From positions 1-43,066 of the IMG/VR virus record IMGVR_UViG_3300048128_000112: DNA of 43,066 nt; one strand, 5' to 3'. The notes under the pieces are model-generated. The model searched no databases. It saw nothing but the letters and a program-made list of their open reading frames with translations, and was not told the origin of the DNA. The position numbers and the translations under genes were made by a program. This DNA is from a virus. Below, one piece after another: positions 1 to 43,066 of the stretch. How positions within the stretch are numbered: the first letter of the stretch is position 1; every line of letters starts with the position of its first letter.

Positions 1-127
1 ACGACCCCAAGGCAGCAGTTCTGATGGCATTACGGAGCTGTGGCTCCTTCTCATCCACCAGGTGATAGGACGACACCAGGCACCATTCGGTGATGCCGTC
101 CTCTGTCAGGGAGACGCGCAGCATCTC
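1..127. repeat. Left copy of 127-bp terminal direct repeat
   Basis: These 127 bases are identical to the last 127 of the window. An exact overlap of 127 bases is what a de Bruijn assembler with k=127 leaves at the ends of a circular or circularly permuted contig. I read it as a closure signal rather than the true phage terminal repeat. T7-like phages usually package linear DNA with direct repeats of a few hundred bases, so the physical ends could lie anywhere on the circle. Confidence 0.95.
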
Positions 128-160
128 CCCGTCATCGATCGACTCAATGTCGAGAGGCAT
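1..160 (-). CDS. 54-aa protein upstream of terL, 5' part (gene spans the contig join)
   Basis: When the contig is closed at the 127-bp repeat, an uninterrupted 54-codon frame runs from the ATG at 160, across the join, to a TAA that overlaps the terL start. It begins MPLDIESIDDGEML and ends RTAALGSF. Its ATG overlaps the stop of the preceding Ig-like gene (TGATG), and its stop overlaps the terL ATG (TAATG). This is the tight translational coupling seen throughout the late operon. The protein is acidic, without a recognisable domain or membrane segment. Its place just before terL is where a small terminase or holin sits in T7, but 54 aa is short for either. Function unknown. Confidence 0.75.
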   Translation of the reverse strand, partial: MPLDIESIDDGEMLRVSLTEDGITEWCLVSSYHLVDEKEPQLRNAIRTAALGS

Positions 161-654
161 CACACAGTCACCGCAACGACAAAGACCCCGTCTTGAGGTG
201 AATCAGAAGCAGTGTCACTGGAAAGGCTGCAAAGCAGTCCTGAATCACCAGCTTCGATGCCTTCAAGCGTCACGGTTTTTGTTTCAGCGCCTGACTTGAC
301 GACAGCTGAAGTACCAGTCCTGATGGACCACTTGAACCGCACATTCTTGTCATCACCGTCAAAGTCAGCAGTGAGGGTGGTTTCAGCGCCAGCAGAGAAG
401 CGGACGTTAGTTCCAGTCAGGTCATCACCAGTAACGGTGAGCGTGCCAATGGTGGTGTCAGGTGCTGGAGGAGTGCTGCCCGTATTCGGCATCCCATCGA
501 CATACGGCCAAACACCCGTCGCGGCGAAATAAGCATCCTGCGCTGCTTGAACGACAGAAGCTGGTCTGGTGCTTTCACCCTCTAGACCCAGCTCAATCCG
601 TGTCCCATTCGTCAAAAAGATCGATGGGTCGTTCTCATGCAGCGTGACAGTCAT
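160..654 (-). CDS. Ig-like domain virion-associated protein (164 aa)
   Basis: Residues 1-54 form an N-terminal region that includes an Ala-rich helix (VVQAAQDAYFAAT) and a VWPYVDG turn. After a Pro/Thr linker (about 58-68), the remaining 95 residues have the beta-rich, Thr/Val/Asp pattern of an Ig-like or PKD-like fold, for example GTLTVTGDDLTG and a late Cys. Such domains are common on phage capsids and tails, where they bind carbohydrate or decorate the surface. It is the first gene after the terminator at 687-722, so it probably opens the late unit. It is coupled by TGATG to the 54-aa gene that precedes terL. A surface or decoration role is inferred from the fold only. Confidence 0.6.
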   Translation of the reverse strand: MTVTLHENDPSIFLTNGTRIELGLEGESTRPASVVQAAQDAYFAATGVWPYVDGMPNTGSTPPAPDTTIGTLTVTGDDLTGTNVRFSAGAETTLTADFDGDDKNVRFKWSIRTGTSAVVKSGAETKTVTLEGIEAGDSGLLCSLSSDTASDSPQDGVFVVAVTV

Positions 655-686
655 TACAGGGCCGTAGATATTGCCCCAATCCTGCC

Positions 687-722
687 AAAACGAAAGCCCC
701 CTGCCTAGGACAGAGAGCTTTC
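687..722 (-). terminator. Intrinsic terminator after the leftward small-gene cluster
   Basis: On the minus strand a 12-bp stem (GAAAGCTCTCTG with CAGGGGGCTTTC, two G-U pairs) closes a 7-base TCCTAGG loop and is followed by GTTTT. It lies in the 136-bp gap between the 67-aa gene and the Ig-like gene. It should separate the leftward regulatory genes from the late operon that starts at 654. Confidence 0.75.
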
Positions 723-745
723 ATGTCTCCCGCTCGGCTCACCTG

Positions 746-756
746 ACCCACGACCA
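746..756 (+). promoter_or_regulatory. Motif copy 1: ACCCACGACCA
   Basis: First of four exact copies of this 11-mer, all in gaps between genes. With flanks it reads TGACCCACGACCAAGC, nearly the same as copy 2. Unlike copies 2-4, it sits between two minus-strand genes, just upstream of the terminator at 687-722. It may be a phage promoter or a regulator site; function unproven. Confidence 0.45.
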
Positions 757-790
757 AGCAGGAGGCGGCGTTACCGGAGACGACATCAAC

Positions 791-994
791 CTACTTCACC
801 ATCCCTTTCTTTGCCCTCTCATCTGCCTCTGCTCTACGGGCCAAATAATCAGCAAACTTCTCTGGCGTCGTCTTGAACGCTGCCACCATTCCGTGTCTCG
901 CTACCTCGCTCTGATGCCAAGCACGCACTTCCTCTGGCGTGAACTTCCGAGCCCTCGCCAACATCTCGTCAATCCTGTCGCTATGCCGTGCCAT
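791..994 (-). CDS. Small helical protein (67 aa)
   Basis: A 67-aa, highly charged, almost all-helical protein with Arg/Glu/Ala-rich segments (for example YLARRAEADERAKKG). It lacks membrane segments and cysteines. Its start overlaps the end of the 66-aa gene by 14 bases, and it is the last gene before the terminator at 687-722. I do not recognise a family. Its position with two putative DNA-binding proteins suggests a role in regulation or early takeover, which is inference. Confidence 0.6.
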   Translation of the reverse strand: MARHSDRIDEMLARARKFTPEEVRAWHQSEVARHGMVAAFKTTPEKFADYLARRAEADERAKKGMVK

Positions 995-1181
995 TCCTCA
1001 ACTCCTGCATCCGGCGTTCGTATTCGTCGCCCAGTTTTAGCCACTTCCCAGGCCACACCTTCCCGTCCAACTTCAACCCCAACGCCCTAGCTCTCGACTC
1101 AACACCAGCGACACTGAACCCCCAACGCTTTGCAACCTGCTCATACGACAGGTCCACGTCGTAGTGCCCGTAGTCAGTCAT
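981..1181 (-). CDS. Small putative helix-turn-helix protein (66 aa)
   Basis: Residues about 10-35 (LSYEQVAKRWGFSVAGVESRA) fit a helix-turn-helix: a helix, a turn at WGFS, then a recognition-like helix. The rest is basic and carries a WPGKW turn. The start codon follows the stop of the 156-aa winged-helix gene directly (TGA-ATG), so the two are one transcription unit. A DNA-binding accessory or repressor role is likely but not shown. It could also be a fragment of a larger regulatory complex. Confidence 0.55.
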   Translation of the reverse strand: MTDYGHYDVDLSYEQVAKRWGFSVAGVESRARALGLKLDGKVWPGKWLKLGDEYERRMQELRNGTA

Positions 1182-1652
1182 TCAGAGACAAGCCTCCAGT
1201 ACGTCGTTCATAGCCTCTTCTTCAGCGTCCCTATCCGCTTCCTCATCAGCAGCCGCCGCTGCCTTCTCATCCCAACGAAGCGACGGCAGGCCCATCACAT
1301 CGATCGAATAACGCACTGCCTCCAGCTCATCTGGATGCGTCACCCGCCACTTCCTCTTCATTGATCCGTTCGCAGGAACACGACCCGCGTACTGAATAAA
1401 CCCTGCATCAAGCAACTGCTTCAGAGCTTCCACCACCTTGTCCCTCCCGATATGGCATTCACTGGCTATCCCCTTCACACTCCACTCCGTACACCCACCA
1501 CTTGCCAGGTTCCGGTTATACGGATGGCGCTTATGCAGACGTACATCCATCACTGCTGATTCCCACAACAGCCCATAAACCAATCCACACTGACGACCTA
1601 AGCCCAACGCTTCCCGAAACGGAATCTGCGCTCTATCCAACAAAACAGCCAC
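1182..1652 (-). CDS. Winged-helix DNA-binding protein (156 aa), first leftward gene
   Basis: The middle of the protein (about 52-110) has a winged-helix pattern: WSVKGIASECHIGRDKVVEA is a helix-turn-helix, followed by LLDAGFIQYAG and a basic wing. The C-terminus (about 130-156) is an acidic Ala/Glu/Asp helix. The start is a GTG eight bases from a perfect CCTGTACAGG palindrome, which would suit autoregulation. It heads the leftward cluster and diverges from the plus-strand early block, the position of a switch regulator or a replication-initiator-like protein. The fold resembles the initiator/GntR-type winged helix in general terms; the exact family is not recognised. Confidence 0.65.
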   Translation of the reverse strand: MAVLLDRAQIPFREALGLGRQCGLVYGLLWESAVMDVRLHKRHPYNRNLASGGCTEWSVKGIASECHIGRDKVVEALKQLLDAGFIQYAGRVPANGSMKRKWRVTHPDELEAVRYSIDVMGLPSLRWDEKAAAAADEEADRDAEEEAMNDVLEACL

Positions 1653-1660
1653 AAGGGTGC

Positions 1661-1670
1661 CCTGTACAGG
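1661..1670. promoter_or_regulatory. Palindromic operator candidate CCTGTACAGG
   Basis: A perfect 10-bp palindrome eight bases upstream of the GTG of the leftward winged-helix gene. Its half-site ACAGG recurs 17 bases away in the promoter-like TATATACAGGG. On the minus strand a TATACT (-10-like) element lies just upstream of the palindrome. A repressor bound here could block leftward transcription. No direct evidence. Confidence 0.4.
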
Positions 1671-1679
1671 TCACGAGTA

Positions 1680-1700
1680 TATATACAGGGCCGGAGAGCA
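1680..1700 (+). promoter_or_regulatory. Candidate phage RNA polymerase promoter, copy A
   Basis: TATATACAGGGCCGGAGAGCA matches 18 of 21 positions at 5754-5774. Both copies are in intergenic DNA, both point rightward, and both place a TATA run just before a G-run, as in T7 promoters (TATAGGG). This copy would start transcription into the plus-strand early block. The minus strand of the same stretch also offers a TATACT -10-like box, so it could serve both directions. Confidence 0.45.
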
Positions 1701-1803
1701 TCATGAACTCATTGATGGACTCACACCTCTGAGCATCACCCGAGCACAGGCGGACTCTATCCATCCCCTCTCCTGATGTAGAGCCGCTCCCCCCTCCATT
1801 GCC

Positions 1804-1874
1804 TTATCTCGATAAAGCTCCCTTATTGAGAATGCCCGATTTGCATCTCGCGTTGAGATAGGCATATCGAGAGG
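1804..1874. promoter_or_regulatory. Cluster of TATCTCGATA-like inverted repeats
   Basis: Within 71 bases there is TTATC-TC-GATAA (1804-1815), ATCTC-gcgtt-GAGAT (1845-1859) and TATCGAGAGG (from 1865), the last being the reverse of the first motif with two mismatches. Clustered related half-sites in a divergent gap usually mark an operator region. The cognate regulator could be the leftward winged-helix protein or one of the three plus-strand ones. Confidence 0.4.
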
Positions 1875-1924
1875 GATCGGGGCTCAAGACCCCCCTGTGG
1901 GGCCCGGTCGCCCCTGCAGAAATG

Positions 1925-1974
1925 CGGCCTTCGGCCGGCCTGCTTGCAGAACTTGCGGGTAGGGGGGAGGGGGG
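1925..1974. other. GC hairpin followed by G-rich run
   Basis: CGGCC-TTC-GGCCG (1925-1937) forms a short hairpin. It is followed by CTGCTTGCAG and then by GGG, GGGGGG and GGGGGG tracts (1957-1974) separated by one or two bases. The G-tracts could form a quadruplex or a polymerase pause. There is no T-tract, so this is not an ordinary terminator. It lies in the gene-free divergent region. Confidence 0.35.
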
Positions 1975-2107
1975 ATAGCCCGCCCTGACTGGGCTCGTCG
2001 TTAGATGGTCACTCTGCACTCGACGCAGCGGCTTGATGTCGTCCGGTACTGGTGCGGGTGCTGGCCGCGGGTCTGGATGCGGGGAGAGGCGTGGCCGCCT
2101 CCTATAT

Positions 2108-2202
2108 CCCGACCTTGTGCCCGGTCGTGTCCCGACCTGTGCCCGACCTGTTGCCGGTGTGCCGGTTGGAGAAGTGCCCCAATATTTCCAGGATTATCTA
2201 CA
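2108..2202. repeat. Iteron-like repeats plus AT-rich stretch and DnaA-box-like site (candidate origin)
   Basis: Four tandem units of 11-12 bases, consensus CCCGACCTGTG, run from 2108 to 2153 (CCCGACCTTGTG, CCCGGTCGTGT, CCCGACCTGTG, CCCGACCTGTTG). Degenerate CCGGTGTG units follow. Downstream is a locally AT-rich segment (AATATTTCC, ATTATC) containing TTATCTACA at 2194-2202, one base off the bacterial DnaA box TTATCCACA. Iterons, an unwinding element and a DnaA box together are the layout of a host-dependent replication origin. No convincing gene occupies 1653-2279, and the genome lacks its own DNA polymerase. Function is inferred. Confidence 0.4.
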
Positions 2203-2255
2203 CATCCGTAGAGCAGCTGGTAGGATTTGGGGAGATTCGGCAATAGCTGGATCTA

Positions 2256-2266
2256 ACCCACGACCA
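2256..2266 (+). promoter_or_regulatory. Motif copy 2: ACCCACGACCA
   Basis: Exact copy of the 11-mer, flanked as TAACCCACGACCAAAGC. It ends 13 bases before the ATG of the 46-aa gene that opens the plus-strand block. No Shine-Dalgarno sequence lies between the motif and the ATG. Confidence 0.45.
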
Positions 2267-2279
2267 AAGCACCTTTCCA

Positions 2280-2420
2280 ATGTCCTATCGGATTACATAC
2301 AGGGACGACCGAGGCCACGGCTGGTCTCGTCTTGTTCCTATTGCTGAGCCTTTGTCTGCTGAGCTGCTTGAACTGGAGGCCCTGAACTGCGTCGTCATCT
2401 CAATAGAGGTGGAAGCATGA
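2280..2420 (+). CDS. Small protein (46 aa), first gene of the rightward block
   Basis: An ATG 13 bases after motif copy 2 opens a 46-codon frame starting MSYRITYRDDRGHGW and ending VVISIEVEA. Its TGA overlaps the ATG of the next gene (ATGA), which supports translation. Reading it this way explains the sequence better than a longer overlapping frame of odd composition. The alternating charged and hydrophobic pattern suggests a small beta-alpha fold. No family is recognised. As the first gene of the block, it may be an early host-takeover peptide (inference). Confidence 0.55.
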   Translation: MSYRITYRDDRGHGWSRLVPIAEPLSAELLELEALNCVVISIEVEA

Positions 2421-2887
2421 CTCAGGTCCTTTGTCATTCAGAAGAGCAGGCGATGTCGCAGCTGGAGACGATCCAGCTGTGGCATGAGGTGAGCGACTGG
2501 GCGAGCCGTGAAGGCGAGCCCAAGGAGCTACCCATCAGCCACCGCAAGTGGCTGCTGGATGAGATGGACTGGGCTTATGACCCAGACCATGCAGCTGTCG
2601 TCGATGCCATTAGGGATCGGGTGACAGAGGATCCGCTGTCGGTTCAAGTCAGGAGTGACTGGCACGACCTGGGGGACACCCCAGAGGCTGCTGAGTTCAA
2701 CATCCTGCTTTGTACTGGTGGCCCTGCTGTACGGATCCTGGGGACACTCCACCTGGAGAGCCCTGACCACTGTCGTCTGCAGCATCAGGACTGGGGGACA
2801 CCCTGGGCTGATGTCGTCGGACTGACTGACAGTCAGAGGGATGCCCTGAATTGGTACTGCGAGCAGTTCTATTGGGGCGACTGCTGA
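2417..2887 (+). CDS. Conserved-looking phage protein of unknown function (156 aa)
   Basis: An acidic, Trp-rich soluble protein. The C-terminal half carries a distinctive pattern, FNILLCTGGPAVRI, then RLQHQDWGTPW and a closing WYCEQFYWGDC. From memory, similar 'CTGGPA...QDWGTPW...FYFG' proteins are found as uncharacterised proteins in other phages and plasmids, but I cannot assign a function. The start overlaps the stop of the 46-aa gene (ATGA); an internal Met at residue 13 is an alternative. It is followed by a gap with two strong hairpins, so it may end a short transcription unit. Confidence 0.7.
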   Translation: MTQVLCHSEEQAMSQLETIQLWHEVSDWASREGEPKELPISHRKWLLDEMDWAYDPDHAAVVDAIRDRVTEDPLSVQVRSDWHDLGDTPEAAEFNILLCTGGPAVRILGTLHLESPDHCRLQHQDWGTPWADVVGLTDSQRDALNWYCEQFYWGDC

Positions 2888-2913
2888 TTCATTGCCTGAC
2901 CCACAGCGTGATG

Positions 2914-2955
2914 CCGGGCCCTCGAAGGGCCTGGTCAGGCCTGCCCTACGGGGCA
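2914..2955 (+). other. Two stable hairpins between genes
   Basis: The first stem is CCG-GGCCCT with AGGGCC-TGG around a CGA loop (2914-2934, 9 bp including one G-U). The second is TGCCC-TACG-GGGCA (2942-2955), whose C(UACG)G tetraloop is exceptionally stable in RNA. Neither is followed by a T-tract. They directly precede motif copy 3 and the small membrane protein gene. They may act as an RNA processing or attenuation site. Confidence 0.45.
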
Positions 2956-2958
2956 ACA

Positions 2959-2969
2959 ACCCACGACCA
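2959..2969 (+). promoter_or_regulatory. Motif copy 3: ACCCACGACCA
   Basis: Exact copy of the 11-mer, seven bases before the ATG of the 49-aa membrane protein and just after two hairpins. No Shine-Dalgarno sequence is present, so the motif itself occupies the expected 5' leader position. Confidence 0.45.
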
Positions 2970-2976
2970 CAACCAA

Positions 2977-3126
2977 ATGAAAATTGCCATTGCGGGGCTG
3001 GCCACGTTTGTGGCCCTGCCCCTGCTGATCATCCTGGGAGTTCATGTGACCGTCGGTTACTTGGGCTTCCCCTTCTTCTTCTGCTGGGCTGTGCCCTTCT
3101 GCTACTGCGTGTTCAGGAGCTTCTGA
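2977..3126 (+). CDS. Small two-segment membrane protein (49 aa)
   Basis: Nearly the whole protein is hydrophobic. A first segment runs from about residue 4 to 24 (AGLATFVALPLLIILGV), a glycine/proline turn follows, then an aromatic and Cys-rich second segment (FPFFFCWAVPFCYCVF) ending in RSF. The start is set by motif copy 3 immediately upstream; a longer upstream extension has poor composition. The stop overlaps the next ATG (TGATG). Such small membrane proteins in phages act as holin-like, superinfection-exclusion or host-membrane effectors. Its place among early accessory genes, far from the endolysin, argues against a holin. Confidence 0.6.
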   Translation: MKIAIAGLATFVALPLLIILGVHVTVGYLGFPFFFCWAVPFCYCVFRSF

Positions 3127-3389
3127 TGATGAATAGAGCCGTATTAATTACCGCTGGCATCCTGCTGGCGGTCGCAGCTGGTCATCACCACTATCAGCAG
3201 CAGGAAGAGGCCAAAGCCAAGGCAGCCCGCAGGGCTCGCTATCAGGCAGCGGTCAAGGAATGCGTCCAACGCCGTGGAGGCTTACAGGTTTGGACTGGCT
3301 ACCAGGAAGGCGATCGCCCTGGCAATCCCACTGGCTGGAACAGCACTACCTGGGAATGCGCTGGCGAAGTGATCAAGCGGGGTTACTGA
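3126..3389 (+). CDS. Small membrane-anchored or secreted protein (87 aa)
   Basis: An N-terminal hydrophobic stretch (about 4-19, AVLITAGILLAVAAG) works as a signal anchor or signal peptide. After it come a His/Gln stretch, an Ala/Lys/Arg helix, and a C-terminal domain with two cysteines (ECVQRRGG and WECAGE) that could form a disulfide outside the cytoplasm. Start and stop are both coupled (TGATG) to the neighbouring membrane protein and the first winged-helix gene. Superinfection exclusion or envelope modification is a reasonable guess; it is too short and unlike Rz to call a spanin. Confidence 0.6.
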   Translation: MMNRAVLITAGILLAVAAGHHHYQQQEEAKAKAARRARYQAAVKECVQRRGGLQVWTGYQEGDRPGNPTGWNSTTWECAGEVIKRGY

Positions 3390-3718
3390 TGGCTAGCAAA
3401 CGAACCAAGCTGGAACGCGATCTGGCGATCTTCGCCAGCCTCGACACACTGACCAGTACCCACATGCCTCTGCATTTCGTGCGGTTCTTCCTTGTCGTAA
3501 TGCGACATGGAGATTGCACAGCGCAGACGCTTATGGAGGAGCTGAACATCAGTAACAGCGCAGTGAGTCGGACACGACGGGCCCTGGACTTCACCAACAG
3601 GAAGGGGCACGCAGGATTTGACCTGCTGGTGGCTTACAGGGACCCTCAGGAACGCCGTCGCTATCGCTTCAAGCTCAGCCCCAAGGGCGAGCAGATCAAG
3701 CGACAGTTGGAGTTATGA
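3389..3718 (+). CDS. MarR-like winged-helix regulator 1 (109 aa)
   Basis: The protein follows the MarR-type layout. N-terminal helices (LHFVRFFLVVMRHGD) lead to a helix-turn-helix at about 45-65 (TLMEELNISNSAVSRTRRAL), then a beta wing with a basic tip (DPQERRRYRFKLSPKGEQI). At 109 aa it is shorter than the usual ~140 aa MarR dimer and keeps little of the C-terminal dimer helix. Its start overlaps the stop of the 87-aa gene, and its stop overlaps the start of the second regulator (ATGA). It shares the pattern N-x4-R-x3-L ... RRYR-x-LS/T-x-KG with the next two regulators, so the three look like tandem paralogues. Likely a repressor or switch protein for the integrase/RNA polymerase region. Confidence 0.7.
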   Translation: MASKRTKLERDLAIFASLDTLTSTHMPLHFVRFFLVVMRHGDCTAQTLMEELNISNSAVSRTRRALDFTNRKGHAGFDLLVAYRDPQERRRYRFKLSPKGEQIKRQLEL

Positions 3719-4035
3719 CCAGCAAGGACTTCCCAGCGGTCACGTCGTTGATCCAGGCATTCCGCAACACTCAGGGGCCCAGCAACCTGCTGGCCCTTGA
3801 GTGCTTTCTGCTGTGTGCTCAGAAGCCGCGCACCATTGCGGAGCTGGTGGAACTGACCGGCTGCGCAAATGGCCCGGTGAACAGGGCAGTGCGAACCCTG
3901 ACACCTTGGTGGGACAGCAAGGCAGAGAAGGTCGTTAGGCCTGAACAGCACCTGCTGCAGAGGCGACGGATCATCACCGGTCGCGGCCATCGCTACCACC
4001 TGACCAGTAAAGGCAGGGCCCTGCTCACCCAGTGA
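3715..4035 (+). CDS. MarR-like winged-helix regulator 2 (106 aa)
   Basis: It has the same layout as its neighbours: N-terminal helix (LLALECFLLCAQKP), helix-turn-helix at about 40-62 (TIAELVELTGCANGPVNRAV), then a wing ending RGHRYHLTSKGRALL. The wing insert (WWDSKAEKVVRPEQHLLQ) differs from the other two, which could mean different DNA or partner specificity. It overlaps the upstream regulator gene by four bases, so both are made from one message. Paralogy with regulators 1 and 3 is visible in the Asn-x4-Arg recognition helix and the LT-x-KGRAL end. Binding site unknown. Confidence 0.7.
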   Translation: MTSKDFPAVTSLIQAFRNTQGPSNLLALECFLLCAQKPRTIAELVELTGCANGPVNRAVRTLTPWWDSKAEKVVRPEQHLLQRRRIITGRGHRYHLTSKGRALLTQ

Positions 4036-4225
4036 GAATTATTCCGTATAGTCTGCGGAGGCGGAGACCAATAGGCACTTTCTTTCCGCGCACCAACAAA
4101 ACCACACAAGCTAGGACCTTGTTGATCGTCACACTTCCCATCCACCTGCCAGGCCAGCACTGGCATTTTTATGCAGAAGATGAATCAGCACCAAACAGCA
4201 CCATTCAAACCCTGGGTATCGGCCT
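4036..4225 (+). other. 190-bp gap between regulators 2 and 3
   Basis: I see no convincing gene here. An open frame does run through, but it continues out of phase over the third regulator and has unnatural composition. A TATAGT -10-like hexamer sits near the left end without a matching -35. The gap may hold a promoter for the third regulator and the integrase. Confidence 0.4.
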
Positions 4226-4588
4226 ATGCTCCGAGACCAATGCACACGCGAAGAACTTAGACGTATGGATTTGGGTCGACTGGCCACTGCTCTGGAGATC
4301 TTTGGGTCTCTGGCCCCGGGCCATTTGCCGACTCATCACGTCCAAATGGTCTTATTCGTTTCAACCGGGGGACTCGCCGGTGTCACCTACTCGCAGATCG
4401 AAACACGTTTCGGTCTCTCGAACGCGTCGGCCTCGCGCTCGGTGAACGCTCTAAGTGAGGGGGCACGTCATCGCAAAAGCGCCCTTGGCCTGGTCGAAGT
4501 CTTCCGTGACGTTGACGAGGGCAGGCGCTACAGGGTCAGGCTCACCGCAAAAGGACGAGCACTGATCAGATCAATCGAACAGCTCTAA
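4226..4588 (+). CDS. MarR-like winged-helix regulator 3 (up to 120 aa)
   Basis: This is the best MarR match of the three. It has helices at about 18-50 (LATALEIFGSLAPGHLPTHHVQMVLFV), then a helix-turn-helix (TYSQIETRFGLSNASASRSV), and a wing and basic tip (DVDEGRRYRVRLTAKGRAL). The recognition helix SNASASRSVNAL closely parallels SNSAVSRTRRAL of regulator 1, with the same spacing to RRYR. The start is uncertain: the ATG at 4226 gives 120 aa, and a Met 13 residues later (ATG at 4265) would also keep the whole fold. It is separated from regulator 2 by 190 bp and ends just before motif copy 4 and the integrase, so it may be independently expressed and control integrase. Confidence 0.7.
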   Translation: MLRDQCTREELRRMDLGRLATALEIFGSLAPGHLPTHHVQMVLFVSTGGLAGVTYSQIETRFGLSNASASRSVNALSEGARHRKSALGLVEVFRDVDEGRRYRVRLTAKGRALIRSIEQL

Positions 4589-4599
4589 ACCCACGACCA
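4589..4599 (+). promoter_or_regulatory. Motif copy 4: ACCCACGACCA
   Basis: Exact copy of the 11-mer, starting right after the TAA of regulator 3 and ending four bases before the integrase ATG. No Shine-Dalgarno sequence is present. Confidence 0.45.
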
Positions 4600-4603
4600 C
4601 CAA

Positions 4604-5638
4604 ATGGCAGATCGAGTAACCCTGCGCAAGCAGGGATGGACCGCTGACTACATCTCACCGCTCACAGGCAAGCGACGGCAGGTTGTCGTCGAGTCTGAGG
4701 ACGCTGGCTGGGCCCTGATCCAACAGGAAGGGCAGGCCGCGGCTACTGCAGAGGACAAAGCACAGCGCACTGGCATCAGACAGGCTCCCGCCGCCCCGAT
4801 GGGCGGCTTTTCGCTGCAACAGGCCTGGGAGCTGTCCTGGGAACGCCGGTTTAAGGGCCAGGCATCGGCCCGCAGCGTTCAGACCAACTACGCGCGAATT
4901 GCCAAGTTCTTTGGCATCAGGACGCAGCTCGCTGCCATCTCCAACATCTGGTTCAACGAATGGCGGCAGTCAATGCTGGCTGAAGGGCTGAAGAACTCCG
5001 GCATAAACCGCATCACCTCCACCCTGCAATCAATGCGAGCTGATGCGCTGCTGTTTGGCCGGGTGACAGAACTGCCGCAGCTTCCCAAGACATTGCGCGA
5101 GACACGCATCCCGCCCCGGTTTCTGAGTCAGGAAGAGGTGAACCTGCTGGTGTCGTTTTTTCGTGCGAACAACGACCAGCAAATGGAGGACATGTTCCTG
5201 TTCCGGGTCAGCGAAGGATGCCGCTTTGAGGAGACGCAACGACTGACACCCAGAGATTTTGATTTCCCTGCTGATCAGGTCACGTTTTGGAAGACCAAGA
5301 ACGGCAGCCCCAGGACCGTGCCGTTGGTCGGTGTCGCCCGAGAGATAGGGAAGCGCCGCTGCGAAGGGAAGGGGGCTGACGAGCCGATCTTCACCTACTC
5401 GTACGTCCAGTGGAACAGAAGATTCACAGAGGCGAAGAGGACGCTGCGGCTGCCCGGCAGGGTGGTGGGCCACACGACACGCCACACGATGGCCGCCAGG
5501 GCTGTCTCAGCGAACGTGTCGACCCAGCTGCTGAAGCACTGGGGTGGATGGAAGAGCACTGCCGCTTTGGAGCACTACGCACACCTGGATACGCAGGGCC
5601 TGAAGCACATGCAGAAAGCGCTGGAATCGTTTGAATAG
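4604..5638 (+). CDS. int: Tyrosine recombinase (integrase), 344 aa
   Basis: It catalyses site-specific recombination between phage attP and a host attB. Residues about 5-45 look like an arm-type DNA-binding domain (GWTADYISPLTGKRRQV). About 68-165 is the SAM-like core-binding domain, and about 172-344 the catalytic domain. The catalytic set is complete: R207 (SEGCRFEE), K232 in the beta hairpin (KTKNGSPRTVPL), H290-x-x-R293, W316 in the histidine/tryptophan position (GGWKST) and the nucleophile Y325 (EHYAH). The ATG is placed by motif copy 4 just upstream. The gene lies between the winged-helix regulators and the RNA polymerase gene, the order known in marine cyanopodoviruses. The gap just downstream is the natural place for attP. 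Confidence 0.93.
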   Translation: MADRVTLRKQGWTADYISPLTGKRRQVVVESEDAGWALIQQEGQAAATAEDKAQRTGIRQAPAAPMGGFSLQQAWELSWERRFKGQASARSVQTNYARIAKFFGIRTQLAAISNIWFNEWRQSMLAEGLKNSGINRITSTLQSMRADALLFGRVTELPQLPKTLRETRIPPRFLSQEEVNLLVSFFRANNDQQMEDMFLFRVSEGCRFEETQRLTPRDFDFPADQVTFWKTKNGSPRTVPLVGVAREIGKRRCEGKGADEPIFTYSYVQWNRRFTEAKRTLRLPGRVVGHTTRHTMAARAVSANVSTQLLKHWGGWKSTAALEHYAHLDTQGLKHMQKALESFE

Positions 5639-5666
5639 TTCGTTCCTATCTAACGACAGGTCGTCA

Positions 5667-5695
5667 CTTGCAAGACCCATGCAAGTCCTTGCAAG
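5667..5695. promoter_or_regulatory. Three helically phased CTTGCAAG-type sites
   Basis: CTTGCAAG (5667-5674), CATGCAAG (5678-5685) and CTTGCAAG (5688-5695) start 11 and 10 bases apart, so all face the same side of the helix. The octamer is a perfect palindrome. More copies lie at 5851-5858 and 5894-5901 around the RNA polymerase start. This resembles a cooperative operator or a set of integrase arm sites. I could not recognise a tRNA fragment in the gap. Confidence 0.5.
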
Positions 5696-5708
5696 GATCG
5701 CCCAGATC

Positions 5709-5723
5709 CCAGTCAGTGACTGG
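5709..5723. promoter_or_regulatory. Perfect inverted repeat CCAGTCA-g-TGACTGG
   Basis: Seven-base arms with a single central base lie between the integrase stop and the RNA polymerase start. A smaller perfect inverted repeat, ACGAC-AG-GTCGT, lies at 5653-5664. Either could be an operator or an integrase core-type site. Which, if any, is attP cannot be decided without the host sequence. Confidence 0.4.
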
Positions 5724-5753
5724 CTGTCGTCGGTCTATAAATCTAAACACACC

Positions 5754-5774
5754 TATATACGGGGCCGCAGAACA
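5754..5774 (+). promoter_or_regulatory. Candidate phage RNA polymerase promoter, copy B
   Basis: TATATACGGGGCCGCAGAACA matches copy A (1680-1700) at 18 of 21 bases, and lies 45-65 bases upstream of the RNA polymerase start region. A TATAAA at 5736-5741 could be a host-type -10 box for initial expression. Together they would give host-driven start-up followed by self-amplification. Confidence 0.45.
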
Positions 5775-5818
5775 CAGTCGCAGCCTTTAATAAGGGCGAT
5801 GCAAGTGGCATCCTGCGG

Positions 5819-8260
5819 GTGCGTAATACTCCCGGCCTGCTTGCAGGCTGCTTGCAAGTGACAGACAGCCTGAGAACGCTCGAACAGGAGCAACTTGCAA
5901 GACAAAAGGAAGGGGCAAGGCGAGCGAAAGAGGCCCGGGAAAGCCAGCAACGCAGGCTCCGGGAGATGGGCAAGGAAAGCTCCCTCGACTACGGCCAGAA
6001 GCTGTTCTCAATTTGCGTCGACTCCGTCGCAGATCACATCGGTGCCACGTTTGAGGCGTTCGTACTGGAGCCGACCAAGGCCAGGGCACACGCCAGTGCG
6101 TTGCCGTTCTTCAATGACTTCAGCGGTGTCCACCACATCGCAGCGGTGGCTCTGACTGCAGCGATCGATCAGCTCAGCAGGAGGCAGCGGCTGCCCACCT
6201 TCCTGCAACACCTTGGCTATGCCATCGAGCGTGAGTGCCGGCTGATCAAGCTGGGCAAGCGCAGCCCCCTGGAGATGCGCCGGCTGATGCGCACCGGGAT
6301 GACCCGCCGGCAGATCAGCAGCAGGGACGTGATGGCAAAACTGCAGTGCCCTGTCGTCGAGTGGAACGACCAGACCCGCCTGCAGGTGGGTTCATTCCTG
6401 TCGGAAGCAATCTTTGCCACGGAGCTGCTGACCGTCATCCAGGTCCGGCAGGGGCTGCGCACCCCTCGGCTGGTCGTGCCCACCAAGCAGGCCGAACACT
6501 TCATCAAGAACACCAAGCCCCGGAGCTACAGCCAGGGCCATCTCTCAATGCTGGTCGAACCCCGCAGGTGGGAAGGGCTCTATGGCGGTGGCGTGCTCGA
6601 CAACCAGAAACCGCTGATTAAACCCGTTCTTCATGACGCAGGAGAAGAATCGGCCCTCGATCACTTCAAGAAGGCAAACCTCACCCTGCTCATTGAGGGG
6701 GTCAACTGGCTCCAGTGCCAGCGGCTCCGGTGCTCGTCTGAGATTGTCAGCGTCCAACGGGTGACGTGGGAAGGGGGCTTTGAGGGGCTGTGGCCCTGCA
6801 GCAGGAACCCGCCCGAGATCCCTGACCGGCTGAACGGTGACCCAACGCCCGATGAGGTAAAAGCTCGCAACCGAATAGCCGCAGCTGCATACCGCGACCA
6901 AGAGGCCAATCGACACCGGAGAGTGAAGGTTGAACGCTCCCTTCAGCTGGCGGAAGACGTGGCCGGGCGTGATGTCTGGCAAGCCTGGTACACGGATCAC
7001 CGTGGGCGTCTGTACGCCAATGCTGCCCAGTCCACGCAAGGTCCTGACTACGAGAAGGCGCAGCTGTCGTTTGCTGAGCAGCTCCCGGTCAACGATGAAG
7101 CATTCGAGTGGCAGCTGAAGGCAGCAGCAGGCCACTGGGGCATGAGCCGCTGCACCTGGGAACAGCGCCTGCAATGGGGCAAGAAGCACATCGATCAGAT
7201 GGTCGCCGCGGCCGAGGACCCGCTTGGAAAGATGGAGCTGTGGCGTGGGGCCAAGGATCCTTGGCAGTTCCTACAGGCCTGCTACGGCATCAGGGAGGTG
7301 CGAGCTACGGGCAAGACCGGCGTGCCAGTCAGGTTTGATCAGACGACATCAGGCTGCGGGATCCTCTCGGCCCTGACCCGCCATGCGGAGGTGGGTGCCT
7401 TGTGCAACCTGTTTGGTTCGGAGTCGCGGGACCTCTACTCAGTCATTGCAGAGGCCGCAACGCGACAACTCACCGAAGACCTGCAGTCGGGGGATCTAGG
7501 CAGGCGTGGCATGGCAGAGCTGTGGCTTAAGCGTGGCGTCGATCGCGGGCTGGTCAAGGGACCTGTGCTGCGTGCTCCATACGGCGGCAGCTACATGAGC
7601 CTGTGCGATGGGCTGGTCGATGCCCTTGAAGCGCATATCGGTTACGTGCCCTTGGAGAAATACACGTTGGAGATCTCCATCCCCTCCAAATACATGGCTT
7701 CGATCCTGTGGAAGGAGATGAAAGCCGTGATTGCTCCAGTGCTGGAGGTGAAGGCATGGCTCCGGGACAGCTGCCGCAAGGTGCTGGGTAAGGGCATGGC
7801 CATGGAGTGGACATCGCCATCGGGCTGGCCCATGCGTGTCGCTGATCGGGAGCCGACGACGCGCAAGATCTTCACCAATTTGTATGGCAAACGGGTGGGC
7901 ATGAACATCGCTGATCAGCCCATGGATTCACCGCTCAGTGCGACACAAGCGAACAAGGCATTAGCCGCAAATGCAGTTCATAGCGTCGATGCTGCTTTCG
8001 CCCAGATCATCGCTTACAGGGCCGTAGTACAAGAGCTGCCACTGCTGGCTAACCACGACTGCTTTGCCTGCCACCCGGCCAACGCTGCGCGGCTGCACTT
8101 GATGCTGCATGAGGAGTTCGGTGCCATGCACCGCGTGCCGCTGTTAGTCCAGATGCAGGAAGAGATCCAGGACAGGACAGGCGTCAAACTCAAGGCCCCG
8201 CCCCAGTTCCTCACGCTTGATCCCAAGAGACTCGGGGAAAACCCATATCTGTTCTCGTAA
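5819..8260 (+). CDS. T7-type single-subunit DNA-directed RNA polymerase (813 aa)
   Basis: It transcribes phage genes from phage promoters without sigma or other subunits. The palm motifs are intact: DHRGRLY (D393-R397, T7 D421-R425), motif A FDQTTSG (catalytic D507, T7 D537), motif B with R576, K580 and Y588 (T7 R627, K631, Y639), HSVD at 721-724, and motif C HDCF (catalytic D747, T7 D812). Length is close to T7 (883 aa) but trimmed in the N-terminal domain, which starts with a charged coiled segment (LEQEQLARQKEGARRAKE). No Shine-Dalgarno sequence is seen. GTG at 5819 is the longest start and GTG at 5858 is equally possible. Regulatory CTTGCAAG sites overlap the start region. It heads the replication block. 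Confidence 0.96.
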   Translation: MRNTPGLLAGCLQVTDSLRTLEQEQLARQKEGARRAKEARESQQRRLREMGKESSLDYGQKLFSICVDSVADHIGATFEAFVLEPTKARAHASALPFFNDFSGVHHIAAVALTAAIDQLSRRQRLPTFLQHLGYAIERECRLIKLGKRSPLEMRRLMRTGMTRRQISSRDVMAKLQCPVVEWNDQTRLQVGSFLSEAIFATELLTVIQVRQGLRTPRLVVPTKQAEHFIKNTKPRSYSQGHLSMLVEPRRWEGLYGGGVLDNQKPLIKPVLHDAGEESALDHFKKANLTLLIEGVNWLQCQRLRCSSEIVSVQRVTWEGGFEGLWPCSRNPPEIPDRLNGDPTPDEVKARNRIAAAAYRDQEANRHRRVKVERSLQLAEDVAGRDVWQAWYTDHRGRLYANAAQSTQGPDYEKAQLSFAEQLPVNDEAFEWQLKAAAGHWGMSRCTWEQRLQWGKKHIDQMVAAAEDPLGKMELWRGAKDPWQFLQACYGIREVRATGKTGVPVRFDQTTSGCGILSALTRHAEVGALCNLFGSESRDLYSVIAEAATRQLTEDLQSGDLGRRGMAELWLKRGVDRGLVKGPVLRAPYGGSYMSLCDGLVDALEAHIGYVPLEKYTLEISIPSKYMASILWKEMKAVIAPVLEVKAWLRDSCRKVLGKGMAMEWTSPSGWPMRVADREPTTRKIFTNLYGKRVGMNIADQPMDSPLSATQANKALAANAVHSVDAAFAQIIAYRAVVQELPLLANHDCFACHPANAARLHLMLHEEFGAMHRVPLLVQMQEEIQDRTGVKLKAPPQFLTLDPKRLGENPYLFS
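5837..5858 (+). repeat. Tandem 11-bp repeat overlapping the RNA polymerase start
   Basis: CTGCTTGCAGG is followed without gap by CTGCTTGCAAG. The second unit contains the CTTGCAAG palindrome and abuts the GTG at 5858. A further inverted repeat, GATGC-aagtg-GCATC, lies at 5798-5812. If the polymerase starts at GTG 5858 rather than GTG 5819, all of these sites except the copy at 5894-5901 would be non-coding. Confidence 0.45.
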
Positions 8261-8287
8261 AGGGGGTTGCTTTTGATCTTCAGACCC

Positions 8288-8315
8288 GTATTGTTCTGGG
8301 GTCCACAACCAATAC
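8288..8315 (+). other. Inverted repeat in the leader of the SSB gene
   Basis: GTATTG and CAATAC pair across a 16-base loop in the 60-bp gap after the RNA polymerase gene, just before the likely SSB start. It has no T-tract. It may be a translational operator, as SSB proteins often regulate their own messages; this is speculation. Confidence 0.3.
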
Positions 8316-8320
8316 GCCAA

Positions 8321-8956
8321 GTGGCAAAAGATCTGATGCGCACTCCCGTTGTGGAGGTGCAGTGGTGCAAGCTTTTGGGTGATGCCCGCCCCAACAAATT
8401 CGAGCCCTCCAAACCTCCCACCTGGGAGATCGAGATCCTGCTGGATAACGACAATCCCGAGCACATGGCATGGTGCGAGGAGATTGAAGGCAAGTTCGAG
8501 GAACTCCTGCCGAACGAGCGCAAGTCCGCCAACTGGCTGCCGATCAAGCCCGACAAGGAGCAGCCTCGGAAGCGTCAGTCCTGCCGGATGAAGCTCAAGC
8601 AGTTCACCTTCAAGGACGGCAACACCAGCGAAGGTCCGACTGTCTTCGACAAGGACGGCAACCTCTGGGATCACAACCAGCTGATCGGCAACGGCAGCAA
8701 GATGCGAATCGGCTTCGAGATCTACGCCTGGAAAGGACCCAGCGGTGCAGGCATGTCACTGCAACCCCGTGCCGCCCAGGTCGTCGAATGGCTTGCTGCT
8801 CCAGAGGGAGTCGGCCAACGCACTACTGCCTCTGACTTTGGATTCAGCTCCACCAAGGCTGCCGATGCAGCGGTGAAAGCTGCTGCCGAAACCAAGGAAG
8901 AGCCCACGCCTGTGACCGTCACCAAGGAAGAGGCAACTGATGGCATCCCCTTCTGA
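8321..8956 (+). CDS. ssb: Single-stranded DNA-binding protein (about 211 aa)
   Basis: It covers single-stranded DNA during replication and recombination and recruits partners through its tail (T7 gp2.5-like role). The body has an OB-fold-like alternation of strands with aromatic and basic residues (PTWEIEILLDN, WLPIKPDKEQPRKRQ, RMKLKQFTF, MRIGFEIYAW). The last ~45 residues are Ala/Glu/Lys-rich, ending in the acidic-hydrophobic tip EEATDGIPF typical of SSB interaction tails. The start is uncertain: GTG at 8321, ATG at 8336 (206 aa), or TTG at 8267. It lies between RNA polymerase and a resolvase, as in T7-like replication blocks, and its last codons overlap the next small gene. Confidence 0.8.
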   Translation: MAKDLMRTPVVEVQWCKLLGDARPNKFEPSKPPTWEIEILLDNDNPEHMAWCEEIEGKFEELLPNERKSANWLPIKPDKEQPRKRQSCRMKLKQFTFKDGNTSEGPTVFDKDGNLWDHNQLIGNGSKMRIGFEIYAWKGPSGAGMSLQPRAAQVVEWLAAPEGVGQRTTASDFGFSSTKAADAAVKAAAETKEEPTPVTVTKEEATDGIPF

Positions 8957-9134
8957 TGGACCACGTTTCGTACGTCAGGCCGACGCGGATGCAGCCCGGA
9001 TCATCGAACTCCTGGTTGAAATCAGCGCGAAGCTCGGCCCCAATCCCCAAGAACCGACTGCTCCGGAGCCTGTCGCAATTCAGCAACCTGCTCCGCGACG
9101 TGGTCGTCGGAAGAAGTCTGATGAACAGCCGTGA
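8940..9134 (+). CDS. Small protein with basic Pro-rich tail (64 aa)
   Basis: The ATG lies inside the last codons of SSB, and the frame ends 14 bases into the RusA gene, so it is nested in a tightly packed operon. An N-terminal helix (about 15-32, ADAARIIELLVEISAKLG) precedes a Pro/Ala/Gln segment and a strongly basic end (RRGRRKKSDEQP). The composition is far more protein-like than the overlapping frame that would extend RusA upstream. It could bind nucleic acid or bridge SSB and resolvase. Family not recognised. Confidence 0.6.
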   Translation: MASPSDGPRFVRQADADAARIIELLVEISAKLGPNPQEPTAPEPVAIQQPAPRRGRRKKSDEQP

Positions 9135-9489
9135 TCTCTGCCTGAGGATCCGGCCCATCAGCAAGGCCAGGCCCAGGTCATTCCAAGGCCAAGCCAGGCC
9201 ATACATGCCAATCGTCTACAAGAACTGGCTCAAAGACGCCAAAACCTTGTTGGAGGAGTGGTGGATCTGGCCACCGCTAGAGCACGTCAACCTCATGGAA
9301 GTCGAGTTCCACGGCGCAGCCCGTGGCGATCTCGATAACCGACTTGGGTCAGTGCTCGACGCCATGGTTCAGGCAAAGGTCATCACTGACGACAACGTCA
9401 ACGTGATTCCCAATGTCCGCATGTCATTCGTCAAAGCGAAGACAGCAGACGCCCGCATCAACATCAAGCTCACCTGGGAAGCCCAATGA
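9121..9489 (+). CDS. rusA: RusA-family Holliday junction resolvase (122 aa)
   Basis: It cleaves four-way DNA junctions, resolving recombination intermediates before packaging. With the ATG at 9121 the protein is 122 aa, and the acidic metal-binding residues fall at D70, D72 and D91 (GDLDN and ITDDNV), the same positions as the essential aspartates of E. coli RusA. The N-terminal KARPRSFQG and the DLDN-x8-A-x6-DD pattern are typical. The lysine that I recall at position 76 in E. coli RusA is Gly here, with Arg at 74. T7 itself uses the unrelated endonuclease I (gp3), so this is a functional replacement. The stop overlaps the next ATG. Confidence 0.85.
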   Translation: MNSRDLCLRIRPISKARPRSFQGQARPYMPIVYKNWLKDAKTLLEEWWIWPPLEHVNLMEVEFHGAARGDLDNRLGSVLDAMVQAKVITDDNVNVIPNVRMSFVKAKTADARINIKLTWEAQ

Positions 9490-9695
9490 TCAACTGCCCT
9501 GTCTGCGGGCACTCTGAGTCGTTGGTCAAGCAGAGCTACGAACGCGAAGGTTTTTACCAACGTCGTCGTGTCTGCAGCAACTGCGGCGCAGGGTTCATCA
9601 CCCGCGAATACAGCACTGAAGCCATCAAGGAACTGCTGTCCCGAACGCAGGAAAAAGCTCTTGATGTCGCCACCAAGTTGTTTGGGGGGCGATGA
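9486..9695 (+). CDS. Zinc-ribbon protein (69 aa), NrdR-ribbon-like
   Basis: Two Cys pairs, CPVC near the N-terminus and CSNC about 27 residues later, with a basic RRR between, form a zinc ribbon like that at the N-terminus of NrdR and of phage Ogr-type activators. The C-terminal half is one amphipathic helix (TEAIKELLSRTQEKALDVATKL in part). There is no ATP-cone, so it is not a full NrdR. The start overlaps the RusA stop and its stop overlaps the primase-helicase start (both ATGA). A DNA- or RNA-binding accessory factor for replication or transcription is likely. Confidence 0.7.
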   Translation: MINCPVCGHSESLVKQSYEREGFYQRRRVCSNCGAGFITREYSTEAIKELLSRTQEKALDVATKLFGGR

Positions 9696-11278
9696 GTGAA
9701 TCCAACTTTCTCCGCCATGCTCCTTGTCCCTCTGCTGGCTGCAATAGCAGCGATGGTCTCGCGGTCTATGACGACCACGAACACTGCTTTGTCTGCGGGT
9801 ACGACAAGCAGTACAAAACGAAAGAAGCTCCCCCCGAGAAGCCTCTTCCGGCAATGAGGGAGATCGTCTTTGACATGACCGAGCCACATCGTGGCTTGGA
9901 AAAGCGGACGCTGGATTCCTACGGCGTTGGTTTCAAAGACGGCCACATCGTCTTCCAGTACCGGGACAGAACAGGCACCTTTTGTGCCCAGAAGATCCGG
10001 GCCCTGGAGGCAGGTGCCGATGGCAAACGCATGACTGCATGGCGGGGTTCCGCCAAGGAAGTCAGCGGCTTTGGGATGCACCTGGCCAATCCGGCAAAGC
10101 ACAAGCAGATCTGCATCTGCGAAGGCGAGCTGGATGCACCATCCATCTATCAAGCGTTCAGCGGGAAAGTTGCAGCGGTTTCGGTTCCGAACGGAGCCCA
10201 GAACGCCGCGGCCTTCATCAAAAAGACGCTTGATGAGTTCCTCAAGTTCGAGTCAATCGTCGTTTGCACGGACAACGACGACGCAGGCAATGCTGCGGCC
10301 ACACAGATCATGGATCTGTTTGACCCAGGCAAGGTCAAGCGTGCGGTGTTCCCGTGCAAGGACGCCAACGACACGCTGCAGGAGATGGGCAGCCATGTCC
10401 TGAAGGAGACGGTGGATGCAGCCCGTGAGATTCGACCGGATGGCATCAAGCCAGCCAGCGAATACAGCGGCATTGCATTGGCGCCACCAGATCGCAGAGC
10501 CACTGACTGTGCCTTCGCTTTCTGGAACAGCAAGGCTCCTTTCTATGACAACCAGCTGATCGTTCTTGTCGCCGGCTCCGGCATCGGCAAGACCACGTTC
10601 GCCAGGGCCCTGGCCCTGCATGACATGGAGCGTGGAATCAAGGTTGGCTGGCTTGGCTTGGAGGAGACAGCTGAGGAGGCCGTGTTCCGCTTTGTCGGCA
10701 TGGCTGCTGGCATCCAGCTCCATGCAAGGCAGACCTACGAGGGTCTCGACGTTGAGCAGATGAAGGCGATTGAGCAGGCAGACAAGTTCGTCTGCGGCTC
10801 AGGTGCGCTGGAGCTGTTCGACCACTTCGGCTCCCTCGACGAGGAGGTGATCCTGCAGCGAATGAACTACATGGTTCGCTCGCTCGGGTGTCAGCACCTC
10901 TACCTCGATCACCTCACGATCATCGGCTCTGGCCTGGGGCACGACACCAGAACAATCGACAGCCTGATCACCAAGATCCGGTCGTTTATTGCTGCCACCA
11001 AATGCACGGTGTTTGCCATCTCTCATTTGTCCCGACAGCAAGGGATGAACTTTGAGAACGGCGATGTTCCAGAGCTGTCTGCTATTCGCGGCAGCCACGG
11101 AATTGTGCAACTGGCGGACACCATCTGGGGCTTGGGTCGCAAGCGCGGCACCAACTTGACGCAATCCCATTGCTTGAAGAATCGAATGCTTGGCCGCACT
11201 GGCTACGCAGGGTCCTTCGAGTTCGACGAAACCACCCAATCCCTCAATCACAAATGGGTCGACCCGGTTTTCCAGTAG
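9692..11278 (+). CDS. Primase-helicase, T7 gp4-like (528 aa)
   Basis: It makes RNA primers and unwinds DNA as a hexameric ring. The N-terminus has a zinc-binding domain (CPSAGC ... HCFVCG, about 12-37). A TOPRIM primase core follows (ICEGELDAPSI with catalytic Glu, about 150; VCTDNDDAGNAA, about 190). The RecA-type helicase has a Walker A (AGSGIGKTTF, about 293-302), a Walker B (LYLDHLTII) and the H-motif region ISHLSRQQG, followed by AIRGSHGIVQLADTIW. Length is near T7 gp4 (566 aa). No DNA polymerase gene follows it, unlike T7, so it must work with a host replicase or an unrecognised enzyme. Confidence 0.94.
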   Translation: MSESNFLRHAPCPSAGCNSSDGLAVYDDHEHCFVCGYDKQYKTKEAPPEKPLPAMREIVFDMTEPHRGLEKRTLDSYGVGFKDGHIVFQYRDRTGTFCAQKIRALEAGADGKRMTAWRGSAKEVSGFGMHLANPAKHKQICICEGELDAPSIYQAFSGKVAAVSVPNGAQNAAAFIKKTLDEFLKFESIVVCTDNDDAGNAAATQIMDLFDPGKVKRAVFPCKDANDTLQEMGSHVLKETVDAAREIRPDGIKPASEYSGIALAPPDRRATDCAFAFWNSKAPFYDNQLIVLVAGSGIGKTTFARALALHDMERGIKVGWLGLEETAEEAVFRFVGMAAGIQLHARQTYEGLDVEQMKAIEQADKFVCGSGALELFDHFGSLDEEVILQRMNYMVRSLGCQHLYLDHLTIIGSGLGHDTRTIDSLITKIRSFIAATKCTVFAISHLSRQQGMNFENGDVPELSAIRGSHGIVQLADTIWGLGRKRGTNLTQSHCLKNRMLGRTGYAGSFEFDETTQSLNHKWVDPVFQ

Positions 11279-11520
11279 CTAACTGGACAGACCTTGAAAT
11301 CGGTGAAGTCGTCATGTTTTTCACCGGGGCTGGCTGGAACAAAGCCACCGTTCAATCACGCAGCGAACGCTCCTTACAAATCCTTTTCACTCATGGCTCC
11401 AAGGAAAAAAGAATCACAGTCACGGACACCCGAAACGTGCGCCGAAAAGATCCAAAGGTTGGAAACGAACTTCAGCAGCAAAGGATTGCTGATGCTCAAC
11501 AGAGCCTCTTTGGTTCATGA
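11254..11520 (+). CDS. Small beta-rich protein (88 aa)
   Basis: The ATG lies 25 bases inside the end of the primase-helicase gene. Residues about 9-62 alternate like a small SH3/Tudor-like barrel (WTDLEIGEVVMFFTGAGWNK, LQILFTHGSKEKRITVTD), followed by a Lys/Gln-rich helix ending SLFGS. The upstream part of the open frame lies over primase-helicase and reads poorly, which favours this start. Likely an accessory replication or nucleic-acid-binding protein; no family recognised. Confidence 0.55.
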   Translation: MGRPGFPVANWTDLEIGEVVMFFTGAGWNKATVQSRSERSLQILFTHGSKEKRITVTDTRNVRRKDPKVGNELQQQRIADAQQSLFGS

Positions 11521-11647
11521 GTTGGAGGTGGCCTATGCCAACTACCAGCGGTCGTTTCACAACGACGACAAGAAGCAAGCACTGAGATGGGATGGCCACA
11601 TCCGCGCCCTGCATCTGGTGCTGGACATGGAGATCAACGATGGATGA
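11492..11647 (+). CDS. Small helical protein (51 aa)
   Basis: An AAGGA Shine-Dalgarno-like element six bases upstream supports the ATG at 11492. Two helices make up the whole protein (NRASLVHELEVAYANYQRSF and the WDGHIRALHLVLDME segment), a helical hairpin with many charged residues. It overlaps the preceding gene by 29 bases and the next by 8. The longer upstream open frame is out-of-frame shadow of the 88-aa gene. Function unknown. Confidence 0.55.
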   Translation: MLNRASLVHELEVAYANYQRSFHNDDKKQALRWDGHIRALHLVLDMEINDG

Positions 11648-12146
11648 TTTCCCCAAGTGGATGCCCTGCACCTGCGGGCACGTCATGCACTACCAGCGGA
11701 CACGGGAGTGCAAAACCATTGATGCCTCTCACGAGTTCAAATGCACCGGCAAGCACGGCTGCGGCAAACGTGGGAACTACCGATACATCAATGGTGAGTT
11801 CGTTCGAGCTGTCGCCGGCACTCAGCCCAAGCTCTCTCCAGAGCAGGCCCGTGAAGTGATGCTTTCACCGCTATCTGCATCACGCCTTGCTGCTGAGCTG
11901 GACGTTCACCCCAGCACGATCAAGGACATTCGGATCGGTCGTACTTACGCCAAGTACACCGCCGACCTGCGAGGCGTGGAGGTGAAACGAGAGCAGGAAT
12001 ACTGCACCAACTGCATTCACTACGACAAAGGTGCTTGCAGCCTTGGGTTCCCTGAATCACGCAGCCCCAGCTACGCCTCAAATTGTTCCGTCTACGCCAA
12101 GACCGAAGGGCGTTTGGCGCTTGACTCCACGCTTGCCGCCGCATGA
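11640..12146 (+). CDS. Cys-rich zinc/helix-turn-helix protein (168 aa)
   Basis: Three modules are visible. The N-terminus (about 9-50) has CTCGH ... C ... CTGKHGCGKRG, a zinc ribbon or finger. The middle (about 75-105) is a helix-turn-helix (SASRLAAELDVHPSTIKDIR) followed by GRTYAKY, the pattern often attached to phage HNH-type DNA-binding proteins. The C-terminus has CTNC ... C ... C (YCTNCIHYDKGACSLGF), a second metal site. No nuclease motif is visible. It is embedded between replication genes with 8- and 4-base overlaps, so a DNA-binding role in replication or late gene control is plausible. Family not recognised. Confidence 0.65.
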   Translation: MDDFPKWMPCTCGHVMHYQRTRECKTIDASHEFKCTGKHGCGKRGNYRYINGEFVRAVAGTQPKLSPEQAREVMLSPLSASRLAAELDVHPSTIKDIRIGRTYAKYTADLRGVEVKREQEYCTNCIHYDKGACSLGFPESRSPSYASNCSVYAKTEGRLALDSTLAAA

Positions 12147-12946
12147 CACAGCCCACCCTCTACCTCGACATCGAGGCTGATGCTTTTGGCATCACCAGAC
12201 GACACGAGTACGTCTTCCAGATCAGTGATTACAAGTTCACCTACGAAAGCAGGATGGACCTGACGATTATTGACCTGGAGCAACTGCTCGAACGGCTGCA
12301 GAAGGCTGCCCCTCAGCACCGCATGGTGATTTGCCTGGGGCATAAGACCAACTTCCGCTATGCAGTCTTCCCCCTCTACAAATCCAACCGCAGGGGGATA
12401 CGCAAGGCTGCTTGCTACAACGCATTGCGGCAGTACCTGTCTCGCAATTACGAGACTGTCGTCCTCCCTGGCACGGAAGCAGACGACGCGCTGGGCATCA
12501 TGTATCGCCCTGATGATGGCGATCTGCTTTACAGCCCGGACAAAGATCTCCGCACCATTGCTGGCATTCACATGTCATCCAACGGTGAGCTGGAGGAGGT
12601 TGATCACCTCGAAGCCAACCGTGCTTTTTACAAGCAGGCTCTGACTGGCGACAGTACCGACGGCTATGGCGGATGTCCCGGCATTGGAGCTAATGCCAAG
12701 TGCTTTCAATCTGACGAATGGTTGTCGTGCAGGACAGAGGAGGAGTTCTGGATCTTTGTGCAGAAGCGTTATGCCATTGCGCACAAAACCCTCAAAGAGA
12801 AATACGACGTGACCGATCCGTTGAAGTTCTCACTAACCATGGCTCGCTGTGCTCGCATCCTTCGGTCTGGTGAATACGACTTCACCAAGGAACAACCAAT
12901 CCTTTGGAAGGGGCCCGCTACAACGGAGTTATCTACGGCTCCGTAA
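12143..12946 (+). CDS. 5'-3' exonuclease / flap nuclease, T7 gp6-like (267 aa)
   Basis: It removes RNA primers and degrades DNA 5' to 3' during replication and recombination. The FEN-type landmarks occur in order: KSNRRG (basic arch region), GTEADDALG (metal-binding acidic pair), SPDKDLRTI, then TGDSTDGYGGCPGIG, the helix-hairpin-helix with its acidic residues. The C-terminal ARILRSGEYDFTKEQPILW matches the end of T7 gp6 (RILRYNEYNF...LW). The start overlaps the upstream stop (ATGA), and the stop overlaps the endolysin start (TAATG). In T7 the polymerase gene 5 lies between genes 4 and 6; here it is absent. Confidence 0.88.
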   Translation: MTQPTLYLDIEADAFGITRRHEYVFQISDYKFTYESRMDLTIIDLEQLLERLQKAAPQHRMVICLGHKTNFRYAVFPLYKSNRRGIRKAACYNALRQYLSRNYETVVLPGTEADDALGIMYRPDDGDLLYSPDKDLRTIAGIHMSSNGELEEVDHLEANRAFYKQALTGDSTDGYGGCPGIGANAKCFQSDEWLSCRTEEEFWIFVQKRYAIAHKTLKEKYDVTDPLKFSLTMARCARILRSGEYDFTKEQPILWKGPATTELSTAP

Positions 12947-13665
12947 TGATTGAACCCATTCAGCTGACTGACGCTGCCACCTATTACAAGAAGGAGCCAC
13001 AGCAAACGTCAGCATGGGAATGGCTGCAGCAGCAGCAAACACCGGAGGTGATGGCTGAGTTCGCCAAGAAATACCGCGACAAGGCTGTCACCATCAAGCC
13101 GCAAACCCCTAACGCTGGCTACATCACGCCAGATCTGATGTCGGCCATCACTGGCCACCCTGCAGATTCGTTTGATGCCAGCTTCTGCAACGACTTCAAC
13201 GACATGCTGGAGTCCACTGGCTTCGACCAGCACCTGGACGCCATGCAGATGCTGATGGCCAACCTCTGCCATGAATCAGCAGGGTTCGTCTACATGAAGG
13301 AGATCGATGCGGGCCACTACCTGGAAGGCAGAACCGACATCGGCAACACGCTTCCTGGCGACGGGCCACGCTTCCGCGGTTGCGGTCCACTGCAGGTCAC
13401 AGGCCGGGCCAACTTCCAGGCCAGTGCTGACTGGCTCCGTGATCACCGGGGCATCGACGACGGCAAGATCATGGACCTTGGCACCGAGTACGCCGCCGAG
13501 CACTACCCCTTCACCATTGCCATTCCATGGCTGCTGAATAACGACCTGCTCACCGTTTGCCTGCACCAGGGATTCGACGCTTGCTGCGTCAAGATCAACG
13601 GCGGCTGGAACGGTTACGACGATCGCTGCAAGTGGTACGCCAAGTGCCAGAAGGTGATGGCGTAG
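12946..13665 (+). CDS. GH19-like endolysin / peptidoglycan hydrolase (239 aa)
   Basis: It degrades the host cell wall for lysis. The C-terminal ~160 residues have the chitinase class I/GH19 lysozyme fold: NLCHESAGFVYMKE supplies the catalytic Glu, GPRFRGCGPLQVTGRANF is the signature equivalent to FRGRGxxQLTGRxNY, and VKINGGWNGYDDR is the late conserved segment. The N-terminal ~70 residues (AWEWLQQQQTPEVMAEFAKKYRD) may bind the wall or partner proteins. The ATG at 12946 overlaps the exonuclease stop and is preferred to an upstream extension. The endolysin is with the replication genes while the holin candidate is on the other strand. Confidence 0.85.
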   Translation: MIEPIQLTDAATYYKKEPQQTSAWEWLQQQQTPEVMAEFAKKYRDKAVTIKPQTPNAGYITPDLMSAITGHPADSFDASFCNDFNDMLESTGFDQHLDAMQMLMANLCHESAGFVYMKEIDAGHYLEGRTDIGNTLPGDGPRFRGCGPLQVTGRANFQASADWLRDHRGIDDGKIMDLGTEYAAEHYPFTIAIPWLLNNDLLTVCLHQGFDACCVKINGGWNGYDDRCKWYAKCQKVMA

Positions 13666-13673
13666 ATACCGTT

Positions 13674-13687
13674 GGGTGTCATCACCC
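13674..13687 (+). other. Hairpin GGGTG-TCAT-CACCC after the endolysin gene
   Basis: A perfect 5-bp stem with a 4-base loop, nine bases after the endolysin stop. No T-tract follows, so it is not a clear terminator. It may stabilise the message 3' end or occlude the start of the next small gene. Confidence 0.3.
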
Positions 13688-13700
13688 GGGAGCCCCCGCC

Positions 13701-13838
13701 GTGGTTGGAATCGCTCGTCTCCATGCCTATCAGAAAGGCGTCTTCCATTTGGTCGACGTCCCCGTAAAGGAAGCCAAGCGAAAGCAGCGGGAGCTATCGC
13801 GGCAGGGTTACGTCGTCACCCACACAGAAGTTGTGTAG
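13701..13838 (+). CDS. Small basic protein (45 aa), last gene of the rightward block
   Basis: A GTG at 13701, with GGGAG nine bases upstream, opens a 45-codon frame whose second half (EAKRKQRELSRQGYVVTHTEVV in part) has a helix followed by a strand. The pattern 'KRKQRELSRQGY' resembles small uncharacterised phage proteins, but I cannot name it. Upstream in-frame sequence overlaps the endolysin gene and reads poorly. Its last 45 bases overlap a minus-strand small ORF, so the two blocks meet here. Confidence 0.5.
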   Translation: MVGIARLHAYQKGVFHLVDVPVKEAKRKQRELSRQGYVVTHTEVV

Positions 13839-13961
13839 GCTCCGGTCCAGGCGGCGAAGCGTAGTTAAGACAAGTGCTACGGGGCTGCCGCCCACCATTT
13901 CCTCGACCACTGGCCATCGCTTGAGCTGCAAAGCCCAGGTGAATCGTTGCCAGTAGGTCAT
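13794..13961 (-). CDS. Small Trp-rich protein (55 aa), last gene of the leftward block
   Basis: The ATG overlaps the stop of the holin candidate (ATGA), in the same style as the rest of the late operon. It starts MTYWQRFTWALQLKRW and continues with an amphipathic helix (LTTLRRLDRSLHNF) and a VGDDVTLPR end, which reads like a real protein. It overlaps the 3' end of the convergent plus-strand gene by 45 bases. No family recognised. A lysis accessory is one option given its neighbour. Confidence 0.5.
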   Translation of the reverse strand: MTYWQRFTWALQLKRWPVVEEMVGGSPVALVLTTLRRLDRSLHNFCVGDDVTLPR

Positions 13962-14185
13962 GGCTTATTGGCGACTGAGCCTGCCAGCAGTCCTAACACT
14001 GCGCCAAGTGTGGTGTTGACGAAGCCATCGAACCTATCGCCCAGCTCGGGGCACACATCCTGAGGACTATTGGCCCTGCTGCACATCACTGTGCCGTAAG
14101 AAAAAACGGCGGCTTGCCATGTAAGCAAGCCAGCCAACATCCAAAGCAGAAAGCGCTCTCGCCTATTCACTTTCCCAGGCCTCAT
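13958..14185 (-). CDS. Holin candidate, two membrane segments (about 75 aa)
   Basis: A basic N-terminus (MRPGKVNRRERF) is followed by a hydrophobic segment (FLLWMLAGLLTWQAAVFSYG), a short loop with two cysteines and acidic residues, and a second segment (TLGAVLGLLAGSVA) with a lysine end. Two membrane segments, small size and position after the tail fibre genes match class II holins such as T7 gp17.5. The start is uncertain: ATG 14185 is chosen; GTG 14170 or a longer ATG 14215 are possible. It overlaps the end of the upstream fibre gene. It would control timing for the endolysin encoded on the opposite strand. Confidence 0.6.
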   Translation of the reverse strand: MRPGKVNRRERFLLWMLAGLLTWQAAVFSYGTVMCSRANSPQDVCPELGDRFDGFVNTTLGAVLGLLAGSVANKP

Positions 14186-16040
14186 TGATACCCGGGGTGC
14201 TGGGATCGTCAGCACGAAAGGTGCCGTCAGGATTTCGTGCTCGCTTTCTTTCTGCTTCTAACTGCCTGCTACGAGCCTGCAGGATCTCAGCTTGCTCATC
14301 GACATCGAAGAACACTCCTTGGAAGTAGCAGGGGGTTCCTCCCTCTTCAAGGAGTTGATCAGAATCAAACCAAATCGGTTTCACATAAACGAGCATATTT
14401 CGGCCAGACATTTCTTTTGTCTTGAAGACTTGGTAGTACCCGGCCTCGTATGCACCTTTGTTGACCTTGATCACTCCTGACTTGATACAGGATGCCCAGT
14501 TGAAATCATCTAATGGAAGGCCAATAGCTTCAACCAGCGCGGGCTGAGTTGTACTCACCAGCTGATTGTTCAGGTACATCACCTGACCTGAACTCAGCGT
14601 TGTAGTGGACATTCCGTTAGCAATGCACTCACGGTTGCCGTCGTATTTGTCCTGGAAGCTGCCGCCTCCACCACCAACCTTTGCAATCTCTCCATCGACG
14701 TAACCCTTGGTCGCCGCCCATTCAGCGTTGCCACTTGTGGGATCTTTGACGTGGTAAAGGCCCAGTTCATTCCCGCTAGTGGAGATCAAGGTGCTCCCGT
14801 CAGCCTTGACACGGAAGCCTGTAGTTACGTCGTTGGCTTTATCCGGCTGCAGGGTATGGGCGTCGGTGTAAGCCTTGGTGATCACGTCATTCTTGGCCGC
14901 AGCCATGAACGGCAAAGAGTTGCTATGGCCAGCCTTGACTGAACCATCAGCATTCACGCGGAATGCCACCTGCGCTCCCTCATCTAGGAGTGGAGCTTCA
15001 ACACTCACGACATAGTTTGACGCTGAGGATGCATCAGTACGTTTGAATTTGCTGTATGAGTCAACAGTGAAGAAGGAACCTGTGACGTCCAGATTGCCGG
15101 TAACTTCACCACCAGACAGCGGCAGATAATTACCACCACCTTCGCCACCACCAGCACCGTTGATCTCAGTCCACTGAGGGCCATTACCGGTGAAGCCTGT
15201 CGCATAGTTTGAGATCGACAGGACATCGTCTGCCTCCCGATACCAAAGCACGCCCCTGGTCGACACCTTGGGCGCGTCGTCTTGAACGACCACATACATC
15301 GGACGTGATGTAGTGATCTGACAGCGAGAGGAATTGACGGTTGATGAACCGCTGGCCCTGTTCTCGTAAAGCGCTAGCCCAAACTCTCTGACCGTTTGCT
15401 CGTCCTCTTTCTGAATAGCGACTGACTCAACGACATACATGCCGAAGTCGTTTGAACCACGCTCCTGAATCGTCAGGTAGTCGCCAACCCTGGTGTCAGC
15501 CAGCGTGCCTGGGTCGTTGGTCGTTTGACCCGCTATCCCCTCGTCGTTGACGAAGATCTTGGTGACGTCAGCAAACTCAGCAACGTTCCCTGCAATCCAG
15601 AACTCTGAAGCTTGGGGGATGCCAACGCCAGCAAAGGTGTGCGTCCAAGTGCCCTTGCCAATGCTGTTCTGCAGGAAGTCGACCATGTCAGTGGTGCGAC
15701 CCGCTGCCTTGACTGCGGTCTCCGCAACGTCAGCGACGAAGTTGTTGACTTCCTCCTGCGTACTCAGGACTCGAGGCGTGCCATCTGCTTCCTTCACCTC
15801 AGTGGGTCTGGTCGTCAGCACGTCTTTGGTTTTGAGCGGACCATTCAGATAGCCCTGCTCAAGTACCCACCCCTCAGTCGCTGCATCTTGCGGATTAACG
15901 AACTGAGAATTCCACTGATTGAGTTCTGCGTTGTACGTCCAGATCAGCTTGCGACCATCAGGCAGCTCCTCAATGATCTGGAACCCATCCTGCGGATGGT
16001 CGGGAAAGTCTGGAGTACGAGGCGCGGAGATCATGGTCAT
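14163..16040 (-). CDS. Tail fibre/appendage protein with cyanophage-style ends (625 aa)
   Basis: The N-terminal motif FPDHPQDGF ... WTYNAELNQW (about 12-46) resembles the short module that begins the neighbouring spike and many cyanophage fibre proteins. The middle (about 300-330) has YLPLSGGEVTGNLDVTGS, the repeat typical of trimeric T4-type fibres, with further VKADGS and AATKGYVDG elements. The C-terminus ends DDPSTPGINEAWE, which I recall as a common ending of cyanomyovirus virion proteins. It probably forms part of the receptor-binding apparatus. Third of three adhesin genes in a row; a 35-bp gap separates it from the spike gene. Confidence 0.75.
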   Translation of the reverse strand: MTMISAPRTPDFPDHPQDGFQIIEELPDGRKLIWTYNAELNQWNSQFVNPQDAATEGWVLEQGYLNGPLKTKDVLTTRPTEVKEADGTPRVLSTQEEVNNFVADVAETAVKAAGRTTDMVDFLQNSIGKGTWTHTFAGVGIPQASEFWIAGNVAEFADVTKIFVNDEGIAGQTTNDPGTLADTRVGDYLTIQERGSNDFGMYVVESVAIQKEDEQTVREFGLALYENRASGSSTVNSSRCQITTSRPMYVVVQDDAPKVSTRGVLWYREADDVLSISNYATGFTGNGPQWTEINGAGGGEGGGNYLPLSGGEVTGNLDVTGSFFTVDSYSKFKRTDASSASNYVVSVEAPLLDEGAQVAFRVNADGSVKAGHSNSLPFMAAAKNDVITKAYTDAHTLQPDKANDVTTGFRVKADGSTLISTSGNELGLYHVKDPTSGNAEWAATKGYVDGEIAKVGGGGGSFQDKYDGNRECIANGMSTTTLSSGQVMYLNNQLVSTTQPALVEAIGLPLDDFNWASCIKSGVIKVNKGAYEAGYYQVFKTKEMSGRNMLVYVKPIWFDSDQLLEEGGTPCYFQGVFFDVDEQAEILQARSRQLEAERKRARNPDGTFRADDPSTPGINEAWESE

Positions 16041-16075
16041 GATTTAGATGGCGAGAGGACAGTGGCGGTCAGTTG

Positions 16076-17785
16076 TTAAACCTTGACGGGGGTGTTGCCA
16101 TCACGCTGGCCATAAACCAGCAGATCAGCAGTGCTAAACCATGGCTTGTCGTTGTTGCCAAAATCCAACAGCACGTTTCCTCCGAAGGTGACATCTTCTG
16201 AGTTGTCGTCACAACGCAGCGCCCGGTAAGAACTGCTTCCGTTGCCCACAATCACATTGCCCGTGATCGTCACAGCCTTCGGTGCAGTTGAACCGAAGCC
16301 GGTGATAATCACGCCAGCACTTGGGTACTGACAAAGGAAGTCGTTGCCGCAGACCGTGGTCCAGTTAGCCCCAATCTTGACCAAGTAATCAGTGTTGCCT
16401 GCTGTTCCTTCGCGACCACCTCTGATGTCGTTACCAATCAATCGGTGCGGGCCACCATTGCTTTGGTTCTGGTAGGCCGTCCCCTTGCAATCCATGTGCA
16501 AGCCTGCAAAATATGTGGCCTGACCAGCATCAATCTCGATGGCGTTAAAGGCGACAATCTCACCCTGACTGACGTAAATACTCTCGATGTTTGCGCCAGC
16601 AATCATATGAGATTTGATGGCTGTGTGGAATCTCTGGACGTAAAGATTGACAGCGTGCAAGGTGCGAATCATTGAGTGATTCGCAAGCGTGTTGACTATT
16701 TCGATGCCAACAGTGCCAGCCTCATCCTCGACAAGCCCTGAATAGGTGGAAAGGACGACGTTGTTCAGAACGACACCAGCAGCACTGACGATGTGAAGGC
16801 CACGCTGGAAGCGAGCCTGGGTTGCGTCAGTTGTGATCTCATTGACGATGCTCACGTTGTCCATGACCAGTTGGTCAGGGCCGCCAGTCACCGTGCCGGG
16901 GCCGGTGTAAGTCAGCCTGACGGCGTCCTGATGCTTCCTGCTTGGAACAGCCTTGGCCATGATGCTGAGGCTCGAAAACGAGTACCTCTGGTCGACTGCA
17001 TTGCGGTCGGAATAACGCAAGTCAAAGAAGTTGGCATTGTCGCCAGCTGTATCAAACAAAAGAACCGATGCTTGCCCTGCACCGACAGCCCTGAATGCCT
17101 GATTAGCAATCGTGATTGTGCCCGTACACCTGTATCGGCCAGGCGGGAAGTAGATGGTGCCGCCACTGGTCAGGGCTGCTCTAACTTCATTCGTGTCGTC
17201 AGTAACGCCATCACCAACAGCGCCATAGTCCTTGACGTTTTTGATGCCACTGCCTGAAGCATTAGCAGCAATCAATGCCTCAATCTGATCCTTACGCAGT
17301 GCCTGGTTGGCAGCCTTCGGGCCACCAGGCAGGTTGATCGGACCGGTGAAGGTCTTTACTCCATTGATGGTCTGATCGCCATTCACCTTGACGATGTTGG
17401 GGTCAGTGCTGCGCAGAACAGTGCTGTCTACAGCAACAGTCACGTCGCCCATCTGACCGCCACCGCTGATGCCATCCCCCGCAATCACTGCAGTGATGTC
17501 ACCACCACCACCGGGGGTGATCATGCTCTCAATCTCTCTCCGAGTCAGTGCTTGGTCAGGGCCACCACCACCAGGGAGATTGATCTGACCTCTAAAGGTT
17601 GTTGGTGCTGTGGTCTCAACCGTCTGCGAGCCACCTGCTGCAGACTTGATTAGATACCTGTCATCAGGGTCAGAAGGAACATCGTCGACCGACCAGACGC
17701 CAAGGGTTGCGTTCCAGGTCCAGACAATGCCGGCTTCTGAATAGGTCTGAGTGATGTTGGGGTCAGGGAAGTTAAGTGCAGCCAT
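16076..17785 (-). CDS. Tailspike with pectate-lyase-like beta-helix (569 aa)
   Basis: The start FPDPNITQTYSEAGIVWTWNA (in part) is the same kind of N-terminal module as in the 625-aa protein. Two Gly-rich linkers (PGGGGP, PGGGGD) and a TINGVKTFTGPINLPGG repeat follow. From about residue 185 the segment VKDYGAVGDGVTDDT ... GGTIYFPPGRY is the hallmark of the pectate_lyase_3 / SGNH-type right-handed beta-helix found in tailspikes that bind or cleave surface polysaccharide. The remaining ~350 residues have the Asn/Val/Ile ladder pattern of a beta-helix. Likely depolymerase or O-antigen binding spike; catalytic residues cannot be assigned by eye. Confidence 0.8.
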   Translation of the reverse strand: MAALNFPDPNITQTYSEAGIVWTWNATLGVWSVDDVPSDPDDRYLIKSAAGGSQTVETTAPTTFRGQINLPGGGGPDQALTRREIESMITPGGGGDITAVIAGDGISGGGQMGDVTVAVDSTVLRSTDPNIVKVNGDQTINGVKTFTGPINLPGGPKAANQALRKDQIEALIAANASGSGIKNVKDYGAVGDGVTDDTNEVRAALTSGGTIYFPPGRYRCTGTITIANQAFRAVGAGQASVLLFDTAGDNANFFDLRYSDRNAVDQRYSFSSLSIMAKAVPSRKHQDAVRLTYTGPGTVTGGPDQLVMDNVSIVNEITTDATQARFQRGLHIVSAAGVVLNNVVLSTYSGLVEDEAGTVGIEIVNTLANHSMIRTLHAVNLYVQRFHTAIKSHMIAGANIESIYVSQGEIVAFNAIEIDAGQATYFAGLHMDCKGTAYQNQSNGGPHRLIGNDIRGGREGTAGNTDYLVKIGANWTTVCGNDFLCQYPSAGVIITGFGSTAPKAVTITGNVIVGNGSSSYRALRCDDNSEDVTFGGNVLLDFGNNDKPWFSTADLLVYGQRDGNTPVKV

Positions 17786-17814
17786 GGTTCAAAAGGAGTT
17801 GATGGTTGGTTGGA

Positions 17815-20800
17815 TCAAGCCCCTTCCAGGGCGGCGATGCGTTCTTCTAGTTCTTCGTTCTTGGCGAGAACCTCTTGCAATGCTCTGGTCAATTTTGGAA
17901 TCAGCTTGGAATAATCAATGCCTTGCAGATCCGGCTGGCCGTTCTCATCAACTGCATCCTTTGTGCCGGTGACAGCGCCAGGGCAGATCTCCTGCAGCTC
18001 GTGAGCGATGAATCCTTCAAACACTTGGCCGGGAGCCCGGTCGGTGTATTCAAAGTTGACCAAGTTCATCGCCTTGATCTCGTCAACTGTCGACGGGAGA
18101 GGCGTGATGTTCTTCTTGATTCGATAGTCAGACGCCTGGCCAGTGATAACAATGTTGGCGTCGTTGATCTCAATGCTGCCTTTTGCCTGACCGTTCTTAC
18201 GCATCGAGATCAGATCACCATTGGTGCCTGTTCTGTTTAACGCTAGACAATCTCCATCCTTCCTTGATAGCACACAGACAGTGCCAGTTGTAGGACTAAT
18301 ACTCATTACTCCGCCAACGTCAGTATTACCGACACCTGGGAATACCTGAGTATTTGCGTATCCAAAGCGGAGATCTTTGTTGAAGTAGGTGTAACCTTGT
18401 GTTAGGTATAAAGGCGAGATGCTGTCGCCACAATAGAAAACAACGCTATGAGCACCACTAGCAAGGTTGCCGATTTGCAGTGTTGAGTTACCAACCGTCG
18501 TGAATAGACGATAGGTAACATCATTCAAAACATCCAAGGTAAGACCAGGATCGTTTTGATTAGGACGCGTGAGAACAATATCTCCACCTTCACCATTAGT
18601 GGAAGGCGGTGCGATTTTTAGGTTGGTGATTAACTTTGTGTCATTAAAGCCAATTTCAAGTTTCTTGCTTGCATTGCCTCCCAAGTTGCCACTATAAATT
18701 TCAAACCCACCAACGCCGTTAGAGCCTAGGTGCCAGCTGTGGCTCCAGTTGCTGGTGTTGTTCCCGAGCTGAAGGAAGCCGTATCCGCTGTCCACTCCAA
18801 GCTGGATATTGCCTTTGACATCAAGCCTTTCCTTTGGCAAATCTCGGCCAACACCTATATAACCGTCCCCTCGCACACGGAAGTAAGAGTTGTAAGAACC
18901 TTCGCTTGAATAAAGAGAGCCAACTTCAAAAGCAAGAGAGTCAGCACCTGCCCATCGGTTAGCTACAAACAAGCCGTGTTGATCGGCCGCATCATTGCAA
19001 TTAAGAACAGTGCCAGCAAATCCAAAGAACTGAGCCGGGTAATACTCAGTGCCGTTTTGCCCTTTCTTGAGTTCAAAAGGAACACGAGCGTCGGGCGTGT
19101 TGACGCCTACATTGCCGCCTGCAGGGTTGAGCGTTAAAGGCCTTGACCCATTGGCATTGTCTCTCGATTGCAGATAGGAACTAAAAGGATTTGCTGAATC
19201 AATTCCTAGGGCAAGTTGAACAGTGCCGTAGTCAAGATTTAAAATATCTGCTGTGTCATACGCGAGACTCGGCCTGGTGGCTGTATTGCTTTGAACGTTT
19301 AACGAACCAGCAGGGTTGATTGTCTTAATGCCAACGAGTCCGCCGAAATAGGAAGGGGCACTTCCATCTCCATAAAACGCATAGGTATTGCCGTTACCAG
19401 CAGCAGGCAAATTGCTCTTAAATCCATAAGAGGCTCTGCCGCTGTCTGCATAATCCGAACCAAAGTCACTATTGACCTGATAGCCAATAGCAACTTGCCG
19501 GCCACCGCTAACGTTTGCAGACTTGCCAGCAACATAGTTAATCGAAGTTACAATATCTTTGCCAGCATGGTCTGGAACTGTCGGGCAAACTGAAAGGCTG
19601 CTTTTATTCCCACTCGGAGCGACGTTGTAGATGTTGTCATCAAGTCTGATCCCGCCCCTGTGAGTGGTCGCCAGCTGGAAGGTGACCGGCTCAGTGAACC
19701 CTGTACTTCCCTTGCCAGGGACTGAAACATCAACCCAGGCGCCGTCGTTGTAGATATACAGACGACCACCGCCGTCATCAGTAGTCGTGTCTGCCCACCA
19801 CAAATCGCCTGCCTTTGGCGAACTTGGCTTGGTCTGAGAGATCTCTGCTGTTGCCTTTGCACCGTCGACATAGTCCTTGGTGGCGGCAGTAGTGCCAGCA
19901 TCTCCAGCAGTTGTTGACTTCGTCTTGATCGTTGACGTTGTCTCGATCGTTCCGTTGTTTTCAATCCGGACGTATTGGCCGCCAAGACCAATCCACAGCT
20001 CTGTGCTTGAGGTGTTGCCCTCATCCAGTACCTGCTGAATTGTTGGAGTGGTGTTGAGCGTCGTCAGCTGCGACGGGCTCATCAAGCCAGCGTTAGTGCT
20101 GTCGACTATCGGAATCTCTGCGTCAGTTCCGTTGGTGTTTGTGATCGTGCCTTTATCAGCCGCAGCCGTATAGCCCAGGTCAGAGGCATACGTCGGGGTG
20201 AAGTTATCCCATTGGTTGGTGTTGGCGTTCCAGATCAGACGACTGCCATCAGTGACAGTGCTCAGTCCTGTCCAGGCCGAGGTGCCATCAACAGTGTTGA
20301 CGTAGAAGTCGCCGTTGTTTGGGTTGCTTGGCTCAGCTGCAGTCGTCGCGTCGATCGCACCCTTGTAGGTGACGCCATCGCCAGGGTCTCCCTTGTCGCC
20401 TTTAGTGCCCTGCTCTCCTTTCTGACCAATAGGAATTCCAAACTGGAATTGCAAATCAGAGTTGGCGTCCTGCGACACCACTGCCGTTGGATCACCGACA
20501 ACATTGCCCGGCTTCAGCGGGACACTGGTGACCGTCGCAGAGGGAGTCTGCAGTCCTGGCGGCGGGCCAGGGTTGCCCTGGTCACCCTTGGTCTGAATCT
20601 GAACCCAGGCAGAACCGGTCCAGTAGTAAGTCTTCAGCGGTGATGCGGTGTTATCAATCCGCAGCTGGCCAACCTTGGTGGCAGATGCAGGACCAGTGCC
20701 AACGTGCTGCTTGAAGGCGGAGTCAATCGCCTTCTCTGACATCAGCCTGGTATCGCTGGTCAGAGCATTCGGGTCGTCTGTTGACTTGCTTTGCTCAACA

Positions 20801-21264
20801 GAAATCTCAGGCTTTTGCTTGTCAGTGTTGTCGACTTGAACCGGCAAGCCCTTGCTGTTGACTTCCAGAACAGCTGTTCCCCCACCACCGCCAGCAAGCG
20901 TGGTGATCTGATCTTCCAGCTCTTGGATGTTGTAAAGCCACTGCTTATCTGATTCGTTCAGATCCTCGGCAACGATGTAACTACCGTCTGCCCACTGAAC
21001 AATCTGCTTGTCTTCAGGGGTATCACGTTCAACCTTCAGCTCTTGCGTCGACGTTGGCGCCGTCCCAACCCTGATCAGCTGGTCTGTCACCCAGATGTAT
21101 TCATCACCTGTCGGAGTGCCATTCGTAATGACAGTCAGCGTCGTCGCTACACCGTTGTCAATGCGCTTGACGGTGACGTGATCACGGCTGAGGTAATCAA
21201 AGGTGATAGTGAACTCAACCTTCGAGCCGTCACCCGTGAACGTGTCGGTTGCGTAGCTTGACAT
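17815..21264 (-). CDS. T7-type tail fibre with collagen-like region and S74 chaperone (1149 aa)
   Basis: Residues 1-~120 are a T7 gp17-type N-terminal domain (TFTGDGSKVEFTITFDYLSR, LKVERDTPEDKQIVQW), which anchors fibres to the tail. About 230-300 has collagen-like Gly-x-y triplets (GDQGNPGPP, GEQGTKGDKGDPGDG). A long variable shaft with receptor-type repeats follows. The last ~105 residues are an S74 intramolecular chaperone with the cleavage dyad SDYRIKK (S1045, K1050), FIAHELQEI and a C-terminal coiled coil (EVLAKNEELEERIAALEGA). After trimer folding, the chaperone should cut itself off just before S1045. This is the main fibre, and its N-terminus docks to the tail tube proteins. Confidence 0.88.
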   Translation of the reverse strand: MSSYATDTFTGDGSKVEFTITFDYLSRDHVTVKRIDNGVATTLTVITNGTPTGDEYIWVTDQLIRVGTAPTSTQELKVERDTPEDKQIVQWADGSYIVAEDLNESDKQWLYNIQELEDQITTLAGGGGGTAVLEVNSKGLPVQVDNTDKQKPEISVEQSKSTDDPNALTSDTRLMSEKAIDSAFKQHVGTGPASATKVGQLRIDNTASPLKTYYWTGSAWVQIQTKGDQGNPGPPPGLQTPSATVTSVPLKPGNVVGDPTAVVSQDANSDLQFQFGIPIGQKGEQGTKGDKGDPGDGVTYKGAIDATTAAEPSNPNNGDFYVNTVDGTSAWTGLSTVTDGSRLIWNANTNQWDNFTPTYASDLGYTAAADKGTITNTNGTDAEIPIVDSTNAGLMSPSQLTTLNTTPTIQQVLDEGNTSSTELWIGLGGQYVRIENNGTIETTSTIKTKSTTAGDAGTTAATKDYVDGAKATAEISQTKPSSPKAGDLWWADTTTDDGGGRLYIYNDGAWVDVSVPGKGSTGFTEPVTFQLATTHRGGIRLDDNIYNVAPSGNKSSLSVCPTVPDHAGKDIVTSINYVAGKSANVSGGRQVAIGYQVNSDFGSDYADSGRASYGFKSNLPAAGNGNTYAFYGDGSAPSYFGGLVGIKTINPAGSLNVQSNTATRPSLAYDTADILNLDYGTVQLALGIDSANPFSSYLQSRDNANGSRPLTLNPAGGNVGVNTPDARVPFELKKGQNGTEYYPAQFFGFAGTVLNCNDAADQHGLFVANRWAGADSLAFEVGSLYSSEGSYNSYFRVRGDGYIGVGRDLPKERLDVKGNIQLGVDSGYGFLQLGNNTSNWSHSWHLGSNGVGGFEIYSGNLGGNASKKLEIGFNDTKLITNLKIAPPSTNGEGGDIVLTRPNQNDPGLTLDVLNDVTYRLFTTVGNSTLQIGNLASGAHSVVFYCGDSISPLYLTQGYTYFNKDLRFGYANTQVFPGVGNTDVGGVMSISPTTGTVCVLSRKDGDCLALNRTGTNGDLISMRKNGQAKGSIEINDANIVITGQASDYRIKKNITPLPSTVDEIKAMNLVNFEYTDRAPGQVFEGFIAHELQEICPGAVTGTKDAVDENGQPDLQGIDYSKLIPKLTRALQEVLAKNEELEERIAALEGA

Positions 21265-21288
21265 CCAGTGCTCTACGGGGCAGTAGCT

Positions 21289-24200
21289 CTATTGTGCCCC
21301 GCCCAATGCTTCCGTCAAAGCTTTGACCTTTGCCTCTGCCTCATCCCTAATTGGTGACTGACCGGACTCAGTCAGCATCTCCATCTGCAGCGTTGCATTC
21401 TTCGCGTCATTCATCTCACGCCAACGCAGAACTGCAGGCGGAGCATCTTCCGTGTTCAGCATTTGCGCGGTCGTCATCTCCGCGTAATACCGCTTCAGTG
21501 CCTTCATCATCACGGCTGCTGGAACACGACGACGCTCAGCTCTCGGGGCATCAGTGGCAAACGACGTGGGCTCCATCCCCTCCATCGCTTGATAGATCGG
21601 GTCATTCATCAATGACCGCGCAGCCTCCAGCATGGTGTTGCCTTTGGTGTGCTTGCCCAGGAACAAGCGCAGATCAAGCGACAAAAGGGTCTTGTCGTCC
21701 TTCACCCTGACGCCAGAAGGGGTTGTGATGTCCAGGACCGGCACGCGAACAGTGAAGTTCGCAGGGGCTCCAATCACAAACGGATCCGTCGTTCCCTTCA
21801 GTGCTCCGTAGGTGTCGTTCCAAATCTTCTGCATGTCGTCCGTCATCGGCACGTCACGCAGTCGCTTGCTGATCAGCTCCTCCGGTGGGTCCAGCAGATC
21901 GAGGTAATCCAGCTCTGTGTAGACCTTGTCTTGTGGGTGCTCGCCTGGGGTGAAACGATGCTCCAGATAGGTCATCAAATCCATGCCCCAGGGCTTGCGG
22001 ATGTCGGTGCCCAGCCAATCCTTGTCCTTGTACTTGCCACCGAATGAACCCGCCAGGCCGGTGACGTTGTAAGCCGCATCACGAATACGACGCTCCCAGG
22101 TTTCCATCAGGTCAGTGGGGATGTCGTCGAAGTCCTGCTCAGTCCACTCTCCGTCTCTGTAGAGATCGGCTGACTGCGAATTAGAGGCTCGCTCAAGACT
22201 GCGCATTGGGCCGCTGGGTGTGTAGCGACCAGCTGCCAAATAGCCGGCCATGCCGCCAACCTTTGAACCCATGCCGCGATCGGCATAAGCGACATCCATC
22301 AGCTGTTGCACCTGGCCAATGGCAGAGCCCCTGGACAAGTAGCCCAACAAAACACCAGTGACCGCTTCGACCAGGTTCAGCTGGTCGTACTTGCTGAAGA
22401 ATGCACCCTCAACGTTGTCGACGATGTCCTGCATCATCAGCAGCGTGTTGATGATTGGGTAGCCACCACGCATCTGCACACCAGCAATGCTGTTCGGCTC
22501 CAGGCCGCGCTGCTTCTGCTTAATCACCCATTCACGGCGCTGCTCCTTGGGGACCGGGCCGTTACCAACGATCAGTCCACCGGCAGACAGCAGGCCAAAC
22601 ATCGCCCAAACATGGCCAGCCATGATCAGGTTTGCCTTGTTCCGGCGCACCTGTGATGGCGTCATGTCAGTAAACAGTCGACCGATGGCAGGCAGGCCCA
22701 TCATCTGCAGGTCAAAGCCAACTCCCAGGAACGGAGCCTGGAAGTAGGGGGCGACAGCCTCCACAAAGGGGAGCTGCTGCAAACGCTTGCCTGCCATGTA
22801 GGCATCACGCAGCGGACCACCGGGCTCGCCGGGGACATTGGCGAAACGCAGCTCATCGGAAAACTCCGATGCAATACGAGTCGTCTTGTTCGGCACCATG
22901 CCGCCGTATCGCTCACTGACACGGCTTTCCATGATCATGTCATCGATGCCCTGGTCGTCGAGCAGCTCAGGACTGATGCCCTGCTCACGACGAAACGCAA
23001 TGCGTTGCGCTTCTGTTGGCTCCAGACCGTAGAAGGATTCCATGAACTCCTTCTCGATCCATTCGTTCATTGCCTTCTGAGGATCAGCAGCGTCCTCGAA
23101 GTTCATCTGCTTGCCCTGCATCCGGGCTTTCATCTCCAGCTGATGTCGAACCCGATAGACCGAGAAGGTGAAGCCAGCAACGTTGTCGACAGCACCCATG
23201 GTCCGAAGGCCAGGGCGAAGCCAGTAGCTATTGCCGGTCTTCTCGTACATCCACAGGCGAACACCTGTGTGGAGGAGCTTCCCGTAACGCTCTGGATTGG
23301 CCAGGCTGGCCATGCGGCGAGCAGCGTTCTTGCCCTCTGCTCCCTTCATTGCCGCAGCCTGGAGATCCTCCAGCTCAGCGACAAGCTCATCAGGTGACTG
23401 ATACCGCTTGCCGTAAGTGTCGACGTTGTTGGCATACATCGCCTTGCCATCAGCAAAGGCGTCGACGAAAACCTCCTTGCCTGCATCCCGAACAGCTAGC
23501 GCTGCAGCACCAAGGCCTTCCCAGTTGGCAGCCCATGCCTGGGTCGTGGCCCGGCTGAGGTTGGTGCCTTCGATTTCCCTGAACTGCAGTAGGTCTTCGT
23601 AGAACTGCCGATACGGTCCGAACAAGGCCATGATCGCGTTGGAGCCCAGGTTCAGGAAGTTGGTGTTCTCGTTGAAGAGCTGCCAATCCTTGGTCAGCAG
23701 GTTGAACCGCTTCATGCGGTTGTAGTTCGTCTGCTGCGGGGTTTCCTTCCGTGGCTCAACACCAGTGATCCGGATGTTGTTTACCTCCAGCTCCAGCTGC
23801 GCAGCAGCAGCGGCTGGATCTGTTTGGGCCTTGTCGAGTGCTTCGAGGATGCGGCCAAACGACTGATCCTTGTTGAGCTGATCAGGAGTCAGCCGGGCGG
23901 CGGCATCTACTGATGCCTGCTCTGCTGCGGTGTCGACAATGTCGGCTGCTTCATCAACAGCACGAACGACATCAACGTCAGTGAATTCCATCAGCGGGCC
24001 TTCAAAGCCCCGGCCCTGGAGCGCTTGGCCGATACGGCCCCAGGCTCCGCGGACATGGTCGTAATGACGCTGAGCCATCAGCGCCACCTTGAACTGCCGG
24101 AACAGCTTTACCGCCTGCTCATCAGGCAGCTTGGCTCCAGGGTTGTTCCGAACAAACTCCAGGACGTCCCTGGCACCAGCGGCATACGTCTCCTTGGCGG

Positions 24201-24711
24201 TGTCATGGGCAAAGCGAAGGACGACAATGTCGTCGATCAATCCGGTGACACGGTCGCTGGAGTTGGCCATGACCCGCAGCCAGCCGCCAACGCTCCCACG
24301 TTCCGACAGGTATTGCAGCATTTGAGCCCGTTTCTTCGGGCTGCTGTAGCCCTTGAGCGTGAACTCCTCGGGCATGTTCTTGGCCCCAGCCTGCCTGAGG
24401 CTGTTGGTCAGAACGGCATAGTCCCGGACTACCTCCTCAGGGGCATCGCGAAGCTTCTGCTTGAAGTTGACCGGCTGGCCCTCGCCGATGTTGACCTTGG
24501 GCTTTTTCTTGACGCCTTCTTCTGCCGCAGCCCTATTGGCCGGGTCAGTCATCCCTTTCAGGGCATCAGCATTGGCTGCCTTGAATTCGTCATCTGACGG
24601 AACAGCGCGGCTGGCACGAATCTGATTGATCCGTGTCAGCTCAGCGTCGTTCTGCTGGCGCTCCAGGTCCAGCGCAAGTTTGCGTTGGAACAGTTCATCG
24701 CAACTAGACAT
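21289..24711 (-). CDS. Large internal virion/ejection protein (1140 aa)
   Basis: It is mostly alpha-helical and soluble, with Ala/Gln/Glu-rich N-terminal helices and a central hydrophobic segment (about 700-725, NLIMAGHVWAMFGLLSAGGL) that could insert into the membrane. No lysozyme or transglycosylase motif is visible. It directly follows the 1418-aa gene with a TGATG overlap and precedes the tail fibre. In T7 this position is held by gp16, a 1318-aa ejectosome protein. Here the gp16 position seems split into two large proteins. A role in the trans-envelope DNA-ejection channel is inferred from order and size. Confidence 0.7.
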   Translation of the reverse strand: MSSCDELFQRKLALDLERQQNDAELTRINQIRASRAVPSDDEFKAANADALKGMTDPANRAAAEEGVKKKPKVNIGEGQPVNFKQKLRDAPEEVVRDYAVLTNSLRQAGAKNMPEEFTLKGYSSPKKRAQMLQYLSERGSVGGWLRVMANSSDRVTGLIDDIVVLRFAHDTAKETYAAGARDVLEFVRNNPGAKLPDEQAVKLFRQFKVALMAQRHYDHVRGAWGRIGQALQGRGFEGPLMEFTDVDVVRAVDEAADIVDTAAEQASVDAAARLTPDQLNKDQSFGRILEALDKAQTDPAAAAAQLELEVNNIRITGVEPRKETPQQTNYNRMKRFNLLTKDWQLFNENTNFLNLGSNAIMALFGPYRQFYEDLLQFREIEGTNLSRATTQAWAANWEGLGAAALAVRDAGKEVFVDAFADGKAMYANNVDTYGKRYQSPDELVAELEDLQAAAMKGAEGKNAARRMASLANPERYGKLLHTGVRLWMYEKTGNSYWLRPGLRTMGAVDNVAGFTFSVYRVRHQLEMKARMQGKQMNFEDAADPQKAMNEWIEKEFMESFYGLEPTEAQRIAFRREQGISPELLDDQGIDDMIMESRVSERYGGMVPNKTTRIASEFSDELRFANVPGEPGGPLRDAYMAGKRLQQLPFVEAVAPYFQAPFLGVGFDLQMMGLPAIGRLFTDMTPSQVRRNKANLIMAGHVWAMFGLLSAGGLIVGNGPVPKEQRREWVIKQKQRGLEPNSIAGVQMRGGYPIINTLLMMQDIVDNVEGAFFSKYDQLNLVEAVTGVLLGYLSRGSAIGQVQQLMDVAYADRGMGSKVGGMAGYLAAGRYTPSGPMRSLERASNSQSADLYRDGEWTEQDFDDIPTDLMETWERRIRDAAYNVTGLAGSFGGKYKDKDWLGTDIRKPWGMDLMTYLEHRFTPGEHPQDKVYTELDYLDLLDPPEELISKRLRDVPMTDDMQKIWNDTYGALKGTTDPFVIGAPANFTVRVPVLDITTPSGVRVKDDKTLLSLDLRLFLGKHTKGNTMLEAARSLMNDPIYQAMEGMEPTSFATDAPRAERRRVPAAVMMKALKRYYAEMTTAQMLNTEDAPPAVLRWREMNDAKNATLQMEMLTESGQSPIRDEAEAKVKALTEALGGAQ

Positions 24712-27700
24712 CAGATGCAGCCCTCCAGCTCGGTTTCGGCAGCAAGCCTTTCTGTAAGTAAATCGAAGTCTTGCTGCTTTTGCTTCAAATACAGCGACAC
24801 ACGATCAGTTAGCTCAGGAAGCAATGCGTCCATATTGCTATCAATACGGCCCCGCATAGCTTCGAGCTGCTGTGGGGTGAGCTTCTTGATCTTGGTCTGA
24901 CCAGCACTGCCGATCTTGCCTTCTGCTGCAAGCTCGAAGACATCTACCCATGCGGGTTCTTTCTCCAGTGCGTAGCGCCACTTGCGCCGGAGAGTGTTGA
25001 TGAACTTCTTGATTTGCTCGAAGGCAGCCTGAACACCGCCAGCCTTCATCCGGACCTTGCGGTTGTTGTACCAAATAGCGAAGGCTTCAGCCTGCAATTC
25101 CTTGGCAGACATGCCTTCGACGTACTGGCCAAAGCGATTGTTCTTGACCAGCTTCGCCATTTCTGACAGGGCCTCGGGCTCATTGATGGCCTCGCCCATT
25201 GAGATGGCGTCCATGTCGACCTTGTTCGACATCCGTTCAAGCCATTCCTGAACGACATGGAATGCCTCGTGATACGCCACCTTGCCGAAAGGCAGCCGAC
25301 CACCACCGCTCTTCAGGCCTGGCGTCAGCAGGCGGTTATCCAGTGCGTCGGACATGGCCAGATAAACCATGGCCTGGTGCGCATTCGGAAAGTTGAACGG
25401 CACCATCACGCCCTGGGTTCTGCCGTCCAAGAACTCAGACAGCGGATCGTCCGGGTTCTCTGCCATGAAACGAGCAGCGGCTGGATCCCAGGCTTCTGTG
25501 CTTTGGATCTTGGCCTCCTGGCCAAACAGCTCGCCGATGTTGATCTCATCCAGATACCGGATTCTCAGTGGGTCTAACCCTGAGATTTGAGCGGCTTCTT
25601 TCAGGGCTTCGACCATCTCCTTGGCCAATTTCTCGCTTGCGCGAGCCATGCCAGCGACCGTGCTTGGGACCTTCAAGCCGATGTCCATCAGCTCGGCTTC
25701 CTTCTGCATTGCCTGTGCTTCCATCGCGCCCGCGTAGCGATTGCGGATTGCCGCTTCGCTGTATTCACCATCAGCACGGGCGGCTTGCGGGAACGACTTG
25801 GATGCCTGCACCTCAGAGCGGGGCACCTCAATCTCAAGCGCTTCCTGCGGAGCCTTCCGGCTGCCGGTCACGTCCTCGATTGAGTCCTGGATCTGACCCT
25901 TGATCTCAGCGCCAAGAGCCCGCACCTCAGCGATGTCAAAGCCTTGCTCCTTCAGAGCCTTGGTGATGGCAGCCTTTGTCGCCTGGGCCTTCTCGCTCTT
26001 GCTGCCGCTTTGCAGGATGTAGGCCGCCCGATCCAGATCGTCCTGGAAGGTGAGCTTTGCCATCCCAAAACGAGGCGATGACTTCTCGTAGCTCTTCGGC
26101 ATCGTGAAGCGCTCTGCCGGGTTGCTGATGCTTTCAGCCAAGGGGTCGAACTCATTGGCATAACCAGCGACTGGCTTCAGCAAACCGTTGGCCTTCTTCT
26201 CCTCGAAGGTCATCTCGTCGTACCCAATCGCGGCACGCTCGGCTTCGAGCTTGTCGCCAGCCAATGCGTTGTCGATTGCTGCGTACTCCTCGGTCAGCCG
26301 GGCCTCGTTATCAAGCACCTTCAGCAGGCCGACATCAGCACGGTCGTTGTCGACATCAAGCCGCCCTGGGTCAGGGCTGTCGACCAGCGGGGTAGACGGT
26401 GGCCGGGCTTCACCCTTCTCCGCTGCAGTCTTGGCGATCTTCGAGATCTTCTGGCGACGAGTCAGCTGAGGAGCCTCTTCAACCACCTCTTCCGCAACCT
26501 TGGCCGGAGCAGGGGTGCCTTCAGCTGCTTCGATCAGCTGACGACGGATGCGATCAGCAACAGGCTTGACCTTGGCACCATTGGCGATCTGCTCAGCCCC
26601 TTCATTCAGCAGCTGGCTGGTTGGGCCCTCGGTGTACTTGGTCGCATCGAACTCAGCCAGCAGCGCTGCGGTGTCATCAGCCAGCGTGCCGGTAGCGGCC
26701 TGGTCGATGTCGTTACCAACTTCCGTCAGGCGGTTGGCATTAGCTGCCGTCCGCTTCATCAGGTTTTTGTCGGCCATCAGATCCCTGCGGATCCGAGCGG
26801 CCAGCTCACCTTTCTGAACCATCAGGTTCAGCATCTCGGTGTTGCCGAACAGGTCGACTTGATCGCCCTGCACGGTGGATGCCGACCGGGCCTGCTGCAG
26901 CACTTCGTTGAATGCAGAGTCAGACAGATCACGGCTCAGCAACGCCTTGTATGCCTGCTGCATTCCGGTCTCATCCAGGCCGCTGCCCCCCAGGGCCAGG
27001 GCCTTGCCCTTGCTGATGCGACCGTCGATCGCGTCTTGGAAGATGTTGTCCGGCAATCCGCTCAGCGCCAGACCCTCAGTGGCCAGGCCTGACCGCAGCG
27101 GAATACCAAGGTTCTCAAGTTCAGCCGGGTCGGTGATGCCCTGATCCCGAATGAACTTGCCTGCATCAAATGCAGTGCCACCGCCCTGGGCGATGTTGGT
27201 CAAAGCACCCTTGGATCGGGCAGCCTCAGCAGTCGGGGCGTTGATGTACTCCACCCGCATCGAGGGAATACCCAGCTCCTTCGCCTTGGCCAGACGGTTG
27301 TGGCCATTGACGACATAGGTCTGACCATCCATCGGGTCGGTCCACACCTGGATCGATCCCTCCATGTCCTCGTTCCACACGCCCACCCCTGTGAGTGAGT
27401 TGCCCTTTTGCTGGCCTTGGGCGTCGGTGCCCATCTTGAACTGGAAGCGACCGGGATCCACTTGGATCTCTCCGACCGGCAGCATCGGAGCGCCCATCAT
27501 CCGGCTGGGCATCACTGACTGGCCTTTGCCTTCCAGCGTTGCGATGCCATTGATGATGTCGCTACGGGTGAACTGATCAGGACTGCGACCAGTGGCCTGC
27601 GTGATGGCCGCGGCCAACTCCGGGCTGTTGCCTGGATCAGCCAGAGACTTCAGCTCAGCTGTAGAAACGCCGCTGAACTGCTGGCTCTTGTCTGCGTTCT

Positions 27701-28967
27701 GCGGAAGGCTCTGCGTCGGAGCAGTGACCGACTCGTAACGCATGTCCGGATTGATGGCCTCCGGCTGCGCCCGTGCTGTCACCTCTTCGACGACAGCAGG
27801 AACTGACTCACCCTCAGAGCGGGTGATGATCTCGTCCAGATCAGCGTCACTGGCCTGACCCTCCAAGGTCTCCGTGATGGCGTCCACCTCAACGGTGGAA
27901 CTCAGCAGCTTCTCCTCGTCTTGCTGGATTGCGTCGGTGTAGCTGCTCTTGCCGGTGTCATCTGTCTGGATGACGCCATCGGCCTGCAGGTTGTCCCGTG
28001 CGGTCTGCCGTGATGTGCGAGCAGTGCGACTTCTAAGTGCTCGCTGACCAGCAGGCAATGCTGAGGCAAGACCACCCAGGCCACCCGCCAAGGTCAGCGA
28101 CGCTGCCAGGTTCGGGCCGAATGCCGCCATGGACGCTTCGGTCCGGCTCATGCCTGGCTTGACCGGCTCCAGGTTCTTGACCACCTCCGGGTCAATGCCC
28201 ATGAACTGCAGCAGCTGCACAGCACTGCCGCCCTGGTTGTCATCCAGGAAGGTGCTGGGGATTTCGTCAGCGACGTTGGCAGCACCAAAACGAACAGCAC
28301 CACCTAGCGCCGTCTTTGCCTTGGTCGCATCCAGGAACTGCAGCGACTTGGCCAGCCATGGGAACTTGGCCGCCAATGACGTGCCTGCAAGGGCATTGCC
28401 AACGCCACCAGTGGCGAATGCCAGGGCAGCATTAAGCACCAACGACGAACGGAAATCGTCGCCAGCAAGCTGCTCCTCGGTCATCTCCGAGGGAGGGGTG
28501 AAGCCGTTGGTCCGATAAAAGTTGTCAAGGTCGTTATCGATGTCCCCCTCAAGCCCTGGCGACAGCATTCCTGTCGGCTCCAGCACGGCCTTAGTCGCAT
28601 TGCCAATCGCCTTCTTGGCACCCAGCTTCAGGGTGTTGCGACCTGCCTCACCCGCGAAGGGGGTCGCCGCATCGATGGCGTAGCTCTGGACGCGGGGCAG
28701 TGCCGTCTCCAGATTGCTGAGCTGCTTGAACTCGTATTCAATGTCGTTCTTCAGGTTGTCCATCCCGCCCAAACCGGGGATGTATCGACCACCGGGCACC
28801 TGCTCCCACCAGGGCCGCGTCTCCCGCTCCCGCTCAGTGCGTTCCTTCTGCTCAGGCTCTGGCAGTGGTGCCATCTCCGCTTCTGGCGGCTTGGCGACGT
28901 TGTTGTCATCAGGGGCAGGGCCCTGCCACCCCCACTCCCCATTGGCCGGGTTCAGTTCAAAAGGCAT
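24711..28967 (-). CDS. Giant ejection protein with ParB-like and HExxH peptidase domains (1418 aa)
   Basis: About 1-320 is Pro/Glu-rich then Gly/Ala-rich, with hydrophobic helices (LVLNAALAFATGGVGNALAG) suited to membrane insertion. About 495-600 has the ParB/DdrB-type signature: MLPVGEIQVDPGRFQF, YVVNGHNRLAKAKELG (550-566), NIAQGGGTAFDAGKF, then IPLRSGLATEGLALSGLPD. Near the C-terminus a zinc-peptidase motif HEAFH lies at 1233-1237, with a likely third ligand E1294 in LQAEAFAIWY (gluzincin spacing). ParB-like plus metallopeptidase domains together are typical of 'polyvalent' proteins that mobile elements inject to counter host defences. It lies in the gp15-gp16 region of the operon, so it is probably packaged and ejected with DNA. 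No function is proven. Confidence 0.75.
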   Translation of the reverse strand: MPFELNPANGEWGWQGPAPDDNNVAKPPEAEMAPLPEPEQKERTERERETRPWWEQVPGGRYIPGLGGMDNLKNDIEYEFKQLSNLETALPRVQSYAIDAATPFAGEAGRNTLKLGAKKAIGNATKAVLEPTGMLSPGLEGDIDNDLDNFYRTNGFTPPSEMTEEQLAGDDFRSSLVLNAALAFATGGVGNALAGTSLAAKFPWLAKSLQFLDATKAKTALGGAVRFGAANVADEIPSTFLDDNQGGSAVQLLQFMGIDPEVVKNLEPVKPGMSRTEASMAAFGPNLAASLTLAGGLGGLASALPAGQRALRSRTARTSRQTARDNLQADGVIQTDDTGKSSYTDAIQQDEEKLLSSTVEVDAITETLEGQASDADLDEIITRSEGESVPAVVEEVTARAQPEAINPDMRYESVTAPTQSLPQNADKSQQFSGVSTAELKSLADPGNSPELAAAITQATGRSPDQFTRSDIINGIATLEGKGQSVMPSRMMGAPMLPVGEIQVDPGRFQFKMGTDAQGQQKGNSLTGVGVWNEDMEGSIQVWTDPMDGQTYVVNGHNRLAKAKELGIPSMRVEYINAPTAEAARSKGALTNIAQGGGTAFDAGKFIRDQGITDPAELENLGIPLRSGLATEGLALSGLPDNIFQDAIDGRISKGKALALGGSGLDETGMQQAYKALLSRDLSDSAFNEVLQQARSASTVQGDQVDLFGNTEMLNLMVQKGELAARIRRDLMADKNLMKRTAANANRLTEVGNDIDQAATGTLADDTAALLAEFDATKYTEGPTSQLLNEGAEQIANGAKVKPVADRIRRQLIEAAEGTPAPAKVAEEVVEEAPQLTRRQKISKIAKTAAEKGEARPPSTPLVDSPDPGRLDVDNDRADVGLLKVLDNEARLTEEYAAIDNALAGDKLEAERAAIGYDEMTFEEKKANGLLKPVAGYANEFDPLAESISNPAERFTMPKSYEKSSPRFGMAKLTFQDDLDRAAYILQSGSKSEKAQATKAAITKALKEQGFDIAEVRALGAEIKGQIQDSIEDVTGSRKAPQEALEIEVPRSEVQASKSFPQAARADGEYSEAAIRNRYAGAMEAQAMQKEAELMDIGLKVPSTVAGMARASEKLAKEMVEALKEAAQISGLDPLRIRYLDEINIGELFGQEAKIQSTEAWDPAAARFMAENPDDPLSEFLDGRTQGVMVPFNFPNAHQAMVYLAMSDALDNRLLTPGLKSGGGRLPFGKVAYHEAFHVVQEWLERMSNKVDMDAISMGEAINEPEALSEMAKLVKNNRFGQYVEGMSAKELQAEAFAIWYNNRKVRMKAGGVQAAFEQIKKFINTLRRKWRYALEKEPAWVDVFELAAEGKIGSAGQTKIKKLTPQQLEAMRGRIDSNMDALLPELTDRVSLYLKQKQQDFDLLTERLAAETELEGCI

Positions 28968-28970
28968 TGA

Positions 28971-31157
28971 TCAACCAGCAATGGGGCGGGAATAAGAAGG
29001 AGCAGTGCCGCTCAAGATGTTGAGCAGCACGCCAGTGGATTGCGACAAGGGGCCCTGCGGTGGAGCCATCGAAATCAACGACTCATGCAGGCCCATCGAA
29101 CGATTGGACATCTGCAAAATCTTTTTCCGCATCGGCTCGGGAACTTCCAAGCCCAGCAGGTATGCCTCGCGAAGCATGAACTCACCTGGCGTCATTCCTG
29201 CTGCAACAGCAGAACGCCTCACTTGAGTTGGCAACGACGAGCCATTCGCGATGGCGCCCAGCATCTCGGTGACATCTGTTGGCTTGTAGACCGGAACGTT
29301 TGCCCGGACTGCCTCAGGCGGAACTGGTTGTGATGGCGAGTAAAACTCCGTGACCTTTTGCTGCTCAGCCTTCGCCTCTTCAGCAGGGGCTTCTGGCAGC
29401 GGCAAGTAGCTGTTCACGTTGTTTTTCCAGGTCTCCTCCCAGATCTCTGACTGACGTTCAGGTGTCAACGGACCACCGTTAGCGGCAGTCTCCTGACGGA
29501 TCGCTCTGGCACCCTGGCGGCGATACATGCCCTTTGCGGCCGCAATCCTTTCCGCCGCTGCCGCATCAACAGAGCCCAAGTAGGCGATCAGATCTCCGCC
29601 AGGGTTTTCGTTCATCCATCGGATTATTCCCACCCCTTTAGATGGGAACTCCTTCTGAATTAGCGCCTTGACCTTTAGGTCGACCTGCTCGTTCATCATC
29701 GAGCTATCCAGCTCGCCGCTCTGCTCACGACGCTTGTCCTCTCGCAGAGTCCTCCACCGCTTCTGCAAGTCCTGGCGGACCTGCTGCGGTGCTCCTTGGA
29801 TCAACTGGCGGAAGCGCTTGTTTGCATCGCCTTCGTTCCAATCAGAACCGAAGGCTTCTTCCTGCTCCATGAAGAAGCTGCTCGTTGCCTGCGGATCAAA
29901 GGTGACGCCCTGCCATTCCTCAGCCTGCTCCGACTGATCGATCAACGCCTCCCTCAGCTCGGCATCACTCAGGGCGTCGTATTCGGGCATAGCCCTCAGC
30001 TGCTCAAAGGTCAGCTGCCAGCCAGGGGATGTGGGATCCATCCCGATCGTCGACTCGAATGACGGGTCTTCACCCAGCACATCGATCGCCAGATCCTTCT
30101 CGTTATCCCTGATCGTTTTCAGGTCACGGCTGATGTCGGCCTGGCCTGAAAGCAGATCAACGCCATAGGCCTCACCAACAGAGATTGCATTCCCCTCCGT
30201 ATCGGTCAGACCGCTTGGCATCCCATTCAGGTAATACAAAGCACTGGTGGCTTGCTGCTTCGTATCGGGGTTTGCCTGCATCAATCGCAGACGCTCAGCC
30301 GCAGCCACGATCGCTTCACGCGTCATCTTCTCTGGCTCACCAGACAAGCCGTAACGAACAGCTGAATTAGTCAGCACATCCGCCCAGCTGTCCGGGGTTG
30401 CACCACCGGGCTGGAGCAACAACGACACCAACGCATCAGTGGTTTGCCGAGCACCGACTTCCTTGTCGTATGCCACCCGACCTTTGTATTGCTCGTTCTG
30501 AAACCACTCCCAGCTCTTGTTCAGCGTGGGGAGGACGTAGTCCTGAAAACCAGGACTGAATTCATCCAACCCAAAGCTCGAAGTCAGCTGATTCGTCACC
30601 CTCGCCTGGACGGCCATGACCCGTGGGTCAGACGGATCCAGCTTCCGCAGATCACCGCCGAGCCTCGCCCACTCCGCCTTGAACATTGCAGGCGTCTGAG
30701 TCGCCACCCACTTGCTTGCCTGATTAACCCGGCCCGCTTGCCTGAACGGGTTGGCCTGATCCATCAGGATCCCGGCGACCGGGTTCTGACGATCTAACTC
30801 TCGGTTCTGCTCGGCATAGGCAACGCTCTTCTGTTGCTGGTCGCGGTTGATGTTGGCCGCGGCCTTCAGGATTTCGTTCTGGCCTTTCTTGTATTCATTG
30901 GTGGCGTAAAGCTGCATTCCTGCATCGGCCACCTTTGTGAGTGGGGCCAATGCTTCACTCAGCTCTTGCAGCGGATTGACGCCCTGGACGTCACGCATCG
31001 CGCCACGCTGAATGCCAGTAACTCGTGAGATCTGCCCAAGCTTTGATGGTTGGGCAGGTGCTGCTGGCTTTGAGTTGGCGTCAAAGTTCAGGAATGAACT
31101 GACTGGATTAGCGGAAGGCTGGAGGCTTCCTGCTTGTAGCCGTTGTGGTGCTGCCAT
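28971..31157 (-). CDS. Internal virion protein, gp15-like (728 aa)
   Basis: It is helical and Gln/Arg/Glu-rich, without membrane segments, and about the size of T7 gp15 (747 aa). That protein forms the periplasmic part of the ejection channel and contacts DNA. Landmarks include KKGQNEILKAAANINRDQQQ near residue 90, RQNPVAGILMDQANPFRQAG, and a C-terminal SLISMAPPQGPL linker. It is coupled by TAATG to the gp14-like gene upstream and separated by three bases from the 1418-aa gene downstream. The assignment rests on size, composition and operon order; residue-level homology to gp15 is weak by eye. Confidence 0.75.
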   Translation of the reverse strand: MAAPQRLQAGSLQPSANPVSSFLNFDANSKPAAPAQPSKLGQISRVTGIQRGAMRDVQGVNPLQELSEALAPLTKVADAGMQLYATNEYKKGQNEILKAAANINRDQQQKSVAYAEQNRELDRQNPVAGILMDQANPFRQAGRVNQASKWVATQTPAMFKAEWARLGGDLRKLDPSDPRVMAVQARVTNQLTSSFGLDEFSPGFQDYVLPTLNKSWEWFQNEQYKGRVAYDKEVGARQTTDALVSLLLQPGGATPDSWADVLTNSAVRYGLSGEPEKMTREAIVAAAERLRLMQANPDTKQQATSALYYLNGMPSGLTDTEGNAISVGEAYGVDLLSGQADISRDLKTIRDNEKDLAIDVLGEDPSFESTIGMDPTSPGWQLTFEQLRAMPEYDALSDAELREALIDQSEQAEEWQGVTFDPQATSSFFMEQEEAFGSDWNEGDANKRFRQLIQGAPQQVRQDLQKRWRTLREDKRREQSGELDSSMMNEQVDLKVKALIQKEFPSKGVGIIRWMNENPGGDLIAYLGSVDAAAAERIAAAKGMYRRQGARAIRQETAANGGPLTPERQSEIWEETWKNNVNSYLPLPEAPAEEAKAEQQKVTEFYSPSQPVPPEAVRANVPVYKPTDVTEMLGAIANGSSLPTQVRRSAVAAGMTPGEFMLREAYLLGLEVPEPMRKKILQMSNRSMGLHESLISMAPPQGPLSQSTGVLLNILSGTAPSYSRPIAG

Positions 31158-31969
31158 TAGCCGCCTCCTTTGTTGCCTGAATTGGCGATGCCGGAAAGGC
31201 TTGTGTAAGTGCTCATGCCTGCACTGACTGCACCCAGGGCGCTGCCCAGGAATGCAGTGCCGGCATTAGGTGCTGCACCGGTAAACGACGGACCAGCCGG
31301 ATTGACCAACGTGGCCAATGGCGGGAACGGTGCGATCGGATCAAACACCTGCTGCTCCTCATAGAGCTGCTGGCTGTTGTATCGATTCAGGTATGTCGCG
31401 ATTTGACCCGCAGACTCCCGCGTGAACTGTCGATCACGGAACTGCTGATTTAGCTGCTGCATCGTCGTCATGTCACCCACCTGCCGGGCGTAGTCATTGA
31501 CGTAGCGATCAACGTTTGCCCCTTCTTGACCAGCAGCTGTGACTGAAGCCGCAGAACGCAATGCCTGCTGCTTGTACTGCATCAGCGAGACGGCATCTGC
31601 CATCGACTGCTGCGAGAAGTTGTCGACCAGGGCCTGTGACTCAGACGCATAACTTGCGCCAGCTGATGCCCGCACACGGGCGACCAGCTCTGCCTGATTG
31701 ATTGATTTCGACAGCTCGTAATTCCGGGCCTGATTGGCATAAGCCAATTCCTGCCCGTAATTGATCTTTTGCTGCCAATAGGCATAGGAGTTGTTTAGGT
31801 CAGCAGTCCTTGCCTGATTGCTTGCAGACCACGCTGCAAATTCATCGCTGGCTTTTTGCCGCGCAAGATTATTGGCGTGCTCCTGCTGCTTGGCACCAAA
31901 ACCAAGCGCTCCCTGCGCAAGCGTGAGACCGCCAGTAATTAGGGCACCTGTAAACGGATCAAGGACCAT
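31157..31969 (-). CDS. Internal virion protein, gp14-like (270 aa)
   Basis: An N-terminal glycine-rich hydrophobic helix (FTGALITGGLTLAQGALGFG) could span the outer membrane. A long Gln/Ala/Asn-rich helical middle (about 30-200) follows, and a Gly/Ala/Ser-rich hydrophobic C-terminus (AFLGSALGAVSAGMSTYTSL). This is the pattern of T7 gp14 (196 aa), which forms the outer-membrane pore of the ejectosome. Both ends overlap the neighbouring genes (TGATG and TAATG). It is longer than T7 gp14 because of the extended helical middle. Confidence 0.8.
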   Translation of the reverse strand: MVLDPFTGALITGGLTLAQGALGFGAKQQEHANNLARQKASDEFAAWSASNQARTADLNNSYAYWQQKINYGQELAYANQARNYELSKSINQAELVARVRASAGASYASESQALVDNFSQQSMADAVSLMQYKQQALRSAASVTAAGQEGANVDRYVNDYARQVGDMTTMQQLNQQFRDRQFTRESAGQIATYLNRYNSQQLYEEQQVFDPIAPFPPLATLVNPAGPSFTGAAPNAGTAFLGSALGAVSAGMSTYTSLSGIANSGNKGGG

Positions 31970-32418
31970 CAGCTATCCCTCCAGAAGTCGCAGAACAATG
32001 CGGCGCTTGGGCCCATTGGATAGGGATCGTCAACCGTAAAGCCGAGATGTTTCAGCCAACGGATTGAATCGGTGTTCTTGGAATACACCTGATTGAACAA
32101 CGGGCCCCCCAATTCCTCTAAGCAACTGTCCACCCATTTTCGCCCTTCAACGCATAACTGCCAGCGAGCACGACGACTCTCCGTCAACCGGTCAGTTCCC
32201 AGCATCCAAATCCGATGCCCTACGACCCCGCAGAGGCCACATGGCTCGCCGTCGTCTGTCGCCATTCCTTTGACGACAGTGGACTGCGCCCAGCTTTCGG
32301 TAACGGCTTCTAGAGCTGAGCAACCATGGCTCAGCATCACCTCCTCGACATCAGCTGCTCTGAGGTTTTCAGCCACCACAAGGATGTGATCGGCACTTGG
32401 CTTGTCGACCCACTGCAT
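31969..32418 (-). CDS. GNAT-like protein, T7 gp13-like (149 aa)
   Basis: It has the acetyltransferase-like (GNAT) outline of T7 gp13 family proteins. Strand/helix AVTESWAQSTVVKGMATDDGEPCG precedes CGVVGHRIWMLGTDRL, then a helix ESRRARWQLCVEG, and a final NTDSIRWLKHLGFTV segment. The last matches the GNAT motif B pattern 'N..a...ye..GF'. A clear acetyl-CoA P-loop (Q/RxxGxG/A) is not seen, so catalytic activity is doubtful. It sits between tail tube B and the gp14-like gene, as gene 13 does in T7, where the product is needed for correct assembly of internal proteins. Confidence 0.78.
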   Translation of the reverse strand: MQWVDKPSADHILVVAENLRAADVEEVMLSHGCSALEAVTESWAQSTVVKGMATDDGEPCGLCGVVGHRIWMLGTDRLTESRRARWQLCVEGRKWVDSCLEELGGPLFNQVYSKNTDSIRWLKHLGFTVDDPYPMGPSAALFCDFWRDS

Positions 32419-34955
32419 CAGGAGGCCCCCGAGCGGCTAGTGATTCCGCCGATCCACTCGACAGTGCTGAACTTCGATGGATGCGGACTGTCGTTCAACA
32501 ACTCCACCATCACCCGATCACCACGCCCCATGATTGGAATGTTGAATACGCCCTCGTAATAGCGCGGGGTATCAGGCTTCATCATGTTCACGGGCTGGCC
32601 GATTGATGCTCCTCGGACAGCACTCACCGTGCCGTCAAATGTATAAAGACCATCCTTGCGATGCTCTGGCATCGTCTTGGCCTGGAAGAAGCCAGACTCG
32701 TGATAACCAAGCTTTGCCTGCTTCACCTGTGTGCGAACAACATTGCGAGGTGCTTTGCCCCCACCAATGTCTTGCATCAACTTGAAACGAGAGAAGCGAT
32801 AACGGAACTCATACTTTTCTCCAGCCCAAACATCCTCATTGCTCCAGTCACCGCGAGCAGTAACAGTCGTCCCAGATTTCGTTGAACCCAGCAGAACAGG
32901 CCCAGGCTTGGCTGTGCTCTGGGGATTCATGTTGTACGCCGACCAAACCTGCACCTCGTTCGTCGCCTCGTATTTCAATGTGAACGTGGTCTCGTTTTTC
33001 TGGGCGTCGTAAGAGCCTTTGCCCATCCGCATCGGGAAAGGTGTTGCTGTTGTCGTTCCAATTAAACGATCAAGCAACAGCGGATACGGAGCAAATACAG
33101 CTTCCTCCGCTCTATCAAGAACTGAGATTGCCTCTAGATAAATGTCGTTGCCATATCTCATCAAGCAATAAAGGATTTCACGAATGCAAACGATCTGCAG
33201 TATCTCGTCAGCACCAAACTCCCAGTAAGACCAACTGTTTTGTACTCGCTCGGCACCACTGCCCTGATTCCGCAAGAACCACTTGTAGGTGTAGATCCGC
33301 TTGCGGTAGTCAATCGGTATGCCATTGGTGACGACCTTGGAGCTAACCATGAAGGCAGAATTGCCTGCATCGTTGATCGTCATCTTGAAGCAGTCATCCG
33401 GGATGTAGGACGACACATATCCAGTCAAATCAGCAGCATCTGCAGTCAGGGCAGTACCTGCACCACGAACTGCAAACTCACGCATCTGTGACCACTGGCC
33501 ATTGGACTGCATAAAGAAGATGCCGCCACCTGCCTGTTGTGGCCTGACATTCACGTCGACGTCAAAGTTCGTCAGCACCGTGATTTGTGCTGTCGCTGGA
33601 GTCAGAACCGTTTCCGCTGCATTAAACCGGAACTGGATCTGAGTAGAGAACAGGATTAGTTCGTCTTGGTACGGGACTGCATACCGCAGAACGGAGACCC
33701 TGTTATTGCTAGCCACAACATCAATAGGATCAGTATCCAAGACTGTTGTGACTGTTTCCGGGAAGAACTCAAAAAATTCTCGAACTCTGCTGAGCACAAC
33801 ATTTTCATCAGCCAGGAATCCGAGCCGGTTTTTGTAGATAAAGATGTCGTTAATCGCATAGCCAATAAACGATGGGTCAGGGACTGTGTCGTAATCACCA
33901 GAAACCCGCTCGCCCCATTCCGGCACGTTGTTGGGAATACCATTGACCACTTGGCCCTTAACTGCACCAAACCAAAACTCTCCATTCGTCTTGCGGATCA
34001 AGACGTGAGGCATCGTTTCTGGATCGATCTTGTACTCGACGCCAGGCGATACGGTTTCGGCCCATGCACCTTCACCGAAATTGCCACTGCGAGGCTCAAA
34101 CTCGACGTAATAGTTGTCAAATGCAGTGCCCGGATCACCGGCAATTTCTATCTGATAACCAACAGGGGCGATCGTTGGCAACTCCGTAAAGGCCTGCACC
34201 TCATCCAGGATTGCAGTAATCGTGGCATTAGCCTTTGCGTCAGTCGCTGAAACTGTGATTGGATTCGCTCCGTGAATCCAGAGGACAGAGCCAGAACGCT
34301 CAATCGTATAACCAGTTAGGCCAGCTGTTCCCAGCCCTGTTTTGATTGATTCCGCGATCTCCTCTGAGCTGATTCTGTTCTCCGTAACGGTGCTGCCATT
34401 GGTCACAACTGCAGCAACAGGAGTCTCAACTTCTACGGTGTTGCCATTCACCGTAACCGTATATTTGTTGCCATAGACCGCCTGTTTTACCCAGACCAAA
34501 CATTCATGTGGGTCTGGCCTTGCAGTCTTCGGAGCGACTGCTGAATCCATCGCCGTCGCTTTCAGCGTGTTGGTGATGAAGGTGTAATCAGCAATCGTGA
34601 CAGCACGAATCTGCTGTCTCGCATTAGTGACCGTGCTCAGGTAGTTGAAGGCATTCGGGTCGGCAGTAACGACTTGCGCTGCGCCATCAAGGTCAAAGAC
34701 TTTGATCTCTGCCTTTGCAATGATTGCAAGGTATTCCTCCTTCTCGTCCCTCAGGATCGTGTGAAAAAAGGCGTCACCAAAAGAAGTGGTGCTGACCTTT
34801 GCCAACGTCCTGCTGCTGTCTCTCTTCCTCAGCCCCTCCGCAATAGACGACACCCCATTGATCTGGATCTCGCCCTGGCTCGGGTCACGCTGAGCATCAG
34901 GCTGCTGACTGATCCCCTGGATGAGGTTGGGGATCGTTACTGCGACGTTCTTCAT
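32418..34955 (-). CDS. Tail tubular protein B, gp12-like nozzle (845 aa)
   Basis: It forms the distal tube (nozzle) of the short tail. The N-terminus IPNLIQGISQQPDAQRDPSQG is the unmistakable family start, followed by a long beta-rich body (GSVLWIHGANPITVSATDAK, LIFHRDAV-type loops absent) and a C-terminal segment GRGDRVMVELLNDSPHPS with STVEWIGGI. Length is slightly above T7 gp12 (794 aa). Start and stop overlap the neighbours (TGATG both sides), so tail tube A, B and the gp13-like protein are translated as a coupled series. Confidence 0.93.
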   Translation of the reverse strand: MKNVAVTIPNLIQGISQQPDAQRDPSQGEIQINGVSSIAEGLRKRDSSRTLAKVSTTSFGDAFFHTILRDEKEEYLAIIAKAEIKVFDLDGAAQVVTADPNAFNYLSTVTNARQQIRAVTIADYTFITNTLKATAMDSAVAPKTARPDPHECLVWVKQAVYGNKYTVTVNGNTVEVETPVAAVVTNGSTVTENRISSEEIAESIKTGLGTAGLTGYTIERSGSVLWIHGANPITVSATDAKANATITAILDEVQAFTELPTIAPVGYQIEIAGDPGTAFDNYYVEFEPRSGNFGEGAWAETVSPGVEYKIDPETMPHVLIRKTNGEFWFGAVKGQVVNGIPNNVPEWGERVSGDYDTVPDPSFIGYAINDIFIYKNRLGFLADENVVLSRVREFFEFFPETVTTVLDTDPIDVVASNNRVSVLRYAVPYQDELILFSTQIQFRFNAAETVLTPATAQITVLTNFDVDVNVRPQQAGGGIFFMQSNGQWSQMREFAVRGAGTALTADAADLTGYVSSYIPDDCFKMTINDAGNSAFMVSSKVVTNGIPIDYRKRIYTYKWFLRNQGSGAERVQNSWSYWEFGADEILQIVCIREILYCLMRYGNDIYLEAISVLDRAEEAVFAPYPLLLDRLIGTTTATPFPMRMGKGSYDAQKNETTFTLKYEATNEVQVWSAYNMNPQSTAKPGPVLLGSTKSGTTVTARGDWSNEDVWAGEKYEFRYRFSRFKLMQDIGGGKAPRNVVRTQVKQAKLGYHESGFFQAKTMPEHRKDGLYTFDGTVSAVRGASIGQPVNMMKPDTPRYYEGVFNIPIMGRGDRVMVELLNDSPHPSKFSTVEWIGGITSRSGAS

Positions 34956-35608
34956 CAGAAAATGCTGTAGCCATTAGCGACACGACGATTCATCAGCCCG
35001 GTATTCGGTTGATACGTCGGGAATGCAAAGGCACCAGTCAGCATGTTCGGCTGCTCTTGCTCCATCTCCACCCGCTCCAGCTCAGCCTGGGCGTCGGCTT
35101 CGTCCTTCGAGGTGTACTTGAACAGTGCTTCGGAGCCAAGCGTCCGGTCAGAGAAGATCCGTGCAGCTCGAATCGTCACCCAGCGGTTGTAGGCCTCAGG
35201 CACTTCGTCCCATGCCAAAAGGAAGATCACATCAGCCTTTAACTCGTCCATCGTCGAGTCGAAGGTGTAAGACCGCTCCAAAAGGTCGTAAACCCGTGTG
35301 CCCCTCAGCTGATAACGGCCGTTGTACGAATACCGATTAACGCTGAACTGAACGACGGTTTCCGGGACTTCGATCTCCTTTGTTTTGCTGTCTCTCTCAA
35401 ACGGGTAGCCGTATTCCGTATTCCACGACCAACCCTTGGTCTGACCTTCCTTGTGGATCTCCAGGATTGTCCGCTCAGCTATGCGGGCATCTTGAATCTG
35501 CTCGTTATTGAGATTATCGACTGGCTGCTCACCAATGTTCTCCAGGCAAACGTTGACCGCATCCAGCAGGGTGGTCCTCCCCTGGGCCTTTGCCTGCTGT
35601 TTGGCCAT
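34955..35608 (-). CDS. Tail tubular protein A, gp11-like adaptor (217 aa)
   Basis: It forms the ring that joins the portal to the nozzle and anchors fibres. LLDAVNVCLENIGEQPVDNL at about residue 14, ERTILEIHKEGQTKGWSWNTE and FIR/TIRAARIFSDRTLG-type segments are family landmarks (T7: VNDILASIGEPPVSTL, INRQIQSRGWTFN). The ATG at 35608 is preferred. A longer frame would need a TTG inside the capsid terminator. The length is near T7 gp11 (196 aa). It lies after the terminator at 35647-35676, so its expression depends on read-through or an internal start. Confidence 0.92.
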   Translation of the reverse strand: MAKQQAKAQGRTTLLDAVNVCLENIGEQPVDNLNNEQIQDARIAERTILEIHKEGQTKGWSWNTEYGYPFERDSKTKEIEVPETVVQFSVNRYSYNGRYQLRGTRVYDLLERSYTFDSTMDELKADVIFLLAWDEVPEAYNRWVTIRAARIFSDRTLGSEALFKYTSKDEADAQAELERVEMEQEQPNMLTGAFAFPTYQPNTGLMNRRVANGYSIF

Positions 35609-35646
35609 CTCATCTACGGGGGCGTTGACTGCATTCTGACGGAACG

Positions 35647-35676
35647 ACAAAAAAGGGGCCAGCCGAAGCTGACCCC
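35647..35676 (-). terminator. Intrinsic terminator after the major capsid gene
   Basis: On the minus strand GGGGTCAGC-TTCG-GCTGGCCCC forms a 9-bp stem (one G-U) with a stable UUCG loop, followed by a run of seven T. It lies 30 bases beyond the capsid stop, exactly where T7 has its main terminator (T-phi) after gene 10. It should raise capsid and scaffold message relative to tail genes. Confidence 0.92.
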
Positions 35677-35705
35677 CTGCACCCTTTCCTCAACTTAAAC
35701 AGTGA

Positions 35706-36755
35706 TCAGGAAGTGACAATGGCGCAAGCACATTCAGCACGCAGCTGACCCATGCCCAGGGCCTGACGGGCCACAAGCAGGTCAGATTGATACTGAACAC
35801 GGAACTCAGATCCGGTCATCTGCAGAGAAGGGCTCAGCAGAGACACAACACCCACAGCGTCCCGATGGAAGATCAGGCCGCGGCACTTGGAGAGATCCTG
35901 TGCATAGTCGGTGTTGTAATCACCAGGCACCAGCGTGTAGGAAGGCTGAACAACGTGGTTGCTGGAATACAGAGGAATGCCAGCAATTCGTGCAGTCTCG
36001 CCTTGGGCGATCGTGCCGTTGCCACCGCCACCGTTGAAGTCAACGTTGATGGCGCGGGATGACTGGGTGATTGAGTAATAGTCGTCCGGCGAGAACACGG
36101 CATACATGTTGTCGATCGGAACGTCCTTCTCTTCAAATGCCACACGGGCAGAGAAGATCGCCTCAACCAGTTCGTCACCTCGGGTCTGACGGGCTTGAGC
36201 GTCAAAGGTGGCTTTGTCTTTGCCCAGGTCAACCTTTTGACCAACGCGACCATCGTTGAGAGTCTTGGCCAGGGGCTCAGTGGTGTTGCTGGCAGCCGCA
36301 AAAATCATGCGGGCAACACGCTTGTCGTACTCATAAGCGAGTGAACGACCCAGCTCCTTGGTGTAGATCTGGCGGATGTCGTAGTAGTTCATCAACTCAT
36401 CTACCTGGTAGATCGCAGCGTCTGCGACCATCAAGGCATCGAGTTCGATGACACGCTCATTCAGGTCAGAAGGATCGTTGCCCTGACCTAAAATTTGTGT
36501 GCCGGGCTGGTGGTACCGCGCCTCCATTTTGCCCGTGATCGGGAAGGCAACTGACTTGCCTCCACGGATGTTGCGTTCACGGGTTTTGCCCTTGAACACA
36601 CAGTTAGTCATGAACGCATCCAGAACCTCGGCAGAGCCGAGCTTCAGGAACATGGCGCGGTCTTTATCTAGACCAGTAGGACCAGCACCCCAAGTAGCGG
36701 CATCGCCTTTGATTTGGCCTAGCCGTTGGAGTGCTACATCAGGAGGAGTAGCCAT
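35706..36755 (-). CDS. Major capsid protein, gp10-like (349 aa)
   Basis: It builds the icosahedral head with the HK97 fold. Length is almost that of T7 gp10A. The family segment KGKTRERNIRGGKSVAFPI with ARYHQPGTQILG (about 55-90) is the E-loop region. DVPIDNMYAVFSPDDYY, NVDFNGGGGNGTIAQGETARIAGIPLY and VGVVSLLSPSLQM are A- and P-domain landmarks. It begins after a 104-bp leader that lacks a proper Shine-Dalgarno sequence but ends in an AT-rich T-tract, and is followed by a strong terminator. No frameshift extension (T7 10B) is evident. Confidence 0.95.
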   Translation of the reverse strand: MATPPDVALQRLGQIKGDAATWGAGPTGLDKDRAMFLKLGSAEVLDAFMTNCVFKGKTRERNIRGGKSVAFPITGKMEARYHQPGTQILGQGNDPSDLNERVIELDALMVADAAIYQVDELMNYYDIRQIYTKELGRSLAYEYDKRVARMIFAAASNTTEPLAKTLNDGRVGQKVDLGKDKATFDAQARQTRGDELVEAIFSARVAFEEKDVPIDNMYAVFSPDDYYSITQSSRAINVDFNGGGGNGTIAQGETARIAGIPLYSSNHVVQPSYTLVPGDYNTDYAQDLSKCRGLIFHRDAVGVVSLLSPSLQMTGSEFRVQYQSDLLVARQALGMGQLRAECACAIVTS

Positions 36756-36859
36756 TTTTCAAAAAAAGAAGGTGATCAGTTTTTGACTGCCCATTCCTCC
36801 CTGGCCGTAAGTTGTCCTTTCGGGCTTACCCAGTTCTGGTTGCTGTCTCTTAAATCTTA
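36756..36859 (-). promoter_or_regulatory. Capsid gene leader
   Basis: This is one of the few sizeable gaps in the late operon. On the minus strand it has an inverted repeat GTAAG ... CTTAC, then AGGGAGGA directly followed by an 11-codon mini-ORF (MGSQKLITFFF) whose TGA ends four bases before the capsid ATG. The last 15 bases are T/A-rich. Candidate elements are a capsid promoter and a translational leader that hands ribosomes to the capsid start. No match to the promoter pair at 1680 and 5754 is visible. Confidence 0.4.
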
Positions 36860-37783
36860 TTAGAAGACATCAGAAGCGGCCAATATCATCTGCACCTTGT
36901 TTCTGTACGCCTCATCCACGTCGTACATCCGCTGACCGCGATCATTCCGCTTGTTCATTGCATCCAGCACTTGCTGCTGACTTTCAAAGCGAACTGTCGT
37001 GTCTGTTGGTGATCCGCCCCCGTAGAGCTGTGGCTCAACGACAGCATCATTTGATCCCTGACGTGCCTGCATTGCTTTCAGTGCCCAGCTAATTGCATCC
37101 TTGTTGCCTGAATCGACAACAGCGTTGTAGTTCGCCAGCTCTTCCTTGCTGAGGTTGGACTTGGCCCAGCCACTCAGCTGGTTAAAAGCGTCCTGGCCGC
37201 CGACGGAGTCCATCAATGACGAGGCATCGGCATCAGAAAGGCCTCCTGCCTCTGTCGCCTCACCGGCCTGGGCCTTGGAGACGTAGTTCTCCACCACCTG
37301 CTGAGGGACATTGAATGTCTCAGCCAACGTGCCGTAGTGCTCGCTGATGTCTTCGCCGCTATCGGCGCGATACATCAGGTTCGCCAGATCGACACCCTTC
37401 CCTGCAAGCGTCTCGACAGCTTCCTGGCCATAAACCTCAACCGCCTGCTCAGCGGAGTAGCCCTCAGTCTCAACTGGAGCAGCTTCAGGCTCGCTATCAG
37501 GGCTGCTGTCGGGCTGGCTTCCCTGTTCGCCCATCTTGCGTTGGAGTTCCGCATAAGCCTTCGCCAACTCCTGAGGGCTCTTGAACTTGCCGAGGATCGC
37601 CTCTTCGTTTTGGGCTTCTTCCTGCTCACGGGCAAAAGCTTCGACAAGGTTTTCCTGACCAGGGCCGACCATTCCGCCCTTTTCGGTTTCGCCTTGAGTC
37701 AGCTGTGGGCTGGTATCAGGCTGTGAACCCTCAACAAATGCTTGCGGAGAGTTCTCGTAGGGAGTTGCGACTTCAGGGCTCAT
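36860..37783 (-). CDS. Scaffolding protein, gp9-like (307 aa)
   Basis: It guides capsid assembly and then leaves. The protein is acidic and Gln/Glu/Ser/Pro-rich, largely disordered in the first 100 residues (PQLTQGETEKGG, DSSPDSEPEAAP), with helical segments later (YSAEQAVEVYGQEAVETL, VVENYVSKAQAG) and a basic C-terminus (RMYDVDEAYRNKVQMIL) that would bind the capsid. The length equals T7 gp9 (307 aa). It sits between portal and capsid as in T7, with the start overlapping the portal stop (ATGA). Confidence 0.88.
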   Translation of the reverse strand: MSPEVATPYENSPQAFVEGSQPDTSPQLTQGETEKGGMVGPGQENLVEAFAREQEEAQNEEAILGKFKSPQELAKAYAELQRKMGEQGSQPDSSPDSEPEAAPVETEGYSAEQAVEVYGQEAVETLAGKGVDLANLMYRADSGEDISEHYGTLAETFNVPQQVVENYVSKAQAGEATEAGGLSDADASSLMDSVGGQDAFNQLSGWAKSNLSKEELANYNAVVDSGNKDAISWALKAMQARQGSNDAVVEPQLYGGGSPTDTTVRFESQQQVLDAMNKRNDRGQRMYDVDEAYRNKVQMILAASDVF

Positions 37784-39414
37784 TGTTGTTCAGGTGCAGG
37801 TTCGTTCATGCCAGCGACAGTTGATGCCGCATCAGCCAGGTTTTTGGGGTCAGTCAGTTTTGACTGGAGCAATGCTTGTTGTTGCGCTTGTTGTTGCGCA
37901 GCTTGTTGTTCTTGGGCGAGTTCCTCTTCAGTCTTAATTAGACCGACAGTGTCAATGCCCATCGAATACGCCAAGCGCTTAATCAGTTCGGATGGCTTCA
38001 AATAGGTCGCCATTCCTTCTGGTCCCATTGTTTGGCCAAGGGTCGTCGTGAACCTAACCAGCTGCTCCAAGTCATTGCCACGTCCGACTGCTGCCAAGCC
38101 AACAGTCATCACTGGTTTCACCAGCTCCTTCGGAAGCTTTGGCACCTTCTTCTCACGCTGCAAAATGTCCAGCTTCCGGGCGACATAAGGCACCTGGAAT
38201 TCGCTGGTCAGGATGCTGTAGATCGAGCCCAATGAGTTCTCGATTTGCAGCGCTTGGAGGCGAACCTCTTCCGCTGTAGTGCGTTCAGAGTCCCGGACGT
38301 CAGCAAGCATGAAAGCCTGTGACAGCCTGGCTTCGATCTGCTGCTTTCCTTGCATTGCCACCTGCAGATCGGTGCTCTTCTGCACCTGCAGGGCCTGCAC
38401 ATCATTGGGATCGCCAGTCACAAACGAACCGTTCGGACTGTTGGCCAGATTGGCGGCCTTGGTGACACCTGATGGCTTCACCAGGAACAGCACTTTGCTG
38501 CTGGCAAGGCTGCCCTCAGCGATGGCCTGACATAGCGCTTCAACGGTCTGGAGATCTGCCAATGCAGCGCTCTCGACGTAGCTGATTCCGTACTGCTGGC
38601 CATCGCTACGAGTCATCCGCAGCGGCAGCCAAGGACTCACGTCTTCCGGTGCCCGACCTTCAGAACCAGGGATGACCTTGTTGTTCACCTCCTGATGCCA
38701 TTTCACCGTTCCCTTTTTGCCCTGGCTGTTCCGCTCCCAGGTCACATAGGTGTAGATCCGAACGGTGTCGCCTGAATCTTTGCGGGGAACAGGCTGAACG
38801 ATGTCATCGATAATCCCGCTAGTGATGTCATCGTCGTCATCCTTGGCCCGCACCATGTCCTGCACCTTTTGAGGCAAGGTGCTGATGGCCAGCTGCTCGC
38901 AGGTGATCACCTCCAGGGGGTTACCCATGGGGTCCCGCTGGCAGACATAGCGGTTGAGGTGAAAACACCGCAGCCCCTCAGGCGCGATGTAGAGCAACGC
39001 GTTGCCACCAACGATCAGATGCAACAACGCCTCGTGGAACACCACCCGGTCGTTGCTTGCCTCGATCTCTCGCAGAACCTGACGCTCGATCTGGCTTAAC
39101 GCCGCCTCGAAGTCAGACTTCTGCTCAGTGCTAACGCCCTGGGCATTCAGCTCGGCTTCATCCAGCGAGAAGCGAAAGAACTGCTGCGTCGGGGGCAGCA
39201 ACGCCAACAACATGCGGCTAGCAAGGTTCAGGCAACCCCTGGCGCCGATACCGTTCCATGGCACCGGATAAGTCTCCTTGGTGTCAGGAACAGGCTCGTT
39301 GCTCTGCGGAATCAGATACGGAATCGTCAGCCGAGCGCAAGCCCGACCCCTACTCAGGTAGTAATCCCTGTCAGATTGCAGGTCTTCATAGCGTTGCGCT
39401 GCGGTCTGTTTCAT
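37780..39414 (-). CDS. Portal (head-tail connector), gp8-like (544 aa)
   Basis: It forms the dodecameric ring through which DNA is packaged and ejected. Landmarks are the N-terminal TAAQRYEDLQSDRDYYLSRG and RLTIPYLIPQ, GARGCLNLASRMLLALLPP with PTQQFFRFSLD, the wing region with VHEALLHLIVGGNALLY-like sequence, and FMLADVRDSERTTAEEVRLQ. The last is the tunnel-helix region typical of T7-type portals. A Gln-rich tail (QEQQAAQQQAQQQALLQ) follows. Length is near T7 gp8 (536 aa). The start overlaps the stop of the 147-aa gene (TGATG). Confidence 0.94.
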   Translation of the reverse strand: MKQTAAQRYEDLQSDRDYYLSRGRACARLTIPYLIPQSNEPVPDTKETYPVPWNGIGARGCLNLASRMLLALLPPTQQFFRFSLDEAELNAQGVSTEQKSDFEAALSQIERQVLREIEASNDRVVFHEALLHLIVGGNALLYIAPEGLRCFHLNRYVCQRDPMGNPLEVITCEQLAISTLPQKVQDMVRAKDDDDDITSGIIDDIVQPVPRKDSGDTVRIYTYVTWERNSQGKKGTVKWHQEVNNKVIPGSEGRAPEDVSPWLPLRMTRSDGQQYGISYVESAALADLQTVEALCQAIAEGSLASSKVLFLVKPSGVTKAANLANSPNGSFVTGDPNDVQALQVQKSTDLQVAMQGKQQIEARLSQAFMLADVRDSERTTAEEVRLQALQIENSLGSIYSILTSEFQVPYVARKLDILQREKKVPKLPKELVKPVMTVGLAAVGRGNDLEQLVRFTTTLGQTMGPEGMATYLKPSELIKRLAYSMGIDTVGLIKTEEELAQEQQAAQQQAQQQALLQSKLTDPKNLADAASTVAGMNEPAPEQQ

Positions 39415-39857
39415 CAGATTGAGAGATTGAAGCCACGGGTTGAAGCAGATCCGCGTGCAACACCAGCAGATGTTGAACCAGAACCCCTACGGCCTTGAGC
39501 GCGAGGTGTTTGCTGAGCAGTAGGTGCAGGTGGTTGCACCTGGCCAAGAATTCGCAGCGATGTGGCTGCAGCACCACTGGCTCGCTTGATACCCATCACC
39601 TTGCCCATGTTTGCCGCCTTCATGTCCGCAAGCTTTTGGTCCTGCTGACCCCGCAAGGTGGCAACTTGCTGGTTCTGTTCAGCCATCAAAGCCGCTTGCT
39701 GCGACTCAAGACGGTTTCTCCTTAGCTGTTGCTCACGAGCAATCTGTTCTTGCTCCCTGGCGAGCTTATCCAGCTCTCTTTGCCGCCTTTCGGCCTTCTT
39801 CTCCTTCTTCTTGGCCTTCTTTTCGGCCTTTCTCTTTTTGCTAGCGCCGCTGCACAT
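39414..39857 (-). CDS. Small MCSG...FNLSI protein (147 aa), third of three related
   Basis: It starts MCSGASKKRK, followed by a very basic Lys/Arg/Glu coiled helix (AEKKAKKKEKKAERRQREL) and a Gln-rich coiled coil (about 30-75). The tail is Ser/Thr/Gly/Pro-rich, holding SLRI and ending TRGFNLSI. The N-terminal MC-x-G and the C-terminal SLRI ... LNxxI pattern recur in the two genes before it. No membrane segment. Its basic coiled coil could bind DNA or the inner face of the portal. It lies immediately before the portal gene with a TGATG overlap. Probably a minor virion or assembly protein. Confidence 0.6.
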   Translation of the reverse strand: MCSGASKKRKAEKKAKKKEKKAERRQRELDKLAREQEQIAREQQLRRNRLESQQAALMAEQNQQVATLRGQQDQKLADMKAANMGKVMGIKRASGAAATSLRILGQVQPPAPTAQQTPRAQGRRGSGSTSAGVARGSASTRGFNLSI

Positions 39858-39859
39858 GA

Positions 39860-40285
39860 TCAGATACCAAGGTTGAGGCCAGAACCAGTACCGCTGGACG
39901 TGCCGGCGGTGCTGATCTTGAGGTTGGCTTTCGGCTTCTTCTTCTTCTCGATGACAGCCGTTGTTTGAGCTTGTTCAGGCTCTGACTGGGTTGCAGTAAC
40001 TGACAAGGCACTCGCTTGTTGAGCGGCACCAGCCGATGCAGCCTCTGCTTCTGCAGCCATGGCAGCTTCTTCAGTTGCAGTCAGATCTGCTGCGTACTGT
40101 TCTTCTAATGCCAAGGTCTGAGCATTGGCTTCATCAATTTGAGCCTGCAGTTGCGACTGGAATTCGCTCTGCTGCGTTGCAATCTGCTGCTCATATTGAG
40201 CCAGCGATTCTTCCTGACGCCTGATGTCATCCTTGGAAGGGCCTTTGTACTTGACGTTTGGTGCTTTAGGACCGCCGAAACACAT
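39860..40285 (-). CDS. Small MCFGG...GLNLGI protein (141 aa), second of three related
   Basis: It starts MCFGGPKAPN, then a long acidic Gln/Glu/Ala coiled coil (about 20-95), then KKKKPKANLKI and a Gly/Ser/Thr tail ending TGSGLNLGI. An AGGAG lies at a good distance upstream. The architecture matches its neighbours, but the central coil is acidic where the third protein's is basic, which would allow a heteromeric coiled coil (inference). No domain recognised. Confidence 0.6.
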   Translation of the reverse strand: MCFGGPKAPNVKYKGPSKDDIRRQEESLAQYEQQIATQQSEFQSQLQAQIDEANAQTLALEEQYAADLTATEEAAMAAEAEAASAGAAQQASALSVTATQSEPEQAQTTAVIEKKKKPKANLKISTAGTSSGTGSGLNLGI

Positions 40286-40295
40286 GGTTTTGCTC

Positions 40296-40703
40296 CTATG
40301 GAGAGGTGATGTTCAAGCCAGTCCCCTGGCCGGAGGAAGATGCGACTTTTTTGCCAATCCTCAAAGAGGATTTGCCCTTCCGGGACGAGATCCTGCGATC
40401 TCTGGCGCCAATAACTGGAGCCTGCGCAGTTGGCTCCGGAGGTGGAGTCCCCACCAAAACTGACAACCGTCTTGCCTCTTCTTCGAGCTTGTCCTGATCC
40501 TTTGCCTTCTGCACTTGGGCATCACGGATCTTTTCTCGTACTGCCGTCTGCTGCTTCAGGGACGCATTCAGCTGACCCTGCATCGCCTTGGATTGATTAT
40601 CCATTTGCGATTCAATCGCATCCTTCTGCAGCTGAAACTGCTTGTCGTATGCGTTGTAGTCGGGCTTCGTGATCGTCCCGGCACTGCCACCGCCAAAACA
40701 CAT
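40296..40703 (-). CDS. Small MCFGG...GLNITSP protein (135 aa), first of three related
   Basis: With the ATG at 40703, which overlaps the preceding stop (TGATG) and has AGGAGG nine bases upstream, the protein starts MCFGGGSAGTI. A Gln/Lys/Glu coiled coil follows (about 15-75), then RKGKSSLRI and a Gly/Ser tail ending GTGLNITSP. An upstream extension in the same frame has odd composition and lies over the preceding gene, so it is rejected. Shares start and end motifs with the next two genes; probably tandem divergence from one ancestor. Confidence 0.6.
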   Translation of the reverse strand: MCFGGGSAGTITKPDYNAYDKQFQLQKDAIESQMDNQSKAMQGQLNASLKQQTAVREKIRDAQVQKAKDQDKLEEEARRLSVLVGTPPPEPTAQAPVIGARDRRISSRKGKSSLRIGKKVASSSGQGTGLNITSP

Positions 40704-40906
40704 CAGTTGTGGCCTCCTAATTCCATGGTGGTGCGCAGATCCTCTTGCTGCTCCGCAAGCTTGTGAGCAAGCCACTTCACAACAGACACCTGGCCAGCAC
40801 GCCACATGATCTCCTTGTCACTCCAGTCAAATGACGGAGCGACATCAGGGAATTCGGCTGCAAGCGCTGCCACTAGCCGCTCATCAATGGGTGGCAAGTA
40901 AGGCAC
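40703..40906 (-). CDS. Small acidic protein (67 aa) at the head of the portal unit
   Basis: It starts MPYLPPIDERLVAALAAEFP and carries FDWSDKEIMWRAGQVSVVKW, ending in a helical Glu/Gln/His stretch. Similar 'P-x-ID-x-RL ... SDREIW-x-AG-x-x-x-VVRWL' small proteins occur in other podoviruses before the portal gene, by memory, and have no known function. It is the first minus-strand gene after the gap facing the candidate small terminase gene, and it is TGATG-coupled to the first MCFGG protein. Confidence 0.6.
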   Translation of the reverse strand: MPYLPPIDERLVAALAAEFPDVAPSFDWSDKEIMWRAGQVSVVKWLAHKLAEQQEDLRTTMELGGHN

Positions 40907-40966
40907 TCTGCGAGATCGTAGACATAGGAACTTTATCTACCTTGGGTTCAGAAGCCCAGTCATGCC
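40907..40966. promoter_or_regulatory. Divergent 60-bp gap between the portal unit and the terS candidate
   Basis: The only non-coding stretch between the leftward portal unit and the rightward terS candidate. It contains the AT-rich ACTTTATCTACC and an imperfect hairpin (GGGTTCAGAAGCCC). It probably carries promoters for one or both genes, but I see no match to the candidate promoter pair elsewhere. Confidence 0.35.
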
Positions 40967-41200
40967 ATGAGTGATGATCTCGACAAGCTCAGCCAGATCC
41001 ACAGCCTCGTAATTGATCAAGTCCTGGAAGATCTCCAGAACGGTGATCGCAAAGCACGACAAGAGGCCATGGCACTGCTGAAAAACAGCAATGTCACCGC
41101 TGTCGCTGCTGAGGGCTCCACCCTGAAGAAACTGGCCGGCAAGCTCGACTTCTCTGAGATGGATGACAAGGTCGTCCCGCTCAGACAGTCAGCTGTTTGA
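40967..41200 (+). CDS. Candidate small terminase subunit (77 aa)
   Basis: An acidic helical protein. Two helices (LDKLSQIHSLVIDQVLEDLQ, RKARQEAMALLKNSNV) precede VAAEGSTLKKLAGKLDF and an acidic end, the pattern of short podovirus small terminases ('LNVARQFLKDNNI ... L...LPF'). These bind DNA and the large subunit during packaging. It is the only plus-strand gene within the late block, and its last 20 bases overlap the end of terL, which converges on it. It has no Shine-Dalgarno sequence. The composition makes the reading far more likely real than the opposite strand. The function is tentative. Confidence 0.5.
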   Translation: MSDDLDKLSQIHSLVIDQVLEDLQNGDRKARQEAMALLKNSNVTAVAAEGSTLKKLAGKLDFSEMDDKVVPLRQSAV

Positions 41201-42935
41201 CGCCTCCATAAGAGCCATGACCAGACAAGTTCGGGCGCCATCCCAGCGCGAGGGAATCAATGGCGCCTACTTGCTCTGATTGCCAGGCTTCCATGTCTTC
41301 GGCCTGCATCTGGGCGGCACGATCCGCCTGGGCCCGCATCTGGTCCTGGGCGGCTGCTTCAACGAAATAGGCAAGGGCAATGGCCAGTGCATCAGCACGG
41401 TCATCGTGATCAAGACAGCCCTTTTCGGCAGTGAGGCGGCTCAGCTGCCACGCCAATGACCGCGAATAGCCGTGCTCTGGGTCTTCATCGAGCAACCGGT
41501 AGTCGTTCTTCAGCACACGCGACAGAATCGCTAGGCGATGCTGCTGAATGATCGGGCCGAGGGTGTCGCAAAGGCGATGCTCCTTCCGAATGCTGTGCTT
41601 CACCTCCTCAATCGTCACCGGATGGTGCCGGAGTAGGTGCGGCTTGAGCAATGCAGAGAACATGCCATCGCCCATGTTCGCTTCAGCGATCACATAGTTC
41701 ACATTCCACTTCTTGGCGGTCTTGGCCAGGTGCTCCAGGACGGTGTCCTCGTAACCAAGCGTGGAACCACCTGATTCCAAAAGCGTGAAGTTGCCCCCAT
41801 ACTCCGCCAATACACACCAGGCCAATTCATCTCGGCCGCGGCCTGCAGGGTCAACGCTCATGACGACACGAGCATCCTTCCGTTCGATCCAGCCATTGAT
41901 AAATGCCGGCTTATGCCAATGCCGGTCGGCACCCATGCCCACGCAAACAAGGTCTTGAAGCCGATAATCCGGCCCGTTCGACCACACGACGGTTTCCGGC
42001 AAGGCCGAGCCATCGATGTCGAGGACGACAATGTCACCCAGGCGTACTGGGAAGCGATCCAGCGTGGCAAGCCGCGTATTGAGCAGGAACTGCAGCTCGA
42101 AGCTTGCCTTCGTCATCGACGCCTGACGCTGCAGGATGTCCTCATGACTGAAGCGTTCGGGATCCGTTGGTTCGCCGACTAGACCAGGCTCCAGGGCCAG
42201 CTCTTGCTCGATGCCTGGATCGAGATTGCCCTCATACGGTTCGAGATCCTTGGGATAGCAGGCAGGCCAGTAGCGGCTCTTGTATCCCCGTTCTCGAACC
42301 AGTCTCAGATAGATACTGGTTTCTGTATGTGGCGTGCCCAGGTACAGAATCTTCCTTGGCAGGAGCTGCCCTTCATCGGGCTTGATGATCGACTCCATCT
42401 CCGTGACGGCGTGCGCCACCCGCTCCTGCTTCAGCTGGGTGATGACGTTGGAGAGCGTTTCCACGTCGTCGAGGATTGCGCAAGTACAGCGCTGTCCAGT
42501 GGTCTGTGCCGTAACGCCCAAAGCTCGTACGGATGGGCTCTGTTCAACAGTGCAAGGCCCAACATCAAAGGCGACATTGCTGAATCTGTTCTCTGGCCCA
42601 GGCAGCAGACACTGCAAGATGTCGACTTCAGCCATAGTCCGCAGCAAGAACTGCGTGAAGTCCGTGGACTTGATGGCAGTGGCCGAAACCACCAGGATTT
42701 TTTCCTCAGGATCCATCCTGAGGCGCCATAGGGCGTAATACGACGCCAACAGGCTTTTGCCTAACCCACGAAACGCAACCGTCAAGGTCCGATCCGGCCC
42801 GTTTTGCATCCAATCAGCGACCGCAACCTGCTGTTTGGTTGGTGTCGACGCCAGACCCTGCTCCCTGAGCAGATAGCAGACGAAATTTGGGAAACTATGC
42901 AGCGCTTCCGGCAGTGGTTCCCACATCTGCTGCAT
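41181..42935 (-). CDS. terL: Terminase large subunit, T7 gp19-like (584 aa)
   Basis: It powers DNA packaging into the procapsid and cuts concatemers. The ATPase has Walker A AFRGLGKS (54-61), Walker B CAILDDVE (152-159) and the coupling segment KILYLGTPHTETS. The nuclease has MSVDPAGRGRDE (first metal-binding Asp), ANMGDGMFSALL and the late acidic DHDDRADAL. Similarity to T7 gp19 (586 aa) runs along the whole length, for example FDVGP ... SPSVRALGVT. This suggests T7-type packaging with direct terminal repeats. Its ATG overlaps the stop of the 54-aa gene (TAATG). In T7 terL is the last gene, whereas here it opens the structural genes. Confidence 0.96.
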   Translation of the reverse strand: MQQMWEPLPEALHSFPNFVCYLLREQGLASTPTKQQVAVADWMQNGPDRTLTVAFRGLGKSLLASYYALWRLRMDPEEKILVVSATAIKSTDFTQFLLRTMAEVDILQCLLPGPENRFSNVAFDVGPCTVEQSPSVRALGVTAQTTGQRCTCAILDDVETLSNVITQLKQERVAHAVTEMESIIKPDEGQLLPRKILYLGTPHTETSIYLRLVRERGYKSRYWPACYPKDLEPYEGNLDPGIEQELALEPGLVGEPTDPERFSHEDILQRQASMTKASFELQFLLNTRLATLDRFPVRLGDIVVLDIDGSALPETVVWSNGPDYRLQDLVCVGMGADRHWHKPAFINGWIERKDARVVMSVDPAGRGRDELAWCVLAEYGGNFTLLESGGSTLGYEDTVLEHLAKTAKKWNVNYVIAEANMGDGMFSALLKPHLLRHHPVTIEEVKHSIRKEHRLCDTLGPIIQQHRLAILSRVLKNDYRLLDEDPEHGYSRSLAWQLSRLTAEKGCLDHDDRADALAIALAYFVEAAAQDQMRAQADRAAQMQAEDMEAWQSEQVGAIDSLALGWRPNLSGHGSYGGVKQLTV

Positions 42936-43066
42936 TAAAACGACCCCAAGGCAGCAGTTCTGATGGCATTACGGAGCTGTGGCTCCTTCTCATCCACCAG
43001 GTGATAGGACGACACCAGGCACCATTCGGTGATGCCGTCCTCTGTCAGGGAGACGCGCAGCATCTC
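42935..43066 (-). CDS. 54-aa protein upstream of terL, 3' part (right end of window)
   Basis: The same gene as at the left edge, seen here because of the repeated end. This part carries the C-terminal 43 codons, ending RTAALGSF and the TAA whose last base is the first base of the terL ATG. Only on the closed circle is the gene complete. Confidence 0.75.
   Translation of the reverse strand, partial: EMLRVSLTEDGITEWCLVSSYHLVDEKEPQLRNAIRTAALGSF
42940..43066. repeat. Right copy of 127-bp terminal direct repeat
   Basis: Identical to the first 127 bases. It closes the contig into a 42,939-bp circle. It lies inside the 54-aa gene, so it is not likely to be a natural packaging end. Confidence 0.95.

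Follow-up and report, generated by a model that had tools for sequence, protein, structure and literature searches.

A ParB-type module and a likely zincin-type peptidase module in a gp16-slot ejection-type protein of a marine T7-like phage

A 1418-aa protein encoded by a marine T7-like phage constitutes the N-terminal half of a split gp16-slot protein, as assigned by its position, and judging from its sequence it is most likely of the polyvalent type and probably ejected together with the phage DNA. Structural modelling strongly supports the assignment of its central module to the ParB superfamily, while its C-terminal module is likely a zincin-like peptidase. In the explanation that we favour, with a probability of roughly 0.6, this N-terminal half of a gp16-type ejection protein is built as a polyvalent protein that enters the cell, where cleavage by the zincin module would free the ParB-type domain with its helix-turn-helix (HTH).

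The window, by which we mean the whole stretch of DNA that was analysed, is one entire IMG/VR entry of 43066 bases. Its source is an Autographivirus; among named phages, those closest to it are S37C6 (Oinezvirus) and S31C1 (Nohivirus), both known from Mediterranean fosmids. A tyrosine integrase (4604-5638, plus strand) adjoins the T7-type RNA polymerase (5819-8260, plus strand) and S37C6 likewise has an integrase near its T7-type RNA polymerase; the phage is a temperate-looking Autographivirus. A search of the 43066-base window for tRNA genes, as a clue to the host, returned none.

The gene of interest (24711-28967) was delimited correctly by the first-pass annotation, lies on the minus strand and begins with ATG. 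It sits within a tightly packed minus-strand run of virion genes, in which the preceding gene stops 4 bases upstream and the stop codon of the 1418-aa open reading frame overlaps the start of the next gene (TGATG). All genes of this run are on the minus strand. Within it, the nozzle or tail tubular protein B (845 aa, 32418-34955) is followed by a 149-aa homologue of the T7 internal virion protein gp13 (31969-32418, hhalign probability 95.9), a 270-aa protein assigned to the gp14 slot by gene order (31157-31969), a 728-aa protein assigned to the gp15 slot by position only (28971-31157), the 1418-aa protein, a 1140-aa protein forming the second half of the gp16 slot (21289-24711) and finally a T7-type tail fibre that ends the gp12-gp17-like block (17815-21264). 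A pectate-lyase-like protein (16076-17785, minus strand) adjoins the fibre and may serve as a further receptor-binding protein or as a depolymerase. The order from nozzle to fibre is repeated across dozens of related contigs and can be compared with the T7 order of gp12, 13, 14, 15, 16 and 17; the gp15/gp16 position proposed earlier is right and can be narrowed to the gp16 slot.

In the P-SCSP1 Prochlorococcus phages, both halves of the slot form a single 2571-aa protein, with whose C-terminal half the 1140-aa protein aligns (hhalign probability 82.5). The P-SCSP1c version (ULF49604.1), annotated as hypothetical, shares with the 1418-aa protein its slot, the ParB module and an HExxH module (HESFH), and differs in that one gene covers both halves. 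Cryo-EM models of P-SCSP1u comprise capsid, portal, adaptor, nozzle and fibre, and the slot protein is absent from the modelled set (PMC10575957). Comparisons by hhalign found no homology to T7 gp15 or gp16 in the slot proteins, neither half of the slot resembling T7 gp16, and the term 'gp16' is therefore a positional assignment. What the 1418-aa protein has in common with T7 gp16 is its location between the gp15 slot and the fibre and the presence of hydrophobic segments, in this case two weakly hydrophobic Gly/Ala-rich stretches (aa 175-194, 28386-28445, Kyte-Doolittle score 1.49; aa 287-305, 28053-28109, score 1.38; both minus strand). It differs in lacking sequence similarity and any transglycosylase match, and in the division of the slot over two genes. 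In a side observation, the gp15-slot protein of Synechococcus phage S-SRP02 (L117:10977-13883) is annotated as an N-acetylmuramoyl-L-alanine amidase; it has no Pfam match at E <= 0.01 and matches the family of the window's 728-aa gp15-slot protein along its length.

The whole 1418-aa protein gave no useful direct match in Pfam, NCBIfam or the PDB, and the single sequence matched nothing among viral contigs; homologues in those contigs were recovered with domain alignments instead. The ParB module (aa ~496-820, 26508-27482, minus strand) is predicted to comprise a ParB-type N-domain, an HTH and a helical block. Residues 496-816 (26520-27482) match PHROG 21 at 1.1e-45, a match that covers only the last quarter of that family, which bears the name 'portal protein'. 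PHROG 21 is also matched in the loci L047, L063, L071 and L078, and proteins that match it solely in the ParB block may carry a wrong 'portal' name. Searched against the PDB, a four-sequence profile of the domain retrieved ParB chains only (E 0.03 and 0.2). An AlphaFold2 model of the module, built with 59 homologues, reached a pLDDT of 92, and Foldseek aligned aa ~496-700 of it with Myxococcus and Caulobacter ParB, Noc and RK2 KorB at a probability of 1.00 over ~210 residues, covering the N-domain as well as the HTH. The target-normalised TM-scores to these chains are modest, up to 0.59, as a differing hinge angle between N-domain and HTH would produce. The first-pass annotation had placed YVVNGHNRLAKAKELG in a ParB-like context, and these searches uphold it: the segment is ParB box II (aa 551-566, 27270-27317, minus strand), as located in the translation and the 59-sequence alignment.

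Boxes I-III occur in order, followed by the HTH, as in the ParB/Noc/KorB superfamily, whose architecture of an N-domain fold and then an HTH is reproduced in the model. The boxes kept in the 59 sequences read DPxRFQ[YF]K, DGxxYVVNGHNRL and GAxxNIAxGxGTxxDAAK, with Q509, K511, G555, H556, N591, G597 and D601 invariant. Canonical ParB proteins carry GERR and ENxxR at these positions. Neither GERRxR nor ENxxR was found in the module, which has GHNR and NIAxGxG in their place, themselves invariant or nearly so, and these alterations make CTP use by the predicted module doubtful. The modelled fold is that of ParB, and its site is under constraint. It differs from its relatives in these rewritten boxes (GHNR, NIAxGxGT) and in being embedded in an ejection-type protein. 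In locus L053, a homologue in which the module is present twice gives a match to ParB partition PHROGs at 6e-8. Six loci in bacterial genome records also have the module, among them loci from Nostocales (cyanobacterium HT-58-2, L123), Pseudanabaena (sp. SR411, L124) and Leptolyngbyaceae; these are perhaps prophages.

The C-terminal module (aa ~1102-1361, 24885-25664, minus strand) contains the motif HEAFH (aa 1233-1237, 25257-25271, minus strand), predicted to supply zinc ligands and the general base, and Glu1290 (25098-25100, minus strand), predicted to be the third zinc ligand. The pairing of HEAFH with a downstream Glu had been noted earlier and withstood alignment: H1233, E1234, H1237 and E1290 are all invariant in 31 homologues of 16-63% identity, although the alignment rows were picked by HExxH alone, which leaves E1290 as the sole independent test of conservation. 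Any HExxH arises in only 0.08% (0.0008) of shuffled versions of this His-poor protein. Counterparts of the motif read HESWH in S31C1 and HESIH in Ruegeria phage 45A6. The model of the module has a pLDDT of 78 overall, mostly above 90 in both motif helices, and in its topology a long helix and three strands precede the helix that carries HExxH, after which come the Glu helix and further trailing helices. This is the order given for polyvalent metallopeptidases (MPTases) in PMC5512222, and the topology fits a zincin. Fold searches were weak, with anthrax lethal factor as the best PDB match (E 0.12, probability 0.35) and large phage proteins as the best viral matches (E 0.047); anthrax lethal factor is likewise the reported match of the N4 vRNAP MPTase (PMC5512222). 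Profile searches of the PDB and Pfam produced no convincing match across the HExxH motif and no known peptidase family profile. A conserved HExxH with a downstream Glu is one mark of a zincin-like MPTase, and we consider the peptidase assignment likely on the strength of motif, conservation and topology, while fold and profile searches were weak.

The mixture of ParB and HExxH peptidase domains proposed from the sequence thus stands for its ParB part, by fold and by profile, and in its kinship with polyvalent proteins; the peptidase part has motif and topology in its favour, with the family profile unmatched and the metallopeptidase fold weakly matched. That kinship is illustrated by a 3912-aa protein of Ruegeria phage 45A6 (L003:7018-18756), which combines the ParB module with helicase, methyltransferase, GNAT, HExxH and LPD38 modules. 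Its common modules tie the 1418-aa protein to recognised polyvalent proteins; the Ruegeria protein is itself annotated as hypothetical. The ParB module also occurs, in two copies, with MuF and a Zeta toxin in a 1740-aa head protein (L053:6004-11223). ParB-superfamily and MPTase domains are among the main hubs of polyvalent proteins (Iyer et al. 2017, PMC5512222), and the 1418-aa protein shows three traits of that class: a late gene that joins at least two enzyme-type domains of unrelated function in a single polypeptide, a location among virion genes, and modules shared with recognised members. What sets it apart is its place in a T7-like phage, where it occupies the ejectosome slot; neither 'T7-like' nor 'gp16' occurs in the main text of PMC5512222. 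The polyvalent class has been known since 2017 (PMC5512222). As far as the literature searched shows, the ejectosome-slot location, the ParB type and the allele system described below are new; that search, which covered few subscription papers, found the general concept and no description of this arrangement.

The description of the protein as 'DdrB-like' did not survive comparison. In phage P1 DdrB, too, a ParB-superfamily domain precedes an HExxH domain at the C-terminus, and DdrB offers a head-packaged precedent, but the hhalign probability against it is 3.2 with the ParB module and 0.7 with the zincin module, and no profile or sequence match from the 1418-aa protein to DdrB or its Pfam family was found. 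The fold is instead that of the canonical ParB/Noc/KorB N-domain and HTH. Furthermore, the box is GNGR in P1 and GHNR here, and P1 is a myovirus in which DdrB is a head protein.

Related phages differ in whether the slot protein bears these modules at all. The equivalents in S37C6, Synechococcus phage S-SRP02 and S38C3 align at aa ~190-508 and 824-963 (profile numbering being that of the 1418-aa protein in the aligned chassis region) and skip both aa 508-824, the ParB block, and the zincin block. The chassis segment common to relatives lacking both modules spans aa ~824-966 (26070-26498, minus strand). Loci were collected via the nozzle and gp14-slot gene in order to avoid selection on the modules. 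Among 34 nonredundant complete slot proteins, ten carry both modules, four ParB only, two zincin only and 18 neither, these bare proteins measuring 906-1084 aa. The nozzle tree implies nine changes of the ParB trait and seven of the zincin trait, and supported branches alone require at least five changes of the bare state; on the chassis tree, all bare proteins fall in one fully supported clade and ParB changes only twice, both trees being quick ones with some long branches. The simplest reading of these sequences is that two old alleles, armed and bare, have been passed whole from one phage backbone to another, single modules having in some cases been lost later, and the modules look like optional cargo of a probably injected protein. 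Co-occurrence of ParB and zincin modules (Fisher p 6e-4; median p 0.125 in an underpowered phylogenetic pair test) was rejected as proof of functional coupling. As the bare alleles all group together in a single clade of the chassis tree, the association is mostly due to common descent; it mainly reflects one shared armed allele and is not independent evidence that the modules work together.

The favoured explanation starts from the slot, the two modules, their invariant catalytic-type residues, the polyvalent kinship and the armed and bare alleles, and from these we infer packaging, ejection, cleavage and action on DNA. The chassis, weakly hydrophobic in two segments, would bear the ParB N-domain and HTH together with the C-terminal HExxH...E zincin-like module. 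The protein would travel in the internal core and leave it along with the gp14- and gp15-slot proteins when these are ejected, whereupon the chassis would engage the inner membrane with the two modules facing the cytoplasm. On that side, the zincin module may cut the protein of which it is part, or another target close by, and the ParB/HTH module, once freed, would bind DNA during entry. T7 gp16-C is thought to be cytoplasmic and DNA-binding, clamping the incoming genome near 850 bp (PMC8954989), and MPTase domains have been proposed to cut polyvalent proteins into working pieces, the processing ideas for P1 DdrB and the N4 vRNAP MPTase being precedents (PMC5512222); it is the combination of these two proposals that leads us to favour release of the ParB/HTH module by the zincin module. 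In a bolder version, which strikes us as decidedly unlikely, the ejectosome has a nucleotide-gated DNA clamp in the form of its ParB/HTH module, which would grip the entering genome from the cytoplasm, as T7 gp16-C has been proposed to do, and would be set free by the zincin module after the start of entry. If true, a chromosome-segregation clamp would have been adopted as a brake or ratchet for genome entry.

Other fates for the two modules can be envisaged. The protein is possibly, though on balance improbably, an effector of anti-defence or host takeover, the zincin cutting a host protein and the ParB module nicking or binding host DNA or consuming nucleotides. Among the polyvalent proteins for which a role in conflict has been proposed, both domain types act as hubs (PMC5512222), the ParB module is found with a Zeta toxin and both modules with helicase, methyltransferase and GNAT domains. 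The swapping of armed and bare alleles among backbones, expected of a host-dependent trait, equally fits recombination without selection, and no known anti-defence family was matched and no known target emerged. Nothing in these results favours anti-defence over self-processing or a DNA-entry role. An assembly role, in which the zincin trims the core protein in the head before or during packaging, ParB/HTH packs the core against DNA and neither acts in the host, we consider unlikely: proposed trimming of P1 DdrB provides a precedent (PMC5512222), and the ParB module is also fused to a MuF head protein and present in the PHROG 'portal protein' family, but the 18 of 34 same-slot phages devoid of both modules presumably still assemble. 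A reading of both modules as functionless remnants that serve as spacers while the ejection protein evolves quickly would agree with the absence of single modules from some relatives; the invariance of the H, E, H and E residues in 31 sequences down to 16% identity, and of ParB Q509, K511, H556, N591 and D601 in 59, makes this very improbable.

The ejection proteins of T7-like phages are known chiefly as channel parts. The present analysis depicts the gp16 slot as a site of two exchangeable alleles, one bare and the other equipped with two modules, a DNA-binding one of ParB type and one resembling a peptidase. As cultured Prochlorococcus MED4 phages are armed and a cultured Synechococcus phage is bare, delivery, self-processing and host dependence are directly testable.
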